NCBI GenBank assembly: GCA_002050355.1
Contig: MWYY01000030.1
Coordinates: 1 to 64,000 of the forward strand
Reading direction: 5' to 3'
From: Acidobacteria bacterium 28-9
Lineage (GTDB): Bacteria; Acidobacteriota; Blastocatellia; Pyrinomonadales; Pyrinomonadaceae
DNA length: 64,000 nt
Part shown: positions 1 to 64,000 of the stretch, one piece after another
Layout of the letters: each line of letters opens with the position of its first letter
How positions within the stretch are numbered: the stretch's first letter is position 1
Program-made: the position numbers and the translations under genes
The notes under the pieces: model-generated
Database searches by the model: none
The model's input: only the letters and a program-made list of their open reading frames with translations
What the model was told of the DNA's origin: nothing

Positions 1-20
1 GTTGTAACGACGTTCATTTT

Positions 21-1082
21 TTACTGCTTGCGGTTAATTGCGCGATTCATTACCAAATCGCGGATTTCGGCAACGGCAACGGCTTCCGACGACGTAATCG
101 GCGGTTCGGATTTTTGTTTGATTGATTTATAAAATTCCTCGATCAACTGCCGCAAACCCGGATAAGCTGACTCGCGCCGAACTGTTCGCCTGGCTAAATT
201 AAGGGTCGCCGCCGAAAAGTTTCGCACCGCCAAATCAAACGGATGCAGAATTTTTTTCGCTCTCGACGCGCCGCCCGGTTCGATTATGGAAAATCCGTGA
301 AAAAAGTCGAGGTGAATCGTGCCGCTCGTCCCAAACATCCGAAACGTGTTCATCGTCGGGCGCGAGTACAAGCTGATAAAAATCGAAAGCGACGTTTCTT
401 CAATCTGCCCGAAAATTCGCAATTCCCCCGCAGCGGGATGCGCAGCGTTCCAACCGGCAGTGGTAATATCCTTTTCCAAAAATTTCTGCATCACCGAGAG
501 CGGATGCGGCAAAATATCAACGGCGGTCGAATCAATTTGTTCGGCATTGAGTCCCGCGCCGCCTGCGGAACAAATGTTTGCTTCGAGATGGACGAGCCGC
601 CCGATTTTCGGCAATTGCTTTTTCGCCTTCGCCGCGCCATCTTGAAAGGCAAATTGATGAACCGGGCAGAGCAGCGAATTTCGCCGCGCAGCTAAATCGT
701 AAAGCCTCGATGTTCGTTCGGCGGTTGCCGCGAGCGGCTTTTCAATTAACAAATGAACGCCCGCTTCGATCGCTGTTTCGGCAATCGCTTCATGGCTTCC
801 AGTCGGCGAACAAACGTGCAGAACGTCCAAATTTTGCCCGGCGAGCATTTTTTCGGTGCCGCCGAACGCTCGTGCCTTTGGATATTCAGCGGCGAGACTT
901 TCGGCTTTCGCCTGATCGAAATCGGCAAACCCGACGACTTCGCCGCCCGCTTTTTCGAGAGCGTGGGCGTGCCAGCGTCCCATCAAGCCCGCACCGACGA
1001 TTCCGGCGCGAATTTTCGGGTTGGCGCCGGTTTTGGCGCGAGCCGTCGGCGCGTCTGTTTTTTCGCCAAGTTCTGCGGTCAT
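21..1082 (-). CDS. Gfo/Idh/MocA-family NAD(P)-dependent oxidoreductase
   Basis: The 353-residue protein has an N-terminal Rossmann motif (GIVGAGLMG, about residues 28-36) and the EKP motif (LLIEKPLA, about 111-118) typical of Gfo/Idh/MocA sugar dehydrogenases. The C-terminal part has the family's usual alpha/beta substrate domain, including a DILPHPL segment where the catalytic His region is expected. Such enzymes oxidise or reduce nucleotide sugars or sugar derivatives. It is the last gene of a long minus-strand polysaccharide gene set and lies 40 bp downstream of a second member of the same family, so the pair probably acts on the sugar precursor used by the cluster. The substrate cannot be read from the sequence. 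Family assignment is firm; the role is inferred from context. Confidence 0.85.
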   Translation of the reverse strand: MTAELGEKTDAPTARAKTGANPKIRAGIVGAGLMGRWHAHALEKAGGEVVGFADFDQAKAESLAAEYPKARAFGGTEKMLAGQNLDVLHVCSPTGSHEAIAETAIEAGVHLLIEKPLAATAERTSRLYDLAARRNSLLCPVHQFAFQDGAAKAKKQLPKIGRLVHLEANICSAGGAGLNAEQIDSTAVDILPHPLSVMQKFLEKDITTAGWNAAHPAAGELRIFGQIEETSLSIFISLYSRPTMNTFRMFGTSGTIHLDFFHGFSIIEPGGASRAKKILHPFDLAVRNFSAATLNLARRTVRRESAYPGLRQLIEEFYKSIKQKSEPPITSSEAVAVAEIRDLVMNRAINRKQ

Positions 1083-1122
1083 TTCGAGTCGGTCAATCGT
1101 CAGCGGTGCGTCAAATTAGTCG

Positions 1123-2214
1123 CTATGTTAGATAATCGCTGAGACGAATCGTTTGGCGCGCTTCAGCCGCGTCGTAGGCGGCGAAAACCAGCGCGAGAGT
1201 TTTTCGGTTGTCGGCAATTGTTCCCGGCGGCTCGCTTCCGTTTTTTATCGCGTCAACGAAATTATTAAAATGATACGCCGTCGAAGAGGCGAACGGGTTG
1301 ATGCCGTCTTTAGCGATAATTCTTGATTTCGTGCCTTTTTGCAGAACCGCTTTTCCGCCTTTGACGAAATTCAAGCCGAAAAATGGAAGTTTCTGCCGCG
1401 TATGAAGTCCGGCTTCAAATCGCACTTCGCCGCCGATTGAAGTATAAACCGAAGCGTTTTCGCCGTCGAGCCTCATATCGAGATAGCGTTCGGGCGAGTT
1501 GCTCAAGCGGTTCAGAATAATCGAAGCGGCGCGTCCGTCTGCGAATTCAAGCGTGATCAGATTCAAAGCGTCCGAGTGAAACTTTGCTAGAGGATTCGGC
1601 ATTTGCGCCGAAATCGCCGTTGGTTCCTCGTCGAAAAAGAATCTGGCGAGCGAAAAAACGTGAATGCCGAACTCGAAACACAAACGCCGCTGCAGTTGCC
1701 CGCGCCAATCGGCTTCGGTCACTTCATCCGGGTGAAAAACCTGCCACGCTTGCAAAAACAGCAGTTTGCCGAAATCAGGCGTGCCGATTATTTTTTTCGC
1801 CGCCAGATGAATATTCATATACGGAAACTGATTGTTGACAACAACGTAACGCCCGGCTTCGGCTGCGGCGCGAATTAATTCGTCGGCTTCCGGCAGACTT
1901 TCCGCTACAGGCTTTTCGCAAAAAACATGGCAATTGTTTTCCAATGCGATCAAACTTTGCTCGATATGAAGCGCGGGCGGTGTGCAAATCGAAACGATGT
2001 CGGGCGCGGTTTGTTTTATCATCTCGCGCGGGTCGCTGAAAACTTCCGGCAAAGCGAATTTTTCTTTCGCTTGTCGGCGGGCTGCACCGTCAACATCGCA
2101 ACCGGCGACGACTTTAATTTTGTCCGCTAATTTTTTATAAGCGGGAAGGTGAATATTTCGCGTTACCGCTCCTAAGCCGATAATGGCGACGCGCAAATGA
2201 TTATTGTCTTTCAA
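1123..2214 (-). CDS. Gfo/Idh/MocA-family oxidoreductase
   Basis: The 363-residue protein starts with a Rossmann fold (VAIIGLGAVTRNIHLPAY, about residues 9-26) and carries the conserved EKP motif (VFCEKPVAES, about 96-105). The downstream (beta/alpha) domain matches Gfo/Idh/MocA sugar oxidoreductases. It is distinct in sequence from its neighbour at 21-1082, so these are two family members rather than a recent duplication. Its position, 27 bp after the methyltransferase gene, suggests cotranscription with the polysaccharide cluster. A role in making a modified sugar is likely, but the substrate is unknown. Confidence 0.85.
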   Translation of the reverse strand: MKDNNHLRVAIIGLGAVTRNIHLPAYKKLADKIKVVAGCDVDGAARRQAKEKFALPEVFSDPREMIKQTAPDIVSICTPPALHIEQSLIALENNCHVFCEKPVAESLPEADELIRAAAEAGRYVVVNNQFPYMNIHLAAKKIIGTPDFGKLLFLQAWQVFHPDEVTEADWRGQLQRRLCFEFGIHVFSLARFFFDEEPTAISAQMPNPLAKFHSDALNLITLEFADGRAASIILNRLSNSPERYLDMRLDGENASVYTSIGGEVRFEAGLHTRQKLPFFGLNFVKGGKAVLQKGTKSRIIAKDGINPFASSTAYHFNNFVDAIKNGSEPPGTIADNRKTLALVFAAYDAAEARQTIRLSDYLT

Positions 2215-2241
2215 TTTTTCCGTCCAAAAATATGCTGAAAT

Positions 2242-3174
2242 TTATTCGGGCTTCTGCGCTACAACGTAAAAAGCCGCGAAGGGATAAACCAGATTGCCGC
2301 CGCGCGACTGCACCGTGCGGCATTTCTCCGTGAATTCTCGTTCAAGTAATTCGACCTTTTCGGGCGCGGCGGCGGCGAGACGTTTGCGGGCGATGCTCGA
2401 AAACGTGCGTTGTATTTCCCAGAATTCCTCTGGTGTTTCCAGTTGCGCCTGATGACCTTGCCAATCGGTTTGTAAGACCTTGAATCCGGCAGATTGAACG
2501 AGTGCCGCGACGCCTTGCGTGCGATTGTGCGAATGACTCGCCAGATGTGATTCCTCCGGTTCATCGGTTTCCGGCAAATGACGTTCGACCAAAGAATCCA
2601 GAAAATTCGGCGCGACAAGCTGTTTTCCCTGCGAGCGGCGCAGTAGGTCGGGAAGTATCTTGAAGCGATGTATTAAACCCGAAAGCGAAATCAGCGGCGG
2701 GCTGCTGCCGACTGCGACGACTAATCTGCCGCCGGGACGCAGCACACGAAAAATTTCCCGCAAAGCCATCAGCGGATTCGGAAAATGCAGCAAGGCGAAT
2801 AAGGATAAGGCAATGTCAAATGTTTGCGCTTCAAACTTTAATTCTTCGGCATCCATTCGGCTGAATTCGATTTTTCCCGCGAGTCCCAGCCGTTCGGCTT
2901 TCGCCGCTGCCGTTGCCAACATCTCTTCGGAAAGGTCTATGCCGTGGACTTTGCCGCCCGCGCCGATTTTTCCCGCCGCCTGCAAAGCGACTACGCCCGT
3001 CCCCGTGCCAACATCGAGAACCGAATGCGGCGACCCGATTTCGGCGAGCGAAACCATTCGCGCCGCAAGCGAGCTGGAAAGACGTTCGGTAAAAAAATCA
3101 AATTGTTCCGTGAGCGCATTATAGCTCGCCGCGTCGCACGTTTTGAATGTTTGAGAATCGAGTGTTTTTTGCAT
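2242..3174 (-). CDS. Class I SAM-dependent methyltransferase
   Basis: The protein is 310 residues from the ATG at 3174. A longer in-frame start exists but would overlap the upstream glycosyltransferase by about 100 bp, so the internal ATG is preferred. Motif I is VLDVGTGTGVVALQAA (about residues 51-66), followed by the acidic motif II residue in HGIDLSEEML and a post-motif LRPGGRLVVAV, all diagnostic of Methyltransf_11/25 Rossmann methyltransferases. It resembles UbiE-like and sugar or lipid methyltransferases. The cluster context suggests methylation of a sugar or lipid intermediate; the acceptor is not identifiable. Confidence 0.8.
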   Translation of the reverse strand: MQKTLDSQTFKTCDAASYNALTEQFDFFTERLSSSLAARMVSLAEIGSPHSVLDVGTGTGVVALQAAGKIGAGGKVHGIDLSEEMLATAAAKAERLGLAGKIEFSRMDAEELKFEAQTFDIALSLFALLHFPNPLMALREIFRVLRPGGRLVVAVGSSPPLISLSGLIHRFKILPDLLRRSQGKQLVAPNFLDSLVERHLPETDEPEESHLASHSHNRTQGVAALVQSAGFKVLQTDWQGHQAQLETPEEFWEIQRTFSSIARKRLAAAAPEKVELLEREFTEKCRTVQSRGGNLVYPFAAFYVVAQKPE

Positions 3175-3212
3175 TTTATTACGCTCAAGAAATTTTTCGA
3201 CGCCGATTTTTC

Positions 3213-4337
3213 TTAATTTGCCAGCGGAGTCATCAAGTTTAAATACTTTCGCGTCAAAATTCGCCAATCGTATCCGGCGGCGCGTTTCGGTCCATCTTTC
3301 GACATTTGGCGCTGCCACGCTTCGTCGCGCAAAACCGCTGCTATTCCTTCTTTCAAAGTTGCAATTTCCGCGTCTTTCAAGAGATGAGCGATGCCGCCTG
3401 CGAATTCAGGGAAAGCCGTATTATCAAGCGCAATTACGGGCGTTCCGCACGCCATTGCTTCCAGCACCGGCATTCCGAATCCTTCATAAGATGATGGGTA
3501 AACGAACAAATTCGCCGCGTTATAGACCAAAAACATCTCTTCGTGCGTGACGTAATCGAGAACGAAAACTTCATCCCCGATTTTCAATTCTTCGATGACT
3601 TTGCGAAACGGCGAAGTTCCCGGCAAAGAAGCTCCGACGATGAGAAGTTTGTGGGGAAATCCGTCTTTTTTCAGTTCGGCAAAGGCTTTAATTAAAGCCG
3701 AAAGATTGCGCCGTTCGGTCGGTTTCCCGACATACGCGATGAAGGAAACGTCCGCGCCGAAAACTTTTTCGCGCCATTCGGAAAGTTTTGCGGCATCATT
3801 GACGGGACGAAAAACTTTGGTGTCCACGCCCTCCGGCACGACGTTTATTTTGTCCGGGTTGAGACCGTAAAACTTGACCATATCGCGCTTGCTGTATTCG
3901 CTGACGGTCGAGAGCGCGGTCGCCCGTTTCGCGCTTAAACTGTAAATCATTCGCGCTTTGTTCAAAGTCCACCAGTCGAACGCCGGCGGATAACCTTCAT
4001 AAGAGCCGTGATGAATTAAAAACGTCGGGCATTGCGCCGCGAGCGGCGAAACATAGCTCGGACACAGCAAAAGATTTTTGCCGCCGTGTGCTTTCGGCAA
4101 AGTCACTTGTTCCCAAGCGGCGAACGGAAGCGGCGACGGCAAAACGACGTTAGTCGCAGATGGCGGCAGGTAAATATCTTCGCCGAGCGGCACGGGCGTA
4201 TAAACCCGAATTTCGTTAAAAGGATGTTGCAGTTCGCCGAAACAGCGAAGCAGCGCCTCGATGCAGCGCGCTACGCCGGAGCGTTTAACGATAAGCCTAA
4301 CTCCGTTGACTCCAAGAATCATTTTATCAATCTTCAC
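3213..4337 (-). CDS. Glycosyltransferase family 4 (GT-B)
   Basis: The 374-residue protein begins with GTG, and its start overlaps the upstream flippase stop as GTGA, indicating translational coupling. The C-terminal half carries the GT4 nucleotide-sugar signature: PEGVDTKVFRPV, the AYVGKPTERRNL segment, and the EX7E region in YPSSYEGFGMPVLEAMACG (about residues 281-299). These retaining transferases add sugars from NDP-donors to a lipid-linked glycan at the cytoplasmic face. Donor and acceptor cannot be read. Confidence 0.88.
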   Translation of the reverse strand: MKIDKMILGVNGVRLIVKRSGVARCIEALLRCFGELQHPFNEIRVYTPVPLGEDIYLPPSATNVVLPSPLPFAAWEQVTLPKAHGGKNLLLCPSYVSPLAAQCPTFLIHHGSYEGYPPAFDWWTLNKARMIYSLSAKRATALSTVSEYSKRDMVKFYGLNPDKINVVPEGVDTKVFRPVNDAAKLSEWREKVFGADVSFIAYVGKPTERRNLSALIKAFAELKKDGFPHKLLIVGASLPGTSPFRKVIEELKIGDEVFVLDYVTHEEMFLVYNAANLFVYPSSYEGFGMPVLEAMACGTPVIALDNTAFPEFAGGIAHLLKDAEIATLKEGIAAVLRDEAWQRQMSKDGPKRAAGYDWRILTRKYLNLMTPLAN

Positions 4338-5803
4338 CTGCCAAATGAAATTTTATTTCGCAGCTCGTAAAGCGCGAACCGTTCTTCTTTGCTCAAAAAC
4401 AAAAGCAGACTCGCCGCGAAAAGCGCGAAGAAGCCGACTTTTAAGACGGACACTGTGATGTCCCATTCGTTGATTTGATTGCAAATCCAGCCCGTCATTA
4501 GCAAAATAAACAAGCCGTAGCCGATTAGCAAACTTAAATTTCGCGGAGCGGAAAAGCCGTGTTTGATTTTCAAACGAATAAAAGTCAGCGAAAAAATCGC
4601 CAGACTCGAAATAACGCTGCCCAACGCAATGCCTTTAATGCCGTAATGCGGAGCTAAAAACCAGGCGAGAACGGCATATCCGATTTGTCCGCCTGTAACT
4701 ATCGCGGTGTAAATTTTCAAATCGTCAAAGCCTATTAAAACCGCTTGATGCACGCCCGCCATCTGCGTGACGAACTGCGCGAAAATGAAAAGGAAAACCA
4801 AATTTCCGACCGAAGCGAATTTTGTCGAAAACATAATCGCTAACAGTAATTGCGGAAACATCACGGCGGGCAATGAAACTAAACACAAAATGATCGCCAT
4901 TTTCCGCTGAAATTCGGCGGCGCGGCGAATTTTTTCCACTTTTTCGATGTTGCGGTTCATTATCGGAGTCAGATACAACCCGTTTGCCGGATTAAGAACC
5001 ATTCCGATGGCGACCGATAGAACCAGCGCGCCTTGCAGCAGTCCGGTTTCCGTTTCACCGAAATTGGCAAGAATCGCATAACGCGCGACGAGCAGGGACA
5101 GGGAATAACTGACCGAGCCGAAATAGAGCATCGCCGTAAATGAAATAATGTTCGGGCTTTGCCACAACTCTTTTAAGTTTTTGGTGCCGTCGGCGAAAAA
5201 CGGCAAATCCAATCTTTTCCAAAGATAAGCGGTAATTCCGAGCGTGACGGCGATGCTCGCCAGCGAGCCGCCAATGAAAAGCCCGAAAATACCATCTGCG
5301 AAAATTCCCGCAATCACGGCAATGGTCGTCACGGCGTTGGTGATAATGGCGAGGGCTGCGGAAGCGCGGTAATTCTGCGCGGCGGCAAAGACGTTGCTGA
5401 AAAATCCGCCCAAAATCAGCGTTGGGAGCGACAGCAAAGCGACGAGCAAATATACATGATATTTTTCAATCTCCGCGCCGAATATCCCTGGTCGCAGAAA
5501 AATCAAACCGGCGACCAAGCCGGTTCCCGCCGACGCCAGCAAACCCAAAAGCTGAAAAAATCCGGCGTAACATCTTTTGAACGCTTCGTGTCCTTCGCTG
5601 TGCGCCTTCGACAAAAATTTAACCGAGGCGAGCGGAATGCTGAAAGCCGCGGCGAAAGCGACGAACTGAACGGTCTGGTCAATCGTGCTGACGACTCCGA
5701 CCCCAGCCGGTCCGAGCGTGACGGCGACGACTTTTGAACGAACGAACTGAATGACGATGGCGACGGCTTGAATCGCGCCGATGCTGAGAATAACCTTGAG
5801 CAT
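4334..5803 (-). CDS. Polysaccharide flippase (Wzx/MATE-like, MVF superfamily)
   Basis: The 489-residue protein is almost entirely hydrophobic, with roughly 12-14 predicted membrane helices and an N-terminus (LSIGAIQAVAIVIQFVRSKV) typical of polysaccharide biosynthesis proteins of the RfbX/Wzx type. Such proteins flip undecaprenyl-linked oligosaccharides to the periplasm. The gene lies among glycosyltransferases and its stop overlaps the start of the next transferase, so it is very probably the translocase of this cluster. No Wzy polymerase was recognised beside it. Confidence 0.85.
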   Translation of the reverse strand: MLKVILSIGAIQAVAIVIQFVRSKVVAVTLGPAGVGVVSTIDQTVQFVAFAAAFSIPLASVKFLSKAHSEGHEAFKRCYAGFFQLLGLLASAGTGLVAGLIFLRPGIFGAEIEKYHVYLLVALLSLPTLILGGFFSNVFAAAQNYRASAALAIITNAVTTIAVIAGIFADGIFGLFIGGSLASIAVTLGITAYLWKRLDLPFFADGTKNLKELWQSPNIISFTAMLYFGSVSYSLSLLVARYAILANFGETETGLLQGALVLSVAIGMVLNPANGLYLTPIMNRNIEKVEKIRRAAEFQRKMAIILCLVSLPAVMFPQLLLAIMFSTKFASVGNLVFLFIFAQFVTQMAGVHQAVLIGFDDLKIYTAIVTGGQIGYAVLAWFLAPHYGIKGIALGSVISSLAIFSLTFIRLKIKHGFSAPRNLSLLIGYGLFILLMTGWICNQINEWDITVSVLKVGFFALFAASLLLFLSKEERFALYELRNKISFGR

Positions 5804-5851
5804 TAAAAAAATTGTTTACATCTGCAACGCCGGCAAACGGCTGGTTGAAGA

Positions 5852-6967
5852 TTAAAGGCTTATTTCTCCGTCCTCTTCGACTATCCCTTCGAACAAATCG
5901 GTAAAAGCCTGTTTTCTAAAAGGATCGAATTTCTTCGAAGCGATAAAGTCTCGCGCGTTCTCACGATAAGCCGTAATTTGCTCTTCGCTCAAAGACTTTA
6001 AAAACGCTCGCAATTCTTCGTAGGTTTTAAATTTTCTTTTATCAATGAAACAATTTTCCGGCACATAATCGGTTATGTCAGGCGCGCCCCAGTAAATAGG
6101 TATCGTTCCGGCAAAAAAGCAATCAAATATTTTTTCTGTAACCCAGCCCTTCAAAATCATATTTTCGTAACATACGGCGAAAGTGTATTGACTTAGCGTT
6201 TCGGATTTTGAACTCGAAGTACCGCGATAAACTTTTCGCGCGGCAACAAGCAACGGATCCGGGCGCAGTTTCTGCCAGTATGTCAGCAAAAAGTGATGCA
6301 TTCGGCGCAGCGTCCAGGGCATATGCGTAATTCCGACCCGAAGCGGAGGTTTGTCCCAGCCTTTGCCGTACAAATCAATCTCATCGGTTCGGCTGAAAAA
6401 TTCAACCGCCAGCTTTCTCTCGGTAGTCAATTCCCGCCAATAAAGCCGCGGCAGTTTATTAGCGTTAATCATCACCATAAATTTACGGTTCCTGCGATTC
6501 CACTCCGCTTCATGAACGCTGTCAAAGGATTGCGCCCAGCGAAACGAGCGAAAGGGCAAAACTTCGCCAACAAAAGGCTTGAGTGATTCACCGTCGCTCC
6601 AAGACATAAGGCGTTTGAAATAGCGGCTTGCTTCAGGAAGAGCGCTAAACAGGCGCGGTTCGACATTCGGACATTCCACCGCAAAGTAAGCACTTAATAC
6701 AACGTCTTTTCGTCGCGCGAGTTTTTTGTAGCGATGAAGCATTCCCATCGAAACATATATATTCTTTACGCCGTTTGCTTTTTCAGGAAGAAAATCAGCC
6801 GTGTGAACTTTTATGCCTTTCGCATTCAAAGTTTCACGCAAGTGCGCGTAAGGAGCGTGTATGCGATCACCATTCAGACGACCGTCATCGACTATAAATA
6901 ATTTATCGCCCAGGAAGTGATGTGAAGGCGGTTCGATGTATAGTGCTACTCGTTCATTTTTATTCAT
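5852..6967 (-). CDS. GT10 alpha-(1,3)-fucosyltransferase-like glycosyltransferase
   Basis: The C-terminal half carries the GT10 signature: YTFAVCYENMILKGWVTEKI followed by a segment with AGTIPIYWGAPDI and a VPENCFID block. Bacterial GT10 enzymes such as the Helicobacter FucTs transfer fucose from GDP-fucose to GlcNAc. I chose the ATG at 6967 (371 residues) because an AGAGAG purine stretch precedes it by seven bases; an ATG at 7003 is possible but has no visible ribosome site. No GDP-fucose synthesis genes (gmd, fcl) occur in the window, so the donor is either made elsewhere or is not fucose. Confidence 0.85.
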   Translation of the reverse strand: MNKNERVALYIEPPSHHFLGDKLFIVDDGRLNGDRIHAPYAHLRETLNAKGIKVHTADFLPEKANGVKNIYVSMGMLHRYKKLARRKDVVLSAYFAVECPNVEPRLFSALPEASRYFKRLMSWSDGESLKPFVGEVLPFRSFRWAQSFDSVHEAEWNRRNRKFMVMINANKLPRLYWRELTTERKLAVEFFSRTDEIDLYGKGWDKPPLRVGITHMPWTLRRMHHFLLTYWQKLRPDPLLVAARKVYRGTSSSKSETLSQYTFAVCYENMILKGWVTEKIFDCFFAGTIPIYWGAPDITDYVPENCFIDKRKFKTYEELRAFLKSLSEEQITAYRENARDFIASKKFDPFRKQAFTDLFEGIVEEDGEISL

Positions 6968-7064
6968 AAAGTGACTCTCTAAATAAGGTAAATTCTTTAC
7001 CATTAGAGAAAGTTTTAATTATTAAAGTTTTTCACCCCGGTAAATTGCTATCTGCTTTTTTTGC

Positions 7065-8096
7065 TTAATTATAATTCTTGACGTGCCAGCGACGGTAAAA
7101 TAAATCCGCGAAAAAAGATATTCTCGGAATCCGCAAAAGCGTGCCGAGCACCAAGAACAAAACCAAAAGCCGTCCGCGCTGAACCGCGTCGCTTCCCAGC
7201 AGACGATTTATTTTTACTTTGTTGAGAAAACCTACAGCTTCCTTATTTTTTCCCAAAATGTAATGGTTAACCGCCACCATCAAATTATCTTCCGCCCGAT
7301 GCGCTTCGTGAGCGCGCATCGCTTCAGGCGTTGCCAGTTGGCTGCCTCCTTCCGCCAAATGCTGGTCTAGAATTAAAAAATGTCTTTCCTCTTCCGTTCT
7401 GACGCGGTAATAAATTTGCGAGGAGTTTTCGTGTCCGTGGCGATACGAAAAAAGATATTCGTGCAAAATCCCGATTGGATGTCGGCGCGCGATGCGCAGC
7501 CACATTTCCAGATCGGAAGCGATTTGAAACTCCGCGCCGCGAAATGTTCCGAGTTCTTTGTAAACGGACGAACGCACCATCGCGCCCGGAGTCGGCAGAA
7601 AGCGGTTTTTGTATTTCAGAATGCCGTTCAAAACCGTTTGATAATCCAAGCAAGATTTTGTTTGTAATTCTCTCGGAACGGTCAGCCGATTGTATTCGCG
7701 CCCTTTGGCGTTGATAAAAATGTCGTAGCAAAAGACTGCGCCGACTTCGGCGTATGTTTCTAAAAACTCGGCTTCCCGCTCGACTATCTTTGAATCGTAA
7801 ACGTCGTCGGCGTGATAAATCGCCGTGTATTTGCCGCTTGCAAGAGCAACTCCGTCGTTGACATTGCCAAATTGTCCTTTATTTTGCGATTGGCGAATGT
7901 GTTGAACTTTATCGCCATAGCTCGCAATGATATCTGGCGTAGAATCAATCGAGGCATCATCCATCACTAGAATTTCAACATTCCGGTAGGTTTGATTGAC
8001 AATCGAATCCAAACTTTCGCGCAGATACTTTTCGCCGTTAAAAACCGGAACGACGATAGAGACCAGCGGCAGATTTTCTTTGTTTTCAAAAGTCAT
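7065..8096 (-). CDS. Glycosyltransferase family 2 (GT-A)
   Basis: The 343-residue protein opens with the GT2 signature VSIVVPVFNGEKYLRESLDS and the donor-binding VMDDASIDST, then a DxD-like YHADDVYD (about residues 94-101). This is the standard fold of inverting transferases that build cell-surface glycans. The C-terminus has a hydrophobic segment (LLVLFLVLGTLLRI) that may associate with the membrane. It lies between a broken epimerase remnant and the GT10 gene in the same orientation. Confidence 0.88.
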   Translation of the reverse strand: MTFENKENLPLVSIVVPVFNGEKYLRESLDSIVNQTYRNVEILVMDDASIDSTPDIIASYGDKVQHIRQSQNKGQFGNVNDGVALASGKYTAIYHADDVYDSKIVEREAEFLETYAEVGAVFCYDIFINAKGREYNRLTVPRELQTKSCLDYQTVLNGILKYKNRFLPTPGAMVRSSVYKELGTFRGAEFQIASDLEMWLRIARRHPIGILHEYLFSYRHGHENSSQIYYRVRTEEERHFLILDQHLAEGGSQLATPEAMRAHEAHRAEDNLMVAVNHYILGKNKEAVGFLNKVKINRLLGSDAVQRGRLLVLFLVLGTLLRIPRISFFADLFYRRWHVKNYN

Positions 8097-8123
8097 CGTA
8101 TCATTTTTCGATTTACCTTTCGG

Positions 8124-8288
8124 TCAAAAAGACTCCCAATTTCGGCGCGACTTTTCCAATTTACCGCTCGAAAGGTCGTCCGCCACTCGCACTATTGCGC
8201 CGAGTCCGACGAGCCGGTCGGTTAAATGACTGCCGATGAAGGAAGCGCCGCCGGTAACAAGAATTTTTTTGTCATTCCAAAAACTCAT
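8124..8288 (-). pseudogene. Truncated NAD-dependent epimerase/dehydratase remnant
   Basis: From the ATG at 8288 only 54 codons are open. They match the N-terminus of UDP-glucose 4-epimerase/GDP-mannose dehydratase-like SDRs: KILVTGGASFIGSHL is the GxxGxxG NAD motif, and RVADDLSSGKLE is the conserved segment after beta-strand 2. The frame then ends in TGA, and the next gene starts 28 bp further on, so about 250 or more residues including the YxxxK site are missing. It is best read as the 5' stump of a deleted nucleotide-sugar epimerase. Confidence 0.75.
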
Positions 8289-8331
8289 ATATTTGTGTCC
8301 AAAAGGGATATTTATAGTTGTTTGAATTTGA

Positions 8332-9321
8332 TTATTTCTCTTTGCTATCATGCGATTCAATAAAAGATATACATTCGCTGAGAATCGTCTTAAAGTCTCT
8401 GGCGGAGAACCCTAACTCTTTTTGCGCTTTGCTCGAATCATAGTATTGGAAACAACCGGCGAGCCGGCGCGTGACGAAGGTGATTCGCGGGCGGCGACCC
8501 GAAACGAGCGCGACTGATTCTAACATCGCAGCCGCCAATCCGACCACGAGGCTTGGCATTGGAACAAAGCTTCGTTTTAGATTTTGCTGCTTTGCCGCGA
8601 GTTCGGCAATCGCCTTGAGCGATAAATTTTCGCCGCCGAGAATATATCGCTCGCCGGTTTTGCCCCGCTTTAGCGCCGCCATAATTCCTTCAACTACATC
8701 TTCGACGTGAACAACGCAAATACCTCCGGTAAAGTACGGAAGAATTCGAGCCTGCCGCACTTTTTCCACGTGTTCCGCGACGCGAAACTTTTCGCCGTGC
8801 GGTCCCCAAATCGAACTCGGATTGACGATCACCGCGTCGAGTCCTTTTTCAACCGCGTCAAGCACAATCTCTTCGGCGCGTTTCTTTGAAATATGGTAAT
8901 TGAACGAAGAGTTTTCGAGATTAAATCGAAAATTTTCGTCAGCCGGATGCACGGCGCTTTCTGGAATCCCGATAGCTGTAATCGAACTGACATAGACGAG
9001 TCTTTTCACGTCCGTTCGCCGACAAGCTTCGACAATATTTTTAGTGCCTTGAACGTTGGTTTGGTTTTGGATTTCCTTTTCCCGTCCCCAATACATTCCG
9101 TGCGCGGCGGCGTGAAACACCACGTCGTTTCCGGTGACCGCTTTCTCGACCGCTTCGGAATCGCCGACATCTCCGACTATCTTAGTAAATTTCAAACCGG
9201 CGAGAGCGTCTGTTTTTGAGGTGGGTCGGCACAAAATCGTCAAATTGTATCCGTCTTTCGCCAAACGACGGCACAAATGCGAACCCAAAAAGCCGGTTGC
9301 TCCCGTAACCAATGCATTCAT
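8332..9321 (-). CDS. NAD(P)-dependent SDR (extended, epimerase/dihydroflavonol-reductase-like)
   Basis: The 329-residue protein has the extended-SDR nucleotide motif ALVTGATGFLGSHLCRRL at its N-terminus, the VVFHAAAHG loop, VYVSSITAIG, and the catalytic tyrosine-lysine pair in NYHISKKRAEE (YxxxK). It ends with the VNPSSIWGPHG region and a substrate-binding half. It resembles hopanoid-associated sugar epimerases and dihydroflavonol-4-reductase-like enzymes, and likely modifies a sugar or lipid of the cluster. The exact reaction is open. Confidence 0.82.
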   Translation of the reverse strand: MNALVTGATGFLGSHLCRRLAKDGYNLTILCRPTSKTDALAGLKFTKIVGDVGDSEAVEKAVTGNDVVFHAAAHGMYWGREKEIQNQTNVQGTKNIVEACRRTDVKRLVYVSSITAIGIPESAVHPADENFRFNLENSSFNYHISKKRAEEIVLDAVEKGLDAVIVNPSSIWGPHGEKFRVAEHVEKVRQARILPYFTGGICVVHVEDVVEGIMAALKRGKTGERYILGGENLSLKAIAELAAKQQNLKRSFVPMPSLVVGLAAAMLESVALVSGRRPRITFVTRRLAGCFQYYDSSKAQKELGFSARDFKTILSECISFIESHDSKEK

Positions 9322-9344
9322 ATTTATTTCCGCTTCTTTTTGTG

Positions 9345-10871
9345 TTATACCGCTCTTTCCGTTCGCGGACGATAACTGATGCTCCGGCTAAACCATGCTT
9401 TCGCACCGAAAATAATCGCTCGCGCCGCCAAATTGCAACCTACGTCAGCCGCGCTTTCTGCCGCACGGTAAAGCGATGATATATTGCCCGTCCTTTTGAG
9501 AATTCCTTTGCGGTTGATCAAATAATTTTGAATAAATTGAGCGGTTCGGTGCAGGCGATAAATCTGCGCGACCGAAAGGTTTTCATTGCCCATAATAGCT
9601 TCGTGGCTGTTAATGTAGGCTAAATCGTCTTTTTCGGTAAGTCCCTGTTCAATCGCCCAATCTCGGAGTTTCGTGCCGATAAACGGAGTCGCGGCGGTAA
9701 ACTGAATCCAGTGCGGTTTGATTTTGAGGGCGAATTTCATCGAATCAAAAATTGTTTCAATCGTGTCGCCCGGCAGCCCAATGATAAAGAACCCGAAGGT
9801 TTTAATGCCGAGTTCGCGGCAAAGCGTAAAATGAGAAGCAATATGCTCCGGCGAAATCGGTTTTCGTCCGACGCCTTCCTGAATTTCCATATCCGAACTT
9901 TCGACACCGAAATTTATGCCCTCGCAGCCCGCCGCCGCCATCGCTCGCAAAGTTTCTTCTTTCAAAAAGTCAATTCGTGTTTCGCAACGCCACTTGACCT
10001 TAATTCCGCGCGCGTTTATTTCCTCGCAAATCTTTAAAACTCTTTTCTGGTTGAGTGAAAACATCGGGTCGCGGAAGAGAATATAACGAATGCCGAGATC
10101 ATTCACTAAATGCTCGATTTCATCAACTACATTTTCCGCTGAGCGGTAACGCCAGGGAAGCCCTTGACCGACCGGATATGGGCAATAGTGACAGCCGATA
10201 GGACAGCCGCGCGATGACCAGATAGGAAGAAAAGCCGTTTCGGAGTTCGTCGAAGATTTCGGTAGACGGTATTTTTCGTAGGGCAGCAGTTCCCATTTCG
10301 GAAACGGAAGTTTGTCCAGTTCGCGGATAAAAGGCTGGCTGGAATTCTCAATCCATTCTGTTTCCCGACGAAAAATCAGCCCGTTAATTTCGTCTTCGGC
10401 TTGTTCATTGAGCAAAGCCTCGACGGTTTCGTCCGGGTCGCCCTTGATGATGTAATCAATAAAATCTTCTTTTTGAATTCTGCCGAGAACTTTTGGAACG
10501 ACCGGACCGTAGATGACGAGATTTGCGCTTGAAACTTTTGCTTTTATCTCACGACAAACGTCTAAATCCCAATCGAGAGTCGGTGCTGACGTGCGAACAA
10601 CGACGAGCAGTTTTTCTCCGTCTTCGGCGGCACTCAAGGCGGCTATTTTTTCGATTAATTGCTCTTTCGTCAGTTCGTGGGCAAGACTTTCCAGCACTGT
10701 CATCGGGAAATTTTTCTCTACTAGGTAGCTGGCAAGGTAAATCAAATCCAGCGGTGGGAACGGTGTCGCTCCCAACGGAAACATCTGACCGAAACCGCCC
10801 ATCGAATCTTTGTTCGAGACGTATCCGATAGGGCTGGGAGGATTGACGATAATTGCATTTGAAAATTTCAT
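9345..10871 (-). CDS. B12-binding domain radical SAM protein
   Basis: The 508-residue protein has an N-terminal cobalamin-binding-like Rossmann region (PPLDLIYLASYL, then an open alpha/beta domain to about residue 170) and a radical SAM core with the cluster motif RGCPIGCHYCPYP (CxxxCxxC, about 230). Downstream are CRELGIKTFGFFIIGLPGDT and other strands of the half TIM barrel. Class B enzymes of this type perform methylations or carbon-skeleton modifications on unreactive carbons. The gene sits inside a glycan cluster, 20 bp after a GT4 gene, so a sugar or lipid-tail modification is a reasonable guess only. Confidence 0.85.
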   Translation of the reverse strand: MKFSNAIIVNPPSPIGYVSNKDSMGGFGQMFPLGATPFPPLDLIYLASYLVEKNFPMTVLESLAHELTKEQLIEKIAALSAAEDGEKLLVVVRTSAPTLDWDLDVCREIKAKVSSANLVIYGPVVPKVLGRIQKEDFIDYIIKGDPDETVEALLNEQAEDEINGLIFRRETEWIENSSQPFIRELDKLPFPKWELLPYEKYRLPKSSTNSETAFLPIWSSRGCPIGCHYCPYPVGQGLPWRYRSAENVVDEIEHLVNDLGIRYILFRDPMFSLNQKRVLKICEEINARGIKVKWRCETRIDFLKEETLRAMAAAGCEGINFGVESSDMEIQEGVGRKPISPEHIASHFTLCRELGIKTFGFFIIGLPGDTIETIFDSMKFALKIKPHWIQFTAATPFIGTKLRDWAIEQGLTEKDDLAYINSHEAIMGNENLSVAQIYRLHRTAQFIQNYLINRKGILKRTGNISSLYRAAESAADVGCNLAARAIIFGAKAWFSRSISYRPRTERAV

Positions 10872-10891
10872 ATTACTCTCCGTTATCAGCG

Positions 10892-12100
10892 TTAATTACT
10901 TTTGGCATTAATTGCTTTGCCGTAAAGGTCAACCATTTGAATGGCAATCTGTTCCCAAGTAAAATTATTTAAAGCATAATCGCGCAACTTTACCGATTCG
11001 AACTTTTGGCGTTCGCCAATGACTTCAAGGATGGCGTTTGCCAATGCCTCCGGATTCTCTTTAGGTACAAGCCGTCCTACAGTGTCATTAACAATATCTT
11101 CCGGTCCTCCGCATTTTGTGGCAACAACAGGAGTGCCGCAAGCAAGAGCTTCGACCAAAACAGCGCCGAAAGTTTCGGTTCGACTTGGCAATACGAGCAA
11201 TGTACTTTCGCGCATATACTGGGCGACTTCAGACGGCGTTTTGATACCCGCAAATTCAACATTTTTACTCAAACCGAGTTTTTGCGACATTTCCTGTAAA
11301 TTCTGTTCCTCCGTTTGGGAATTGTGGTAGAAGCCACCACCGACAAGAACTAGTTTTAACTGAGAATTGTGTTTGACCATCTGATGCATGGCTTGCAGCA
11401 AAATGTCAATTCCTTTGACGTGTCTCATAAAACCGACGCAAAGAATTTGATTCGGATTCGGCTTTTCGTTTTCGCCTAGGGGAGTAAATATATCGACATC
11501 CGCTCCATTATGAACAATGCGAAGTTTGTTTGTTTCGCCCGTAAAATGAGCGATGGTTTGACGGGCGAAATTACTGACCGCTACATGAAAAGCGCATTGA
11601 CTCGCCGCCCAAACCGCCTGCCGCCGAACTCGTGGGTAATTATTCATCCATGGAATCCAGGATGCTTGCTCCGTGATAATAAACGGAACATTGTATCTGG
11701 CGGCTAATTTTGCGGCGACCACCCCGTCAGGATAACCAAAGTAGGCGTGAATCATTTCGAACGGAAATTCTTCGCGCAGACGGTCGACTTGACGAAGAAT
11801 GCTCCAGTAATACGAACTGCTTTCAAAATTATAAGTTGAATAACCCGGTCCGGTTAGAAAGCGCGGATGAAAAACTTCAAATCCGTCCGCGCTTTGATTT
11901 CTCTCAACCGAACGAAACTTCGTAAATCCGTGTAAGCCAGGAAGCGGCGGACAATATGGCGTCGGAGCGATAACCTTTATTTCGCACAACTGCGCCATAT
12001 GCCGCACTAATCCTTCGACCCATAATCCTAAAATCGGAGTTACGCGATTCGGATAGTTGCGAGACAGAACCAAAATTTTGTGAGAAGGATTTGAACTCAT
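10892..12100 (-). CDS. Glycosyltransferase family 4 (GT-B)
   Basis: The 402-residue protein shows the GT4 two-Rossmann architecture: an N-terminal VLSRNYPNRVTPILGLWVEG start, a central VHNGADVDIFTP linker, LCVGFMRHVKGIDILLQA, and the C-terminal EX7E motif in LPSRTETFGAVLVEALACG followed by GTPVVATKCGGPEDI. It is similar to group 1 exopolysaccharide transferases that use GDP- or UDP-sugars. The MITE-like element at 12123-12320 lies just upstream of its start and may affect read-through into this gene. Confidence 0.88.
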   Translation of the reverse strand: MSSNPSHKILVLSRNYPNRVTPILGLWVEGLVRHMAQLCEIKVIAPTPYCPPLPGLHGFTKFRSVERNQSADGFEVFHPRFLTGPGYSTYNFESSSYYWSILRQVDRLREEFPFEMIHAYFGYPDGVVAAKLAARYNVPFIITEQASWIPWMNNYPRVRRQAVWAASQCAFHVAVSNFARQTIAHFTGETNKLRIVHNGADVDIFTPLGENEKPNPNQILCVGFMRHVKGIDILLQAMHQMVKHNSQLKLVLVGGGFYHNSQTEEQNLQEMSQKLGLSKNVEFAGIKTPSEVAQYMRESTLLVLPSRTETFGAVLVEALACGTPVVATKCGGPEDIVNDTVGRLVPKENPEALANAILEVIGERQKFESVKLRDYALNNFTWEQIAIQMVDLYGKAINAKSN

Positions 12101-12122
12101 CTTAGTTTTTACAATTTTTTAT

Positions 12123-12320
12123 GGGTCAAGACTAGATAACAAGATTAGATATTTCGCTAACTTATATTTTTATAACTATTTACAAGCAAAAAGTATACGC
12201 AAAATTTTGGCGGGAAAATTTGAAATTATCAAACTCAAATTTTCCTTTTAACTGCCCATTTCTGCGATACTTTTCCTGGACAAGAAATATAATGCTACTT
12301 TGCTTATCTAGTCTTGACCG
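12123..12320. mobile_element. MITE-like non-coding element with 16-bp perfect inverted termini
   Basis: GGTCAAGACTAGATAA at 12124-12139 and its exact reverse complement at 12304-12319 enclose about 165 bp of AT-rich DNA with no coding capacity. Adding one G/G outside, the element is flanked on both sides by the 8-bp direct repeat TTTTTTAT (12115-12122 and 12321-12328), which looks like a target-site duplication. Inside is a second perfect hairpin, an 11-bp stem at 12213-12223 and 12235-12245. The right flanking repeat overlaps the stop codon of the gene ending at 12325. The TSD is AT-rich and could be partly chance. Confidence 0.6.
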
Positions 12321-12324
12321 TTTT

Positions 12325-12702
12325 TTATTTACCGGCGGACTTTTGGCGTTTTAAGAAAATGACGGCATTATAAATCCATCCGATTAACAGACCGGACAGA
12401 TAGCCGATAATAAATCCATACACCGCGCCAATTAAACTACCGGCAAAAGTTACTGAGTAGCCGATAAAGAATTGACCGAGCAAACTTAAATGCGGACCAA
12501 CAACATCGCCGCCCTTGAAGACCAGCCAATTAGTGGCGACAAAGATAATCACTGCTCCGGTAATGCCGAGAACAAGCCCCAAAATATGACCGTTCAGGCG
12601 TATTATGGCTTTCTTTAAAAGCTGCTCTTCGGAATCATGGGGGCTGGATTCATTCATATTTATTTGGCGGTATATGGAATCTGCCTCGTCTTGTGTTGTC
12701 AT
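12325..12702 (-). CDS. Small membrane protein, paralogue of the one at 14221-14613
   Basis: The 125-residue protein has a hydrophilic N-terminus and two or three membrane segments (about residues 38-60 and 75-117), with the core NWLVFKGGDVVGPHLSLL followed by GQFFIGYSVTFAGSLIG. This core is nearly repeated in the protein at 14221-14613, where it reads NILIFKGGEVIGPNLALL and SQFFIGYKVTFAGSLIG. I recognise no named family. The gene begins only 4 bp after the FAD oxidoreductase gene, so the two are surely cotranscribed. A scaffold or transport accessory role in glycan assembly is conceivable but unproven. Confidence 0.75.
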   Translation of the reverse strand: MTTQDEADSIYRQINMNESSPHDSEEQLLKKAIIRLNGHILGLVLGITGAVIIFVATNWLVFKGGDVVGPHLSLLGQFFIGYSVTFAGSLIGAVYGFIIGYLSGLLIGWIYNAVIFLKRQKSAGK

Positions 12703-12706
12703 TGTT

Positions 12707-14203
12707 TTAAGCTATCCTTTTGGGAATTATCGGTTGAGTCGAAGCGAGCAGAGACATTTCGCCATCGTCATGCTCTTTAATCTCTTCATGATATTCATTA
12801 TCCACATTTACTTCCCAAACGTCATAATTGGCTCCCAAAATGTTTTTAACCGCGAGCATTGCAGTCAGCATCGAGTGGTCTTGGTTATTGTATTTGTGCA
12901 TTCCGTTCCTGCCGACGAGATGCAAATTTCCCAAACCGGCTAAAAACTCCCGAATGGTATTGATGGCTTCAACGTAAACCGAATCGTAAACCGGATAGGC
13001 TTTCGGCATTCGTACGACCGCTCCCTCCTCGACATCCTTCGGGTCAACCAGTCCTAAAATACCTAACTCTTTTGCTCCTAGAGCAATCAAATCTGCGTCC
13101 GAGGTTGTCCACAAACCGTCACCCTCAAAGCAGAAATACTCAAGTCCGAGACAAGTTTTATTCGGGTCGGGAACCATTTGCGGACTCCAATTTTTAAAGT
13201 TTTGAATTCTACCGACCTTAACTTCCGAGTCGTGAATGTAAATCCAATTATCCTGAAACAAATCTGCTTTATTGACAATCAAGGAGACGGTCAAAAAATC
13301 TCTGTAAGCGAGTTTATCGGCGGCTTGTTTGACTTCCGGCGGCGGCGGCGGCGACATCTTCTGTACTAACTCCCGCATTGGCATACTGCTGATAAAATCC
13401 GTTCCGGTGACGGTCTCTTTGCGTCCGTCAACGTCTAGCTCCAAAGCCGTAACTGCGCCTTCTTGCCAACGGATTTTCTCGACGCTCGATTTCATTTTCA
13501 AATTGCTTCCGCGCGTTTGAATATTCTCTGCCACCATCTCCCACATCTGTCCCGGACCTTTTTCTGGGTAGTCGAATGCGTCAATCAAGGTTTTGATAAT
13601 TTCGCCTTTGTTTTTGGCTTGACCGGAAAAAATCGCGTTTTTGATGGTCGCAATCAAAGATAAACCCTTGATGCGTTGCGCCGCCCAGTCCGCCGAAATC
13701 TCATTGCAGGGAATTCCCCAAACTTTTTCCGTGTAAGTTTTGAAAAATGTGTTGTAGAGTCGTTTGCCGAAGCGGTTGGTTATCCAATCTTCAAACGAAG
13801 TTTCGTTTTTTACGGGAAACCACTGTGCTTTGAGGTAACTACCGAGCATCAAAAAGCTATTTAAAATTCCCAACCCAAGCAGCGCGTTCGTCGCCTTGAG
13901 CGGATAATAAAAAAACTTCTTATTGTAGTAAATACGCGAGAGCCGCGAGCGGTGCAAAAACTTTTCCTCGCCCATAACTTCGCGCCACATTTCGTCAACG
14001 GCTTTCACTTTTGTAAAAAAACGGTGTCCGCCGATGTCGAAAAGATAGCCTTTATAATTAACCGTCCGCGAAATGCCGCCGACCACATTATCTTTTTCGA
14101 GAACCACCGACGGCACATTCTCTTTGCAAAGCTGATAAGCGGCGGTTAAACCGGCGGGACCGGCGCCGATGATGACAACTTTTTTTTGATTGGTTTCTTT
14201 CAT
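12707..14203 (-). CDS. NAD(P)/FAD-dependent oxidoreductase (UDP-galactopyranose mutase / amine oxidase-like)
   Basis: The 498-residue protein starts with a dinucleotide fold VVIIGAGPAGLTAAYQL, then VVLEKDNVVGGISRT and YLFDIGGHRFFT, the FAD signature of the protoporphyrinogen oxidase / UDP-galactopyranose mutase superfamily. The C-terminal FAD contact is LHLVGRNGMHKYNNQDHSM. In exopolysaccharide clusters such proteins are often annotated as UDP-galactopyranose mutases, which interconvert pyranose and furanose sugar nucleotides. It is longer than classical Glf (about 370-400 residues), so a different oxidative activity is possible. It lies between two paralogous small membrane proteins. A run of five prolines occurs near residue 303. 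Confidence 0.82.
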   Translation of the reverse strand: MKETNQKKVVIIGAGPAGLTAAYQLCKENVPSVVLEKDNVVGGISRTVNYKGYLFDIGGHRFFTKVKAVDEMWREVMGEEKFLHRSRLSRIYYNKKFFYYPLKATNALLGLGILNSFLMLGSYLKAQWFPVKNETSFEDWITNRFGKRLYNTFFKTYTEKVWGIPCNEISADWAAQRIKGLSLIATIKNAIFSGQAKNKGEIIKTLIDAFDYPEKGPGQMWEMVAENIQTRGSNLKMKSSVEKIRWQEGAVTALELDVDGRKETVTGTDFISSMPMRELVQKMSPPPPPEVKQAADKLAYRDFLTVSLIVNKADLFQDNWIYIHDSEVKVGRIQNFKNWSPQMVPDPNKTCLGLEYFCFEGDGLWTTSDADLIALGAKELGILGLVDPKDVEEGAVVRMPKAYPVYDSVYVEAINTIREFLAGLGNLHLVGRNGMHKYNNQDHSMLTAMLAVKNILGANYDVWEVNVDNEYHEEIKEHDDGEMSLLASTQPIIPKRIA

Positions 14204-14220
14204 CTGAGAAAAATTAGAGT

Positions 14221-14613
14221 TTACGGATGATCAATAAAATCATTTACGGCGGACACTCTGTTTTTAAGTTTCAACAACAGCAAATAAAACGCGACGACGC
14301 TGTTTCTCAAAAAGGCGATTAACCAGCCCAAAATAAAACCGGAAACGAAGCCGTATAACAATCCGATGAGGCTGCCGGCAAACGTTACTTTGTAACCGAT
14401 AAAAAACTGACTCAACAAAGCCAAGTTCGGACCGATTACCTCGCCGCCTTTAAAAATCAAAATGTTTGTGGCGAGAAAAATAATTAAAGCGAAAAGCGTT
14501 CCGACCGAAATTCCCAGCGCGATCGAATCGAGTTTAGCCAGAGTTTTGACTATTAATTCGTCGGCTGCGCTGGAAGTAACCAGCCCATCTGTTCCATGTG
14601 AAGTTGGTTTCAT
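14221..14613 (-). CDS. Small membrane protein, first gene of the polysaccharide cluster
   Basis: From the ATG at 14613 this is 130 residues with a polar N-terminus and two or three hydrophobic segments around the motif LIFKGGEVIGPNLALL. It is clearly homologous to the protein at 12325-12702. A longer reading frame reaches to 14715, but its first residues come from the left end of the IS3 element, so the internal ATG is the natural start. The gene is separated from the FAD oxidoreductase by 17 bp. No characterised family is recognised. Confidence 0.72.
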   Translation of the reverse strand: MKPTSHGTDGLVTSSAADELIVKTLAKLDSIALGISVGTLFALIIFLATNILIFKGGEVIGPNLALLSQFFIGYKVTFAGSLIGLLYGFVSGFILGWLIAFLRNSVVAFYLLLLKLKNRVSAVNDFIDHP

Positions 14614-14711
14614 GATAATTAACCGCTGGAAAAAAATATTGTTATATTTTATTCTAACTCTTAAGCGGTATATATTTAATAGCCGCTTATTTATGTAATG
14701 CACCCCGTTAA

Positions 14712-15506
14712 TCAAGCTGATTGAGAGCGAGTAACTTGATTATTTTTGAACCACGCGCTTTCAAATGCGTTGGGCGTTTTGTAACCCAAAGCCGAATGCA
14801 AATAATTGTCGTTGAAATATTCGACAAACTTTTCCATCTCTTTTGCCAGTTCCTCAACCGATGACCATTCTTGAAGCCAGCAGAGTTCTTCCTTGATGGT
14901 GCGAATCAGCCGTTCGGTATCAGCGTTACCCTTTGGATCGGCGTAAGCAGTAAATGCCTGTCGGATGCCGATGGTGCGGCACTCGCGCATAAAAGTCAAA
15001 GATGTCGGCTGGCTGCCATTGTCGCTCATTAAGTTCAACTCCAGAAAATCCTGTTCCCGGATGCCTGCGGGGAACTGACGGCACACCGCCCGATTCACCG
15101 CTTCGAGCCAGTCGGCGGCACGGCTGCGGTCAAAGACCTTTACGCCGAGTATCTTTTTCGTGAACCAATCATTAACGACCACTAGATAAGCCTATCCCTC
15201 AGCCGTCAAAACTTTCGTCATATCCACGCCCCACCAACTATTCGGGCGGTCAGGACGTGGCTTTGATTGCCGACTGGTCCGCTTTGCCTTGAATTTCTCA
15301 TCGCCTTTGACCAGTAAATCGTTTTCCCGCAAGAGTCGGTAGACGCGCTTTTTGTTGATGACCAGTTTTTCGACAAAGACGAGATACGCCCAAATTCTTC
15401 GATAACCCCAAAACGGATACTCCGCTTTAAGCTGCCGGATAACCAGCAAAACCACTCGGTCCGATTCTTCAATTGCCTGGCTTCGCCTTCGACGCAACTT
15501 CACCAA
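14712..15506 (-). pseudogene. IS3 transposase OrfB (DDE, rve) with in-frame amber stop
   Basis: The frame from 15506 reads an HTH_21-like start (KAEYPFWGYRRIWAYL), the first catalytic Asp in SWWGVDMTKVLTAEG, then TAG at 15192-15194. The same frame continues with AYLVVVNDWFTKKI, the second Asp in LMSDNGSQPTS, and the Glu in GNADTERLIRTIKEEL. The family consensus at the stop position is Trp (EGWAYL), so a single TGG-to-TAG change explains it. The stop splits the DDE triad, so no active transposase is expected without suppression. The orfB frame is normally reached by -1 frameshifting from orfA. Confidence 0.85.
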
Positions 15507-15769
15507 TCGTTTTTTTTAAGCTCCAGATGAAGCTCGCCGACCATCGTTTTCAGCCGTTGATTCTCGCGCTCAAGTCGCTCTTCCTTCTTTGACTGCGACT
15601 TGGTTTCAAAGACCTTCGGAATATTCTCTAAAAACTGTTCGCGCCATTTGTAATACTGCGTTTGATGAATCTGATATTCATTGCAAATCTCAGACACGGC
15701 ACGACCTTTTAAACCCTGCAAGACGATTTTCGCTTTATCTTCAGCCGTCCAATTGCGTCCTTTTCCCAT
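15500..15769 (-). CDS. IS3 transposase OrfA (HTH_Tnp_1)
   Basis: The 89-residue protein has the helix-turn-helix DNA-binding region (WTAEDKAKIVLQGLKGRAVS and HQTQYYKWREQFL) followed by a leucine-zipper-like coiled coil (about residues 60-85) used for OrfA/OrfAB dimerisation. It ends at a run of eight A residues on the coding strand (15510-15517), an A6-type slippery site just before its stop. Slippage by -1 there would fuse OrfA to the overlapping orfB frame, as in IS911-like elements. Confidence 0.85.
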   Translation of the reverse strand: MGKGRNWTAEDKAKIVLQGLKGRAVSEICNEYQIHQTQYYKWREQFLENIPKVFETKSQSKKEERLERENQRLKTMVGELHLELKKNDW

Positions 15770-15852
15770 AAAAAGTATTCTCCTATTCGGTTAGAATACT
15801 CGCTCTGAATCAGCTTAGTCTTAGCGGGGAGCAGTATACTACCGACAACTGA

Positions 15853-18800
15853 CTACTGATTTCTGCCCGAAATTGAAACGTCGGAAGCGGCGCCGAAATC
15901 GACCGAAGAAAAGCCTGCCGTGCTTCCGTTGATAAACCAGGTTCCGCTGCGATAAACGGCAATGTCTGATCTGCCGTCGCCATCATAGTCGCCCGGAACT
16001 GGAACATCGGTTGAAATTCCGAACTGCACGGCTTGAAAGCCGCCAGTGCTTTGCAAAATATACCAAACGCCGTTTGACGGTCGGTAAACCGCAACGTCGT
16101 CTCGACGGTCACCGTCAAAATCTGCCGGAACAGGTTTATCCTCTGCCAAGCCGAAAGAAACAAACTGAACTCCGCCGCTCGATTGGTTGATAATCCATTG
16201 ACCGTCGCGGAAAACGGCAATGTCGGTTTTTCCGTCGCCGTCGTAATCCAGAGGCACGGCAACGTCGGTGCTGACGCCGAATTGAACGACCGTAAATCCG
16301 TCGCGGCTGCGGTTTATATACCAGTTTCCCGTTGACGGACGATAGACAGCCACATCGATTTTTCCGTCGCCATCGTAATCCGCCTCGACCGATTTATCAC
16401 CGACAGCACCGAATTGGACGGCTTGCAGATTTCCGTCCGAACTTTTCAAAATATACCAAACTCCGTTTGAAGGACGATAGACGGCGGCATCGGATTTGCC
16501 GTCGCCGTCAAAATCACCGACGACCGGAACGTCGCTTGAAACTCCCCAGTTGACAGCCGTAAATCCGGCTGTGCTGCGATTTAAAAACCAGTTGCCGTCG
16601 GCGGGGCGAAAAACGCTCAAATCGGTTTTGCCGTCGCCGTCGAAATCGGCTCGGGCTTTTGAGTTCGCTTTTGGAATGTTGCACGAGTAATCGCCGACAA
16701 CTTCAACATCGTCTATATAAGTTCCTACACCAGCAGTTCCCGTATCTGCGCTTGCGTTCCAGCGAAATTGCACGCTTTGTCCTTTAGCGGACGCGGGCAG
16801 ATAAATTTCTACGTTTGTAAATCCATTTGAATTGCCCGTCCACGCTTTGCGCGCCGCGTTAGGGAAATTGCCCGCGGCAATATAACGCGGATATGCGCCG
16901 GAGACGAATTTTCCGCCCGCTTCGATAATATCTTGATACGCGCCCGAACCGATTTTTATATCGAGCGTCGTGCCGTCCCAACCGGCTTCGGTGTTGTAAT
17001 TTATCTTAAATTTCAGTTTCGCCGCCGAGACTGATACGGGTACAGTCGGCGATTCGATTTGCGCCAAATAAACGTCGTCTGGGTCGGGCGCGAAAATCGC
17101 ATTTGGCGAGCTGACAGAGCTACCCGTTGAAGTTGTCCACCTGATTGAGCTTCCCGTATTTGGATCTGCGGCGGAAGCCGTCCAGCCATTGGGAATTGTC
17201 GGCGCGTTTACGCCGTCAAATTTCTCTACGAAACTCGCGGACGCATTCGAGTTGCCGATTAACAAATCGCGCGTTTCGGTTTTCGCGCCGAAACTGCTGT
17301 TGATATTAAATGTTAAATTCAAAAGCGCGGCGCAGGATTGTCCGGCGGGAACGGTGAAACTGATTGCCCGCGTAACTGTCTGATTATTCGTAATATCGCC
17401 GTAACTTGCCATTCCGCCGCCAATTATTTGAAGCGTTACGCCGCTTGCCGTTTTGCCGGTTGTGTTAGTCAGAGGAATGTTTAATGTGATTGATTCGCCC
17501 GGGTCGGCAATGCTGTTATTGTTTCCGGCTGTGTCATTTACTGTGAAAGTCGGTGTTTGAGCTATGTTCGGTAAATCAAAGGCTTCGGTTGCAGAAGCGT
17601 TATTCGCACCGCCGCCCGAAGCGGCAATCGAAGCGCTAAAACCCATTCCGCGAATAGCAAAACCAGCCCAAACGTCGGCAGCGTCAGCCGCAGCTTCCTG
17701 CGCTGAAGGATTTGCTTGCGCCGCCGCAATAATTGCGTCGCGCTCCTGCAAAAATGTCGGGTTTAGCGGAGAAAGTTTCATTGCGTCGGTTACAATTTGA
17801 AGCACTTTGCGATTGCCGATTTCCCAACCGAGCCGTGTTATAAATTTAGCGCGCACTTCCCACAAGGCATTGCTCCAGATTTCTCCGGCAGCGTGAACCT
17901 GGTCGCAGAATGTCGAACCGTAAGAGCCGCGCGGGAAAGCGCTGATTGTTCCGATTTCCTTCGCGGTTCCGATTTCAGTGTTGCAAGTAGGATTAAGATG
18001 ACGGAAGGTTAATGGGTTGTGTGGTTTTCCGTTTGCTCCGACAGAAGCCATAATTGCTTTTGGAAAACGACGAATGCCGTAATAATTATTTGCCGTCAGT
18101 CCGGGTTTTCCGAGATAAGTCGCATAAGTACCCATCGGATAAATTCCGTCAATCGGGTCGGACGCTTGAGAAAGCAGCGAAAGGGCGTAAAAATCAGACC
18201 AGCCTTCGCCCATTGCGCGCGCCATATTCGTACTCAAGCCTGCTGAATTGCCGTGCAGACGATTTGAAAGACCGTGCGTGTGTTCGTGAATAACTATGTC
18301 TGCGTCCAGGTCGCCGTCAAAATCGGGACTGGGACCGTTCCACAAGTACATCTGCATTTTTCCGCGCTGTCCGTCGGCAGGCGTGGAGAAATTTGCGTTG
18401 TTGAAGCAGGGAGGTTCTGTACATCCGTTATTGTCCTGCGCTTCAGCCGAAACACGGTCATTGCCCGCACCGCCGCGCCCGAAATTATCCGTTTGAAAAT
18501 TGAATGCCGATTCGGTAAAGCCCAGACGATACATTTCGTCGTGATACCAGTTGCAGACGTAAAAAAGCTGCGTTACCGCGCCGTTTTGAAAAGCGGATAT
18601 CGGATAAGTTTGAGTTGCCGGATTTGGAACGTCGCCCGTGTTTGTGTTCGGATTTCCCGGCGCGTAATCGAAAACAAAATTACGGTTCGGGTTTCCCGCA
18701 GCTCTGCCTTTCGGGTCAATGCCGTCCGTGGTGTCGCGATCAATTCCGGCGTCGACGGCGTTGCCTTCGGTCTCGTTGCCGCCGTCGGTTATCCAGCCTT

Positions 18801-19953
18801 TATTGTTAAAAGAATACGGCGCTTCATTACCGACGCGCGTAACCGTCATACGGGCAAGCGCTGTGCCCTGTGTTCCCAGAGCCGGATTGACCGAGCCTGG
18901 ACTAAACGAAAACGGATTGTGAGCGACGTTTATCATCGCGTTCGGGTTGGCGTAAACGCTAAAGGTCGCCGCTTGCGTCTGGTCTTCGGTGATATTTTTG
19001 CGCCAGAGCATCGCGCCGGTTTCAGCGTCAACAATAACGTAATAGGCGTTCGTCGCTTCCCAAACCAGGACGCGCCAGGACGGACGCGCAACTCCGCGTT
19101 CAATCGGGAAATACATTTTTTCGGCGGTTATCGCCCATTCGCCTTCTCCGAAAACTCGTTTCAAATCGGTCGAAGCCGCATCGTTCGGCGTGATGTCGTC
19201 GAAGTTTAACGGATAATTCAAATTTCCGGCGGCAGATTTCACAGCGTCAAGCGAATTACCAAACTCGTTTGACATATTTCGATAATCTAAATCAGGCGCG
19301 AGATTATTGATGACGCGCACAATCTCGCCGCTTTTTGCGAACGCCGCCTTTATCTCGCCGCGAAAAACCGGAACGCCGTTGATTTTTTGTTCCAGATGCG
19401 TAAACGAAAGATTTCCGTCCGGGTTTGTATAATCGGCAATTTGTTCAAGCCCGATGTTTTGCGAGTCGCTAATGCCGAGTAATTCCTTATTTTGTTTGAC
19501 AAAACCGCGCAGAGCGTCGGGACGTTTCAAATCGGACGCCGGAGCTAAAAAGGCGCGTCCGTTTTTCACATCCGGCGCGATGACTTCGGGAATCTTTAAA
19601 TCTTCGTTGTATTCAACTTTCAGATTCGGAACTTTTTTCCGCAGCGCGTTTTCTCCGTATGCGGCTTTGTCCGTTTCAAATGCAAGCGCCGACTGGCTTT
19701 TCCCCGTCGATTGGCGAAATTTGTTCAAAAAACCGGCAGTCTCCGTTCGCTTGTCTGTGCGAATGTCGTAATTTTCCAAGCCCTGCTCGCTATTTCCGGT
19801 GTTTTGCGGGGAAGCGGAGTTTGTGGTGTTTTTATTCACCGCTTGTGAAGGAAATTTAAAGGGCAGAACGATTATAAACGCCGCCATCAAACCTAAAACG
19901 ACTAAGCAAAGCAGAAGTCGGCGACGGTTTTCGGCGTTGGAATTTCTGTTCAT
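15853..19953 (-). CDS. Secreted M36 (fungalysin-type) metalloprotease with C-terminal FG-GAP repeats
   Basis: The protein is 1366 residues from the ATG at 19953; a TTG five codons upstream is less likely. An N-terminal hydrophobic signal or anchor segment (RRLLLCLVVLGLMAAFIIVL) precedes an FTP/PepSY-like propeptide. The zinc site is HEHTH (about residues 555-559), with the third-ligand region GEGWSDFYAL near residue 580, as in M36 proteases. A beta-sandwich proprotein-like part follows, and then six FG-GAP/VCBS-like repeats of about 44 residues that end the chain. It is likely exported and degrades extracellular protein. It is far larger than fungal fungalysins (about 630 residues) because of the C-terminal extension. 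The IS3 element ends 20 bp beyond its stop. Confidence 0.88.
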   Translation of the reverse strand: MNRNSNAENRRRLLLCLVVLGLMAAFIIVLPFKFPSQAVNKNTTNSASPQNTGNSEQGLENYDIRTDKRTETAGFLNKFRQSTGKSQSALAFETDKAAYGENALRKKVPNLKVEYNEDLKIPEVIAPDVKNGRAFLAPASDLKRPDALRGFVKQNKELLGISDSQNIGLEQIADYTNPDGNLSFTHLEQKINGVPVFRGEIKAAFAKSGEIVRVINNLAPDLDYRNMSNEFGNSLDAVKSAAGNLNYPLNFDDITPNDAASTDLKRVFGEGEWAITAEKMYFPIERGVARPSWRVLVWEATNAYYVIVDAETGAMLWRKNITEDQTQAATFSVYANPNAMINVAHNPFSFSPGSVNPALGTQGTALARMTVTRVGNEAPYSFNNKGWITDGGNETEGNAVDAGIDRDTTDGIDPKGRAAGNPNRNFVFDYAPGNPNTNTGDVPNPATQTYPISAFQNGAVTQLFYVCNWYHDEMYRLGFTESAFNFQTDNFGRGGAGNDRVSAEAQDNNGCTEPPCFNNANFSTPADGQRGKMQMYLWNGPSPDFDGDLDADIVIHEHTHGLSNRLHGNSAGLSTNMARAMGEGWSDFYALSLLSQASDPIDGIYPMGTYATYLGKPGLTANNYYGIRRFPKAIMASVGANGKPHNPLTFRHLNPTCNTEIGTAKEIGTISAFPRGSYGSTFCDQVHAAGEIWSNALWEVRAKFITRLGWEIGNRKVLQIVTDAMKLSPLNPTFLQERDAIIAAAQANPSAQEAAADAADVWAGFAIRGMGFSASIAASGGGANNASATEAFDLPNIAQTPTFTVNDTAGNNNSIADPGESITLNIPLTNTTGKTASGVTLQIIGGGMASYGDITNNQTVTRAISFTVPAGQSCAALLNLTFNINSSFGAKTETRDLLIGNSNASASFVEKFDGVNAPTIPNGWTASAADPNTGSSIRWTTSTGSSVSSPNAIFAPDPDDVYLAQIESPTVPVSVSAAKLKFKINYNTEAGWDGTTLDIKIGSGAYQDIIEAGGKFVSGAYPRYIAAGNFPNAARKAWTGNSNGFTNVEIYLPASAKGQSVQFRWNASADTGTAGVGTYIDDVEVVGDYSCNIPKANSKARADFDGDGKTDLSVFRPADGNWFLNRSTAGFTAVNWGVSSDVPVVGDFDGDGKSDAAVYRPSNGVWYILKSSDGNLQAVQFGAVGDKSVEADYDGDGKIDVAVYRPSTGNWYINRSRDGFTVVQFGVSTDVAVPLDYDGDGKTDIAVFRDGQWIINQSSGGVQFVSFGLAEDKPVPADFDGDRRDDVAVYRPSNGVWYILQSTGGFQAVQFGISTDVPVPGDYDGDGRSDIAVYRSGTWFINGSTAGFSSVDFGAASDVSISGRNQ
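15865..16650 (-). repeat. Six tandem in-frame FG-GAP repeats within the protease gene
   Basis: About 130-bp units encode DFDGDGKTDLSVFRPADGNW-like blocks followed by FG-x4-D-x-PV endings. The calcium-binding-like DxDGDGxxD loop is intact in five units and altered to DFDGDRRDD in the fifth. Tandem units at the DNA level could recombine and change the copy number. Confidence 0.8.
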
Positions 19954-20215
19954 AAAGAATCCGTGCAAAGCAAACGAGTTTTTGTATTATAAGACATCCG
20001 GCAATTTTCGGATACCAAACAAACGGCACACTGGAAAAATTCGGCATCAAATAGATTTATCAAAACAATTTGTTATGATTAAAGTTAGGCATCTTTGATG
20101 CTGAAAAACGAAAGAAGATTGAAATAAATTCAACCGAATAGAGAACTTTATTCTGACCAAGATCAAATTTTAAGTCAAACGGTTTTTTACAGACGATTAC
20201 TGAAAACAAACGAAC

Positions 20216-22198
20216 GTGGAAAAAATTTTCGGACGCGACGGACTTATCTCTCAACATCACACAGATTACGAATACCGGCACGGACAAGTAAAAATGGCGG
20301 AAGCCGTGCTGCGCGCCTTTGAAGAAAAGAAACATTTAATCGTCGAAGCAGGAACCGGAACGGGAAAAACGCTCGCTTATCTGGTTCCGGCAATTGCGTA
20401 TGCGCTGGCAAAAAACAAGCGGGTTATTATCTCGACGGGAACAAAAAATTTGCAGGAACAATTGATGGAAAAAGACATACCGTTTCTGCAAAAGGTTTTG
20501 CCGAAAAAATTCACGGCGTCGTATATGAAAGGACGCTCGAACTACGCCTGTCTTTACCGCATCGCCAAAGCTGAAATGCAGCCGATTTTGGAAGGCTTGG
20601 ACGAGATGGATTACTTCGAGGAAGTTCGCCAATGGGCGCGCGAATCGGAAACCGGCGACCGCGGCGAACTCGTAAATCTGCCGGAAAACATTTCGTTCTG
20701 GAGTCGCATAAATGCCAAATCGGAAACTTGTCTCGGACAAAAATGCCCGGATTTTGAGCCGTGTTTTATCACCAGAACGCGGGCAAGAGCCGAAGAAGCC
20801 GATGTTTTAATTGTCAATCACCACCTTTTTTTCGCCGATTTAAATTTGCGCGGCAACGAATACGGGCGCGTTTTGCCTGATTATTCAGCGATTATTTTTG
20901 ACGAAGCGCATTTAATCGAAGACATCGCCGCCGATTATTTCGGTTTTCAGGTGTCGAGTTTTCAACTGGACGAAATGGCGCGCGACACCGATGCTTTGCC
21001 GATAACCGACGCGATTGCAACCCGTGATTTGACAAAACTTGCCGCGAAGATGATTGGTCTGGCAGACCAATTTTGGATTCGCTTTGCGCAAACTCGCGGG
21101 CAGGACGGCAGATTTCCGCTCGTTCCGAACGCTTTCGCGCAAAAAATAAACGGCGAAATTCAACCAACGCCGCTCGGCGAAGCGTATTTCGCTTTAGACA
21201 CGACGCTTGAAAGATTGGAAACCGCGCTCGACCGTTTCGCGGAAAAAATAACCGAAGCGGAAAATTTAATCAAGCGCGTTCGTCAAGCGCGTTTCGACCT
21301 TGAATTCGTCTGCACGCAAGCCGAGAAAAATTACGTCTACTGGCTGGAAAAACGCGGCAAAGGAATGTTTCTCCGCGCCTCTCCGATTGATGTTTCGATG
21401 CTTTTGCAAGATAAACTTTTTGATAAAGTAGAAACCGTCGTAATGACTTCAGCGACGCTTTCGAGTAATGGAAAATTTGATTTTATCAAAGACCGTCTGG
21501 GTTTGGAAAACGGCAAAGCCGACACACTGCTCGCGCCTTCATCATTTGATTATCAAAAACAGGCGATAATTTATTTACCGCGCGCGATGCCCGACCCGCG
21601 AACGCCCGAATTTACGCAGCTTGCCGCGTCTGAAATCGTCAAACTCATCAACATCACAAACGGGCGCGCCTTTGTTCTCTCGACCAGCTTGAGTTCGATG
21701 AACGCGCTTTACGAACTCGTCTCAATGCGCGTCAATTTCCCGTGTTTCGTGCAAGGCTCGATGTCGAAAGCCGGACTGCTCGAAAGATTTAGAAAAACGC
21801 CGAATGCTGTTTTGTTTGCGACATCTTCATTCTGGCAAGGCGTCGATGTGCGCGGCGAGCAACTCTCGTGTGTGATAATCGACAAATTGCCATTCGCCGT
21901 CCCCACCGACCCGATTATCGCGGCGCGAACCCGTTTTATAGACGACAATGGCGGCAAATCATTTTTCGATTACAGCGTTCCAAACGCCGTGATTACATTA
22001 AAACAAGGCGTTGGGCGTTTAATTAGAAGCGCAACTGACAAAGGCGTTATCGCGCTGCTGGACCCGCGCTTGAAAACAAAATCCTACGGCAGAGATTTTT
22101 TAAACTCTTTACCGCGCACGAGAATTACGTCAGAATTAAAAGACGTGGCGCAAATGTTTAGCGGAGGTGAAGCGTTGAGCCATTACGAAAGCGAGTGA
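20216..22198 (+). CDS. dinG: DinG/XPD-like ATP-dependent DNA helicase with Fe-S cluster
   Basis: The 660-residue protein starts at GTG; the upstream-most residues fit the family N-terminus (YEYRHGQVKMAEAV). Walker A is EAGTGTGKT (residues 44-52) and the DEAH box is IIFDEAHLIED near residue 228. Four cysteines lie between them (YACLYR about 111, CLGQKC about 171 and 176, EPCF about 182), the pattern that holds a 4Fe-4S cluster in XPD/DinG helicases. C-terminal motifs include TSATLSS, SSFWQGVDVRG and QGVGRLIRS (motif VI). It unwinds DNA 5'-3' and helps resolve R-loops or repair intermediates. It diverges from the protease gene. Confidence 0.9.
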   Translation: MEKIFGRDGLISQHHTDYEYRHGQVKMAEAVLRAFEEKKHLIVEAGTGTGKTLAYLVPAIAYALAKNKRVIISTGTKNLQEQLMEKDIPFLQKVLPKKFTASYMKGRSNYACLYRIAKAEMQPILEGLDEMDYFEEVRQWARESETGDRGELVNLPENISFWSRINAKSETCLGQKCPDFEPCFITRTRARAEEADVLIVNHHLFFADLNLRGNEYGRVLPDYSAIIFDEAHLIEDIAADYFGFQVSSFQLDEMARDTDALPITDAIATRDLTKLAAKMIGLADQFWIRFAQTRGQDGRFPLVPNAFAQKINGEIQPTPLGEAYFALDTTLERLETALDRFAEKITEAENLIKRVRQARFDLEFVCTQAEKNYVYWLEKRGKGMFLRASPIDVSMLLQDKLFDKVETVVMTSATLSSNGKFDFIKDRLGLENGKADTLLAPSSFDYQKQAIIYLPRAMPDPRTPEFTQLAASEIVKLINITNGRAFVLSTSLSSMNALYELVSMRVNFPCFVQGSMSKAGLLERFRKTPNAVLFATSSFWQGVDVRGEQLSCVIIDKLPFAVPTDPIIAARTRFIDDNGGKSFFDYSVPNAVITLKQGVGRLIRSATDKGVIALLDPRLKTKSYGRDFLNSLPRTRITSELKDVAQMFSGGEALSHYESE

Positions 22199-22205
22199 AA
22201 CCACT

Positions 22206-22592
22206 ATGAAAAATTCTATTTTTACAGTTCTGTTCCTGGTTTTTGCTTTTGTCGGTTCGGCAAAAAGCCAAGCAACAAATTCAATCGAATCAAAACAAAC
22301 CGACGGGGACAAAATTTATAAGTCTAGCGAGGTTGATAAAAAGGTGGAAATTACTAAAAGACCAAACCCTAAAGCAAGGGGTTGCAAAGGTTCTGGCATA
22401 GTTGGACTCAGAGTCGTTTTACGTAAAACGGGCAAAGTTACCGATGTAGAACTGTTTAGTCCTTCACCGTGTCAAAAATTTAATGAACATGCAATCGAGG
22501 TGATTACAAAATTTAAGTTTAAGCCAGCAATTAAAGATAAACAACCTGTTTCAACAATTGTCGTAATTCAGTTTATGTATAACACTTATTAA
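22206..22592 (+). CDS. Secreted TonB C-terminal domain protein
   Basis: The 128-residue protein has a signal peptide (about residues 1-20, ending near AKSQA) and a TonB_C-like domain: GIVGLRVVLRKTGKVTDVEL, then a core that includes AIEVITKFKFKPAIKDK. No N-terminal TM anchor or proline-rich linker typical of full TonB is present, so it is probably periplasmic. It starts 7 bp after dinG. A link to the TonB-dependent receptor 650 bp downstream is possible but not shown; such mini TonB_C proteins are common and of unclear function. Confidence 0.78.
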   Translation: MKNSIFTVLFLVFAFVGSAKSQATNSIESKQTDGDKIYKSSEVDKKVEITKRPNPKARGCKGSGIVGLRVVLRKTGKVTDVELFSPSPCQKFNEHAIEVITKFKFKPAIKDKQPVSTIVVIQFMYNTY

Positions 22593-22631
22593 TCATAATT
22601 TTAGAATTTTAATGAAATTTCTCTTGTAAAT

Positions 22632-23015
22632 ATGGCATCATTTTACGAAGTAATGATTGAACGCAATTTTTCCAGTGCGCACCAACTGCGTGGTTACAAA
22701 GGGAAGTGTGAAAATCTGCACGGACACAATTATAAAATCGAGATTTTCGCGCGCGGCGCGGAACTTAACAATATCGGTTTGCTGGTTGATTTCGGCGACC
22801 TCAAAAAAGCCGCTGATGAAGTTGTCAATTATCTCGACCACCGTAATATTAACGAGCTTCCGCCGTTTGATGAAGAACTGAATCCTTCGGCTGAAAATCT
22901 GGCGTGTTTTATTTTGGAGTATATCGCATCGCGCGTTGAAGACGACCGCGTGCGGGTTTACAAAGTACGGTGTTTCGAGACGCCGACCAGCGTTGCTACC
23001 TATCAAACAGAGTAA
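22632..23015 (+). CDS. queD: 6-pyruvoyl-tetrahydropterin synthase / 6-carboxytetrahydropterin synthase (QueD-like)
   Basis: The 127-residue protein matches the PTPS/QueD family in length and motifs. Zinc ligands are His17 (FSSAHQL) and His30/His32 (NLHGHNY), the catalytic cysteine is Cys26 (GKCENLHGH), and VRCFETPTSVATYQ near the end includes the conserved Glu. QueD converts dihydroneopterin triphosphate to 6-carboxy-tetrahydropterin in queuosine and 7-deazaguanine synthesis. No queC or queE is present in the window, so a pterin role cannot be excluded. Confidence 0.88.
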   Translation: MASFYEVMIERNFSSAHQLRGYKGKCENLHGHNYKIEIFARGAELNNIGLLVDFGDLKKAADEVVNYLDHRNINELPPFDEELNPSAENLACFILEYIASRVEDDRVRVYKVRCFETPTSVATYQTE

Positions 23016-23239
23016 TTACATTGTCTTAAAATTAAGCTGAGAACATAAAAACGATTGCTGGTAGTAGATTGGAAAGAAGGCTAAAGTATTGTTTTCTTTT
23101 TGTGATTATAGAGAAGTATTCGTTTTACCAAAATTATATAAATTATTACCGCGCCGAAAAACCTTGAAATTTTTTGCTTTTTCCTTTAAAACTCAGTAAT
23201 TTTGTTTGTTTTTACACTGAAACTTCACAACTCGGTTTT

Positions 23240-25963
23240 ATGAAATTTAGTATGAAAAGTTTTATCACTATTCTTCTGTTGACAATTTTTTCAGTATTTT
23301 CCGCTGCCGCTCAAACCGGCACGCAGGGCAGCGTCCGAGGCATCGTTAAAGACCAAAACAATTCAGTCGTCGCCGGTGCGCGCGTTTTTCTCGGCAATAC
23401 GCAAACTCGAATCGAGCGCGAAACCATCAGCGATGCTTCAGGCAATTTCTCGTTTGCAAATTTAGCTGCCGGAAATTATCAAATCCGAGTTACGGCAGAA
23501 GGTTTTGCGACCGAAAAAACTCAGGTGGCGGTTTCGTCAGCGGCGAACGGCAGCGTTGAGATTGTTTTGGAAGTAGGCGAAACGACAGTTACCATTACGG
23601 CTGAAATCGGACAAGCTGCCGAGCGAGAGAACGTTCCGCAAGCAATCAACATAATCAGTTCGACGGAAATTCAGCAGCGTGCAACCAGAACCGTGTCGCA
23701 AATCGGCAGAGAAGAAGCCGGTTTGAACCTACAGCAGACCAGCCCGACCATTGGCGCGGTTGTCGTGCGCGGTTTAACAGGAAAAAACGTCGTCAATTAC
23801 GTGGACGGCGTGCGCTATACAAATTCGGCGCAGCGCGGCGGCATCAATACGTTTTTCAATTTGAACGAGCCGAGCAATTTGCAGTCAGCCGAAGTTTTGC
23901 GCGGACCGAACGGTGCGCAATACGGCTCGGATTCGCTTGGCGGCACGGTCAATCTTTTAACGAGAAATCCAGTTTTCGGCACGGACGATCCTGAATTTCA
24001 CGGCGAAATCAATCCGTTTTTTAACAGCGTGGATACGAGTTTCGGCAGTTCAGCGTTTTTCAGTTACGGAACAACCAAACTCGGCGGTTACACGAATCTC
24101 AATGCAAGGCGCATCAATACGCTGCGTACGGCAAACGGGCTTGATTCACACTCGGCGTTTACGCGATTTCTCGGCTTGCCTTCAAATATTATCAACGGCG
24201 AGCGCTTGCCTGACACGGCTTTTACTCAATACGGCGGCGCGTTTCGCTTAAATTATGCGCCGCGCGAAGACCGGCAAATCAGTTTTTATTATCAGCGCAG
24301 TCAACAGGACGGCGGCAAACGTTACGACCAGCTTTTGGGCGGCGACGGAAATTTGATTGCCGACTTGAGAAATCTGATGCTCGATTTTGGATACGTGCGT
24401 TACGTTAAACAAAACTTCGGATTTTTCGACAGCGCATCTTTTACCGCGTCTTACAACAGCCAGCGCGAAGAGCGAGTCAATCAAGGCGGGCAGGGAAATC
24501 CGCTCGGCGACATTACGCATCAATACGAGCGAACAACGGCGACCGGATTCAGCACATTTTTCGACAAGGAACTGCCTTTCCGAAATTCGTTTCTTGTCGG
24601 CGGCGATTTTTACCACGAAAAAATAGACTCGCCAGCGTTTACTTTTAGTCCACTAACAAATACGTCGGTTCTATCGCGTCCGCGCATACCGGACGAAGCA
24701 CGTTTCGACTCCGGCGGCGTGTTTGTGCAATACGCCTGGCAAGCGATTCCCGACCGTTTGCGAATAACCGGCGCGCTGCGCTACGGCGGAGCTTTTTATA
24801 AGGTCAGAGCCGAAGATGCACCGCTCGTGAACGGCACAAGACTTTTCGACGACGACCGCCAACGCTTTAATGATTTTTCCGGCAGAATCGGCGCAGTCGT
24901 CCGCGCGGTTGGCGGTTTGCGTTTTGCTTTAAATTACAGTCGCGGATTTCGTTATCCGAGCGTAACCGATTTGGGAACTTTAGGACTGACCGGCGACGGT
25001 TTTGAAGTCGATTATACGTCTGCAATAAATCTGGGCGGCACAATCGGCACGACTGCCGGAAGCGACGCGGTTTCAACCAATTTGCCCGTCGCCAGACAGG
25101 AATCCGAATACAGTAATAATTTCGACGCAGGCGTGCGCTACGCAAATAAACGTTTTGATGCAGAATTTACGGCATTTCGGCTCGATTTAACGAATACCAT
25201 TACGAAACAGGCTTTGATTTTGCCGCAAGGCGCGGTCGGACAATTTTTGGGCGACCAGCGCATTTCCAGTCAACTGGCAAGCGGCGTCGTCTTTGTTCCG
25301 GCTTCGACAACACCGGTTTTGGTTCGCGCCAATTTTACTTCGGCAAAAATTTACGGCATCGAAACCGAACTTGAGGCGCGCATCACGAGAGACTTGAAAT
25401 TTCAAGGAAATTACACATACATTCGCGCCGAAGACAAAGACACCGGACTTCCGCCGAATATCGAAGGCGGAACGCCGCCGCCGACCGCGTTTTTGAGTTT
25501 GAAATATGCGCCTGCGGGAAGAAGATTTTGGATTGAAGGTTACACTACTTTAGCGGCGCGTCAAGACCGTCTTTCAAGTCTCGATTTGTCGGACAGACGC
25601 ACCGGCGCGACTCGTTCGCGCTCGCAAATCGCCAACTTTTTCCGGCGCGGCGCGTGCGTTCGCGGATTGACAAACAACCCGGACGGAGTTTGCGGAACAG
25701 GCGACGAAACGATTTTGCTGCCGACGGGCGAAACCCTTGCGCAAGTCCAAACCAGAGTTTTAGGAAGCGCAAACTCCGCGCCGCTTTTCACGTCTCTGCC
25801 GAGCTACGCATTATTTAACCTGCGCGGAAACATCCGAATTAGCGAGCGTTCGAGCGTTTTTATCGCGTTTGAAAACATCTTTGACCGTTTTTACAGAAAT
25901 CCGAGTTGGGGCGTTGACGGCGCAGGCAGAAATTTCACCGTCCAATATCGGTATAAATTTTAA
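23240..25963 (+). CDS. TonB-dependent outer-membrane receptor with CarboxypepD_reg-like extension
   Basis: From the ATG at 23240 it is 907 residues with a signal peptide ending near FSAAAQ. A carboxypeptidase regulatory-like beta-sandwich follows (VRGIVKDQNNSVVAGARVFL, about residues 33-115), then the plug domain (VPQAINIISSTEIQQR through VLRGPNGAQYGSDSLGGTVN), and a 22-strand barrel that ends in aromatic FTVQYRYKF. The plug/barrel form matches catecholate- or oligosaccharide-type receptors. The substrate is unknown. A convincing terminator follows the gene. Confidence 0.9.
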   Translation: MKFSMKSFITILLLTIFSVFSAAAQTGTQGSVRGIVKDQNNSVVAGARVFLGNTQTRIERETISDASGNFSFANLAAGNYQIRVTAEGFATEKTQVAVSSAANGSVEIVLEVGETTVTITAEIGQAAERENVPQAINIISSTEIQQRATRTVSQIGREEAGLNLQQTSPTIGAVVVRGLTGKNVVNYVDGVRYTNSAQRGGINTFFNLNEPSNLQSAEVLRGPNGAQYGSDSLGGTVNLLTRNPVFGTDDPEFHGEINPFFNSVDTSFGSSAFFSYGTTKLGGYTNLNARRINTLRTANGLDSHSAFTRFLGLPSNIINGERLPDTAFTQYGGAFRLNYAPREDRQISFYYQRSQQDGGKRYDQLLGGDGNLIADLRNLMLDFGYVRYVKQNFGFFDSASFTASYNSQREERVNQGGQGNPLGDITHQYERTTATGFSTFFDKELPFRNSFLVGGDFYHEKIDSPAFTFSPLTNTSVLSRPRIPDEARFDSGGVFVQYAWQAIPDRLRITGALRYGGAFYKVRAEDAPLVNGTRLFDDDRQRFNDFSGRIGAVVRAVGGLRFALNYSRGFRYPSVTDLGTLGLTGDGFEVDYTSAINLGGTIGTTAGSDAVSTNLPVARQESEYSNNFDAGVRYANKRFDAEFTAFRLDLTNTITKQALILPQGAVGQFLGDQRISSQLASGVVFVPASTTPVLVRANFTSAKIYGIETELEARITRDLKFQGNYTYIRAEDKDTGLPPNIEGGTPPPTAFLSLKYAPAGRRFWIEGYTTLAARQDRLSSLDLSDRRTGATRSRSQIANFFRRGACVRGLTNNPDGVCGTGDETILLPTGETLAQVQTRVLGSANSAPLFTSLPSYALFNLRGNIRISERSSVFIAFENIFDRFYRNPSWGVDGAGRNFTVQYRYKF

Positions 25964-25987
25964 AAAACATTTCTTCTTCTAAAAATA

Positions 25988-26025
25988 AAAAGCAGCCCGG
26001 CTTAATAAAACCGGACTGCTTTTCT
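25988..26025 (+). terminator. Rho-independent terminator after the TonB-dependent receptor
   Basis: AAAAGCAG-C-CCGG (25988-26000) can pair with CCGG-A-CTGCTTTT (26011-26023) around a 10-base loop, with one C/A mismatch, and a T-rich tail follows. It begins 25 bp after the stop codon at 25963. The A-rich 5' arm makes it usable on either strand. Confidence 0.8.
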
Positions 26026-26540
26026 CTTACTTATCCTCTCTCTTCTGTCAGCAATTTGAGAAAGCCTCAAAATACTATTGATAAGCGTAGAAAGCGCTTT
26101 TCATAATCGAAACAGACGATTGCAATTGTTTGCTGAACTTATTTTTGTATTCATCTCCAGGGACGTACGATTTTTATCAATTTAATAAAATTAGAACTAG
26201 CTTAGATTTAACAGTTAATTCTAAGCTGTCGTCAAATTAGAACTATAAGAGAGATATGTTAATTCAGGAAAGGGTTAGATGGTTCCCTAAAAATAAAAGT
26301 TAGAACAATAAAGTGTTACAAAACCTTACTATTTTTTCCATCTATTAGTTGCTATTAAAATCCAATAATAAACTTGAGGAAAAACCTGGAGAAACAAGCA
26401 TACAATAATGCTTTAAAAGTGTAAATAAAATTTTGGATATTTGGTGTATCATAGATGAAAACCTTAATCATGTTCAATACATGAATAAAGGAACATTATT
26501 TTAGCAGCTACGATCTTAATTACCAGGAGAAGTAAAAGAT
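26026..26540. other. AT-rich intergenic island, no gene seen
   Basis: The 515 bp between the receptor terminator and the small gene at 26541 are clearly richer in A+T than the surroundings. A short hairpin AGCTTAGA / TCTAAGCT (26199-26206 and 26220-26227) is framed by two copies of a 12-bp direct repeat, AAATTAGAACTA, at 26188-26199 and 26234-26245. No reading frame of note or RNA gene is recognisable. Near its end is a possible ECF-type promoter, GGAACAT-N17-TCTTA (26490-26518), and the AGGAG ribosome site for the next gene at 26525-26529. Confidence 0.5.
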
Positions 26541-27086
26541 ATGACAAACCCGAAGAAAATTGAATCTAACCGAAAGAATGCATTAAAGAGTACCGGTCCG
26601 AAAACGGAAGAAGGTAAGAAAGCTTCACGAATGAATGCTCTAAAGCATGGAATACTTTCTCAAGAAATTCTTCTTCCAGGTGAGGATGAATCAGCTCTAA
26701 TCAAATTAAAAGAAGGCTTCTACAACGAATTTTCTCCGGTAGGAGATTTCGAAGAGATTCTTGTTGATCGGATCGTATCATCAATATGGAGACTGAAACG
26801 GTTAGGTCAAACAGAAGCATCAATCTTTAGGTCGTATGAAGCAGACAACTCTTTTACGATATTTTCGGATAACCTTTCTACTCTTGGTGCAAGCTTTATT
26901 CGGGATGGTAACGGAGCTAATGCCTTTTCCAAACTTTCCCGTTATGAGTCGACTATTGAACGGGGTTTATTCAAGGCTATTCATGAACTGCAGCGCATTC
27001 AAGCCGCCCGCCTAGGTAAAACCGTTTCATTGCCGATCACTGTTGACATTGACGTTACTGGAGTTGACACCGAGCCATTTTCCTAA
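26541..27086 (+). CDS. Small hypothetical protein with NALKHG motif
   Basis: The 181-residue protein starts with a basic, conserved-looking region: SNRKNALKSTGPKTEEGKKA followed by SRMNALKHGILSQ (about residues 9-41). I have seen this type of N-terminus repeatedly in proteins without assigned function, often in multicopy in acidobacterial genomes. The middle is helical and could be a coiled coil. It has a strong AGGAG ribosome site. Codon use and the flanks are more AT-rich than its neighbours, consistent with a transferred or mobile cassette. A DNA-binding or transposition-associated role is speculation. Confidence 0.7.
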   Translation: MTNPKKIESNRKNALKSTGPKTEEGKKASRMNALKHGILSQEILLPGEDESALIKLKEGFYNEFSPVGDFEEILVDRIVSSIWRLKRLGQTEASIFRSYEADNSFTIFSDNLSTLGASFIRDGNGANAFSKLSRYESTIERGLFKAIHELQRIQAARLGKTVSLPITVDIDVTGVDTEPFS

Positions 27087-27219
27087 ATCCTATTTTGGCT
27101 TCGTTTGGTAAAATCTAAGTTATGCCTAAGAAGTTGGACAAATCATTTACCGATGATTTCCGCTAACTTATCTTGATCTGTATTTGATGGATTCGCTTTC
27201 ACAAAGAATTCCCATTTGC

Positions 27220-28380
27220 TCAACCAGAAATACTATTCAGAAGTTTTATGAGCACTTTTTCGTAGCTAAACGAATTAATAGCTAACTCACGTGCCCCTTT
27301 GCAATGCTTGTCGTATTCACTGTTTATCTTTTCGATTCCGTCTAAAACCTCTTCTTTTGAAGAAAAAGCTAAAAGCCCTCTGCCACATTCGATGAATTTT
27401 GAAAAACCCGTTTCCTGAGTCAGAACCGGACGCCCGCTTGCTAAATAACAGGCGCTTCTTTCGCTGAACCACCCGCTTAGGCTCGAAGTATAACCGTGTT
27501 TAGCGATTGTCCATTCCGCTTTTGAGTTTTGAATAAACTTTTGATATGTCCAGGGCGTGCGCGTCGGAATTAACGGATTTGTTATTTTCCAATTTTTACT
27601 TTGCAAAAAATCTCCAGGCGCGGTTTCGCTTCCCAAAGCTAACTCGAATTTTTCCGTGGTCATTTGCGGTAAATCTATATATCCGTCAAACGAAGCGGAT
27701 TTCATACCGAAAGTTTGTCCGTTGTATTCAAGCGTTCGATAACTGTCCCATTGGATAACAGTTGTCCAGCGATTATTTTTATTACCTTTGGTAAGTTTCC
27801 AAGCATCAAGCACAATTGGCTGGCGAGTCGGTTTCCAATCGAATCCGTCATCGGGAATTGAACAATCCTCGGCGTCAAAATTCTCGCCAAAGGAAAAAAA
27901 ACAATTGTGTTTTGCGGCGAGTTTGTGAGCATTTTCGTCCGTTAAATGACGAATTTGCGTAAAAGCCGGGTCGGTGTCGATAAAAACTCTTTTGGGAATC
28001 GGCAGCAGCCAATCGCGCATGGGATTGACGCCGGAAAGGTTTAACAAAACATCGGTTGATGCAAAAAAATCGAGCATTTCCGCTTTGGTTTTGCCGAACC
28101 ATTGATTAGTGTGCGAGTCATAGTAGGTCCAGAGATTATTTAAGTTTAATTTTTTGAAAGCCTTATCAATAAAACGCAAGCCATAGCTCGGGTCGGTATT
28201 CATTTCATTGGTCAGAGGATTGTAGCAAGCCGCATAATCGTCGCTGTCTTCGAGGAAAACAACGTCGTGTCCGAGTTTTTTCAGTCCTAAAACGTATTGC
28301 AGATGATGCCACGCCAGACCGCCGAGCGGACCGCGAACGATGTAGCCAAGGACTAAAACTTTCAGTTTTGAGTTATTCAT
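27220..28380 (-). CDS. GT-B glycosyltransferase-like protein (paralogue A)
   Basis: The 386-residue protein starts KLKVLVLGYIVRGPLGGLAW, a GT-B-like first strand, and ends in a CgeB/Glyco_trans_1_2-like domain with GWFSERSACYLASGRPVLTQ followed by ETGFSKFIECGRGLLAF (about residues 319-355). It shares this architecture with paralogue B at 32595-33782, including D(T/S)DPAFTQI and SFGENFDAEDC/TFGENIGADDC stretches. I do not know the reaction. It is the last gene of the KS/ACP operon and probably transfers a sugar or binds a glycosylated intermediate. Confidence 0.72.
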   Translation of the reverse strand: MNNSKLKVLVLGYIVRGPLGGLAWHHLQYVLGLKKLGHDVVFLEDSDDYAACYNPLTNEMNTDPSYGLRFIDKAFKKLNLNNLWTYYDSHTNQWFGKTKAEMLDFFASTDVLLNLSGVNPMRDWLLPIPKRVFIDTDPAFTQIRHLTDENAHKLAAKHNCFFSFGENFDAEDCSIPDDGFDWKPTRQPIVLDAWKLTKGNKNNRWTTVIQWDSYRTLEYNGQTFGMKSASFDGYIDLPQMTTEKFELALGSETAPGDFLQSKNWKITNPLIPTRTPWTYQKFIQNSKAEWTIAKHGYTSSLSGWFSERSACYLASGRPVLTQETGFSKFIECGRGLLAFSSKEEVLDGIEKINSEYDKHCKGARELAINSFSYEKVLIKLLNSISG

Positions 28381-28404
28381 TTGAACAATCTAAATTAATT
28401 GATG

Positions 28405-29754
28405 TTAATTGAATTTCGCTTTTATGGGATAGAGAAAAGCGCTTAGCTGAACTCCGATTGCCTCAACCGAGAAACGCTCTTCTATTGATAATCGTGCTCT
28501 TTTGCCCATTTGACGACTTAGTATCTCGTCGTCTAAAAGCCGACCCAAGGCTGTAGCAAAAGCCTTAACGTCTCCCTTCTGAACAATTAAGCCGCCTGAT
28601 TCTTCGCCGTCTTTCAGAAGATCCTTCATACCCGGAATGTCAGACGCAACAACGGGTAATTGGCATGACATCGCTTCAAGCGGTGCGACCGCAAATCCTT
28701 CGTGGCGTGAAGGAAAAACATAGACATCGGCTGCGCTTAAATACCGTCTTATGAGTGCATGATCATTTAAATACTTTTCCAACCAAATTAAACCTTGCGG
28801 CTTCATCTCTGCAATTCGCTCGCGTAGTTCATCTGCATTATTTCCTGAACCTACCAATAAAAGCTGAAGTTCTCGACCCAATCGCTCATGATAAATACTT
28901 TGCCATGCTCGAAGTAAAATATCTAACCCCTTGCGCCGCAAATCAATGCGTCCGTGCCAGACAGCAACGCGAGCGTCTGGCGGTATTCCAAGCAAAGCCC
29001 TTGCCGTATTTCTCTCTTCTGCAACCCACTCATTTAAATCTACCGGGTTAAAAATTATGGCTATGTTTTCACCAGACACTCCATAACATACGCTTACCCG
29101 CTCTGCCTCGCTCCGTGTCGGAATTATCAAGCCTTGACTCGCCCTCAATGCCGAACGACGAAACAGCTTTTCAATGCGGCTAAGTGATTGGTTGCCCCCT
29201 TGAAAAGTGGCAAAGACAGGCAACTGCATCAAACGCCCTAACAGCAGACAAACATCAAAGCGTGCATGCTCGTATTCTTGGCACAACACGACACTACATT
29301 GCTCGCGCCGCAGTTCGCGCGCAAGATAAATAGGTGGCGTCGAGAGATATGAAGCTAATTGCTTAACCACCGACCAAAAGACACGCTTTATTCCGCGCAC
29401 ATTGCCGACTGCTTCTTCAACAGTAGCAGCATACGGGTTCTGTAAGCCTCGCCGAAGCGTGCGGTAGATAAACGGCGCAGGCAATACGCAAATTGTCGCA
29501 CCAGTCGCGGCATGGCGAAAACGAGATGGTTTCATTACGCGAGCCGATACACAGAAAAGGACTGTCCGAATGTTTGCTGATTTTAATGCGTCAATGTACC
29601 CGAACATCCACCCGCCCGATGTTTCATTACAAAATGACTCGAATGAAACCCCGATATTATCAAGGTAATCTTCGAGTAATTGACTCCAATCAATAAGGGC
29701 AACAATTGCTGGCGGCTTAGGCGCACGCCTTGTCTGAAATTCTTCGTTTCTCAA
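28405..29754 (-). CDS. Glycosyltransferase family 4 (GT-B)
   Basis: The 449-residue protein begins with TTG, overlapping the upstream acyltransferase stop as TTGA. It carries the GT4 features: FNPVDLNEWVAEERN, AVWHGRIDLRRKGLDILLRA and the EX7E block in FPSRHEGFAVAPLEAMSCQL (about residues 361-380). Its position among acyltransferases and a KS/ACP pair suggests it glycosylates the product of this operon. The donor sugar is unknown. Confidence 0.85.
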   Translation of the reverse strand: MRNEEFQTRRAPKPPAIVALIDWSQLLEDYLDNIGVSFESFCNETSGGWMFGYIDALKSANIRTVLFCVSARVMKPSRFRHAATGATICVLPAPFIYRTLRRGLQNPYAATVEEAVGNVRGIKRVFWSVVKQLASYLSTPPIYLARELRREQCSVVLCQEYEHARFDVCLLLGRLMQLPVFATFQGGNQSLSRIEKLFRRSALRASQGLIIPTRSEAERVSVCYGVSGENIAIIFNPVDLNEWVAEERNTARALLGIPPDARVAVWHGRIDLRRKGLDILLRAWQSIYHERLGRELQLLLVGSGNNADELRERIAEMKPQGLIWLEKYLNDHALIRRYLSAADVYVFPSRHEGFAVAPLEAMSCQLPVVASDIPGMKDLLKDGEESGGLIVQKGDVKAFATALGRLLDDEILSRQMGKRARLSIEERFSVEAIGVQLSAFLYPIKAKFN

Positions 29755-30422
29755 AGAATGTTCTCCCGCAATGCTTGTTGACGTGCTTCTTCAGTGTCGT
29801 CCGCATCTAAATAACGAACCAAGCGCGAAGGATTTCCGACCACAATCGCATAAGGCGGAACGTCTTCGGAAACGATGGTTTTGCTCCCGACTACACAACC
29901 GCGACCGAGAGTTACGCCGGGCAGAATTACCGCGTCGAATCCGACCCAGACATTATCCTCCAAAATGACCGGGCGCGGTGAGTCTATCGGCAATAACCGT
30001 CGCCATTTATCTTTTGCGGCAAACCGCAAAACTTCGCGTCGTTTTTCAATTGGAGCATTGCCGAAATCAGCCCAAGTGTCCGTAATCACCGAACCCCACG
30101 CAATCAAGCAATGATTGCCGATAGTTACTTGGTCGTTGCAAACGATAATCGTTCCATTTAGTACCGTGTAGGAGCCAACTTTGACCGTGCCGTCTTCGCC
30201 GACAACAAACGATGCGCGATCATATGTGCCGCTTGCTTCGCCCAGTTCAAAACCGACCTTACGCTTCGAATGAAACGCCGCAAACCCGTAAGACGTATCG
30301 AGATAGATATTTTCGCCAAGCAGGACATTCGCCGGAATTCCGCCGGAATACCAATCGTATTCGATAAATTTTCGCCCGCCGCGGGCAGTTGCCTGACCGG
30401 TTTGAACAAAGTTTTTTCTCAT
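29751..30422 (-). CDS. Left-handed beta-helix (hexapeptide repeat) acyltransferase 1
   Basis: The 223-residue protein has repeated hexapeptide turns (VGSYTVLNGTIIV, VTIGNHCLIAWGSVI, VILEDNVWVGFDAVILPGVT) and the typical end CVVGSKTIVSEDVPPYAIVV, as in LbH acetyltransferases that use CoA or ACP thioesters. Its start overlaps the preceding gene as ATGA. It is related in sequence to the neighbour at 30419-31018, so the two look like an old duplication. A CATRA-like O-acetylation of a sugar is the simplest role, but ACP-borne acyl chains are also possible given the operon's ACP. Confidence 0.85.
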   Translation of the reverse strand: MRKNFVQTGQATARGGRKFIEYDWYSGGIPANVLLGENIYLDTSYGFAAFHSKRKVGFELGEASGTYDRASFVVGEDGTVKVGSYTVLNGTIIVCNDQVTIGNHCLIAWGSVITDTWADFGNAPIEKRREVLRFAAKDKWRRLLPIDSPRPVILEDNVWVGFDAVILPGVTLGRGCVVGSKTIVSEDVPPYAIVVGNPSRLVRYLDADDTEEARQQALRENIL

Positions 30423-31018
30423 CTGTTTACCACCCGCGCTGGATTTCCAGCGACTTCTGTTCCGGGCGGAACGTCTTCGATAACCAACGCTCCCGGCGCA
30501 ACCATCGCGCCTGCGCCGATTCGCACACCCTTTAATACCGTTGCGTTAAAACCAATCCAGACGTCGTCTTCGATGTCTACCGGTTTTATCGAAATCATCG
30601 GTCTGTGGCTGCGATTGCCGACCGGCGAAAGAGCAATCGTATCTGCCAGACGCGCCGCCGGCTTGACCGGATGAAAATCCGAATCGGCAACGGTTACGCC
30701 GCCGGCAATCAAGACTCGCGCCCCGATTGAAATTCGCTCCGAACAAACCAGAGAGGCGTTGGCAATGTATGTGTAATCGCCGATTTCGATCAAAGCGTTT
30801 TCTTCCGCCGCGAGCGAAGTTCGCCAAAAAGTAATATTACTTCCGGCACGAAGCCCGACGGGAAGCGCGGAAAAATAATGCTTGAAGCAAAACGAAGAAT
30901 CAAGCACCGTGTTTTTCCCAACCTCAATGTTGACGGGAATCTTTCCGGGAAACCAATCGCCCGGCAAGCTAATGCCCGGTTTCAATTCGTAAAAAATACG
31001 CTGTTGCTCGTCTGACAT
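30419..31018 (-). CDS. Left-handed beta-helix (hexapeptide repeat) acyltransferase 2
   Basis: The 199-residue protein has the hexapeptide core IEIGDYTYIANASLVCSERI and VLIAGGVTVADSDFHP, the latter resembling the catalytic His loop of XAT-class acetyltransferases, followed by VWIGFNATVLKGVRIGAGA. Its stop overlaps the next gene's start as ATGA. Homology with its downstream neighbour suggests either a heteromeric trimer or two successive acylations on the same scaffold. Confidence 0.85.
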   Translation of the reverse strand: MSDEQQRIFYELKPGISLPGDWFPGKIPVNIEVGKNTVLDSSFCFKHYFSALPVGLRAGSNITFWRTSLAAEENALIEIGDYTYIANASLVCSERISIGARVLIAGGVTVADSDFHPVKPAARLADTIALSPVGNRSHRPMISIKPVDIEDDVWIGFNATVLKGVRIGAGAMVAPGALVIEDVPPGTEVAGNPARVVNR

Positions 31019-31081
31019 AAATACTGTCTAAAGTTTGTTTTAATAATCAATAGACTCGAAAGTCTTCTCAAAAATTAGCGT

Positions 31082-32299
31082 CTATTCCCAGCAGCGAAAC
31101 ACCAAAACCGCATTCAAACCGCCAAAGGCAAAAGCGTTTGACATCGCGTAACCAATTGATTTTTCGCGCGCTTCATTCGGCACAACGTCGAGATTGCATT
31201 CTGAGTCAGGCTCAACAAAATTCGCTGTCGGAGGCAAAACGCCGTTTTTAATCGCCAAAGCCGTCGCCACTGCTTCAATCGCGCTGGTTCCGCCAAGTGC
31301 GTGACCGTGCAGCGATTTCGTCGAGCTGACGGCGAGTCTATCAGTGTGTGAGCCGAACACACCGCGAATCGCCGCCGCTTCCATTGGGTCGTTTGCCGCC
31401 GTGCCTGTCCCGTGGGCATTGATGTAATCAATTTGTTCGGGCGCAACTTCAGCGTCGGCAAGCGCAAGTTTCATTGCCCGTTCAGCTCCAGCTCGCTCCG
31501 GTTTGGTGATGTGGCTCGCATCCGCCGACATTCCGAAACCCACGATTTCACCGTAAATTTCCGCGCCGCGTTTTTCGGCTGATTCGAGCGTTTCCAAAAC
31601 GAGCATCGCACCGCCTTCGCCGAGAATCATTCCTTGCCGGTTCTTCGAGAACGGGCGACAGGTGTCGGGCGCAACCACACGAATTGCCTCCCATCCTTTA
31701 AGATAGCCGTAGCTGAAAGGCGTTTCGCTGCCGCCTGCAATCGCCAACTCGGACATACCGCTACGAATCATTAAAAAAGCATTGCCGATGGCGTGATTTC
31801 CCGAAGCGCAAGCGGTCGAAATCGTAAAAGTCGCTCCGGTTACGCCAAATTCTATTGATATATTGCTTGCCGCCGAGTTCGGCATAATTCGCGGAATAGC
31901 TAATGGATGCAAGCGATTGCGGTTTTCTCCATAAAGTTCAAATAAGGCATTTTCGTTAGAGTGTTGTCCGCCGATGCTGGTGCCGGTTACGATGCAAGTT
32001 CGCTGCCGCAATTCGTCCGTCCATTCAATTCCCGCATCCTTAACCGCTTCGCGTGCAGCAATCAAACCGAATTGTGCGAAACGGTCGAGCAAATCCAAAT
32101 CTGTATTTTCAAAGTAATTTAGCGGATTGTAGTTTTTAACTTCCGCGCCGTTCTGAAAGCGCAATTTTGTGCGGTCAACTAACTGAATTGGGGCAATCCC
32201 GTCCTTGCATTCACAAATAGCCCGCCAAAACTCGGCGACATTTTTCCCGATGCTGGAGATAACGCCCAAACCCGTTATCACAACTCTACGTTTTTCCAT
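31082..32299 (-). CDS. Beta-ketoacyl-ACP synthase (FabF/KAS II-like)
   Basis: The 405-residue protein (ATG at 32299; a longer frame would overlap the acp gene) has a complete thiolase-fold active site: Cys164 in STACASGNHA, His296 in NAHGTGTAANDP, Lys328 and His333 in KSLHGHALGG. It therefore should condense a malonyl-ACP unit with an acyl starter. The length is that of FabF (about 413). It sits directly after its own acp gene rather than in a fab operon, pointing to specialised fatty-acyl or polyketide-like metabolism instead of housekeeping synthesis. Confidence 0.92.
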   Translation of the reverse strand: MEKRRVVITGLGVISSIGKNVAEFWRAICECKDGIAPIQLVDRTKLRFQNGAEVKNYNPLNYFENTDLDLLDRFAQFGLIAAREAVKDAGIEWTDELRQRTCIVTGTSIGGQHSNENALFELYGENRNRLHPLAIPRIMPNSAASNISIEFGVTGATFTISTACASGNHAIGNAFLMIRSGMSELAIAGGSETPFSYGYLKGWEAIRVVAPDTCRPFSKNRQGMILGEGGAMLVLETLESAEKRGAEIYGEIVGFGMSADASHITKPERAGAERAMKLALADAEVAPEQIDYINAHGTGTAANDPMEAAAIRGVFGSHTDRLAVSSTKSLHGHALGGTSAIEAVATALAIKNGVLPPTANFVEPDSECNLDVVPNEAREKSIGYAMSNAFAFGGLNAVLVFRCWE

Positions 32300-32312
32300 A
32301 ATGGTTTTCTCG

Positions 32313-32555
32313 CTAGACAGCAACGTTTAATTGATCCAAACTTTCGACCACGTCACCAACTTTCCGAATTTTCATTACTTCTTCATCTGGAATCGACACA
32401 TTAAACGCTTCTTCAAAATCGTAGACTAGCGAGAGCGCGGCTAGAGAGTCAATGTCCAATTCTCTAAACGTTGTTTCAAGCGTAATTTCATCAGCCGAAA
32501 TGTTTTTGCTATCGGCAATAATTTCGGATACTTTTTGAAAGACTGATTCAGACAT
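32313..32555 (-). CDS. Acyl carrier protein
   Basis: The 80-residue acidic four-helix protein carries the phosphopantetheine site LDIDSLAALSLVYDFEEAF, with Ser37 in the DSL motif. This fits a stand-alone carrier protein of type II systems. It is followed by the ketosynthase with a 13-bp gap, so the two are certainly co-expressed. No holo-ACP synthase is present in the window; the housekeeping AcpS or Sfp-type enzyme would have to modify it. Confidence 0.93.
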   Translation of the reverse strand: MSESVFQKVSEIIADSKNISADEITLETTFRELDIDSLAALSLVYDFEEAFNVSIPDEEVMKIRKVGDVVESLDQLNVAV

Positions 32556-32594
32556 ATAAAACTCCTAAGTTACAAAAATAAGACGGTTAAAATG

Positions 32595-33782
32595 TTAAGT
32601 TAATTGTTTCAACACCGCGCTCAAAACTTTCTTGCCATCGAAAAAATCTTCGGCTATTTGACGCGCCGCGCGCGCGTGTTTCTCAGGATTGGCGGTTGCT
32701 TGTTGAATCGCGTCTATGACGCTTTTCCGATCGTCAAAAGCGAAAAGACCCATTCCCGCTGGAATAAATTTCGACCACCCGGTTTCTTGAGTAATAACTG
32801 GTCGCCCCATTGCCAGATAACATGCCGAACGGCACGAAAACCAACCCGTGCGTCCCTTAACATAAGTTTCTTTGGCTACTGAAAATTCGCCGAAAGAATT
32901 TCTAATAAAATTTTGATAATCAATCCAGTTTTCAGCGCAAACATCGGGACTTAAAACCAGCCAGCCATTTTTTTTCACCTCGTCAATCGGGAAGGCATCG
33001 TTTCCGGTCTCGCCTGTTTGACCAACGGCGACTGCGAGTTTGGTTCTCGGCATAGCCTTCGGAAGGTCAATAAACTTGCGGAATTCGACATCTTTTTGTC
33101 CCCAACGCTCGCCATCGTAATTAAGATTTTTGGCGGCTGTCCAGTTCATCAAAGTTGTCAAAAGTCCTTTTTTGTCGGGCAGAGTTGCTTTCCAATAATC
33201 CAAACAAACCGGCTGACGCGTTCTGCGCCAACTTAAATCACAAGTCGGAATGCGGCAGTCGTCTGCGCCGATGTTTTCACCAAAAGTAAAAAGATAGTTA
33301 TGCGCGTCAACAGTTTGTTTCAGATTCGACTTACCGGGCGTGAATATCTGTTCCGAAAGATACTGAATTTGTGTGAACATCGGGTCGGAATCAATCAGTA
33401 TGCGTGCCGGAATTTGCCCGTATTCATCTCGCATAAAAGTTGAACAAGAAATGTTCACGAAAACGTCCGCCGTCCGTGCAATCTCTTTGACTTTTTCCTC
33501 GCTTAAGCCAAAACATTTCCCTGACGCTTCATCGCGGTAAGCCCAGCGTTCAGGCATTCCGAAGAATTCCATTACCGCTTGCAAATGTTTGACGCACGAA
33601 GAACAATCGTTCCAATCGCTGCCCGCTTTTTGATAAATCGGATAAAGCCGCGTGTCTTCAATATAAAAAACATCATGACCGAGTTCGGCGAAACCAACCG
33701 GATATTGCACATAATCCCACGTAACGCCGCCGGCAGGCAATAGCCCAAGGAATCCGCCGACAATGATACGCAACTTTTTCAT
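32595..33782 (-). CDS. GT-B glycosyltransferase-like protein (paralogue B)
   Basis: The 395-residue protein begins KLRIIVGGFLGLLPAGGVTW and has the C-terminal stretch GWFSCRSACYLAMGRPVITQ followed by ETGWSKFIPAGMGLFAF, matching paralogue A at 27220-28380 over its whole length. It contains several Cys residues (DCSSC near 60, CFGLSEEK) absent from A. The two paralogues bracket the operon's core, which suggests related steps such as sequential transfers. No named family with known activity is recognised. Confidence 0.72.
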   Translation of the reverse strand: MKKLRIIVGGFLGLLPAGGVTWDYVQYPVGFAELGHDVFYIEDTRLYPIYQKAGSDWNDCSSCVKHLQAVMEFFGMPERWAYRDEASGKCFGLSEEKVKEIARTADVFVNISCSTFMRDEYGQIPARILIDSDPMFTQIQYLSEQIFTPGKSNLKQTVDAHNYLFTFGENIGADDCRIPTCDLSWRRTRQPVCLDYWKATLPDKKGLLTTLMNWTAAKNLNYDGERWGQKDVEFRKFIDLPKAMPRTKLAVAVGQTGETGNDAFPIDEVKKNGWLVLSPDVCAENWIDYQNFIRNSFGEFSVAKETYVKGRTGWFSCRSACYLAMGRPVITQETGWSKFIPAGMGLFAFDDRKSVIDAIQQATANPEKHARAARQIAEDFFDGKKVLSAVLKQLT

Positions 33783-33792
33783 TCACTTTAGC

Positions 33793-34770
33793 CTAATCAT
33801 TTGCGCTCACATACCAGCGCGAAGGATTTACGTCTTCCACCGCAATTGTCCGGTCGAGAATGTGAATGACAAAAGGGAAATCATAAGCATCACGCGCAAA
33901 CCCTAAATCTTGGACGACTGGTTCCATTAACGGTGTTGTCAACACGGCGACTTTATGAATTACTTCCTTGCCTCCTCCCGTTACAGACTTTTCGTGCGCG
34001 ACGTTGCTCGCAGCAGTAAGTGTGGCATGCATGGATTCACCTGCATCTGCGCAGAGCATATCGCAAATAAGCCATTGACGATCGCCCTTATGACGCGAAG
34101 CAACAAGTCCGACCAACTCTCCGTTTCTTTCGATCGCGGTCGTTGTGAAATTAGGGTCAGCGAGTTTCCAGCGCAATGTCGCGCAATCGCGCACGAGTGT
34201 ACAACTATAAAGCCGCGATGACTTTTCCCATAACCGTTCTACGCGCTCATCCCACGTTTTGAGAGGAGCGGCGGTGTAGGCTTTATTCAAAGCCATCGGC
34301 TCATTAAGAGGGACGGGCAGGCTCCACAGCGGAAATGAACCGGTCTGAAAATGAGGGAACATCTTAAAAAGTCTTGTCCAGCGCGGATCAGGAACCATAT
34401 AAATGAGTTGATTTCCCATCGCTTGTAACTCTTCAACAGCGCAATCATACATAGCACCGGCAGGATAATCGAGCGGATGTCTCATAACGAAGGCATCACG
34501 CATCATCGGAGTCACGATAGTTCCGAAAGGACGCACCGCGCGTAATTGTTTGCCGTTCACCATTACGCACGTTTGGATAAAGCAGAATTGTCCAACCATC
34601 TCACCGGACTCAGTATCTGTAGCAACGACAATACACAGTTTATCGAATGGCGCGGCATCAAACCGACGGCGCAAATCGTCGAACCAATCACCCCAGTCGG
34701 ACGCCTCGCGCCAAAGCCGTTCGACTTCGGGCAACATTGCGCTTGTATGAAACTTACAATCAATTGCCAT
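33793..34770 (-). CDS. GNAT-fold acyltransferase-like protein
   Basis: The 325-residue protein reads as an N-acetyltransferase-like chain: CIVVATDTESGEMVGQFCFI and a second similar strand pattern ERNGELVGLVASRHKG about 150 residues later, which suggests two GNAT-like domains. The start ATG at 34770 is preceded by AGGCGG. It is the first gene of the KS/ACP operon and lies 10 bp upstream of paralogue B. Acyl transfer from CoA or from the operon's ACP onto an amine is a reasonable guess; catalytic residues are not certain. Confidence 0.68.
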   Translation of the reverse strand: MAIDCKFHTSAMLPEVERLWREASDWGDWFDDLRRRFDAAPFDKLCIVVATDTESGEMVGQFCFIQTCVMVNGKQLRAVRPFGTIVTPMMRDAFVMRHPLDYPAGAMYDCAVEELQAMGNQLIYMVPDPRWTRLFKMFPHFQTGSFPLWSLPVPLNEPMALNKAYTAAPLKTWDERVERLWEKSSRLYSCTLVRDCATLRWKLADPNFTTTAIERNGELVGLVASRHKGDRQWLICDMLCADAGESMHATLTAASNVAHEKSVTGGGKEVIHKVAVLTTPLMEPVVQDLGFARDAYDFPFVIHILDRTIAVEDVNPSRWYVSAND

Positions 34771-34981
34771 CTTTTTCCGCCTAATCGCTAAAATTTATAT
34801 GCTGATACAACATCTCTAAATATTACCGATAGATTTACCAAATTATTAATGTCAACCCAGATTCAGATTTTGAACAGTAAATTGATAATTTCTAAATTTT
34901 CCGCTTTCATTATTTTTATTTCTTTCGAATTTGCTTGATTTATAAATTACTAGGGTTGCAAAGAATTTGATTAGCATTTCT

Positions 34982-36198
34982 CTAAAAATCGACGGGTAAC
35001 GACTCTAACCCGCGGAACAACAGACTTGATCGCCATTGTAAAAGATCCGGCGAGCCTTTCAGTCGTAAGTGAGGCAAGCGACTCAACAGCGTGTTAATAG
35101 CAATTTGTGCCTCCATACGGGCAAGCGGCGCGCCCAAGCAAAAATAGATTCCCTGCCCGAATGCTAAGTGTTTTCGCGGGTAATGTCCAGCGTGTCTGCA
35201 TTTCTGAATACTGTCTCATCACGGTTCGCCGAGCCAATCACTCCTAACGCTACTTCTCCGCGCTGAATCGTCAACCCGTGAAGTGTCACATTTTCACGGG
35301 CGTAGCGTTCAGAGGATATAAGTCCCGGAGATGTATAGCGCAACAACTCTTCGATGGCAGATTTAATCAAGGACGGGTCGCGGCGCAGTTTCTCCATCTG
35401 GTCTGGATACTCGACAAGTGCCAGCATTCCGTTGCCAATAAGATTGACCGTGGTTTCGTGTCCCGCAACAAGCAATAAAAAAACCATCGCCAGCAACTCG
35501 TCTTCATTTAATTTGTCGCCAGCCTCCTCTGCTACAATCAATGCGCTGACCAAATCATCCTTTGGAGCTGCACGGCGCATCTTGAAAAAGCGACGCAAAT
35601 AGAGATTAAAACGCTCCAAAGCCGGAAAAATGCGCCAATTATTGTTGTGAAACGGATATACTGATGCGATGACCTTCGACCATTTATGAAACTGTTCACG
35701 GTCTTCAATTGGCACACCTAAAATTTCGGTGATGAGCGTCATCGGAAGCGGAAGCGCGTAATCGCGGATGATGTCCATTTTGCCCTTGCTTGCAACTATA
35801 TCAAGCAGTTCATCCGCCAGAGTTTGTGTCCGCTCACGCATCTGCTCAATCAGGCGCGGCGTGAATGCCTTATGAACTAATGCCCGCAGCCGTGTATGGT
35901 CGGGAGCATCTAATTCCAGTAGATTGCGCTCCAGCGGACAAAGTAACGGATGCATTTCCGGTCGCTTGTTAAGCTGTACGGGCGTCATGCCGTTGTAGGG
36001 GCTATTGGCAAAGCGTTCGTCCTTCAGCAAAGAAACGACATCATCATCATAGCGCGTAACCAGCCAGACGTTTGTTTTATCCGGCAGAGCGGTTTGATAA
36101 ACAGGCTGCTCGGCACGCAATTGCGCGAAAAACGGAAATGGATTCGCCCTAAATTCTGAGCTAAGAATGTCCACTTGTTGTAAAGTATTCATTTGCAT
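34982..36198 (-). pseudogene. Cytochrome P450, frameshifted just before the heme loop
   Basis: From the ATG at 36198 the frame shows P450 features: LLVAGHETTVNLIGNG (I-helix, AGHET), the ExxR in IEELLRYTSP, and the start of the heme region (DETVFRNADTLDITRENT). It then stops at 35164. The -1/+2 frame continues without a break from 35169 with LAFGQGIYFCLGAPLARMEA and a normal C-terminus ending at 34982. One missing base in the A run at 35171-35174 would restore a protein of about 404 residues. The heme Cys is present; the usual His of FGxGxHxCxG is Tyr. Real mutation or a sequencing error cannot be separated here. Confidence 0.82.
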
Positions 36199-36340
36199 AA
36201 GTCTTTCCCAAATAAGGTGAAAGCGTTTTTGTCGCGCTAAGAACCTAAAATTTGTAACATATTTAATATCTTTTTGAGTTTTTCGAGTATAGACTTTTAG
36301 CAATCATAAAACATTATTCAGGCTGACGTACTAATTATTC

Positions 36341-38950
36341 TTAAAAACTGTTGCGAAAAAGGTAGGAAGTTTTGATAAAAAATGTGCGCTCGTTTTGGCG
36401 GAATCCGGGTTCGTATCTGCCCGAAAAAGGATTGTAACCGTTTCGATTAAAATCGTCATTATACCCGGCGTAAACGGCGGTGCCGGGATTCGGTGTCCAG
36501 CCGAAGAGAAATTGCGGGCGCAGGCGCGTCGATACGGTTGAATAATCAATTCGCGTTCGGGCAAATGTGTTGCGCGTAAATTGATAAGTTGAGCGGAAGT
36601 TGAAAATGTTGTCGTCAAAAGCAGTCAATCCCGTATCATCGCGCACGAGCTGCTGCTTGTTATAGTTGAGCGAAACCTGCAGTGCGTTGGTCGCCTGATA
36701 GCGCAAAGCCGTTTCGATATAAACCTGGTCGCCCGCGCCCGGGTCAAACGGATTTTTGGGGTCGAGAAGCGCGGCAGGACTGACGCGCGGGTATTTCGCG
36801 CCTGCGCCCAAATCGTAATCAAGCTGTCCCGCGCCGTAGCTTAAAAGAAAATAGCCGTAAAACTGTTTGACCGGAGTGGTTTCGAGAAAGCCGTAAACTT
36901 CGCGCCGGTTAGCCGAGCGTTCCGAATCTGTTCCAAAGAAAGCACCCGGTCGCGTGGCGGTTCGATTTGCTCCGAATTCGCGCTCGAAAACGCGCTCGTA
37001 ACCGAATTTTAATCCTCCGCCTATATTTGTCTGCCGTTGCAAAGCAAACATTTGCTGCGTGTTGGAATTCCAGTTTTGCATTCGTCCCTGCCAGTCGTGG
37101 CTGACGGCGCTTTCGTTTGAAAAACGCTTGAAAATTATTCTTTCTTTCGGTTCTTGTTCGGTTTGATAACGAACGAGCGAGCGATGTTGATTTGTATCGG
37201 TGCGCGTCGTAAATCCAACATCGGCGCGGTAATCCCGCATAAATCCGATGCCATTTAGTTGAAGAGTTAAATTGCGCTCCGCGCGGTCAATCGAATACGA
37301 ATAACCGAAGCCGTTGCCCGTGCGGTAAATGTTTTCGTCCAAATCCGGGTCGTAGAAAAATCGGCGCGAGGTTGTGCCGGTGAGTTGAAATTCGGCGCTC
37401 GTTTTCGTGTCGAGGCGAAACCGTCCGTCAAATCCGCCGGTGTTGTTGTGACGTTCGATGAAATTGTAAGTCGTGGCAAAAAAGCCGAGATTATTTTCTC
37501 TTCCGACGTCGCGTTTGAGGCGAAAGATTCCGATGTTGGCATTCTTATCAACAAAACGCTCGATGCCGCAGACAATGCTTGAATCAGCGAGCCGTTTTTT
37601 TTGACAGTCGCGCAAGTTTTCGCGCTCGTCCAAAGAATAATTGCCCGGCGCGTTGTCTGAAGCGTAAAGCACGCCGAAAGTATTTCGCCCGCGTCTGCCC
37701 GTAAGTTTAGCGGCAACGTCCGGGTCAACAATGGCGCGGGTGTTGACGACGTTCATCCGGGTTTGAAAAACATCTATACGTTCGAGAAAAAACGGACGTT
37801 TTTCCGGGTAAAAAATTGGGAAACGCTGGTTGGCGGTAACTACAAGTGCATCGGCTTCGACCTGCGCAAAATCTGGATTTAAAGCGAAATCGAGTGTCGT
37901 TGTTGGCGTTAAACTAAACTTGGCGGTTAAGCCTATTTCGCCTTTGACGTTTTCATCAACAAAGCGTCCCGAATCAATTGCGTTCGGCGCAAGTTGCGAA
38001 GGCAGAACGCTGCGAACTCGCCGACCGGATTGGCTCAAAGTAAGGCTCGGTATAATTTCAAGCTGGCGCGTTGTCGAAATGTTTTCAAGCCCGGTGATAT
38101 GTCCGGTTTGATTAAGCGAGCCGGAACGATTGCGGTCAATCGGCATCCACGAATCAAGTTCATTATTATTGTGTTTCACGCGGCGAAAAAGATGAATGCC
38201 CCAGAGTTTATTTTCTCCCGCTTCATAGCGCAGGGACTTAAAAGGAATTGCCGCTTCAACCGTGTAACCGTCCGGGGTTAAAACGCCTTTTGATTCCAAC
38301 TGCAAATCCACGCTGTAATCTTCGCCCCGTCCTTCGGTTAAAGTTCCGTCGGCTTGAACGCCGAGCGGATTAAAAAAAATCGTGTAAGCCTGTCTTTGGT
38401 CGTTGAAAGTATCGAGATAAACGCCGACGTAATCGTCGTTGAAAACCTGGTCGCGCCGCGCTAAACTCGCGCGTACGGTGTCTCTGTCTTGCTTGACGCG
38501 GAAAGCGATGTAAAGATTTTTTTCGTCGTAGCCCATCAATACTTCGGTCTCTGCGGACGGCGCGATGTTATCGCCCGGCTGCGTTTGCAGAAACTCACCG
38601 AAGAGTGTTGCGCTCGACCATTCGCTTTCGTTTATTTGACCGTCAACGATAGGCGGCGCATTGAAGCGCGGAATGTAAACCGGTGAGTCTTTACTCGCGT
38701 AACGCGACGCGACGCTTATGCCGTCGGCTTTTTCAACGGTAATTTTCGATTTGTTTGTCTCGGCGGGCTGCGTTAAAGAGTTTGCTTCAGTGTTTTTAGA
38801 ACTAGCGCCAACAATTCTCAAACGGGTAAAAATGCTTTCCTCAGCGGTTGGTCGCGGAGCAGGTTGAGCGGTTTTGGGTGATGGTATTTGGGCAACAGCA
38901 TTAGAAAAACAAAGAACGATACAAATGAAAGCGAGCGAAACGATTTTCAT
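36341..38950 (-). CDS. Secreted CBM9-like / DUF5916 outer-membrane barrel protein
   Basis: The 869-residue protein (ATG at 38950; an upstream TTG is less likely) has a signal peptide ending near SNAVAQ. A CBM9-like domain follows (PPIVDGQINESEWSSAT, then YDEKNLYIAFRVKQDRDTVR), and then a DUF5916-type barrel that closes with a C-terminal FFIKTSYLFRNSF. Proteins of this kind are outer-membrane beta-barrels of unknown function, common in Bacteroidota and Acidobacteriota. It is downstream of an ABC exporter and a glycosyltransferase fusion, so glycan binding or export is possible. Confidence 0.82.
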   Translation of the reverse strand: MKIVSLAFICIVLCFSNAVAQIPSPKTAQPAPRPTAEESIFTRLRIVGASSKNTEANSLTQPAETNKSKITVEKADGISVASRYASKDSPVYIPRFNAPPIVDGQINESEWSSATLFGEFLQTQPGDNIAPSAETEVLMGYDEKNLYIAFRVKQDRDTVRASLARRDQVFNDDYVGVYLDTFNDQRQAYTIFFNPLGVQADGTLTEGRGEDYSVDLQLESKGVLTPDGYTVEAAIPFKSLRYEAGENKLWGIHLFRRVKHNNNELDSWMPIDRNRSGSLNQTGHITGLENISTTRQLEIIPSLTLSQSGRRVRSVLPSQLAPNAIDSGRFVDENVKGEIGLTAKFSLTPTTTLDFALNPDFAQVEADALVVTANQRFPIFYPEKRPFFLERIDVFQTRMNVVNTRAIVDPDVAAKLTGRRGRNTFGVLYASDNAPGNYSLDERENLRDCQKKRLADSSIVCGIERFVDKNANIGIFRLKRDVGRENNLGFFATTYNFIERHNNTGGFDGRFRLDTKTSAEFQLTGTTSRRFFYDPDLDENIYRTGNGFGYSYSIDRAERNLTLQLNGIGFMRDYRADVGFTTRTDTNQHRSLVRYQTEQEPKERIIFKRFSNESAVSHDWQGRMQNWNSNTQQMFALQRQTNIGGGLKFGYERVFEREFGANRTATRPGAFFGTDSERSANRREVYGFLETTPVKQFYGYFLLSYGAGQLDYDLGAGAKYPRVSPAALLDPKNPFDPGAGDQVYIETALRYQATNALQVSLNYNKQQLVRDDTGLTAFDDNIFNFRSTYQFTRNTFARTRIDYSTVSTRLRPQFLFGWTPNPGTAVYAGYNDDFNRNGYNPFSGRYEPGFRQNERTFFIKTSYLFRNSF

Positions 38951-39134
38951 ACGGAAAGTTTTTAATTTTGACAAGTTAGAATTTTTAGGACGGTTGCCGG
39001 GAAAAAATTGCTAAAATTTAAGTTGTTATAACCGACGCCGAATTAATAAATATCACACCTAATCAATTTATGACAACAATTTAATTTCCGTCTGTAACTT
39101 TAAAGTTTTGCATTCGTTCCGGAAAACAAAACTT

Positions 39135-40937
39135 TTACATTGCGGCGATGTGCTGATGTTTGTAAAGATTTGCATAAACCTTGCCTTCCGAAAGCAAGGA
39201 CTCGTGCGTGCCGCGCTCGACAATTTGTCCATCTTTTAAGGTGATAATCTGGTCGGCGCGCTGAATTGTAGATAAACGATGCGAGATTATAAAAGTTGTT
39301 TTGCCCGTCATTAAAGTTGATAGAGCCTTGAAGATATTGGCTTCCGTATGCGCGTCGAGCGCGGAAGTAGGTTCGTCAAAAATGATAATTGGGGCATTTT
39401 TGAGCATTGCGCGGGCGATACTTATACGCTGGCGTTCGCCGCCGGAAAGTGACGCGCCGCCTTCGCTGATAACGGTTTCGTAACCTTCGGGCAAGCGCGA
39501 GATAAATTCGTGTGCCTGCGCTAGTTTTGCGACTTCGATAATTTCTTCGCGTGATGCGCCCGGACGCCCGAAAGCGATATTGTCGGCGATGCACACCGGA
39601 AATAGAAAGGGCTCCTGCAAAACAAGCGAGATGTTTTCACGTAGCGAATTCAATTTGATGTTTTGAATGTCAATGCCGTCAATCAAAATTCTGCCCGCCC
39701 AAGGGTCATAAAAACGCGAAAGCAAAGAAACAAGCGTGGTTTTACCCGCGCCGGTCGCGCCAACGAGAGCCGTAACTTGTCCGGGCAGCACGCGAAAGGA
39801 AATATCCCGCAAAATGGTGCGCGGCTCTCCGAGTTCGTTTTCGTAACCGAAACTTACGTTTTCAAACGAGATTTCGCCGTGTGTCGCGACGAGCGGACGC
39901 GCGTTTGGTTTTTCCGCGATGATTTCGTCTGAATCAAGAATCTCAAAAACGCGGCGACCGCGCGCACCGAGCATGATAGAAGTTCCGACCGCGAGCGTCA
40001 GCGAATTGACTAATGTATAGAGTGAAGTCAGATAACCGAGAAAAATAAACAAATTACCAATCGTAAGTTTTCCGCTCAAAACATTTTGCGCTCCGAAACC
40101 GAGCAAAACGGCGGCTGCTAAAGCGGTTATCAAGGCGGAGAGTTGACCGTAGCCGAGAGAAACTTGATTGGCGATTTTGTAAGCATTGCCGAATTCGGCG
40201 GCTCGCTCGGCAAGTTTTTTTTGCATAAATTGTTCGCGGGCAAATCCTTGAACAACCTTAATAGCCGATAAAGTCTGCTGCATAAAAGCCATCAACTCGC
40301 CCTGCGTTTTATATTGCCGGTCAGTTGTTTCGGTCATCAGCTTGGAAAAAAACAGCAGCGAGATACCAAGCAAGGGAACAACCGCCGCCGCAATTAAAGC
40401 GAGCGTCGCGTTAAGCTGCGCCATTATGTAAAACATTGCGCCGAGACAGACAAGCGAGGTAATGACGGGAAGCGCGATTTGAGCGACGACAAAATAAACG
40501 ACGTATACATCTGCATTAACTCGCTGCAAAAGGTCGCCGATTTTGTTACGCCCGTAATACGAAAGCGAAAGCTGCTGCAGTTTGTGGAAAAGGTCAAGCG
40601 AAAAATCATAGACCAGGCGTTGAGCCAGACTAATGGTCATATTCGCTACAAACAGCGAGACAAGGGCGCTGCCCACTGCCAGTAAAACTGCCAGTCCGAT
40701 GCTCCACCACAGCAATTGCTCTTTGCTTAAAAAGAGCGCGTCGTTACCAAAAAATTGTGTAATAAATGTGGGAAGCGGCTGGCTTGTCAAAACATTGTCC
40801 AGCACGATTTTAAATGGCAGCGGTTTGGCAACTTCAATAACGACGCCGAAAAGCGCGACGGATAAAAGAACCAGAAACCGTTTCCAGTAACTCGCTGAAT
40901 AACAAAACAGTCGCCAAAGTATTTTTAGATCTTTCAT
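39135..40937 (-). CDS. ABC transporter, fused permease and ATPase (MsbA/LmrA type)
   Basis: The 600-residue half-transporter has an N-terminal six-helix membrane domain (about residues 15-320) and a C-terminal nucleotide-binding domain: Walker A LVGATGAGKTTLVSLL, signature SLSGGERQRISIARAMLK, Walker B PIIIFDEPTSALD and the H-loop FIISHRLST. Such exporters dimerise and move lipids or glycolipids across the inner membrane. It lies 6 bp downstream of the glycoside hydrolase-GT2 fusion, so it probably exports that enzyme's product. Confidence 0.9.
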   Translation of the reverse strand: MKDLKILWRLFCYSASYWKRFLVLLSVALFGVVIEVAKPLPFKIVLDNVLTSQPLPTFITQFFGNDALFLSKEQLLWWSIGLAVLLAVGSALVSLFVANMTISLAQRLVYDFSLDLFHKLQQLSLSYYGRNKIGDLLQRVNADVYVVYFVVAQIALPVITSLVCLGAMFYIMAQLNATLALIAAAVVPLLGISLLFFSKLMTETTDRQYKTQGELMAFMQQTLSAIKVVQGFAREQFMQKKLAERAAEFGNAYKIANQVSLGYGQLSALITALAAAVLLGFGAQNVLSGKLTIGNLFIFLGYLTSLYTLVNSLTLAVGTSIMLGARGRRVFEILDSDEIIAEKPNARPLVATHGEISFENVSFGYENELGEPRTILRDISFRVLPGQVTALVGATGAGKTTLVSLLSRFYDPWAGRILIDGIDIQNIKLNSLRENISLVLQEPFLFPVCIADNIAFGRPGASREEIIEVAKLAQAHEFISRLPEGYETVISEGGASLSGGERQRISIARAMLKNAPIIIFDEPTSALDAHTEANIFKALSTLMTGKTTFIISHRLSTIQRADQIITLKDGQIVERGTHESLLSEGKVYANLYKHQHIAAM

Positions 40938-40943
40938 TGCCGT

Positions 40944-43523
40944 TTATAAAACGCTTTGCGCTCCAGCATTTTCTCTCGCTTCTCCCGAGTTTGCACCGAA
41001 CACCGATATTTGCGAAATAAGAATTTCTTCTGCTAAAAACGCCGCCGAAAAATTGCGCATCGCCCGCGCCGCGTCGAAAATAATCATTGCTTCGAGAACG
41101 AGCGAAAACAATCCGAGAATTGCTGCTGCAATAAACGCACTGTCAAATGCGGCAAATAGCGCGAGCATTGAAAGAATACTCAACAATACAATTCCTGTTC
41201 TTGAATAGCGCAAGCGGCAGCAAACCCGAACAAACTGTTTGCCCGCGCCGTGTTCTTCGACGGTAAAAAGTCCGCGGCAAGCGGCTAGTAATCCGCCTCT
41301 CGCTTCCAAATCCCAGCGCTCAAATTCGCCGCCGCGCCGGACGCGAACAGTGGATTTGATTAGTTCTGTCTCGATTAATCGAATCCAATCTTCGTTTGAT
41401 TTCCATACTTCCGTCCAAAAGGAAAATTCACGAGATTTCGGAACGAGAAATTGAAGTGTTAATTTGTCAAAGCAGCATCTTCGCCACGGCGTCAGACCGT
41501 GCCTCAAACGTCCGTAAAGTCTGGCGACCGGCTGCATTAAATGAAGAATCGTCGTCAAACCCCAACGCCAAAGTTTTTCAAATTCGGTTTTAGGCGCGGT
41601 CGTGTAGACGGCTTTTGACGCGCTCACGCCTGCCTGAGCCAAAAGAATAAGTACTGACGCAAATAAAACGGGAAGCACGAGAAAAAGCGGCTGCCATAAT
41701 AATCCGAGAAGCAAAATTATGACTAAGCCGGCTATAAAAAGATAGTATTCCGGCATCAGCGGAATCGCCGAAAGTGTGTTTGAAGCCGGTTGGTAAATTG
41801 ATTGAAAAGGCGCCGTTCCCCAAACGCCGTGAAAAATCGAGTCTTTTTTTGACTTTAAGGGCAGAGTCAAACCTTTCCCGTAAATCGTTCCGCTCCAATT
41901 CAGATGTCCAAGACCGTTGTATTTTTCAGACCATTTTTTCTCTAAAAGCGCTTCCGCCTTGCCGTAACCTTTTTGCTGTTTCCAATACATCTTGACCGAA
42001 TTCCGGCAATGATGCCAGACAAATGCCGCAGGGTGAAAGCCAATCGTTTTTCCGGTTTGCTGAATTCTCCAGCACAAGTCAACATCGTCTCCGGCGGCGT
42101 GATAAACGGGGTCGCATCCGCCGACTTCCAAAAGCGCATCGCGCCGGAATGCCATATTGCAGCCGGGAATATGCTCGGCGATTTCGTCGGTCAGCAAAAC
42201 GTGGACAGGACCGCCCGGAGCATTAGCGATGCTGTCGGCAATTATACCGTCGCCGGCAGGCGAGATATTAGGACCGCCCATGCCCGCGTGATTCGTCGTC
42301 ATAAAAGCGTGCGCCAGATATTGCAACCAATGCGGGTCGGGATAAGCGTCATCGTCAATATACGCGACTATTTCGCCGCTCGCCGCTTTCATTCCGGTAT
42401 TACGCGCGCTGCTCAGACCTCGATTAGGCGTGTTAATCAAACGAACCGGATATTCGCGTACAATATCCGCCAGCGAATCGGTTGAGCCGTCATTGACGAC
42501 AATAACTTCAAAATCCGGATAGACTACTCTCTGCAAACCTTCCATACAATCTCGAATCGTAGCCGAGCCGTTATAACTGCAGACCACGACCGAAATTTTC
42601 GGAAAATTTTCACTCACGGGAAAAGGTGATTCCCGAAAAGCCTTTGAAACCGTGTGCAGAGCAGGCTTTGGACGACGTTCGCGGTCGGTCAAACCGAAAT
42701 CCCAATCTTCGATTACAAATCCGCCCCGCCACCATTCGTCCGTCCAGGCAAAAATAAATGCTCCGGCACAACCTTTTGAAAAAACCGAACGTATTTGCCA
42801 ATCCAAAGAATCCGCCTGAACCGCTTCGCCATTGCGCCGACTGTCCAACCCGATTTCCGCCATCACAATCGGTCGGTCGCCGCACAGATTGTGCAGGCGA
42901 GCCAGATACGATTCGAGTTTTTCTTTCGATTCCAAATAGATGTTAAAGCAGTCAAAATCAGTGAAAGATGTATCTAAATATTCGGTCGTAGGATAGTTGA
43001 CGTAAGTGAAAAGACCGTTCGGGTCGGCTTCTTTGCCGGCTTCGTAAAGCCGTTTGAGAAATTCTTCGATTCGATTGTGACCATACCAGCGAACGATTGA
43101 CGCGGGTATCTCATTACCGAGCGTATAAGCCAGTATCGCCGGATGATTTTTACACGAACGGACACTTTCCCGAACCTGATTCACGATTCTTTTTACGCGG
43201 TTTTCGTCGTCAAGAAATGTAATGTGCTGCTCCCAGGGCAGCCCCACAAGAACTTTGAGGTTGTATTTCTCGGCATAGTCGAGTAGATACAAAGGCGGAA
43301 CCGTATAAGTTCTAACCGAGTTGATGCCGAACGAAGACATCAGAGAGAAATCCTTTTCGACAAGACTCGGCGCAAGAAAATTAAACTCGTCTTTATCCGG
43401 CTGAAATGTGCCGTATGTTACGCCGCGAACATAAAATTTTTCATTGTCGACTACAAGAAATTTGCCTTTAATCTGGGGATGCGGTCTAGTGCTGCTTTCT
43501 ACGGTCGAAAGAAGTGCATTCAT
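40944..43523 (-). CDS. Glycoside hydrolase-like domain fused to a membrane GT2 glycosyltransferase
   Basis: The 859-residue protein has an N-terminal (beta/alpha)8 domain like GH2/GH5 catalytic cores. Glu138 in YTLGNEIPAS fits the acid/base and Glu223 in IVMAEIGLDS the nucleophile; GAFIFAWTDEWWRGG closes the barrel. From about residue 310 a GT2 domain follows: ISVVVCSYNGSATIRDCMEG, VVNDGSTDS, AYIDDDAYPDPHW (DxD) and GCNMAFRRDALLEVGGCDPV. Two hydrophobic clusters of membrane helices occur at about 600-650 and 770-820. The arrangement suggests one enzyme that both extends and trims, or otherwise edits, a glycan. Confidence 0.85.
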   Translation of the reverse strand: MNALLSTVESSTRPHPQIKGKFLVVDNEKFYVRGVTYGTFQPDKDEFNFLAPSLVEKDFSLMSSFGINSVRTYTVPPLYLLDYAEKYNLKVLVGLPWEQHITFLDDENRVKRIVNQVRESVRSCKNHPAILAYTLGNEIPASIVRWYGHNRIEEFLKRLYEAGKEADPNGLFTYVNYPTTEYLDTSFTDFDCFNIYLESKEKLESYLARLHNLCGDRPIVMAEIGLDSRRNGEAVQADSLDWQIRSVFSKGCAGAFIFAWTDEWWRGGFVIEDWDFGLTDRERRPKPALHTVSKAFRESPFPVSENFPKISVVVCSYNGSATIRDCMEGLQRVVYPDFEVIVVNDGSTDSLADIVREYPVRLINTPNRGLSSARNTGMKAASGEIVAYIDDDAYPDPHWLQYLAHAFMTTNHAGMGGPNISPAGDGIIADSIANAPGGPVHVLLTDEIAEHIPGCNMAFRRDALLEVGGCDPVYHAAGDDVDLCWRIQQTGKTIGFHPAAFVWHHCRNSVKMYWKQQKGYGKAEALLEKKWSEKYNGLGHLNWSGTIYGKGLTLPLKSKKDSIFHGVWGTAPFQSIYQPASNTLSAIPLMPEYYLFIAGLVIILLLGLLWQPLFLVLPVLFASVLILLAQAGVSASKAVYTTAPKTEFEKLWRWGLTTILHLMQPVARLYGRLRHGLTPWRRCCFDKLTLQFLVPKSREFSFWTEVWKSNEDWIRLIETELIKSTVRVRRGGEFERWDLEARGGLLAACRGLFTVEEHGAGKQFVRVCCRLRYSRTGIVLLSILSMLALFAAFDSAFIAAAILGLFSLVLEAMIIFDAARAMRNFSAAFLAEEILISQISVFGANSGEARENAGAQSVL

Positions 43524-43946
43524 ATAATCGGAGTTTCTATTAGATGAAATTATGGTTAAGCCTGGCAGAGACTATAAAAAAATGTTTTCTTTATAAAAAT
43601 TGGAAAGTTTTCCAGATTTGTATCTTCTACTAAAACCAAATTTACTTTCCAGATACTGATATAAACTATATCGAACGGATAAAATTTGTTATGCAACAAA
43701 TACTACTTTTGTAAAACTCTATAAGACTCTTTTGAAAGAATACAACAAATTTTACAGGAAACCTAACAAATTTAAAAATAGTTTAGATAAATGCAAGATA
43801 AGTCGACAGGGCGGTGACTAATTAAATCTATAATACACTCGCGGATTCACTCTATTACGGCTTGTCTGCAAATGCGAACCAGACAGGCAGAACTATTGTT
43901 GCACACTAGGCTAAAAGAGAAATTCAAATGTCCGCAAAGCAGTTAC
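43524..43946. other. AT-rich spacer upstream of the hydrolase-GT2 gene
   Basis: Roughly 420 bp without a coding frame. It is rich in A/T and contains scattered short repeats of ACAAATTT and a TTGTT/AACAA palindrome, but nothing that I can name. It should hold the promoter for the minus-strand gene that starts at 43523; no consensus promoter stands out. Confidence 0.4.
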
Positions 43947-43988
43947 CGAAATAAAACGGCTGTCAACATTGACAGCCGTTTTATTTCG
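43947..43988 (-). terminator. Perfect bidirectional terminator hairpin downstream of tRNA-Pro
   Basis: The 19-base arm at 43947-43965 is exactly complementary to 43970-43988 around a four-base loop. The stem has a GC-rich core (ACGGCTGTCA) flanked by A- and T-runs, so transcripts from either side end in U-rich sequence. It lies 6 bp downstream of the tRNA 3' end. Confidence 0.88.
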
Positions 43989-43994
43989 TAATAA

Positions 43995-44071
43995 TGGTCG
44001 GGGCGGCAAGATTCGAACTTGCGACCTCACGGTCCCGAACCGTGCGCTCTACCAGGCTGAGCCACGCCCCG
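43995..44071 (-). tRNA. tRNA-Pro (anticodon CGG), CCA encoded
   Basis: The minus strand folds into a full cloverleaf: acceptor CGGGGCG/CGCCCCG, D-arm with AGCCTGGTAG, anticodon arm CACGG-TTCGGGA-CCGTG with anticodon CGG, and T-arm GCAAG-TTCGAAT-CTTGC. The discriminator is A and the 3' CCA is encoded (43995-43997). Length is 77 nt. It reads CCG codons. Confidence 0.95.
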
Positions 44072-44088
44072 TTAAACTGGACTTTCAA

Positions 44089-44117
44089 AGTCTATGTTAC
44101 CGATTGGTTTTAGTCAA
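44089..44117 (-). promoter_or_regulatory. Likely sigma-70 promoter of tRNA-Pro
   Basis: On the minus strand TTGACT (44112-44117) and TAGACT (44089-44094) are 17 bp apart, and the tRNA 5' end lies 17 bp beyond the -10 box. The -35 box matches the consensus in five of six positions; the -10 box is weaker. It overlaps nothing coding except the DedA 3' flank. Confidence 0.55.
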
Positions 44118-44129
44118 ACCAAACGATTC

Positions 44130-44837
44130 TTAGATTTGCGAATTGTGATTTGCAAGTTGTTCGGCTGCCGCCTTTTTTCCGAATCTGTTTCTCAAAAATT
44201 CGATGAGCGGCGGAAGAATAGAAAGAAGAACAACGACGATGACGACTTTTTCGATATGATCTTCGAGTTTTATATCAAAAGCGCGCTCGACAACTCCGCC
44301 TAAAAAATAACCCGCCAGAACCATACTCGAAATCCAGAGCAAACTGCCGATTAAGCTAAAGGTCAAAAATTTGACGTAAGGCATCTCGGTTGCACCAATG
44401 ACGAGCGGCGCAAACGTGCGGACAATCGGCACAAAACGCGCTAAAATTACAGTTTTAACTCCGTGTTTTTCAAAAAACGCTTTTGCTTTTTCGACACGGC
44501 TCGGCTTAAAGATAAAAGAATTTTCGCGGTTGAAAAGCGTTTTTCCCATCGTTCTGCCTGTCCAGTAACCAGTGCTGTCGCCGATTACCGAACCGAGAAA
44601 AAATGCCAGCAGAACAAAAGCTATCTTCAGTTTTCCCGCCGCCGCGAAAAGTCCCGAAACAACCAGCAGAGAATCGCCCGGCAGAAAAAAACCGACCGCC
44701 AGACCGGTTTCGGCAAACACTATAAAAAACAGCGCGAAATAGACGTAATCGCCGAAAGTTGCCAGCAGATTATCAATCAAAATTTTCGGATTGAGAAAAT
44801 CTTTGACGTGATGTAGAAAATCAATTATTGACTGCAT
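44130..44837 (-). CDS. DedA-family membrane protein (SNARE-associated/VTT domain)
   Basis: The 235-residue protein (ATG at 44837 preceded by GGTAAG) has the DedA landmarks: an acidic residue in FVFAETGLAVGFFLPGDSLL, the GDSTGYWTGR segment, and RFVPIVRTFAPLVIGATEMP with the conserved Arg. DedA/VTT proteins are membrane-embedded lipid scramblases or flippases; some recycle undecaprenyl phosphate. It overlaps a shared repeat at 44844-44861 in its 5' flank and follows the TPR gene by 28 bp. Confidence 0.9.
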   Translation of the reverse strand: MQSIIDFLHHVKDFLNPKILIDNLLATFGDYVYFALFFIVFAETGLAVGFFLPGDSLLVVSGLFAAAGKLKIAFVLLAFFLGSVIGDSTGYWTGRTMGKTLFNRENSFIFKPSRVEKAKAFFEKHGVKTVILARFVPIVRTFAPLVIGATEMPYVKFLTFSLIGSLLWISSMVLAGYFLGGVVERAFDIKLEDHIEKVVIVVVLLSILPPLIEFLRNRFGKKAAAEQLANHNSQI

Positions 44838-44865
44838 AAATCTTACCGACAACCGACTACTAAAA

Positions 44866-45729
44866 TTACATTCCTGCCGGCGCGATGTCGAACGGCGATT
44901 CTGGTTCGGGTTCTTTGATTTCTTTGGCTCGGTCGGGATTTATCGCTTCGAGCTTTTCTTTAGCGTCGCGCGCCGTCTGCGACATCACAATCGGTTTGCC
45001 TTCGGTGTCTTTTGCTTCGCTTGCGGCTTTGGCGATGTTGTAATACAAATCGGCGGCTTGATCTTTGTTGCCTTGCTTTTCGTAGATTTTTGCCAGTTCA
45101 AAATTTACCGTATCTTTTGAGAGAATCGGATTGTCAAGCGCGGCAAGTTCCTGATAAAGCGCGGCGGCTTCGTCTAATTTGCCGCTGTCGGTTTTCGCCT
45201 GTGCGAGCGCAAATTTTGAAAGCGTACCGACTTCGCCGCTCATTTTCGATAAGTCTTCTAGTTCCTGCGTTGCAGCGTCGCGGTCAATAGACAAACGATT
45301 GGCGGCGATAAAATATCTTGCTTTGTCGCGCACCGGATCGCCGTATTTATCCGCAACCGTTTGAAATTCGCCGATTGACGCTTCGGCGCGTTCCTTTTCC
45401 GTTTTGAAAGTTTTCTGGGTGGGGTTGGCAGGATCGGGTGAGCTTGTAACTCGCACCTGCGAAGTTTCAATCGCTTTGCCCAGCGCGGTCTGCGCCGCAA
45501 TTGTTTGGCGGCGACTCCACAAAGAAAAAATTCCGATCAAAGCGCCGAGAAGCGCAAGCGCCGCAATTGCATAGAGAAATTTTTTGCTGTTGCCTTCAAC
45601 TCGTCTGCCCAAATCTTCGACGCGACTTCCGAGATTTGATTGAAATTCGTCGCGGTAGACGGTTTTTGTTTTGTTTTCTTGAACCGGAGCTTGAAACTGC
45701 TGCGGTATCTGTCTTTTTTTTCTTGCCAT
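44866..45729 (-). CDS. Membrane-anchored TPR protein (YfgM-like)
   Basis: The 287-residue protein has a basic cytoplasmic N-terminus, one membrane helix (FLYAIAALALLGALIGIF, about residues 50-67) and a periplasmic tetratricopeptide part (LSKFALAQAKTDSGKLDEAA, DTVNFELAKIYEKQGNKDQA). The layout matches YfgM/TPR_21 proteins that assist periplasmic chaperones. The C-terminus is proline/glutamate rich. Family assignment is by architecture only. Confidence 0.75.
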   Translation of the reverse strand: MARKKRQIPQQFQAPVQENKTKTVYRDEFQSNLGSRVEDLGRRVEGNSKKFLYAIAALALLGALIGIFSLWSRRQTIAAQTALGKAIETSQVRVTSSPDPANPTQKTFKTEKERAEASIGEFQTVADKYGDPVRDKARYFIAANRLSIDRDAATQELEDLSKMSGEVGTLSKFALAQAKTDSGKLDEAAALYQELAALDNPILSKDTVNFELAKIYEKQGNKDQAADLYYNIAKAASEAKDTEGKPIVMSQTARDAKEKLEAINPDRAKEIKEPEPESPFDIAPAGM

Positions 45730-45923
45730 TGTTAAAATATTTGCAATCCTTTTACTGCTTAATCGTTATATAATCGTCGTAAAGTTTTTGTTTTGCGAAA
45801 AAGTCAATTTATCGTAAAACACGGGCGAGTTCAAGGTTGAAAAGATTAAACAATAAAGAATAGAGTTTCGCCGCGCGGCAAAACGTATTGAAATTACCGT
45901 TTGAAAATAAATTTAAGTTTTCG

Positions 45924-45951
45924 GGAACAATTTTTGAAAACCGGTGTCTAA
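45924..45951 (+). promoter_or_regulatory. Sigma-E/ECF-type promoter of the sigma factor gene
   Basis: GGAACAA (45924-45930), a 16-bp spacer, then TCTAA (45947-45951) matches the ECF RpoE pattern GGAACTT-N16-TCTRA closely. It sits 71 bp before the sigma factor's ATG, in a position suited to autoregulation. Similarity is by eye; other ECF groups use related boxes. Confidence 0.7.
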
Positions 45952-46022
45952 TAATTTAGTTCGCGGGAATTGCAAACTAGACAATTTGAAAATTGCGCGT
46001 CGAAAAGGGGAAAAGGTAGAAG

Positions 46023-46667
46023 ATGTTCTTCGCTAAGTCAATGACTTTCGATGAAGAGAAGACAGCCAATGTTGCGACGGCGACACGCGCCTGCTCGTCT
46101 ATCGAAGAAGAGTTCGTTGAAAGACTGAAAAACAGTGATGCAGATGCCTTCGACACGCTTGTAACCAGATATTCCGCCGACCTTTACGCGCTACTTTATC
46201 GTCTGACGGAGAACCAGGAAGAAGCTGCGGATTTGACGCAGGAAACTTTTCTGCGCGCTTTGAAAGCGATAAAGAATTTTCGCGGCGAAGCGGATTTGAA
46301 AACGTGGCTTTTTCGGATTGCAATCAACGAATCGCGCAACCGTTTTCGCTGGTGGAAACGCCGAAAAATAGAGAAAATGATTTCTCTCGATGCGCCGGTT
46401 GGCAACAGCGAAACCACTTTAAGTGAAACTTTTTCGAGCAATTCCGCCAACCCCGAACAAGAGATTTTGCGTAGCGAGCGCGATGATGCTTTGCGCCGAG
46501 CGCTGCAAAGTTTGCCGGAAATTTTTCGCCAGGCGGTTGTTTTCTGCGACATCGAAGGCTTGAGTTACGAAGAAATCGCTGTCGCGCTCGAAATAAACGT
46601 CGGAACAGTGAAATCACGTATCGCGCGCGGACGCGAAGAACTGCGGCGAAAGCTGAAAGATATTTGA
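46023..46667 (+). CDS. ECF RNA polymerase sigma factor (RpoE-like)
   Basis: The 214-residue protein has region 2 (DAFDTLVTRYSADLYALLYR, NQEEAADLTQETFLRALKAI, FRGEADLKTWLFRIAINESR) and region 4 (ALQSLPEIFRQAVVFCDIEG, LSYEEIAVALEINVGTVKSR), which is the full ECF layout. A purine-rich GGGGAAAAGG precedes the start. An anti-sigma factor gene follows on the same strand. An ECF-type promoter lies upstream, so positive autoregulation is likely. Cell-envelope stress is a common trigger for this group but is not shown here. Confidence 0.93.
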   Translation: MFFAKSMTFDEEKTANVATATRACSSIEEEFVERLKNSDADAFDTLVTRYSADLYALLYRLTENQEEAADLTQETFLRALKAIKNFRGEADLKTWLFRIAINESRNRFRWWKRRKIEKMISLDAPVGNSETTLSETFSSNSANPEQEILRSERDDALRRALQSLPEIFRQAVVFCDIEGLSYEEIAVALEINVGTVKSRIARGREELRRKLKDI

Positions 46668-47061
46668 AAGAAGACGGTAGATGCCAGATGTTAGATACTA
46701 GTTTTTTTTTACTAACATCTGGTATCCAACATCTTCAAACAGTGGATGATTGACTCGCCCCGGTTTCACTTTTATCTAAAAACAATCGGTGCCAATCGAG
46801 AGGTCAAGAGGTGACGAAAGAGTTCAAAGTAAATTTTGAAAAGTAATTTTTGAGTTTTCGGCTTTATTTGAAAAAACCAGCAACAACCAAAAAGGTCGAA
46901 AATCGCAGAATCGCCAATCGAAGTTTTCCGAGAACAAAGCGTTGTTTTCCCAAACGGGAAAACAGCCGGGGTCAGTGAGTCATTCACTCAAAGGCAGGTG
47001 TCAGATATCATTAAAGCAATTTGCTAACATCTGACATCTAACCTCTACATCATTTAAGAAA
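46668..47061. other. 394-bp spacer between sigma and anti-sigma genes, with hairpins
   Basis: No gene is seen. A hairpin pairs CCAGATGTTAG (46684-46694) with CTAACATCTGG (46712-46722) around a T-rich loop; a second pairs TGTCAGAT (46999-47006) with ATCTGACA (47029-47036). A further stem, GTTTTCCC/GGGAAAAC, lies near 46953-46972. Similar words recur in other spacers of this window. It is long for a sigma/anti-sigma pair, which are usually adjacent. Confidence 0.6.
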
Positions 47062-47892
47062 ATGAAATGCGAAAATATACAATTTAATTTGTCGGTTTAT
47101 ACGGACGATATTTTGACAACGCAGGAGTGCGCGGCGATTGAGGAACATCTGCCCCATTGTCCTTTGTGTCGGCAGAAATTGTCGGATTTTCAGACAATTC
47201 GCAACGATTTACGCATTTTGCCGCGTGCCGTAATGCCGAATGATTTATTATATTCGCTCAGAAATCGCGTAGCTGAAGAAATTAAAACTACCGGGCAACA
47301 ACCAAAAAGTATTTTTACGGAAGGTCATCTGGAATGGCTGCAAATGCGTTTTATGCCATACGGAGTTGCCACGGTCGTAACGCTCTTTTTCGGTTTAAGT
47401 CTTTTGTGGACTTTGTTTCCCGCCGCAAATGGATCGGGACAAAATACCGAAATCGCCAGAACTGAACCGTTTACCAAACCGACTGTTTTGCTTGCCAGAA
47501 ATAATTCTTCGCCGGATTTAAATAATTTAGAACTAAGCGCGGAGGATTACGCGACAGCGCGCCTTTCGGTGTCGGGCGATTCGCCTTCGCTCAATCCAAA
47601 TGGAGCATTGATTGAGCTGACCAAATCGCTTTTGCTCGGGAATATGAAGAACGATGAAGTTGTTGTCGTGGCGGACGTTTACGGCAGCGGTTTGGCGCAG
47701 ATTTCGGAGGTCGTCGAGCCTTCGAGCAACCGCCGCGCCATACGTGAGTTGGAAATTGCCTTAAACAATGATTCTGCCGATTACGCGCCGTTTGTTCCGG
47801 CAAGTTTAGACCGGCGTTCCGATACGGTGCGTGTTGTTTTGAAAATTCAGCGCGTTGACGTGCAGACGCACACCAGGAAAGTAAAAAACTAA
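47062..47892 (+). CDS. Anti-sigma factor with zinc finger (ZAS-like)
   Basis: The 276-residue protein begins with a putative zinc-binding domain: Cys3, and His29-x3-Cys33-x2-Cys36 in EEHLPHCPLCRQK, the HxxxCxxC pattern of zinc anti-sigma factors. One membrane helix follows (VATVVTLFFGLSLLWTLFP, about residues 103-121), and then a polar domain outside the membrane. It presumably sequesters the upstream sigma factor until a signal triggers release. The weak ribosome site suggests lower expression than its partner. Confidence 0.85.
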   Translation: MKCENIQFNLSVYTDDILTTQECAAIEEHLPHCPLCRQKLSDFQTIRNDLRILPRAVMPNDLLYSLRNRVAEEIKTTGQQPKSIFTEGHLEWLQMRFMPYGVATVVTLFFGLSLLWTLFPAANGSGQNTEIARTEPFTKPTVLLARNNSSPDLNNLELSAEDYATARLSVSGDSPSLNPNGALIELTKSLLLGNMKNDEVVVVADVYGSGLAQISEVVEPSSNRRAIRELEIALNNDSADYAPFVPASLDRRSDTVRVVLKIQRVDVQTHTRKVKN

Positions 47893-47962
47893 AACTCGTT
47901 GAATTATTTTTTAGTTTTCCCTTGAACTTTAGTTTTTCACTTTTAGCTTTTAGTCATTTAGA

Positions 47963-49069
47963 TTATTCGTAACTCAAAGCCTCGACCGCATCGAGTTTTG
48001 CCGCTCGCAAAGCCGGGTATAGCGCACCGATTGCGCCGCCGACGAGTCCGACAATCAATGTAATCGTCCAAACCAGAGGACTCAATTCGACTTCCAGAGT
48101 CGTGACTTGAGTCAGCAGAAATCGCAGAATTACGGTCAGCAAAATTCCGCCGACAACGCCGCAAAAACTAATCAACAGCGCTTCTTGAGCAATAATCCAG
48201 GCTATTCCGGCATTCGACATTCCGAGCGATTTCATAATGCCGATTTGCCGTGTTCGTTCGGTTACGGTTGTGTACATTGTCAGCAAAATGACGAGCGCGC
48301 TGATAACAGCGGCGACGCCGATGATTACATTTAAGAAAACATTGAGCGCGGGAAAACCCGACAGGTAAAGTTCTTCAAAGTCTCTGGTCAACAATATCTG
48401 GTTGTCGGGAAATCTTGATTGAAGATTTTCAGCGACTTGTTCGAGTGCGACGCCTTCTTTAATTTTTACAAGAAACGCGGATGCTTTTCCTTCGCCGGCG
48501 AGCTGTGTCTGCATCTCGGAAAGAGGAATTTTTACGCGCGCTCCGGCTGCCGGTTCATACGCACCGACAATCCGAAAATCGCGCTCGTAAAGTTTTATCG
48601 TGTCGCCGATTTTATATTTCCTCTGTTTTTGAAAACCCGTATCGATTATTGCTTCGCCGCCGTTTTCGGAAAATCTACTGCCTTCGATAATTCTTAAACC
48701 GGCAATGTCTGCGTATTCGTCAAAGTTTACGCCTTCAATCAAACGATTCCCGGTGTTATTGGCAGCCTGAACGCTGTTTTGACCGATAGCGACTGCCTTT
48801 TGAACGCCTTTGACCCGGTTTATTTCCTCGGCAAGCGAAACCGGCAGACGAAAAGAGTCCGAACCGCTCACTCCGAAACTTCCCGAAGCCCGAAACATAA
48901 TTTCCGCGCCGACATTCGCTTCGCGTCGCGCTTGCTCGCGCAGCGAACCGTTTGCCAGACCGATGGTAAAAACAATCAGCAAAACACCGACCGCAATGCC
49001 CAAAACGCTGACGAGCGTCCGCACCGGACGATGGAGCATATTTGAGAGAACGAGATTATCCATAAACAT
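47963..49069 (-). CDS. ABC transporter permease (FtsX/MacB family)
   Basis: The 368-residue protein has an N-terminal helix (TLVSVLGIAVGVLLIVFTIG), a periplasmic MacB_PCD-like domain (about residues 40-230) and three C-terminal helices (VIIGVAAVISALVILLTMYT, and later GVVGGILLTVILRFLL and WTITLIVGLVGGAIGALYPA). This is the classical FtsX/MacB permease layout. No ATPase gene is adjacent in the window, so its partner must lie elsewhere. An alternative ATG is at 49063. Confidence 0.85.
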   Translation of the reverse strand: MFMDNLVLSNMLHRPVRTLVSVLGIAVGVLLIVFTIGLANGSLREQARREANVGAEIMFRASGSFGVSGSDSFRLPVSLAEEINRVKGVQKAVAIGQNSVQAANNTGNRLIEGVNFDEYADIAGLRIIEGSRFSENGGEAIIDTGFQKQRKYKIGDTIKLYERDFRIVGAYEPAAGARVKIPLSEMQTQLAGEGKASAFLVKIKEGVALEQVAENLQSRFPDNQILLTRDFEELYLSGFPALNVFLNVIIGVAAVISALVILLTMYTTVTERTRQIGIMKSLGMSNAGIAWIIAQEALLISFCGVVGGILLTVILRFLLTQVTTLEVELSPLVWTITLIVGLVGGAIGALYPALRAAKLDAVEALSYE

Positions 49070-49072
49070 TTT

Positions 49073-49125
49073 AATTACAAATTACGAATGGCGGGATAAT
49101 TTTCTTTTATTCGTAGTTTGTAATT
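49073..49125. repeat. Inverted repeat between protease and permease genes
   Basis: AATTACAAATTACGAAT at 49073-49089 pairs with ATTCGTAGTTTGTAATT at 49109-49125, with one mismatch in 17 and a 19-base loop. A further ATTCGTAATTA follows. It may act as a terminator or mRNA stabiliser between these two minus-strand genes. Confidence 0.7.
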
Positions 49126-49142
49126 TGAAATTCGTAATTATC

Positions 49143-50807
49143 TTATTGCGCTTTTGTTTGCGCCGCAGTATTTGTATTCGCGCTGGCGGTTTGGTTTTGC
49201 GCGGCGGCTTCGTTTTTGATTTCTTCGGGCGATTTCCAGCCGACTCTCTTTAATAAATCAAGGGCAAAACGAATCGGCAGAGCCATATTCGCCGCGTTGT
49301 TATCGGTAAAAACGCCGAAATTTACCCCGATTACTTTTCCGGTTTGCCCGAAAAGCGGCGCTCCCGAGCCGCCTTCAGCCGTTTTTGCGTCGTGGACGAT
49401 ACGCTTGACATCCAAATCCGTTATCGCGCCCTGCGTCGTCAGCGGTACGATTTTGCGCGACTGCGCCAGAAAACTTATCAAAGCCTGGCGCGAGCCGCCG
49501 AATCTGGCGTTGATTGATTTCGCTTCATTGTCTTCAACCATCGCCAGAAGACGGTCGGGTCCGTTCGGGTAACCCATTGTAACAACGGTTTTGCCGACAG
49601 AAACAGCTTCGGAGTCGACTTCGAGCGGAAGAACTGGAATGTCCGGCGAGACCAAATTGGCGTCGACCGAACCGATTGCCAAATCTACGCCCGAACCTAA
49701 TTGACGAACCTTCAAAGGAAACGGCTGCGGAAAATTCGGAAAATAAATTACCAGACGTTTTAGGCGCGCGCGTCCGTTTGATTGCCGCATCATTTGCTTG
49801 ACCAATTCCTCTTCTTCCCAGGGTTGGACGACGTGGCGATTCGTTACAATATAACCGCTGCCGACGTGAAAACCCGTGCCGATAAAATCATATTCGACCG
49901 GACTTCCGCCGCCTTCGGTCGTCAAGCCCATCGGCACGCTTGCCGCCGCCGCAGTCGGCTCACCGCTGCCAGTTTCGGGCAGCTGTTCCGATTCATACGG
50001 ACTTGGCTGAAAATCCTGCGGGTCCGGATAGCGCAACATCTTGCCGTTTCTGCGGTCAACCAAATCATAGACGCCAAAAATCAGGCAAACGCCGTTGCCA
50101 TACTCGACGCGCAGATTCTGAGCGTTTGAAACAGATTTGATAATATCTTTGTTTGTTTTGTCGATTTCTCCAATCTGGTCGTTGGTCTGCGCGATGCGTT
50201 CCTGCAGTTTTCCGACGATTTCGTTTTGTCGTTCGGCTAATTGACGATTTTTTTGCAGCTCTTTGTTAAAAGCAAAACCGAGATAAAAAATTCCGGCAAT
50301 TGAACCGACGACGATTACCAGCACGACCAGTTTTGTCGCCCACGAAATTTCACGCGAAAGTTCGCGGGCGAACTCACGCAAAAACACTTTGGCATCGTCG
50401 CGTTTCGGCGAAAATCCCGATTCCATCGCCGCGGTCTCGATAAACGGTGCGATGTGCGGCAATTCACGGTTGGTAGTAATTAATGACGATTTTGATTCGA
50501 GCGAAAAGAACGAAAAGGAAACACCAATTTGCGGAATTTCAATCACATCACCGTCTTCAATGGCGACGAAACGCTTGAGCGGTTTGCCGTTATGCAGCAA
50601 TTCAAGGGATTTATCGAAGTGTAAAACGCGATAAATGCCATCCTCAAATTCCAAATCCAGCCACACGCCTTGGGCAGCGGCGATTTTATCATTGTGAATT
50701 TGTAAATCGCTGGTGTCGGTCGAGCCGATACGGACGTTTTGTTCCGAGAAAAACTCCGTCCGTTTTTCCGCGCCGACCGAAACGTGGATGATAATACCTG
50801 TTGCCAT
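49143..50807 (-). CDS. Membrane serine protease with N-terminal FHA-like domain (trypsin-like, HtrA-ish)
   Basis: The 554-residue protein has an N-terminal FHA-like beta-sandwich (RIGSTDTSDLQIHNDKIAAA and LHNGKPLKRFVAIEDGDVI), one membrane helix (KLVVLVIVVGSIAGIFYLGF, about residues 160-180), a coiled coil and a chymotrypsin-fold protease. His lies in YIVTNRHVVQPW, Asp in GSGVDLAIGSVD, and the nucleophile in GGSGAPLFGQ. There is no PDZ domain. The C-terminus is low complexity. Signal-controlled envelope proteolysis is the likely role; it lies beside an FtsX-type permease. Confidence 0.85.
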   Translation of the reverse strand: MATGIIIHVSVGAEKRTEFFSEQNVRIGSTDTSDLQIHNDKIAAAQGVWLDLEFEDGIYRVLHFDKSLELLHNGKPLKRFVAIEDGDVIEIPQIGVSFSFFSLESKSSLITTNRELPHIAPFIETAAMESGFSPKRDDAKVFLREFARELSREISWATKLVVLVIVVGSIAGIFYLGFAFNKELQKNRQLAERQNEIVGKLQERIAQTNDQIGEIDKTNKDIIKSVSNAQNLRVEYGNGVCLIFGVYDLVDRRNGKMLRYPDPQDFQPSPYESEQLPETGSGEPTAAAASVPMGLTTEGGGSPVEYDFIGTGFHVGSGYIVTNRHVVQPWEEEELVKQMMRQSNGRARLKRLVIYFPNFPQPFPLKVRQLGSGVDLAIGSVDANLVSPDIPVLPLEVDSEAVSVGKTVVTMGYPNGPDRLLAMVEDNEAKSINARFGGSRQALISFLAQSRKIVPLTTQGAITDLDVKRIVHDAKTAEGGSGAPLFGQTGKVIGVNFGVFTDNNAANMALPIRFALDLLKRVGWKSPEEIKNEAAAQNQTASANTNTAAQTKAQ

Positions 50808-51032
50808 TCGTTACTTAAAAACCAATCCTCAAATATAGAATATTTGACAAACGAGATAGTAACATAAACGTAAAACTAAACTGAATTTTCAGCCGCAAAG
50901 ACAATGGTTACTTGAGAAAGTTTCGATGTTTTATTTTTCCGCATTAAATTTATAAAAAAAATTGCTCACTCATTTAATTGTAACTTCAGGAAAAGCAATG
51001 CTAATCGTATTTAAAACCCAGCGCTAAAAACT

Positions 51033-52079
51033 TTATTTTTTGCGAATGTCAAAAAATCTTGTTCGCCAGAGTCTTTGGCTGTTATTAAAAGAATCTTGAT
51101 TTTTGTATTTGGCGCGGCGCAATTCCTTTTGCTCATCGGGTGGTAAATTAATAAATTTCAGACACTCATCGCTGCAACAACCTTGAAATTTTTTGCGGCA
51201 ATTCTCGCACTGAATAAATAACAAATGACAGGCAGTGTTTTCGCAGTTGCGATGCGTGTCGCATTTATCGCCGCATTGATGACAATGGCTGATAATTTCA
51301 TCCGAAATTTGCTCGCCCAAACGATTGTCAAAAACAAAATTCTTCCCCTTAAATTTATTTTCAAGACCTTGTTTCTTTACCTGATGCACGTATTCAATAA
51401 TTCCGCCTTCGAGATGAAAAACCCGTGTAAAACCGTTGTGCATCAAATAAGCACTCGCCTTTTCGCAGCGGATTCCGCCCGTGCAATACATAATTATATT
51501 TCGGTCTTTCTTGTCCTCAAGTATTTCAACCGTCATCGGCAACTGCTCGCGGAAAGTGTCCGACGGAACTTCCAGCGCGTTTTCAAAATGCCCGACTTCG
51601 TATTCGTAATAATTTCGCATATCAACGACAACCGTTTCGGGATTTGCCGTTAATTTATTAAATTCTTCCGCATTCACATATTCGCCGCGACGCTGCATCG
51701 AAAAATTCGGGTCGTCAATGCCGTCGGCAACAATCTTTTTTCGCACTTTAACATTCAAAACCCAGAAAGATTTCCCGCCGTCATCAAGCGCGACGTTCAA
51801 CCGAACACCGTCGAGAAAATCTATCGAATACAAATAATCCTTAAACGCTTGAAAATTCTTTTCCGGCACACTTGCCTGCGCATTGATGCCTTCACCAGCA
51901 ATGTAAATTCTTCCTAACACGCCTAGCCTTTCGAGATTTTCATAAAGTTCATCTCTAAACTGCTGCGGATTTTCGATCGAATGATATTTATAAAACGAAA
52001 CAGTCGTGCGCGGCTCAAGGTCAGCTTCCAGACGCTTTTTCAGTTCGGCTTGTGCGGTCAGATTGCGTAATTCCGGCAT
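51033..52079 (-). CDS. trhO: tRNA uridine(34) hydroxylase TrhO (rhodanese/UPF0176)
   Basis: The 348-residue protein matches YceA/TrhO: an N-terminal acylphosphatase-like part ([36 protein letters not shown]), a rhodanese domain with the active Cys in [16 protein letters not shown], and a C-terminal cysteine-rich zinc region ([28 protein letters not shown]). TrhO uses molecular oxygen to make 5-hydroxyuridine at tRNA position 34. Length and motif order are those of the family. It is a single gene on its strand. Confidence 0.92.
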
Positions 52080-52174
52080 AAAACAATTTACAAATTTTAT
52101 TTGAAGATAAAAAAATACCTTGAATTCTACCCAGTTCTATATCTTTTTTGTTAAATTTACCTTATTACTTTATT

Positions 52175-52561
52175 TTACAGTTTGCCTATTAAAGACAGAA
52201 ACAATAAACCGCCTATCCCAATCAACACAAAACCAGCGACGGTGAATTCCCAAGATTTTTCAAGCGAAACACGCGACATAGTTTTTAGTCCGTATTTGGG
52301 AAATACAAAGTAGATGAAACCTTTCAATACCCAACCGTAACCCATTAAGGTCAGAATCATCGGAATTCCTTGCCAGACGTTGTGGAAAGCGACAATCAAA
52401 GCGCCGAGAGGGAAATGGATAAACGCATTTATAAAGCTGCCTGTTTCACCTTTACTGCGAATATCAATAAAGAATTGCGCCCAGGCGCGCGGCTGGAAGA
52501 TGTGCGACAAGCCGATGACAAAAAATGAAATGACGGCGAGTTTTTGGATTGCTGATTCCAT
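52175..52561 (-). CDS. Small membrane protein, four predicted helices
   Basis: The 128-residue protein has hydrophobic segments at about residues 5-22, 45-60, 67-85 and 107-125. No conserved catalytic motif is visible. I do not recognise the family; similar small proteins are annotated as hypothetical. It follows the NHL-like gene by 48 bp on the same strand and may be cotranscribed with it. Confidence 0.7.
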   Translation of the reverse strand: MESAIQKLAVISFFVIGLSHIFQPRAWAQFFIDIRSKGETGSFINAFIHFPLGALIVAFHNVWQGIPMILTLMGYGWVLKGFIYFVFPKYGLKTMSRVSLEKSWEFTVAGFVLIGIGGLLFLSLIGKL

Positions 52562-52609
52562 TTGTTCACTTTACGCGGAAAGGGTTTCGATGAGCAATGA
52601 GGTTTGATT

Positions 52610-53800
52610 TTATTGAACGGCGGGACGTTTGTAAACATATTGGTCGCTGATGAAATAGACGTTGTTTTGTTTGTCGAGGGCAAACGAATTTATTCTGCCC
52701 ACGTCGGGAATGCTTGACACTTGCTCGCCGGTGTTGGAATAGACGTTAATCGAACTGTTGTCGGAAAGGTAAATGCGGCTTTGATTGTCAACGGCGATGC
52801 TGCACGAATTCATACTCTGCACAAATTTGTTAACGTATTTACCTTCGGGTGTAAAGCGAAAAATCATCAATTCTTCAGGGTTATAATTAAGCTGATAGCT
52901 GCCCAAATCGCCGAACGCATAAACTGAAAAAATATTTCCCGCGCCGTCAACCGCAAGTCGAATCGCTGCCAAACCAGTTTCGAGGGGCGACAAAGCGGCG
53001 TCGGCGGTTTCGGTGTGGAACCCGTTGAGACGGCGCGTAATTTTGCCGGTTTGGTTGACGAAAAGCAGCGTTTCAATTTCGCCGTTATTGGAGACGATGA
53101 GAAAGTTGCCGTCGCTGCGAAGCGCGAAATCCTGCATAAAATCGGGCGCGACGTGAAAGGTTTTGAAAGGCTCGCTGGCATCGTTCTCGTAAACCAAAAT
53201 TGTTCCGCCGACTAAAACATAAAGACGGTCTTTATCATCAACCGCAATCTTTTGAATTGTCCGGGCGCGGCGGTAACGATTGGTTTGCGAAGGAATCTGC
53301 CAGACTTTCAAAAATTCGCCTTTCTCGTCAAATTGCTGGACGCGCAAACTTTCATCGGCGACATAAATTCTGCCTTGTTTATCAACCGTAATGTCAGCAG
53401 CATCTTGAAACAAACCGCTTGACGTTCCTTTCCCGCCGAATTGAAGCAGATTCAGGTTCGGCGTCGCGGTCGGCGAGGCAGTTGGAGTTGGTGTTGGCGT
53501 TGAGTAAGTTTGTGCGAAACTTGGAAGAGTAGGTTCTGGTTTCGATTTCGGGGACAAAAGCGCCAGAAAAAATATCCCGCCAACGATTGCTAAAGCAACG
53601 CCGATAGCAACGATAAAAACATTCGGATTTGGTCTGGATTTTTGTAAACGCTTATAGACAGGCTCGGTTTGCGTCGGAGATTTTTGCTTCTCCAGTTCGA
53701 TAAAAAAGCGCGTCGCGCAATAGCCGCACGTGGCAAAACCGTCCCATTGCGAATAATCGGTAATTTTTCCGCCGCATTGCGGACAGATTAAGGGTTTCAT
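52610..53800 (-). CDS. Zinc-ribbon membrane protein with extracytoplasmic NHL-like beta-propeller
   Basis: From the ATG at 53800 it is 396 residues; a longer frame would overlap gcvPB. The N-terminus is a zinc ribbon (PLICPQCGG and FATCGYCATRF), then one membrane helix (VFIVAIGVALAIVGGIFFLA, about residues 61-80), a Pro/Thr linker (TPTPTPTASPTATP) and repeated NHL-like blades (ITVDKQGRIYVADESLRVQQ, IAVDNQSRIYLSDNSSINVY). It resembles a membrane sensor or scaffold. It starts 10 bp after gcvPB but has no evident link to glycine metabolism. Confidence 0.78.
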   Translation of the reverse strand: MKPLICPQCGGKITDYSQWDGFATCGYCATRFFIELEKQKSPTQTEPVYKRLQKSRPNPNVFIVAIGVALAIVGGIFFLALLSPKSKPEPTLPSFAQTYSTPTPTPTASPTATPNLNLLQFGGKGTSSGLFQDAADITVDKQGRIYVADESLRVQQFDEKGEFLKVWQIPSQTNRYRRARTIQKIAVDDKDRLYVLVGGTILVYENDASEPFKTFHVAPDFMQDFALRSDGNFLIVSNNGEIETLLFVNQTGKITRRLNGFHTETADAALSPLETGLAAIRLAVDGAGNIFSVYAFGDLGSYQLNYNPEELMIFRFTPEGKYVNKFVQSMNSCSIAVDNQSRIYLSDNSSINVYSNTGEQVSSIPDVGRINSFALDKQNNVYFISDQYVYKRPAVQ

Positions 53801-53810
53801 TAGCCAAACA

Positions 53811-55334
53811 TTACGCCGATTTAGACAAAGTTTCCATATCGGGCTTCCAGCGCAGAACGGGTTTCCGCGCGGCGGTCGCTTCATCGAGTCGTCCGATGCG
53901 CGTCGAATGCGGCGCGCCGATGACGAGTTCTGGATCGTCAATCGTTTCCTGCGCGATAGATTTCATAGCGTCGATAAAAGCGTCAAGGTCTTGTCTGCCG
54001 ACCGATTCGGTTGGTTCGATAAGCATTGCGCCTTCAACGATTAAAGGAAAATAAATCGTCATCGGATGAAAACCGTAATCAATCAAACGTTTGGCGATAT
54101 CGAGAGTGTGAACGCCTTTGCGCGATTGTTTTTTGTGCGAGAAAATCACTTCGTGCATCGAATCGCTTTTAAACGGTTTATCAAACGCCTCAACAAGGTG
54201 ATGCCCGATATACCTGGCATTTAGTACAGCCGCTTCGGTAGCTTCACGCAAACCTTCCGCGCCGTGCGTTTGAATATAAGCAAGCGCGCGAACCATCATT
54301 CCAAAATTGCCGAAAAACGCTTTAACGCGCCCGATTGATTCGGGACGATTGAAGTCTAACTTGTAATTTTCGTCTTCCTTGATAACACGCGGCACGGGCA
54401 GGAAAGGTTCAAGTTCAGCGGTACAGCAGCAAGGTCCGCAGCCGGGACCGCCGCCGCCGTGCGGAGTTGAAAACGTTTTGTGCAGATTTAAATGAATTAC
54501 GTCAACACCGAAATCGCCGGGACGCGCGACGCCGACGAGCGCGTTCATATTCGCGCCGTCCATATAAACCAAGCCGCCTGCCTCGTGGATGATGTCGCAG
54601 ATTTCCTTGATATTCGTCTCGAAAATGCCGACCGTGTTCGGGTTCGTCAGCATTAATCCGGCAACTCCGCCCTCTTCGCACAAAGTTTTGAGATGCTCCA
54701 TATCGGTCAAACCTTCGGCAGTCGAGCGAATAGTTTTGACCGTAAATCCGGCAAGATGTGCTGATGCCGGATTCGTTCCGTGCGCAGAATCAGGAATCAG
54801 CATCACGCGCCTTTCCCTGGATTTTTCGCCGTCGCGTTTGTCGAGAAAAGCGCGAATCAGCATCACGCCCGTCATCTCGCCGTGAGCGCCAGCCGCAGGC
54901 TGCAAACTCACGCCCTTTAAGCCTGTGATTTCAGCCAAATCTTCCTGCAATTTGTAAATCAATTCGAGCGCTCCCTGCGCTTCAGATTCGGGAGCAAGCG
55001 GGTGGAGATTAGCAAATCCGGCAATGCGAGCGACTTTTTCATTTAAGCGAGAATTATATTTCATCGTGCAGGAACCGAGCGGATACATCCCCAAATCAAT
55101 CGAAAAATTCCATGTCGACATTCTCGTAAAATGGCGTATGACGTCAACTTCCGAGACTTCCGGCACGCCTGCTAAATCGTCATCGCGTCTTAACTCTTGC
55201 GGTAAAATATCATCAATGTTCGTTTCTTCGACATCGAGATTCGGCAGACGATAACCGACTCTGCCCATCTGCGAGCGGTCGAAAATGAGTTCTTCATTCT
55301 GCGTCGGATGTTGTGTAACTTTTTTAATACTCAT
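53811..55334 (-). CDS. gcvPB: Glycine dehydrogenase (decarboxylating) subunit 2
   Basis: The 507-residue protein carries the PLP lysine in HLNLHKTFSTPHGGGGPG and the FDRSQMGRVGYRLPN-like opening of GcvPB. With GcvPA it forms the two-subunit P-protein that decarboxylates glycine and passes the aminomethyl group to the lipoate arm of GcvH. It starts 8 bp after gcvPA, so the pair is coexpressed. Many Gram-negatives have a single long P-protein; the split form is typical of Firmicutes, archaea, Acidobacteria and others. Confidence 0.95.
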   Translation of the reverse strand: MSIKKVTQHPTQNEELIFDRSQMGRVGYRLPNLDVEETNIDDILPQELRRDDDLAGVPEVSEVDVIRHFTRMSTWNFSIDLGMYPLGSCTMKYNSRLNEKVARIAGFANLHPLAPESEAQGALELIYKLQEDLAEITGLKGVSLQPAAGAHGEMTGVMLIRAFLDKRDGEKSRERRVMLIPDSAHGTNPASAHLAGFTVKTIRSTAEGLTDMEHLKTLCEEGGVAGLMLTNPNTVGIFETNIKEICDIIHEAGGLVYMDGANMNALVGVARPGDFGVDVIHLNLHKTFSTPHGGGGPGCGPCCCTAELEPFLPVPRVIKEDENYKLDFNRPESIGRVKAFFGNFGMMVRALAYIQTHGAEGLREATEAAVLNARYIGHHLVEAFDKPFKSDSMHEVIFSHKKQSRKGVHTLDIAKRLIDYGFHPMTIYFPLIVEGAMLIEPTESVGRQDLDAFIDAMKSIAQETIDDPELVIGAPHSTRIGRLDEATAARKPVLRWKPDMETLSKSA

Positions 55335-55342
55335 TTTGAAAA

Positions 55343-56692
55343 TTATTCAGAAATTTCTCTTAATCCTTCAACCAAATTGTCAATCTGCTCTTTCGTGTTA
55401 AGTTCCGTTACACAAACGAGAAAATCGTTCGGATTTTTCGCGTAATAACGCGATAAACTCAAACCGCCGATGATGCCTTTTTCGTTGGTCAATTTTGCTA
55501 AGATCTCTTCCGCCGGTTTCGGCGCACGAACGACGAACTCATTGAATTTCGGCGCGGAAAAGGGAAGTGAAAAGCCTTCAATTTCTGAAATTCTATTTGA
55601 AGCGTAAGCGGCTTTTTGCGCGTTCTGCATTGCAACTTCCTGCAAGCCTCGCTTTCCCATCGTTTCCATATATATAGTTGCGGCGAGTGCAATTAAGCCT
55701 TGATTCGTGCAGATGTTCGAGGTCGCCTTTTCGCGGCGAATATGTTGCTCGCGCGTCGCCAAAGTCAAAACAAAACCGCGATTGCCTTTCGCATCATAAG
55801 CGATTCCGGCTAGTCTGCCGGGCATATTGCGGACGTATTTGTCTTTGCAAGCGAAAAGTCCAACATAAGGTCCGCCGTAAGATAAAGGAATGCCGAAACT
55901 TTGACCTTCGGCAACGACAATATCCGCGCCGCACGCGCCCGGCGATTTCAGCAAACCAAAAGAAATTGCTTCTGTAACTACGACTATAAAAAGTGCGCCA
56001 ACCTCGTGTGCCTTATCCGCAAGAATCTGCAAATCTTCGACACAGCCGAAAAAGTTCGGCGATTGGACTACAAGCGCGGCGGTTTGCGCGTCTAATTTAT
56101 CCAAATCGTCTGACAAAATTCGTCCTGATTCTTTGTCGAAATGTACGGTTTCAATCTTCAAATCACCGTGCTGCGTGTAAGTTTTCGCAACCGCCAGATA
56201 TTCGGGATGAACCGTTTCGGCGATAACGACTTTATCGCGCTTTGTTACGCGCTGCGCCATCAGAAACGCTTCCGCCATCGCGGTCGAGCCGTCATACATC
56301 GAAGCGTTCGCCACGTCCATTCCGGTCAGTTGGCAGACGAGCGTTTGAAACTCGAAAATATACTGCAAAGTTCCTTGCGTAACTTCCGGCTGGTAAGGCG
56401 TATAAGACGTAAAAAATTCGCTGCGCTGAATTAAATGGTCAACAATCGTCGGCGAATAATGTGAGTATGCGCCCGCGCCGAGAAAAGAAGTTTTCCGCGC
56501 CGCCATATTCTTTTCCGCCAGTTTTTCCATTTCGGAAATTACTTCAATCTCGGAAAGCGGGGCGGTTACATCGAGAGCGCGATTCAGTTGAACGTCATTC
56601 GGAATCGAGCGAAAAAGCTCGTCTGCCGAATTTAAGCCGACGATTTTTAACATCTCGTCGCGCTCTTCCGGCGAATTTGGAATATATCTCAT
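55343..56692 (-). CDS. gcvPA: Glycine dehydrogenase (decarboxylating) subunit 1
   Basis: The 449-residue protein begins MRYIPNSPEERDEMLKIVGL, the standard GcvPA start, and has FLGAGAYSHYSPTIVDHLI and SMYDGSTAMAEAFLMA, the latter lining the PLP pocket. It supplies the alpha subunit of the split glycine decarboxylase and lacks the PLP lysine, as expected. The gene order gcvT-gcvH-gcvPA-gcvPB is the usual four-gene operon. Confidence 0.95.
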   Translation of the reverse strand: MRYIPNSPEERDEMLKIVGLNSADELFRSIPNDVQLNRALDVTAPLSEIEVISEMEKLAEKNMAARKTSFLGAGAYSHYSPTIVDHLIQRSEFFTSYTPYQPEVTQGTLQYIFEFQTLVCQLTGMDVANASMYDGSTAMAEAFLMAQRVTKRDKVVIAETVHPEYLAVAKTYTQHGDLKIETVHFDKESGRILSDDLDKLDAQTAALVVQSPNFFGCVEDLQILADKAHEVGALFIVVVTEAISFGLLKSPGACGADIVVAEGQSFGIPLSYGGPYVGLFACKDKYVRNMPGRLAGIAYDAKGNRGFVLTLATREQHIRREKATSNICTNQGLIALAATIYMETMGKRGLQEVAMQNAQKAAYASNRISEIEGFSLPFSAPKFNEFVVRAPKPAEEILAKLTNEKGIIGGLSLSRYYAKNPNDFLVCVTELNTKEQIDNLVEGLREISE

Positions 56693-56696
56693 TTTT

Positions 56697-56778
56697 TCAA
56701 TGGTGAATAATTAATGATAAATCGTGAATGATAAGAAGATTCTTCATTAACCATTCATTAATTACCATTATTCATTAT
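56697..56778. repeat. Inverted repeat spacer overlapping the gcvH 3' end
   Basis: The spacer between gcvH and gcvPA carries words like GAATAATTAATGATAAATC and, in inverse orientation, CATTAATTACCATTATTCAT, forming an imperfect long hairpin centred near 56740 (AAGAAGATTCTT). The last residues of GcvH (SNNE) and its stop are written in this repeat. Similar word-like inverted repeats occur in other spacers. Confidence 0.65.
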
Positions 56779-57157
56779 TAGAAAGGTATTCTTCGTATTC
56801 GGCTGACGAGAGCAGCGCATCGGCTTCGAGCGTGTTGTCCATTTTGATTTTTATCATCCACGCATCGCCGTATGAGTCGTTGTTGACAACCTCGGGCGCG
56901 TCATTCAATGATTCGTTGACTTCGAGAACTTCGCCGGAGATTGGTGTAAAAATTTCAGACACAGCTTTCACCGATTCAACCGAGCCGAAAGCGTCGTGTG
57001 CGGCAAGTTTATCGCCAACCTTCGGCAGTTCGACATAAACGACATCGCCGAGCGAATGCTGCGCATAATCGGTAATGCCGATTGTCGCCTTTTCGCCGTC
57101 AACCGCGACCCATTCGTGGTCTTTGCTATAACGTAAATTTTCTAAGATATTTGCCAT
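56768..57157 (-). CDS. gcvH: Glycine cleavage system H protein
   Basis: The 129-residue protein has the lipoyl site Lys64 in FGSVESVKAVSEIFTP and the usual hammerhead lipoyl-domain strands (VVYVELPKVGDKL, ISGEVLEVNESL). It shuttles the aminomethyl group between P, T and L proteins. The L-protein gene is not in this window and is presumably shared with other dehydrogenases. The C-terminal residues lie inside an intergenic-type repeat. Confidence 0.95.
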   Translation of the reverse strand: MANILENLRYSKDHEWVAVDGEKATIGITDYAQHSLGDVVYVELPKVGDKLAAHDAFGSVESVKAVSEIFTPISGEVLEVNESLNDAPEVVNNDSYGDAWMIKIKMDNTLEADALLSSAEYEEYLSNNE

Positions 57158-57159
57158 AT

Positions 57160-57240
57160 TGTTAGGTGTTAAGGATTAGGCGATAGGTGTTAGTTTCCTG
57201 GTTTTACTTGAAACCTGGCATCTAAAATCTAATTCCTAAA
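57160..57240. repeat. Word-like inverted repeat between gcvT and gcvH
   Basis: The spacer contains GTTAGGTGTTAAGGATTAG and, inversely, GCATCTAAAATCTAATTCC plus AACCTGGCATC, giving an imperfect hairpin with CCTGGTTTTACTTGAAACCTGG-type pairing at its centre. AGATGCCAG occurs here (minus strand) and also at 46679-46687, so the two spacers share a repeat family. Confidence 0.6.
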
Positions 57241-57241
57241 A

Positions 57242-58348
57242 TTATTTCTCTCTTTTATAAAAAGGTGTCGGCACGATTTCCGCCGCCAGATGTTTTCCTC
57301 TTACATCAATTTTAATTTCTTGTCCGATATTTGCAAATTCGTTCGGCACAAAAGCCAAGCCGATATTTTTTTTCAAAAACGGCGCGGGTGAACCCGACGT
57401 TACAAAACCAACTTTTTTGTCATTTATATAAACGTCGAAATCATCGCGCGCGATGCCTCTGTCTTTCATTTCAAAACCGACGAGCTTGCGTTTTAAACCT
57501 GATTCTTTTTGCTTTTGTAATGCTTCGCGTCCGCTGAATTCGCCTTTATTTAATTTACAAATCCAACCGAGATTAGCTTCGAGCGGCGTGATTTCATCCG
57601 AAATTTCGTGTCCGTAAAGCGACATTGCACTTTCTAATCTCAGAGTATTGCGCGCTGCGAGCCCGCACGGCAAGATTCCGTTTTCATCGCCGAATTTGCC
57701 GACTTCTAAAAATTTATTCCAAAGCTGTTCGGCATAATCTTTATTCGCATAAACTTCAAAACCGTCTTCGCCCGTGTAACCGGTTCGGGAAATTATCGCG
57801 TCAACACCATCAACTTTGCCGACCGTGAAGTGATAATATTTTATTTCGTCTAAATTCGTCTCAGTCAACTTTCGCACGATTTCCAAAGCATCTTTTCCTT
57901 GAACCGCAATTTGACAATAATCCGCGCTGACATTGGTCAAAGTTATATTTTCGTCTTTTAAGTGCGACGTAATCCAATCCCAATCTTTTTCGGTGGTCGA
58001 AGCATTGACGACTAATAAAAGTTTTCCCTGGTCAAACCGATAAACCAGCAAATCGTCAACAACCGTGCCATTTTCGCGTGTCAAAGCCGAATACTGCGCT
58101 TGTCCGTCAACCAATTTCGCAACGTCATTTGTGGTCAAGCGATTAACGAATTCGATTGCGTCTTCGCCTTCGACCCAAAATTCGCCCATATGCGAAACGT
58201 CGAAAAGCCCCGAATGCTCGCGCGTCCGAAGATGTTCGGCAATCACGCCCGAATACTGAACGGGCATATCCCAGCCGCCGAAGTCAACCATCCTTCCGCC
58301 CAACTCTCTATGAACTCGATTGAGCGGAGTTTTCTTCAAATCTTCCAT
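57242..58348 (-). CDS. gcvT: Glycine cleavage system T protein (aminomethyltransferase)
   Basis: The 368-residue protein starts KTPLNRVHRELGGRMVDFGG and has HSGLFDVSHMGEFWVEG, the folate-binding YCQIAVQGKDALE region and the C-terminal GFVTSGSPAPFLKKNIGLAF. These are standard GcvT landmarks. It transfers the methylene carbon from aminomethyl-lipoyl-H to tetrahydrofolate, releasing ammonia. It is the first gene of the operon. I looked for a glycine riboswitch upstream and did not see one. Confidence 0.95.
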   Translation of the reverse strand: MEDLKKTPLNRVHRELGGRMVDFGGWDMPVQYSGVIAEHLRTREHSGLFDVSHMGEFWVEGEDAIEFVNRLTTNDVAKLVDGQAQYSALTRENGTVVDDLLVYRFDQGKLLLVVNASTTEKDWDWITSHLKDENITLTNVSADYCQIAVQGKDALEIVRKLTETNLDEIKYYHFTVGKVDGVDAIISRTGYTGEDGFEVYANKDYAEQLWNKFLEVGKFGDENGILPCGLAARNTLRLESAMSLYGHEISDEITPLEANLGWICKLNKGEFSGREALQKQKESGLKRKLVGFEMKDRGIARDDFDVYINDKKVGFVTSGSPAPFLKKNIGLAFVPNEFANIGQEIKIDVRGKHLAAEIVPTPFYKREK

Positions 58349-58377
58349 AAAAATTTTGTGAAAAGTGTAAAGAAAAA

Positions 58378-58440
58378 ATTAGCAAGGAAAAAGTAAAAAG
58401 GCAAAAGTGAAAAGGTAAAAGAAAAAAAGTAAAAAATTGC
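58378..58440. repeat. Purine-rich AAAAGT/GGCAAAAG repeat upstream of gcvT
   Basis: Words AAAAGTAAAAAGGCAAAAGT and GAAAAGGTAAAAG are reiterated between gcvT and the next gene. The same family appears inverted at 59649-59690, where it encodes a protein N-terminus. It could be a low-complexity relic or a repeat family of the genome. Confidence 0.55.
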
Positions 58441-58514
58441 CAAGGTAAACGAAAATACTGATGAAGAATTTTCTGCAATTTTTTTAACTTTTGCCTTACT
58501 TAATTTTGCTTTAT

Positions 58515-59075
58515 TTAGTTTTTACTTTTTCCCTTTGCACCTTCTCTTGGGACTTTTGCAGAGGCTTCGATAATTTGTTCGCAGTACTCGATCGAGCTGA
58601 GAATTGCACCTTTTTCTTTTTCGTCGGTTGTTTTGTCTAATGCCGATTTGAGCTGCGTTAAATACTTTTGCGAGGCTTCGGCTAGTTTGCGGACGGCTTT
58701 CGGGAAAAGTTTTTCGTCCGGTTTGCTGTGTTCGGCAACATAGTCAATGTTGTCAATTGCTTCGGCGAGAATTTTTTTAACGTCAGTAAGCAGTTGAAGT
58801 CGTGTTCCGGTTGGCAGTTCGCCCCATTTGTCGAGGTCTTTGGCGATTTGTTTCGATTGCGAAGTGTCATTATTTAGAACAACAAAACGGCGGTCAATCG
58901 CTTTGACGAAAACTTCGGTGCGGCGGTCAATTTCCTGAGCGTCGCGCACCATGTCGGCTTCCATTTCCGTTAAGTTGCTGCGTCTCTGCGCGTTTGCAGG
59001 TAAAGACGTAATCAGTGAAATGCAAAAAAAAGCCGTCAAAATAAAGAGTGTAATTTTAAGGTTGTCGCGTGTCAT
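58515..59075 (-). CDS. Secreted helical protein of unknown function
   Basis: From the ATG at 59075 (with AAGGAAAT just upstream) it is 186 residues with a signal peptide ending near LPANAQ. The rest is charged and helical (SKQIAKDLDKWGELPTGTRL, LLTDVKKILAEAIDN), probably a helical bundle or coiled coil. Its start overlaps the end of the preceding gene by 20 bp, so the two are translationally linked. No family is recognised. Confidence 0.7.
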   Translation of the reverse strand: MTRDNLKITLFILTAFFCISLITSLPANAQRRSNLTEMEADMVRDAQEIDRRTEVFVKAIDRRFVVLNNDTSQSKQIAKDLDKWGELPTGTRLQLLTDVKKILAEAIDNIDYVAEHSKPDEKLFPKAVRKLAEASQKYLTQLKSALDKTTDEKEKGAILSSIEYCEQIIEASAKVPREGAKGKSKN

Positions 59076-59691
59076 TTTGATTTCCTTTTGTATTGTTTGG
59101 AACAACCGAATCGTCAAAGAGAGTCTCGACGGCTTTCGCGCGCGCCTGGCGCAGGCTTTTTATTAAATTTCTGATGTAAGACTCGAATCTTATCGGCAGT
59201 TCACGCCGAATCAATTCAAGTCGCGGAGAGAATTTTCGCAAATTTATTTCCAGACGTTTAAAGTTATTCAGAATTTTACCGCCGCCGTTGTCATTATTTT
59301 TCAAAAAAATTAACGTATTATCCATCAGCGCGCTGAAACCACCTAGTTCGTTAGACATTTCAACATAAGATTCGCGCGCGTAAAAGTCTTCCGCTTTTTT
59401 TAAACGATTTTCCATCAACTCCAAAGACAATTTCGTCCGGTCTGAAACGTCAGTTTCAGTATCGAGAAGAGATTTTTCCTGTTTTGAAATAATTTTCAGC
59501 GGCGGCGGCGCATCGTCCGTATCGAATTGCTCCTGAGCAACGGTAAGCGAGGGCAAAAATAAAATGAGAAAAGTAAAGAGACAAAAGTAACCATAAAGAT
59601 ATTTGCGATTGGAAAACAATTTCGTAAATTTTAGAAACGAAACATTTTTGCCTTTTACCTTTTTACTTTTGCTTTCGTTTACTTTTCTCAT
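59056..59691 (-). CDS. Secreted/membrane-anchored protein with repeat-derived N-terminus
   Basis: The 211-residue protein has a basic start (RKVNESKSKKVKGKNV) followed by a hydrophobic signal segment (YLYGYFCLFTFLILFLPSLT) and a helical polar part. The basic start is written entirely in the AAAAGT/GGTAAAAGG repeat family seen at 58378-58440. Its ATG overlaps the upstream TPR gene as ATGA, so it is the natural start. The C-terminus is followed without a gap by the next gene. Function unknown. Confidence 0.72.
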   Translation of the reverse strand: MRKVNESKSKKVKGKNVSFLKFTKLFSNRKYLYGYFCLFTFLILFLPSLTVAQEQFDTDDAPPPLKIISKQEKSLLDTETDVSDRTKLSLELMENRLKKAEDFYARESYVEMSNELGGFSALMDNTLIFLKNNDNGGGKILNNFKRLEINLRKFSPRLELIRRELPIRFESYIRNLIKSLRQARAKAVETLFDDSVVPNNTKGNQNDTRQP

Positions 59692-61118
59692 TGTTTTTTA
59701 CCTCTCTTTCCGTTGCCCTTTTTGATTTGATTTTGCAAAACCGGCAGGCGAAGATTTACTTTTTCGATTTCCAATTTGTTTTGCGCCGCGTCGGCGAGTC
59801 TCAAAAACTGTTGATAATTTGCCATTGCATCAACATATTCGCCTAATTTGTCGTATGAAATCGCCAAAAAATAATAAGCAATCGGCAAATTCGGGTGCTT
59901 TTTCGTCAGCCACAAATATTCGGTTTTGGCTTCGGCAAATCGCTTTAATTCAAATAGAGCTGTTGCTAAATTCGCCTGCGCGGTGAAATTATCCGGCGAA
60001 ATTTGGAGAATCCGACGCAAAAGCGTTACCGCATTTTCAAATTGTTTTGCCTGCACCAAGGCTGCGCCGAAACCGACAGCGTGATTGATATTGTTCGGCT
60101 CAGCTTCGGATGCGCGGCGGCAGTAATCAAGCGCTTTTAACGGATTTTCCGTTCTTAATAATGTGCAAAGCCGACTTAAAATCATCGCGTCTTTTGCGTC
60201 CTTCTCAAGCTGTTTTTCCAAATCGGCGACGTTTTGTGAACTGTTTGCCGTAATTGTATCACGCAAAAGCGTTGCTTCGGGAGAAGAATTCCTTATCAAA
60301 TCTAAAATTTTCAAAGCCTCGGCAGAGTTATTTTGCGCGGCGTAAATTCTGGCTTGCAGAAGTTTGGCGTAAACCGAATCTGGAGACGTTTGAAGCAGCG
60401 TTTTCGCATCTTCAAACGCCTGTTCGTAGTTGCTTTCCGACAGCGCGATTTCAGCGCGCTGCATCAATGCCGATTTGTTTTTTGATTCGATTGCCAAAGC
60501 GCGACCCAAACTCGCTTTGGCAGCGGTTTTATTACCCAAAACGCGTTCGAGCGCGGCACGCGAAGCCCAAGCCGAGGCCGGCGGATTTGCCTTTGAAGTG
60601 AGTAATTGGAGTTTCGTCAAAAATTCTTTTAAAATTTCCGGCTTGGCTTTTGTTTTCAGATGCAGTTCGGTTAAAGCAGAATAAGCAGAAAAGTTCTGCG
60701 CATCCGTTTCGATTGCTTTGTTTAATAATTTTTCGGCTTCAACGAACTGGTTTTTCTGCACGAGAAGCGCCCCTAAATTCGTCATCGGCAAAGTCCAATC
60801 TGAGCGCAGCGCGATGGCGCGGCGAAATGCTTTTTCGGCGTCGTCCGTTTTATTTAACAAAAGAAAAACGTTCCCGCGCTGAAATTCGGCTTCGGGAAAC
60901 TCGGGGATGATTTTTAAGGCTTCGTCGTAAAATTTGAGCGCCGTTCTATAATCGCCTTTTTCGTGTGCATTTTGACCTTGATTGAAAATTTGAACCGGGT
61001 CGTTCGTCTCCGCATCTTCTTGAGCAGAATTGGCGGAGATACACAAAAAGATAATAAAAACGACGGAAAAAAATTGTCGCCTTGTGGCGGGAAGTTGAAG
61101 CGTTGAAACAAAACTCAT
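59688..61118 (-). CDS. Secreted tetratricopeptide-repeat protein
   Basis: The 476-residue protein has a signal peptide (FFSVVFIIFLCISANSAQ) and around ten TPR units (QGQNAHEKGDYRTALKFYDE, AEFQRGNVFLLLNKTDDAEK, ALMQRAEIALSESNYEQAFE, AQANLATALFELKRFAEAKT, YYFLAISYDKLGEYVDAMAN). TPR proteins act as scaffolds. It heads a three-gene, overlapping set whose other members are also exported, suggesting a small periplasmic complex of unknown task. Confidence 0.82.
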   Translation of the reverse strand: MSFVSTLQLPATRRQFFSVVFIIFLCISANSAQEDAETNDPVQIFNQGQNAHEKGDYRTALKFYDEALKIIPEFPEAEFQRGNVFLLLNKTDDAEKAFRRAIALRSDWTLPMTNLGALLVQKNQFVEAEKLLNKAIETDAQNFSAYSALTELHLKTKAKPEILKEFLTKLQLLTSKANPPASAWASRAALERVLGNKTAAKASLGRALAIESKNKSALMQRAEIALSESNYEQAFEDAKTLLQTSPDSVYAKLLQARIYAAQNNSAEALKILDLIRNSSPEATLLRDTITANSSQNVADLEKQLEKDAKDAMILSRLCTLLRTENPLKALDYCRRASEAEPNNINHAVGFGAALVQAKQFENAVTLLRRILQISPDNFTAQANLATALFELKRFAEAKTEYLWLTKKHPNLPIAYYFLAISYDKLGEYVDAMANYQQFLRLADAAQNKLEIEKVNLRLPVLQNQIKKGNGKRGKKQ

Positions 61119-61315
61119 TTTTTATTTTTCGGAAAAATTAAAGATACGAAAATTCTAACATTGCCTTGCAAACTCGTCTATATTTTTCAGCGCCGCAGAA
61201 AAATATTTTTGGTCGATGTAGTTGCGTTAATCCATTGCACTAATATAAGATTTGCAGTTTGAGCATTTGCTCGGAAACGTTTCTTATAAAACTTTTTTGA
61301 GCCGCATCGGGAACA

Positions 61316-62173
61316 ATGGCAAAACCACAGCAAAGCTACCAAAACGAGACTCCGACTGCCGAAGAAAAAGAACAAAACTTGCGCCGTTTGATGCGCGAAA
61401 TGCAACGGGTGTTGGTCGCCTTCTCCGGCGGAGTTGACAGCACTTATCTGGCTTTGGTGGCAACTCAGGAAATCGGGGAAAATGCCTTTTGCATTACCGG
61501 ACTTTCGCCAAGCGTTTCGCAAACGCAGAGAGAAGAAGCCGAAAAAATCGCCCGAAATTTTAATTTTAACTTTCAAACGATCCAAACCGGCGAATTAGAA
61601 AATCCTCAGTATCAAGCCAATCCGACAAATCGTTGTTATTACTGCAAAACTGAGCTTTACGGTAAACTTTCAAGCCTTGCGACGGATAAACAAATCGAAT
61701 TTATCTTGGACGGAACAAACGCCGACGACGCCCGCGATTATCGTCCAGGCAGAGTGGCGGCGCAGGAAAAGTATGTGCGAAGTCCTTTAATAGAAGTCGG
61801 GTTGAGCAAAAATGAAATCAGGGAATTAAGTAAAAAACAAGGTCTTTCCACTTGGAACAAGCCATCCAGCCCGTGTCTTTCTTCGCGCATTGCCTACGGT
61901 GTTCCGGTAACAATCGAAAGGCTTTCAAAAATTGAACGCGGTGAGCAAATTTTGCGCCTCCTAGGTTTTAGAGAGTTTCGCGTGCGCGTTCACGAAGAAA
62001 TCGTACGGCTGGAAATTGCGCCAAGCGAAATGCTGCGCGCTCTAAACTTAAATGTAACCGAAAAATTAGCCGAGAAATTCCGCTCTCTCGGTTTTAAATA
62101 CGTAACGCTCGATTTGCACGGCTACCGCAGCGGCGCAATGAATGAGGTTTTGAAAGTGAAAAACGAAGAGTGA
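61316..62173 (+). CDS. larE: ATP-dependent sulfur transferase LarE (possibly Fe-S type)
   Basis: The 285-residue protein has a PP-loop SGGVDS (residues 37-42) and ends with the LarE region LSTWNKPSSPCLSSRIAYG. Cys187 corresponds to the sacrificial cysteine of single-Cys LarE. Two more cysteines, Cys107 and Cys110 in NRCYYCKTELY, form a CxxC, so this looks like the three-cysteine version that binds a 4Fe-4S cluster. LarE activates and sulfurates the pyridinium dithio-acid nickel-pincer cofactor. No larB, larC or larA is present nearby, so the pathway must be completed elsewhere or the protein serves another thiolation. Confidence 0.85.
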   Translation: MAKPQQSYQNETPTAEEKEQNLRRLMREMQRVLVAFSGGVDSTYLALVATQEIGENAFCITGLSPSVSQTQREEAEKIARNFNFNFQTIQTGELENPQYQANPTNRCYYCKTELYGKLSSLATDKQIEFILDGTNADDARDYRPGRVAAQEKYVRSPLIEVGLSKNEIRELSKKQGLSTWNKPSSPCLSSRIAYGVPVTIERLSKIERGEQILRLLGFREFRVRVHEEIVRLEIAPSEMLRALNLNVTEKLAEKFRSLGFKYVTLDLHGYRSGAMNEVLKVKNEE

Positions 62174-62188
62174 AAAATTAGAAGAAAT

Positions 62189-62217
62189 TTGTTCTTAATT
62201 GTTATGTTTTCTATTAA
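62189..62217 (+). promoter_or_regulatory. Possible sigma-70 promoter of the glutamate dehydrogenase gene
   Basis: TTGTTC (62189-62194) and TATTAA (62212-62217) are 17 bp apart; the implied start near 62225 leaves about 45 nt of leader before the ATG at 62270, with GTGGAG as ribosome site. The match is fair but the area is AT-rich. Confidence 0.4.
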
Positions 62218-62269
62218 ATATTAAATAAAGTAATTAGAATTTTTTAGACAAGTGGAGTAATTATTAAAA

Positions 62270-63559
62270 ATGGCAAATCCGATGGCAGACGAAATGCGGC
62301 GATTTAAGGGAAGCGACGAGAAAAATCCGTTTGAAGCGATGAGCGAACGCTTTGACCGCGCCGCACAGCTTTTAGGCTTGGAAGCTGATTTATACGCCGT
62401 AATGCGTGTTCCGAGCAGAGAATTAAAGGTTTATATTCCGGTCAGAATGGACACCGGGCATATCGAAGTTTTTGAAGGTTTTAGAGTTCAGCATAACTTT
62501 GCCCGCGGTCCGGCAAAAGGCGGTATTCGTTACGCTCCGGATGTAACCTTAGATGAAGTCAAGGCGCTTTCGGCTTGGATGACCTGGAAATGCGCAGTTG
62601 TCAATGTTCCTTTCGGCGGCGGCAAAGGCGGAATTATCTGCAATCCGCACCAGATGTCAATCGGCGAACTCGAACGGCTGACAAGACGTTATACGGCTGA
62701 ATTAATTGATTTTATTGGTCCCGACAAGGACGTTCCCGCGCCGGATATGAACACCAACGAGCAAACGATGGCGTGGATTATGGACACTTATTCGATGCAC
62801 GCTCGGCACACGGTTACGGCTGTGGTTACGGGAAAACCGGTCGCTCTCGGCGGTTCTCTGGGCAGGCGTGAAGCGACGGGACGCGGCGTTTTATTTTGCG
62901 TCAACGAAGCCATCAAGCGATTTAATTTAACACCGGAACAGACATCAGTCGTCGTACAAGGTTCAGGAAACGTTGGGGGTATCGGCGCGAACTTGATGCA
63001 CGAAAAAGGTTATAAGGTTACCGCCATATCGGATGTCGGCGGCGGAATTTATAATAAAAACGGGCTAAATATACCGGAAGTTTTAACGCATTTGCAGCAA
63101 ACAAAATCGCTTGAAGGTTATAAAGAAGCCGATTACGTCAGCAACAGCGAGTTGCTTGAACTCGAATGCGATGTGCTGGCGCCGTGTGCGACCGAAAATC
63201 AAATCACGTCGGAAAATGCCGATAAAATAAAATGTAAAATTTTAGCCGAAGGTGCAAACGGTCCGACCACTCCGAGGGCTGACAAAATTCTGCACGACAA
63301 GGGAATATTCGTTATACCGGATATTTTAGCCAATGCCGGCGGCGTTACCGTTTCCTATTTTGAATGGGTGCAGGACAGAATGGGTTATTTTTGGCGTGAA
63401 GATGAAGTAAATCAAAGATTGGAAGAAAAAATGGTGGCAAGTTTTATCGAATTAAGTAATTTGGCTGAACTGCACAATGTTGATACGCGCACCGCCGCAT
63501 ATATGCTGGCAATCGACCGTGTCGCATTTGACACGAAAATGCGCGGTATTTACGCATAA
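62270..63559 (+). CDS. Glutamate dehydrogenase (NAD(P)-dependent)
   Basis: The 429-residue protein has the Glu/Leu/Phe/Val dehydrogenase core: catalytic Lys region [20 protein letters not shown], then [27 protein letters not shown] and the Rossmann motif [13 protein letters not shown]. The length is that of the hexameric GDH family that interconverts glutamate and 2-oxoglutarate with ammonia. It could link to glycine cleavage through ammonia assimilation, but that is context only. It follows larE by 96 bp with its own likely promoter. Confidence 0.93.
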
Positions 63560-63655
63560 GATAAATAATAACGCGTAATTATTTGAAATACTTGCTTTTC
63601 GGACAAATTTAAAGTAAGGTTTTACAAAGTTCGGTATGAGTCAATGAAATTTTTA

Positions 63656-63684
63656 TTGACTTTTACTCGATTGTCTCGTATAAA
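63656..63684 (+). promoter_or_regulatory. Sigma-70 promoter with long leader before the last gene
   Basis: TTGACT (63656-63661), a 17-bp spacer and TATAAA (63679-63684) form a near-consensus promoter in the 312-bp gap after gdh. Transcription from about 63692 would leave a leader of about 180 nt before the ATG at 63872. No known riboswitch is recognisable in that leader; the rest of the gap is AT-rich without a gene. Confidence 0.6.
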
Positions 63685-63871
63685 ATTACAACTAAGAGGC
63701 TTAGATTGTATTAATTAGGCTGAAATTTTTTTAATATTTGTCATTTGAAAGTTTTTTAGTCTATGCAATAATTGAGTAGCTTGTTTGAAGATTCGGCATT
63801 TTTGCACTCTTTTATCAAAGCTACTATTGAATTGAAAAAATCTTTAAAATTATTTTCGGCGGAGGAATGTG

Positions 63872-64000
63872 ATGAAACTCGCTAATAAAGCGTTCGTTAT
63901 TGCGCTTACAATGTTGTCATTGATGATTTCAATGTCAGCTCAAACTTTAAGATCTACGGATGAACCGAGAAATACGGCACCGACTGTTGGTACAGGTGGT
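63872..64000 (+). CDS. Secreted protein, 5' end only (cut by the window edge)
   Basis: An ATG preceded by GGAGGAA (63861-63867) opens a frame that remains open to the window end, 43 codons. The start is a signal peptide (LANKAFVIALTMLSLMISMS, then AQ), followed by a polar, Thr/Pro/Gly-rich stretch (TLRSTDEPRNTAPTVG). The product cannot be named from this fragment. Confidence 0.7.
   Translation, partial: MKLANKAFVIALTMLSLMISMSAQTLRSTDEPRNTAPTVGTGG

Follow-up and report, generated by a model that had tools for sequence, protein, structure and literature searches.

A NodE-clade ketosynthase and its dedicated carrier protein in a glycan/export gene cassette of an Acidobacteriota bacterium: a possible route to an acylated sugar

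Among the closest described counterparts of the genes reported here is the rhizobial Nod-factor system, in which an acyl carrier protein (ACP) and a ketosynthase (KS), NodF and NodE, are encoded near an acyltransferase, a glycosyltransferase and a hexapeptide acetyltransferase. Root-nodule bacteria employ NodE to give the signal they send to plants its special fatty tail. In an excerpt of PMC3557214, acyltransferases stand together with NodE and NodF in the Rhizobium tropici cluster nodA2-hsnT-nodEF, and nodFEG of S. meliloti has a reductase gene of its own (excerpt of PMC4618531). A second rhizobial system, acpXL/lpxXL of lipid A, provides a specialised carrier and a transferase for a very-long-chain acid (excerpt of PMC3557214). 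An ACP-KS pair with neighbours of the same kinds as those of NodF/NodE was found in the window (the whole stretch of 64,000 nucleotides that was analysed), within an operon of eight genes:

33793..34770, minus strand: GNAT-like gene, tandem-GNAT acyltransferase-like, 325 aa (AlphaFold2 model, Foldseek)
32595..33782, minus strand: GT-B 'B', CgeB/Glyco_trans_1_2-like, 395 aa (AlphaFold2 model, GT-B neighbours in the PDB)
32313..32555, minus strand: ACP, 80 aa, with DSL serine (PF00550, E 9e-13)
31082..32323, minus strand: KS, 413 aa (PF00109/PF02801, E 1e-47/2e-36)
30419..31018, minus strand: HEX1, left-handed beta-helix, acetyltransferase-like (PF00132)
29751..30422, minus strand: HEX2, hexapeptide paralogue (PF00132)
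28405..29754, minus strand: GT4 glycosyltransferase (PF13692, E 3e-34)
27220..28380, minus strand: GT-B 'A', 386 aa, paralogue of GT-B 'B' (38% identity)

All eight are open reading frames and, as the earlier note had described, nearly contiguous: from the GNAT-like gene to GT-B 'A' the distances are 10, 39, -11, 63, -4, -4 and 24 bp, with overlaps of 11, 4 and 4 bp. The active sites reported there as intact are present, namely Cys172, His304 and His341 of the KS and the DSL serine of the ACP. Its remark that the operon lacks ketoreductase, dehydratase, malonyltransferase and thioesterase genes also held, none being recognised by a Pfam scan of 15 genes (26541-45729). In a separate gene group, an epimerase (8332-9321) gave a weak match to the ketoreductase model. 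Scans for promoters and terminators gave results at chance level.

The system is larger than the eight genes described in the earlier note: an exporter gene and a fused glycoside hydrolase-like/glycosyltransferase gene extend the system to about 43523, with two further genes interposed:

35164..36303, minus strand: cytochrome P450, interposed, membership uncertain (PF00067)
36341..38974, minus strand: CBM9/DUF5916 protein, interposed, membership uncertain (PF06452, PF19313)
39135..40937, minus strand: MsbA-type ABC exporter (PF00664/PF00005; TIGR02204/TIGR02203 below cut-off)
40944..43523, minus strand: GH2-like TIM barrel fused to a membrane GT2 (GH-GT2), anchor gene of the cassette (PF02836 and PF00535)

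The window carries GH-GT2, the GT-B pair and the MsbA-type exporter together (39135-43523 and 27220-33782), and the eight-gene operon forms the distal end of a larger cassette, which comprises GH-GT2, the exporter, the GT-B pair, the tandem GNAT and both hexapeptide proteins. Cassettes with GH-GT2, a CgeB-like GT-B and an ABC gene occur in several phyla, their core being orthologous and clustered as in the window. Outside the window this core is mostly found without KS and ACP; the window version adds the ACP, the KS, GT4 and a distinct GNAT. GH-GT2 was present in 35 of 80 GT-B loci, 34 of which also had an ABC gene, and its residues E138 and E223 were invariant across four aligned homologues. 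In the tree of ABC exporters, the window and four other GNAT-bearing cassettes formed one clade (100/99), the GNAT-bearing L071 being the exception. GT-B 'B' was modelled by AlphaFold2 as a GT-B fold (pLDDT 91.9) with GT-B proteins as structural neighbours in the PDB, and its orthologues in several phyla share 46-63% identity. Both GT-B paralogues matched PF13524 under the cut-off of the model; GT-B 'A' is 81% identical to a copy in the congener G004. The P450 frame is broken ahead of the haem loop, the sequence of which lies in another frame, and CBM9/DUF5916-like genes occurred in 5 of the 80 GT-B loci.

The window KS belongs to the clade that contains NodE. In a tree of 47 rows, from which four divergent rows of an earlier KS tree were omitted (G430_2, G430_2_2, G429_2 and G429_2_2), it grouped with rhizobial NodE in a clade of 20 rows (97/95), to which the 22 FabF-type rows did not belong. 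A constraint placing NodE with the 22 FabF-type rows was rejected (p-AU 7.1e-7), and one holding exactly 18 NodE-like rows together was not (p-AU 0.147). The window KS carries W211, C222, S226 and A399 where the FabF-type rows have F, S, D and G; these markers were taken from the same alignment and are descriptive only. The W at position 211 (F202 of E. coli FabF) was present in 18/18 NodE-like rows and F in 22/22 FabF-type rows; the A at position 399 (G399 of FabF) in 17/18 and G in 22/22, respectively. In the section of PMC7138838 consulted, F202 and I108 are named as gating residues of the acyl pocket, and the polyene KSs Iga11 and ApeO also carry Ala at the G399 position. Among the matches listed from open-licence PMC articles, none gave a prior account of the cassette or of a NodE-like KS outside rhizobia, which is weak evidence of novelty.

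The earlier note had named a housekeeping origin of the KS and ACP as a finding that would speak against a dedicated system. The assembly offers some ground for regarding them as the fabF/acpP of the organism, or a recent copy, as they are the only KS with an adjoining ACP and the only small free-standing ACP found in it. This explanation is nevertheless highly improbable, since the KS falls in another clade and the fabH-fabD-acpP-fabF locus of relatives represents a different lineage, a congener carrying it as a separate locus (L067). The MAG itself is 86.6% complete and lacks this entire locus, FabD included, which is most simply accounted for by an assembly gap. The window ACP was 40% identical to the housekeeping AcpP of the congener G004 and matched 17 NCBIfam models, under the cut-off for all.

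Comparison with the Nod system revealed likenesses as well as clear differences. The claim that the locus matches no known type of cluster stood as far as housekeeping fatty-acid synthesis and aryl polyene clusters are concerned: no chain-length factor, ketoreductase or dehydratase, traits of aryl polyene and type II polyketide clusters, was detected by Pfam among the 15 genes at 26541-45729. It did not stand for NodF/NodE, which are a precedent and the latter of which shares a clade with the KS. However, no counterpart of NodA, NodB or NodC was found in those 15 genes, nor any deacetylase domain. The match of NodC to GH-GT2 is confined to a generic GT2 stretch, and NodL and HEX1 share only 35% over 121 positions. 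The window ACP adjoins the KS as NodF does NodE, yet it is nearer to AcpP than to NodF (27%). Where the Nod system has NodC and NodIJ, the window has GH-GT2, paired GT-B enzymes and the MsbA-type exporter, and the reductase gene described in the excerpt on S. meliloti nodFEG is absent.

NodE-like ACP-KS pairs were also found in Acidobacteriota, Xanthomonas sacchari and Paracoccus, with KSs 47-58% identical to that of the window. In these pairs the KS adjoins its own ACP, as in the window, whereas the further neighbours differ (LpxL-like; GNAT and PIG-L; FemAB-like GNAT; LpxD-like). Several non-window pairs lie close to an acyltransferase gene, be it NodA, a FemAB-like GNAT, an LpxD-like hexapeptide protein, an LpxL-like protein or a GNAT; at L059, L060 and L062 none was recognised by eye next to the pair. 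A comparison did not support homology between the window GNAT and the FemAB-like gene of Xanthomonas. Free-standing pairs of the window's own family have KSs 55-58% identical to it, nearly as close as those of the cassettes, so that the KS need not have moved with the cassette. In the relative G020, a related ACP-KS-KS locus includes a Lip_A_acyltrans gene and is reminiscent of acpXL/lpxXL as excerpted in PMC3557214, with which the window shares the idea of a dedicated carrier and acyltransferase. This locus speaks for a reading in which the window cassette makes a known kind of lipid modification, for example of lipid A or by very-long-chain acyl transfer, with the glycosyltransferases as bystanders. 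Such a reading is very unlikely, as the window operon lacks Lip_A_acyltrans and dehydratase genes by Pfam, and the GT-B, GH-GT2 and ABC genes recur jointly without KS and ACP.

The gene set recurs as a cassette in two distant genomes, as the earlier note had anticipated. The order GNAT, GT-B 'B', ACP, KS, HEX1, HEX2 was found in the window, in a Gemmatimonadota MAG (L072) and in a single-contig Acidobacteriota genome of a class different from that of the window (G362). These three were the only KS-bearing cassettes found (L072 being 1 of the 80 GT-B loci); near that of G362, no ABC gene was detected in the 40 kb read around it. Six genomes whose cassettes lack a KS contained no KS more than 43% identical to that of the window (E up to 1e-60). 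Among the loci tabulated, the two further cassettes with a KS were alone in having close relatives of GT4 (44% and 59%); relatives at 23-26% (L108, L123, L130, L131 and L145) were treated as generic and excluded. Neighbours varying at random had been named as evidence against a system; they are constant in the cassette of the three genomes, whereas different genes surround the related ACP-KS pairs outside this cassette.

The trees of the individual genes differed. The three KS-bearing cassettes formed one clade for GNAT (87/91, with a 215-aa fragment as the L072 row) and for KS (92/81), neither value being starred. Their grouping was rejected for GT-B 'B' (p-AU 0.0056, in a set that included one very long row) and for HEX1 (p-AU 0.0099), and was not rejected for HEX2 (p 0.16). 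The gene order is kept in three distant genomes together with modular exchange. As judged from these trees, the GNAT type appears to assort with KS and ACP, and GT-B 'B' and HEX1 do not; GNAT homologues also occur in KS-less cassettes, and the family is not strictly tied to the ACP-KS pair. The position of the pair also bears on whether it makes a free product (a signal, a polyene or a pigment precursor) that merely shares the operon and is not attached to the glycan. The Ala that Iga11 and ApeO share in the consulted section of PMC7138838 is compatible with this, as are the NodE-like pairs located away from glycan genes. We regard it as quite unlikely, because ACP and KS lie between GT-B 'B' and HEX1 in 3/3 genomes and are accompanied by a close GT4, and because no thioesterase, reductase or dehydratase partner adjoins them (Pfam, 15 genes, 26541-45729).

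The GNAT-like gene matched no GNAT model of Pfam. Its AlphaFold2 model adopted a tandem-GNAT fold (pLDDT 87.1, pTM 0.84), and the Foldseek matches were N-myristoyltransferases and acetyltransferases of the Eis type, with E values down to 4.8e-15 and TM-scores, normalised by query length, of no more than about 0.65. Homology to NodA was not supported, with an hhalign probability of 0.1% and PF02474 matching NodA and not the window protein. Co-assortment and fold make the tandem GNAT the best candidate for the transfer of the ACP-bound acyl chain. The hexapeptide proteins, described as acyltransferases in the earlier note, are weaker candidates because both are present in nine cassettes without KS and ACP (L069, L070, L071, L076, L077, L079, G680, L142 and L016). 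Of these, L076 comes from a cultured organism, Algoriphagus zhangzhouensis DSM 25035. Enzymes of the LpxA/LpxD type use acyl-ACP, HEX1 lies directly downstream of the KS, and the NodE-like pair of Paracoccus adjoins an LpxD-like hexapeptide gene; the ACP-KS product might hence be passed to HEX1 or HEX2 in this manner, with the GNAT in another role such as N-acetylation. Besides the nine cassettes, the HEX1 tree, albeit not that of HEX2, argues against this route, as do the absence from HEX2 (0/12 sequences) of the catalytic-type His that HEX1 keeps (12/12) and the HEX1 profile scores, which were higher for DapD_Ac (67.6 bits) and WbbJ (62.7) than for LpxA (32.9), all below cut-off. We consider it unlikely.

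The analogy with NodF/NodE points, on balance, to an acyl module of this kind within an exported-glycan cassette, in which the KS would extend a chain on the ACP, the GNAT would transfer it to the glycan and the ABC protein would export the product. Judging from their families, GH-GT2, the GT-B enzymes and GT4 would build a short glycan or glycolipid. Once loaded, the dedicated ACP would carry a chain that the NodE-clade KS extends, while malonyltransferase, reductase and dehydratase may be borrowed from primary fatty-acid synthesis. The tandem GNAT would then move the chain from the ACP onto the glycan; HEX1, perhaps with the His-less HEX2, may add small acyl groups, e.g., acetyl, and the MsbA-type transporter would export the product. 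A condensation on a dedicated ACP followed by transfer to a sugar, as first proposed, remains the best reading, the transfer step being inferred. An as yet undescribed sugar with a fatty tail is the probable product; the class to which it would belong, an acylated and acetylated oligosaccharide, has become testable.

These observations connect the NodE branch of ketosynthases with an uncharacterised glycan/export cassette that occurs in several phyla. They also set NodE among ACP-KS pairs from outside rhizobia, several of them beside different acyltransferases, which bears on the origin of the acyl-specificity genes of Nod factors. More tentatively, GH-GT2/GT-B cassettes with a NodE-clade KS and dedicated ACP as acyl arm, and with attachment by the GNAT, could represent a family of exported lipo-oligosaccharides outside rhizobia. 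If so, Nod factors would represent a specialised instance of an older and widespread custom acyl tailing of glycans, and the product could act as a signal or belong to the envelope as a glycolipid.

Carriage on mobile elements found no support. A PLSDB search with GT-B 'B' (E 1e-5) gave no hit, which speaks against plasmid carriage, and a search of plasmids with the ACP returned ordinary ACPs only; viral carriage was likewise set aside after a pattern scan of IMG/VR, sensitive to close relatives only, gave no match to the KS. A tRNA-linked island was rejected, as no exact 12-base direct copy of the 3' end region of the tRNA-Pro was present within the window. The host of the operon is a soil bacterium. 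At the Rfam gathering threshold tRNA alone was matched, and the tRNA-Pro gene adjoins the GH-GT2 gene.

The eight minus-strand genes at 27220-34770 were confirmed as genuine ORFs, arranged in the order claimed by the earlier note and with almost no spacing. The ketosynthase (KS), the ACP, two hexapeptide proteins (HEX1 and HEX2) and one GT4 glycosyltransferase were recognised by Pfam and NCBIfam. The two GT-B-like glycosyltransferases, GTA (27220-28380) and GTB (32595-33782), are paralogues with 38% identity and matched PF13524 with scores under its cut-off; the predicted structure of GTB (pLDDT 91.9) is that of a GT-B enzyme, with GT4-type enzymes as the closest structures. No GNAT model of Pfam or NCBIfam matched the 325-aa GNAT-like protein (33793-34770). 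Structure prediction (pLDDT 87.1, pTM 0.84) revealed a tandem GNAT, whose neighbours in Foldseek were Eis-type acetyltransferases (nearest) as well as N-myristoyltransferases, enzymes that move long acyl chains. Comparison of 12 loci showed a catalytic-type histidine in every HEX1 and in none of the HEX2 proteins. HEX2 was found together with HEX1 in all 12 and is possibly its non-catalytic partner.

The KS is not a housekeeping enzyme and groups with NodE, the KS of Nod-factor synthesis. It matched 1300 plasmid records, and the best 30 of these came from Rhizobium and Sinorhizobium, except for Xanthomonas sacchari, Paracoccus and Pseudorhodobacter; the four rhizobial loci examined were nod clusters. 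In a 39-row tree, a strongly supported branch (100/98, 16 rows) set the window KS apart together with the NodE rows, the KS of X. sacchari and those of the acidobacterial ACP-KS pairs. A 47-row tree showed this grouping again (97/95, 20 rows), with KSs from Paracoccus, Streptomyces (one) and Novosphingobium (one) added to it. In the 47-row tree, constraining NodE with the 22 FabF-type rows was rejected (p-AU 7.1e-7). Exactly the 18 NodE-like rows constrained together were not rejected (p-AU 0.147), yet this was not the best tree. The group is marked by the KS residues W211 (18/18 NodE-like rows), C222 (18/18), S226 (16/18) and A399 (17/18), whereas FabF-type rows carry F (22/22), S (22/22), D (20/22) and G (22/22) at the same sites. 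W211 and A399 correspond to the positions of F202 and G399 in E. coli (mature numbering). According to PMC7138838, F202 and I108 gate the acyl pocket, G399A behaves in crosslinking much as the wild type does, and two polyene KSs, Iga11 and ApeO, have alanine at 399.

The possibility that KS and ACP are simply the housekeeping fabF/acpP was checked and did not hold, as relatives keep a separate fabH-fabD-acpP-fabF locus (L067, L068). An AcpP-like ACP lies beside all 19 FabF-type rows tested with their flanks, and an ACP of another type lies within 700 bp in 10/10 NodE-like loci tested alongside. With the DNA of the housekeeping locus as query, this locus was not found in the window's own MAG (86.6% complete); only short matches were obtained, and the window KS gave the longest of them. 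PF00698 had no match in this MAG and matches in 10/14 control genomes.

The operon is the terminal part of a bigger cassette, which reaches upstream on the same strand:

35164-36303, minus strand, cytochrome P450; the frame stops just before the haem-binding loop, and the loop sequence lies downstream in another frame
36341-38974, minus strand, CBM9/DUF5916 protein within the cassette; genes like it near the cassette in 5/80 loci (best 80 of at least 532)
39135-40937, minus strand, MsbA-type ABC exporter upstream of the operon
40944-43523, minus strand, GH2-like TIM barrel fused to a membrane GT2 (GH-GT2, 859 aa), the anchor of the cassette

The displaced haem loop makes the P450 gene a pseudogene or an assembly error. 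In GH-GT2, E138 and E223 are invariant across four aligned homologues, and we take them, by their motif, to be the two GH catalytic positions. A tRNA-Pro (cgg) at 43995-44071 adjoins the start of this gene, with an inverted repeat after it; a search of the window for a direct repeat of the tRNA end found none. The window also holds a separate polysaccharide group (1123-12100: flippase, GT2, GT4, GT10-like, epimerase, radical SAM, methyltransferase) and an integrase-core transposase fragment (14712-15182).

A GT-B alignment scan of GTDB contigs yielded at least 532 confirmed stretches, and the analysis went on with the best 80 loci. Among these best 80, GH-GT2 was present in 35, the ABC gene accompanying it in 34 of them, and hexapeptide genes in 8. 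GH-GT2 was not in the examined stretch of the other 45 loci, many of them short or cut, and thus the GT-B family occurs also apart from the remaining cassette genes. The set of GH-GT2, ABC, GNAT, GTB, HEX1, HEX2 and GTA was found, in somewhat differing gene order, in a Chitinophagales MAG, a Phycisphaeraceae MAG, Algoriphagus zhangzhouensis, Croceicoccus mobilis and the MAG locus L071. In a clustering of 36 loci picked for GH-GT2 or KS, epimerases (7/36) and pyruvyltransferase-like genes (4/36, one of the four Pfam-confirmed) recurred. No name for this GH-GT2-anchored glycan cassette of several phyla was found in the open-licence PMC papers searched.

ACP, KS and a close GT4 were present in one of the best 80 loci of at least 532, L072 from a Gemmatimonadota MAG, and also in the 6.47 Mb genome G362, a single contig from an Acidobacteriota class other than that of the window. 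The order GNAT-GTB-ACP-KS-HEX1-HEX2 is identical in the window, L072 and G362, the three KS-bearing cassettes, two of which (window and L072, the latter on a 7.9 kb contig) are from MAGs. No ABC gene was found within the 40 kb read around the G362 cassette. GTB matches above 41% were confined to the window's own genome among 162 genomes of its class, and those above 50% to this genome and G362 among 396 evenly drawn Acidobacteriota and to G427 (the genome of L072) and G680 among 395 genomes of L072's phylum; no ACP/KS was found in the 18.6 kb examined of G680. GNAT was found only in G362 among 162 genomes of its order (E up to 1e-15). The cassette is therefore sporadic. GH-GT2 and GTA are close within the genus (81% to the congeners G003 and G004, respectively), whereas ABC (59% vs 40%), HEX1 (66% vs 46%) and GTB (63% vs 36%) are nearer to other phyla than to a congener. 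This identity pattern suggests that GH-GT2 is resident and that a module behind it has been exchanged. The window KS is about as similar to free-standing pairs in its own family (55-58%) as to the other two cassettes (58-59%).

HEX1, HEX2 and GNATs are known without KS/ACP, so mere presence cannot decide which enzyme uses the acyl chain. Forcing the three KS-bearing cassettes together was rejected for GTB (p-AU 0.0056, in a set that held one very long row) and HEX1 (p-AU 0.0099) and not rejected for HEX2 (p 0.161). For GNAT, the three together formed the best tree (87/91, not starred, with L072 represented by a 215-aa fragment), and their KSs formed a clade in three trees (93/92, 89/83 and 92/81, not starred). 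The identities to the window agree with these trees: GTB is closest in the Chitinophagales cassette (63%; GNAT 33%), whereas the KS-bearing cassettes show 50% and 38% for GNAT and 55% and 52% for GTB. Among the KSs of six genomes whose cassette lacks a KS, none exceeded 43% identity to that of the window. A clade (100/99) unites the ABC exporters of the window and of four other GNAT-bearing cassettes; L071 is an exception.

According to PMC3557214 and PMC4618531, Nod factors need NodF/NodE for their alpha,beta-unsaturated acyl chains; PMC4618531 adds that the S. meliloti nodFEG operon carries its own reductase gene. By analogy, the ACP-KS pair probably extends and diverts an acyl chain, which would finish on the glycan of the cassette. 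The remaining steps of the NodF/NodE chain are supplied by primary metabolism. A Nod-factor locus was ruled out: unlike that system, the window cassette yielded no counterpart of NodA, NodB, NodC or NodF when these were tested.

Several other NodE-like ACP-KS pairs have nearby LpxL-like, GNAT and PIG-L, FemAB-like GNAT, LpxD-like hexapeptide or NodA genes; no acyltransferase was recognised by eye near the pair in L059, L060 and L062. In the relative G020 (L061, 8135-12141), an ACP and a tandem pair of NodE-like KSs adjoin a Lip_A_acyltrans gene, an arrangement that recalls acpXL/lpxXL. ACP, NodE-like KS, GNAT and PIG-L deacetylase are consecutive in G058, of the same class as the window (L063, 239-3606), and L064 (G042) resembles this arrangement by eye. 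On plasmids, the pair adjoins an LpxD-like gene in Paracoccus (L221, 4458-7206) and a FemAB-like GNAT gene in Xanthomonas sacchari (L211, 4518-7218).
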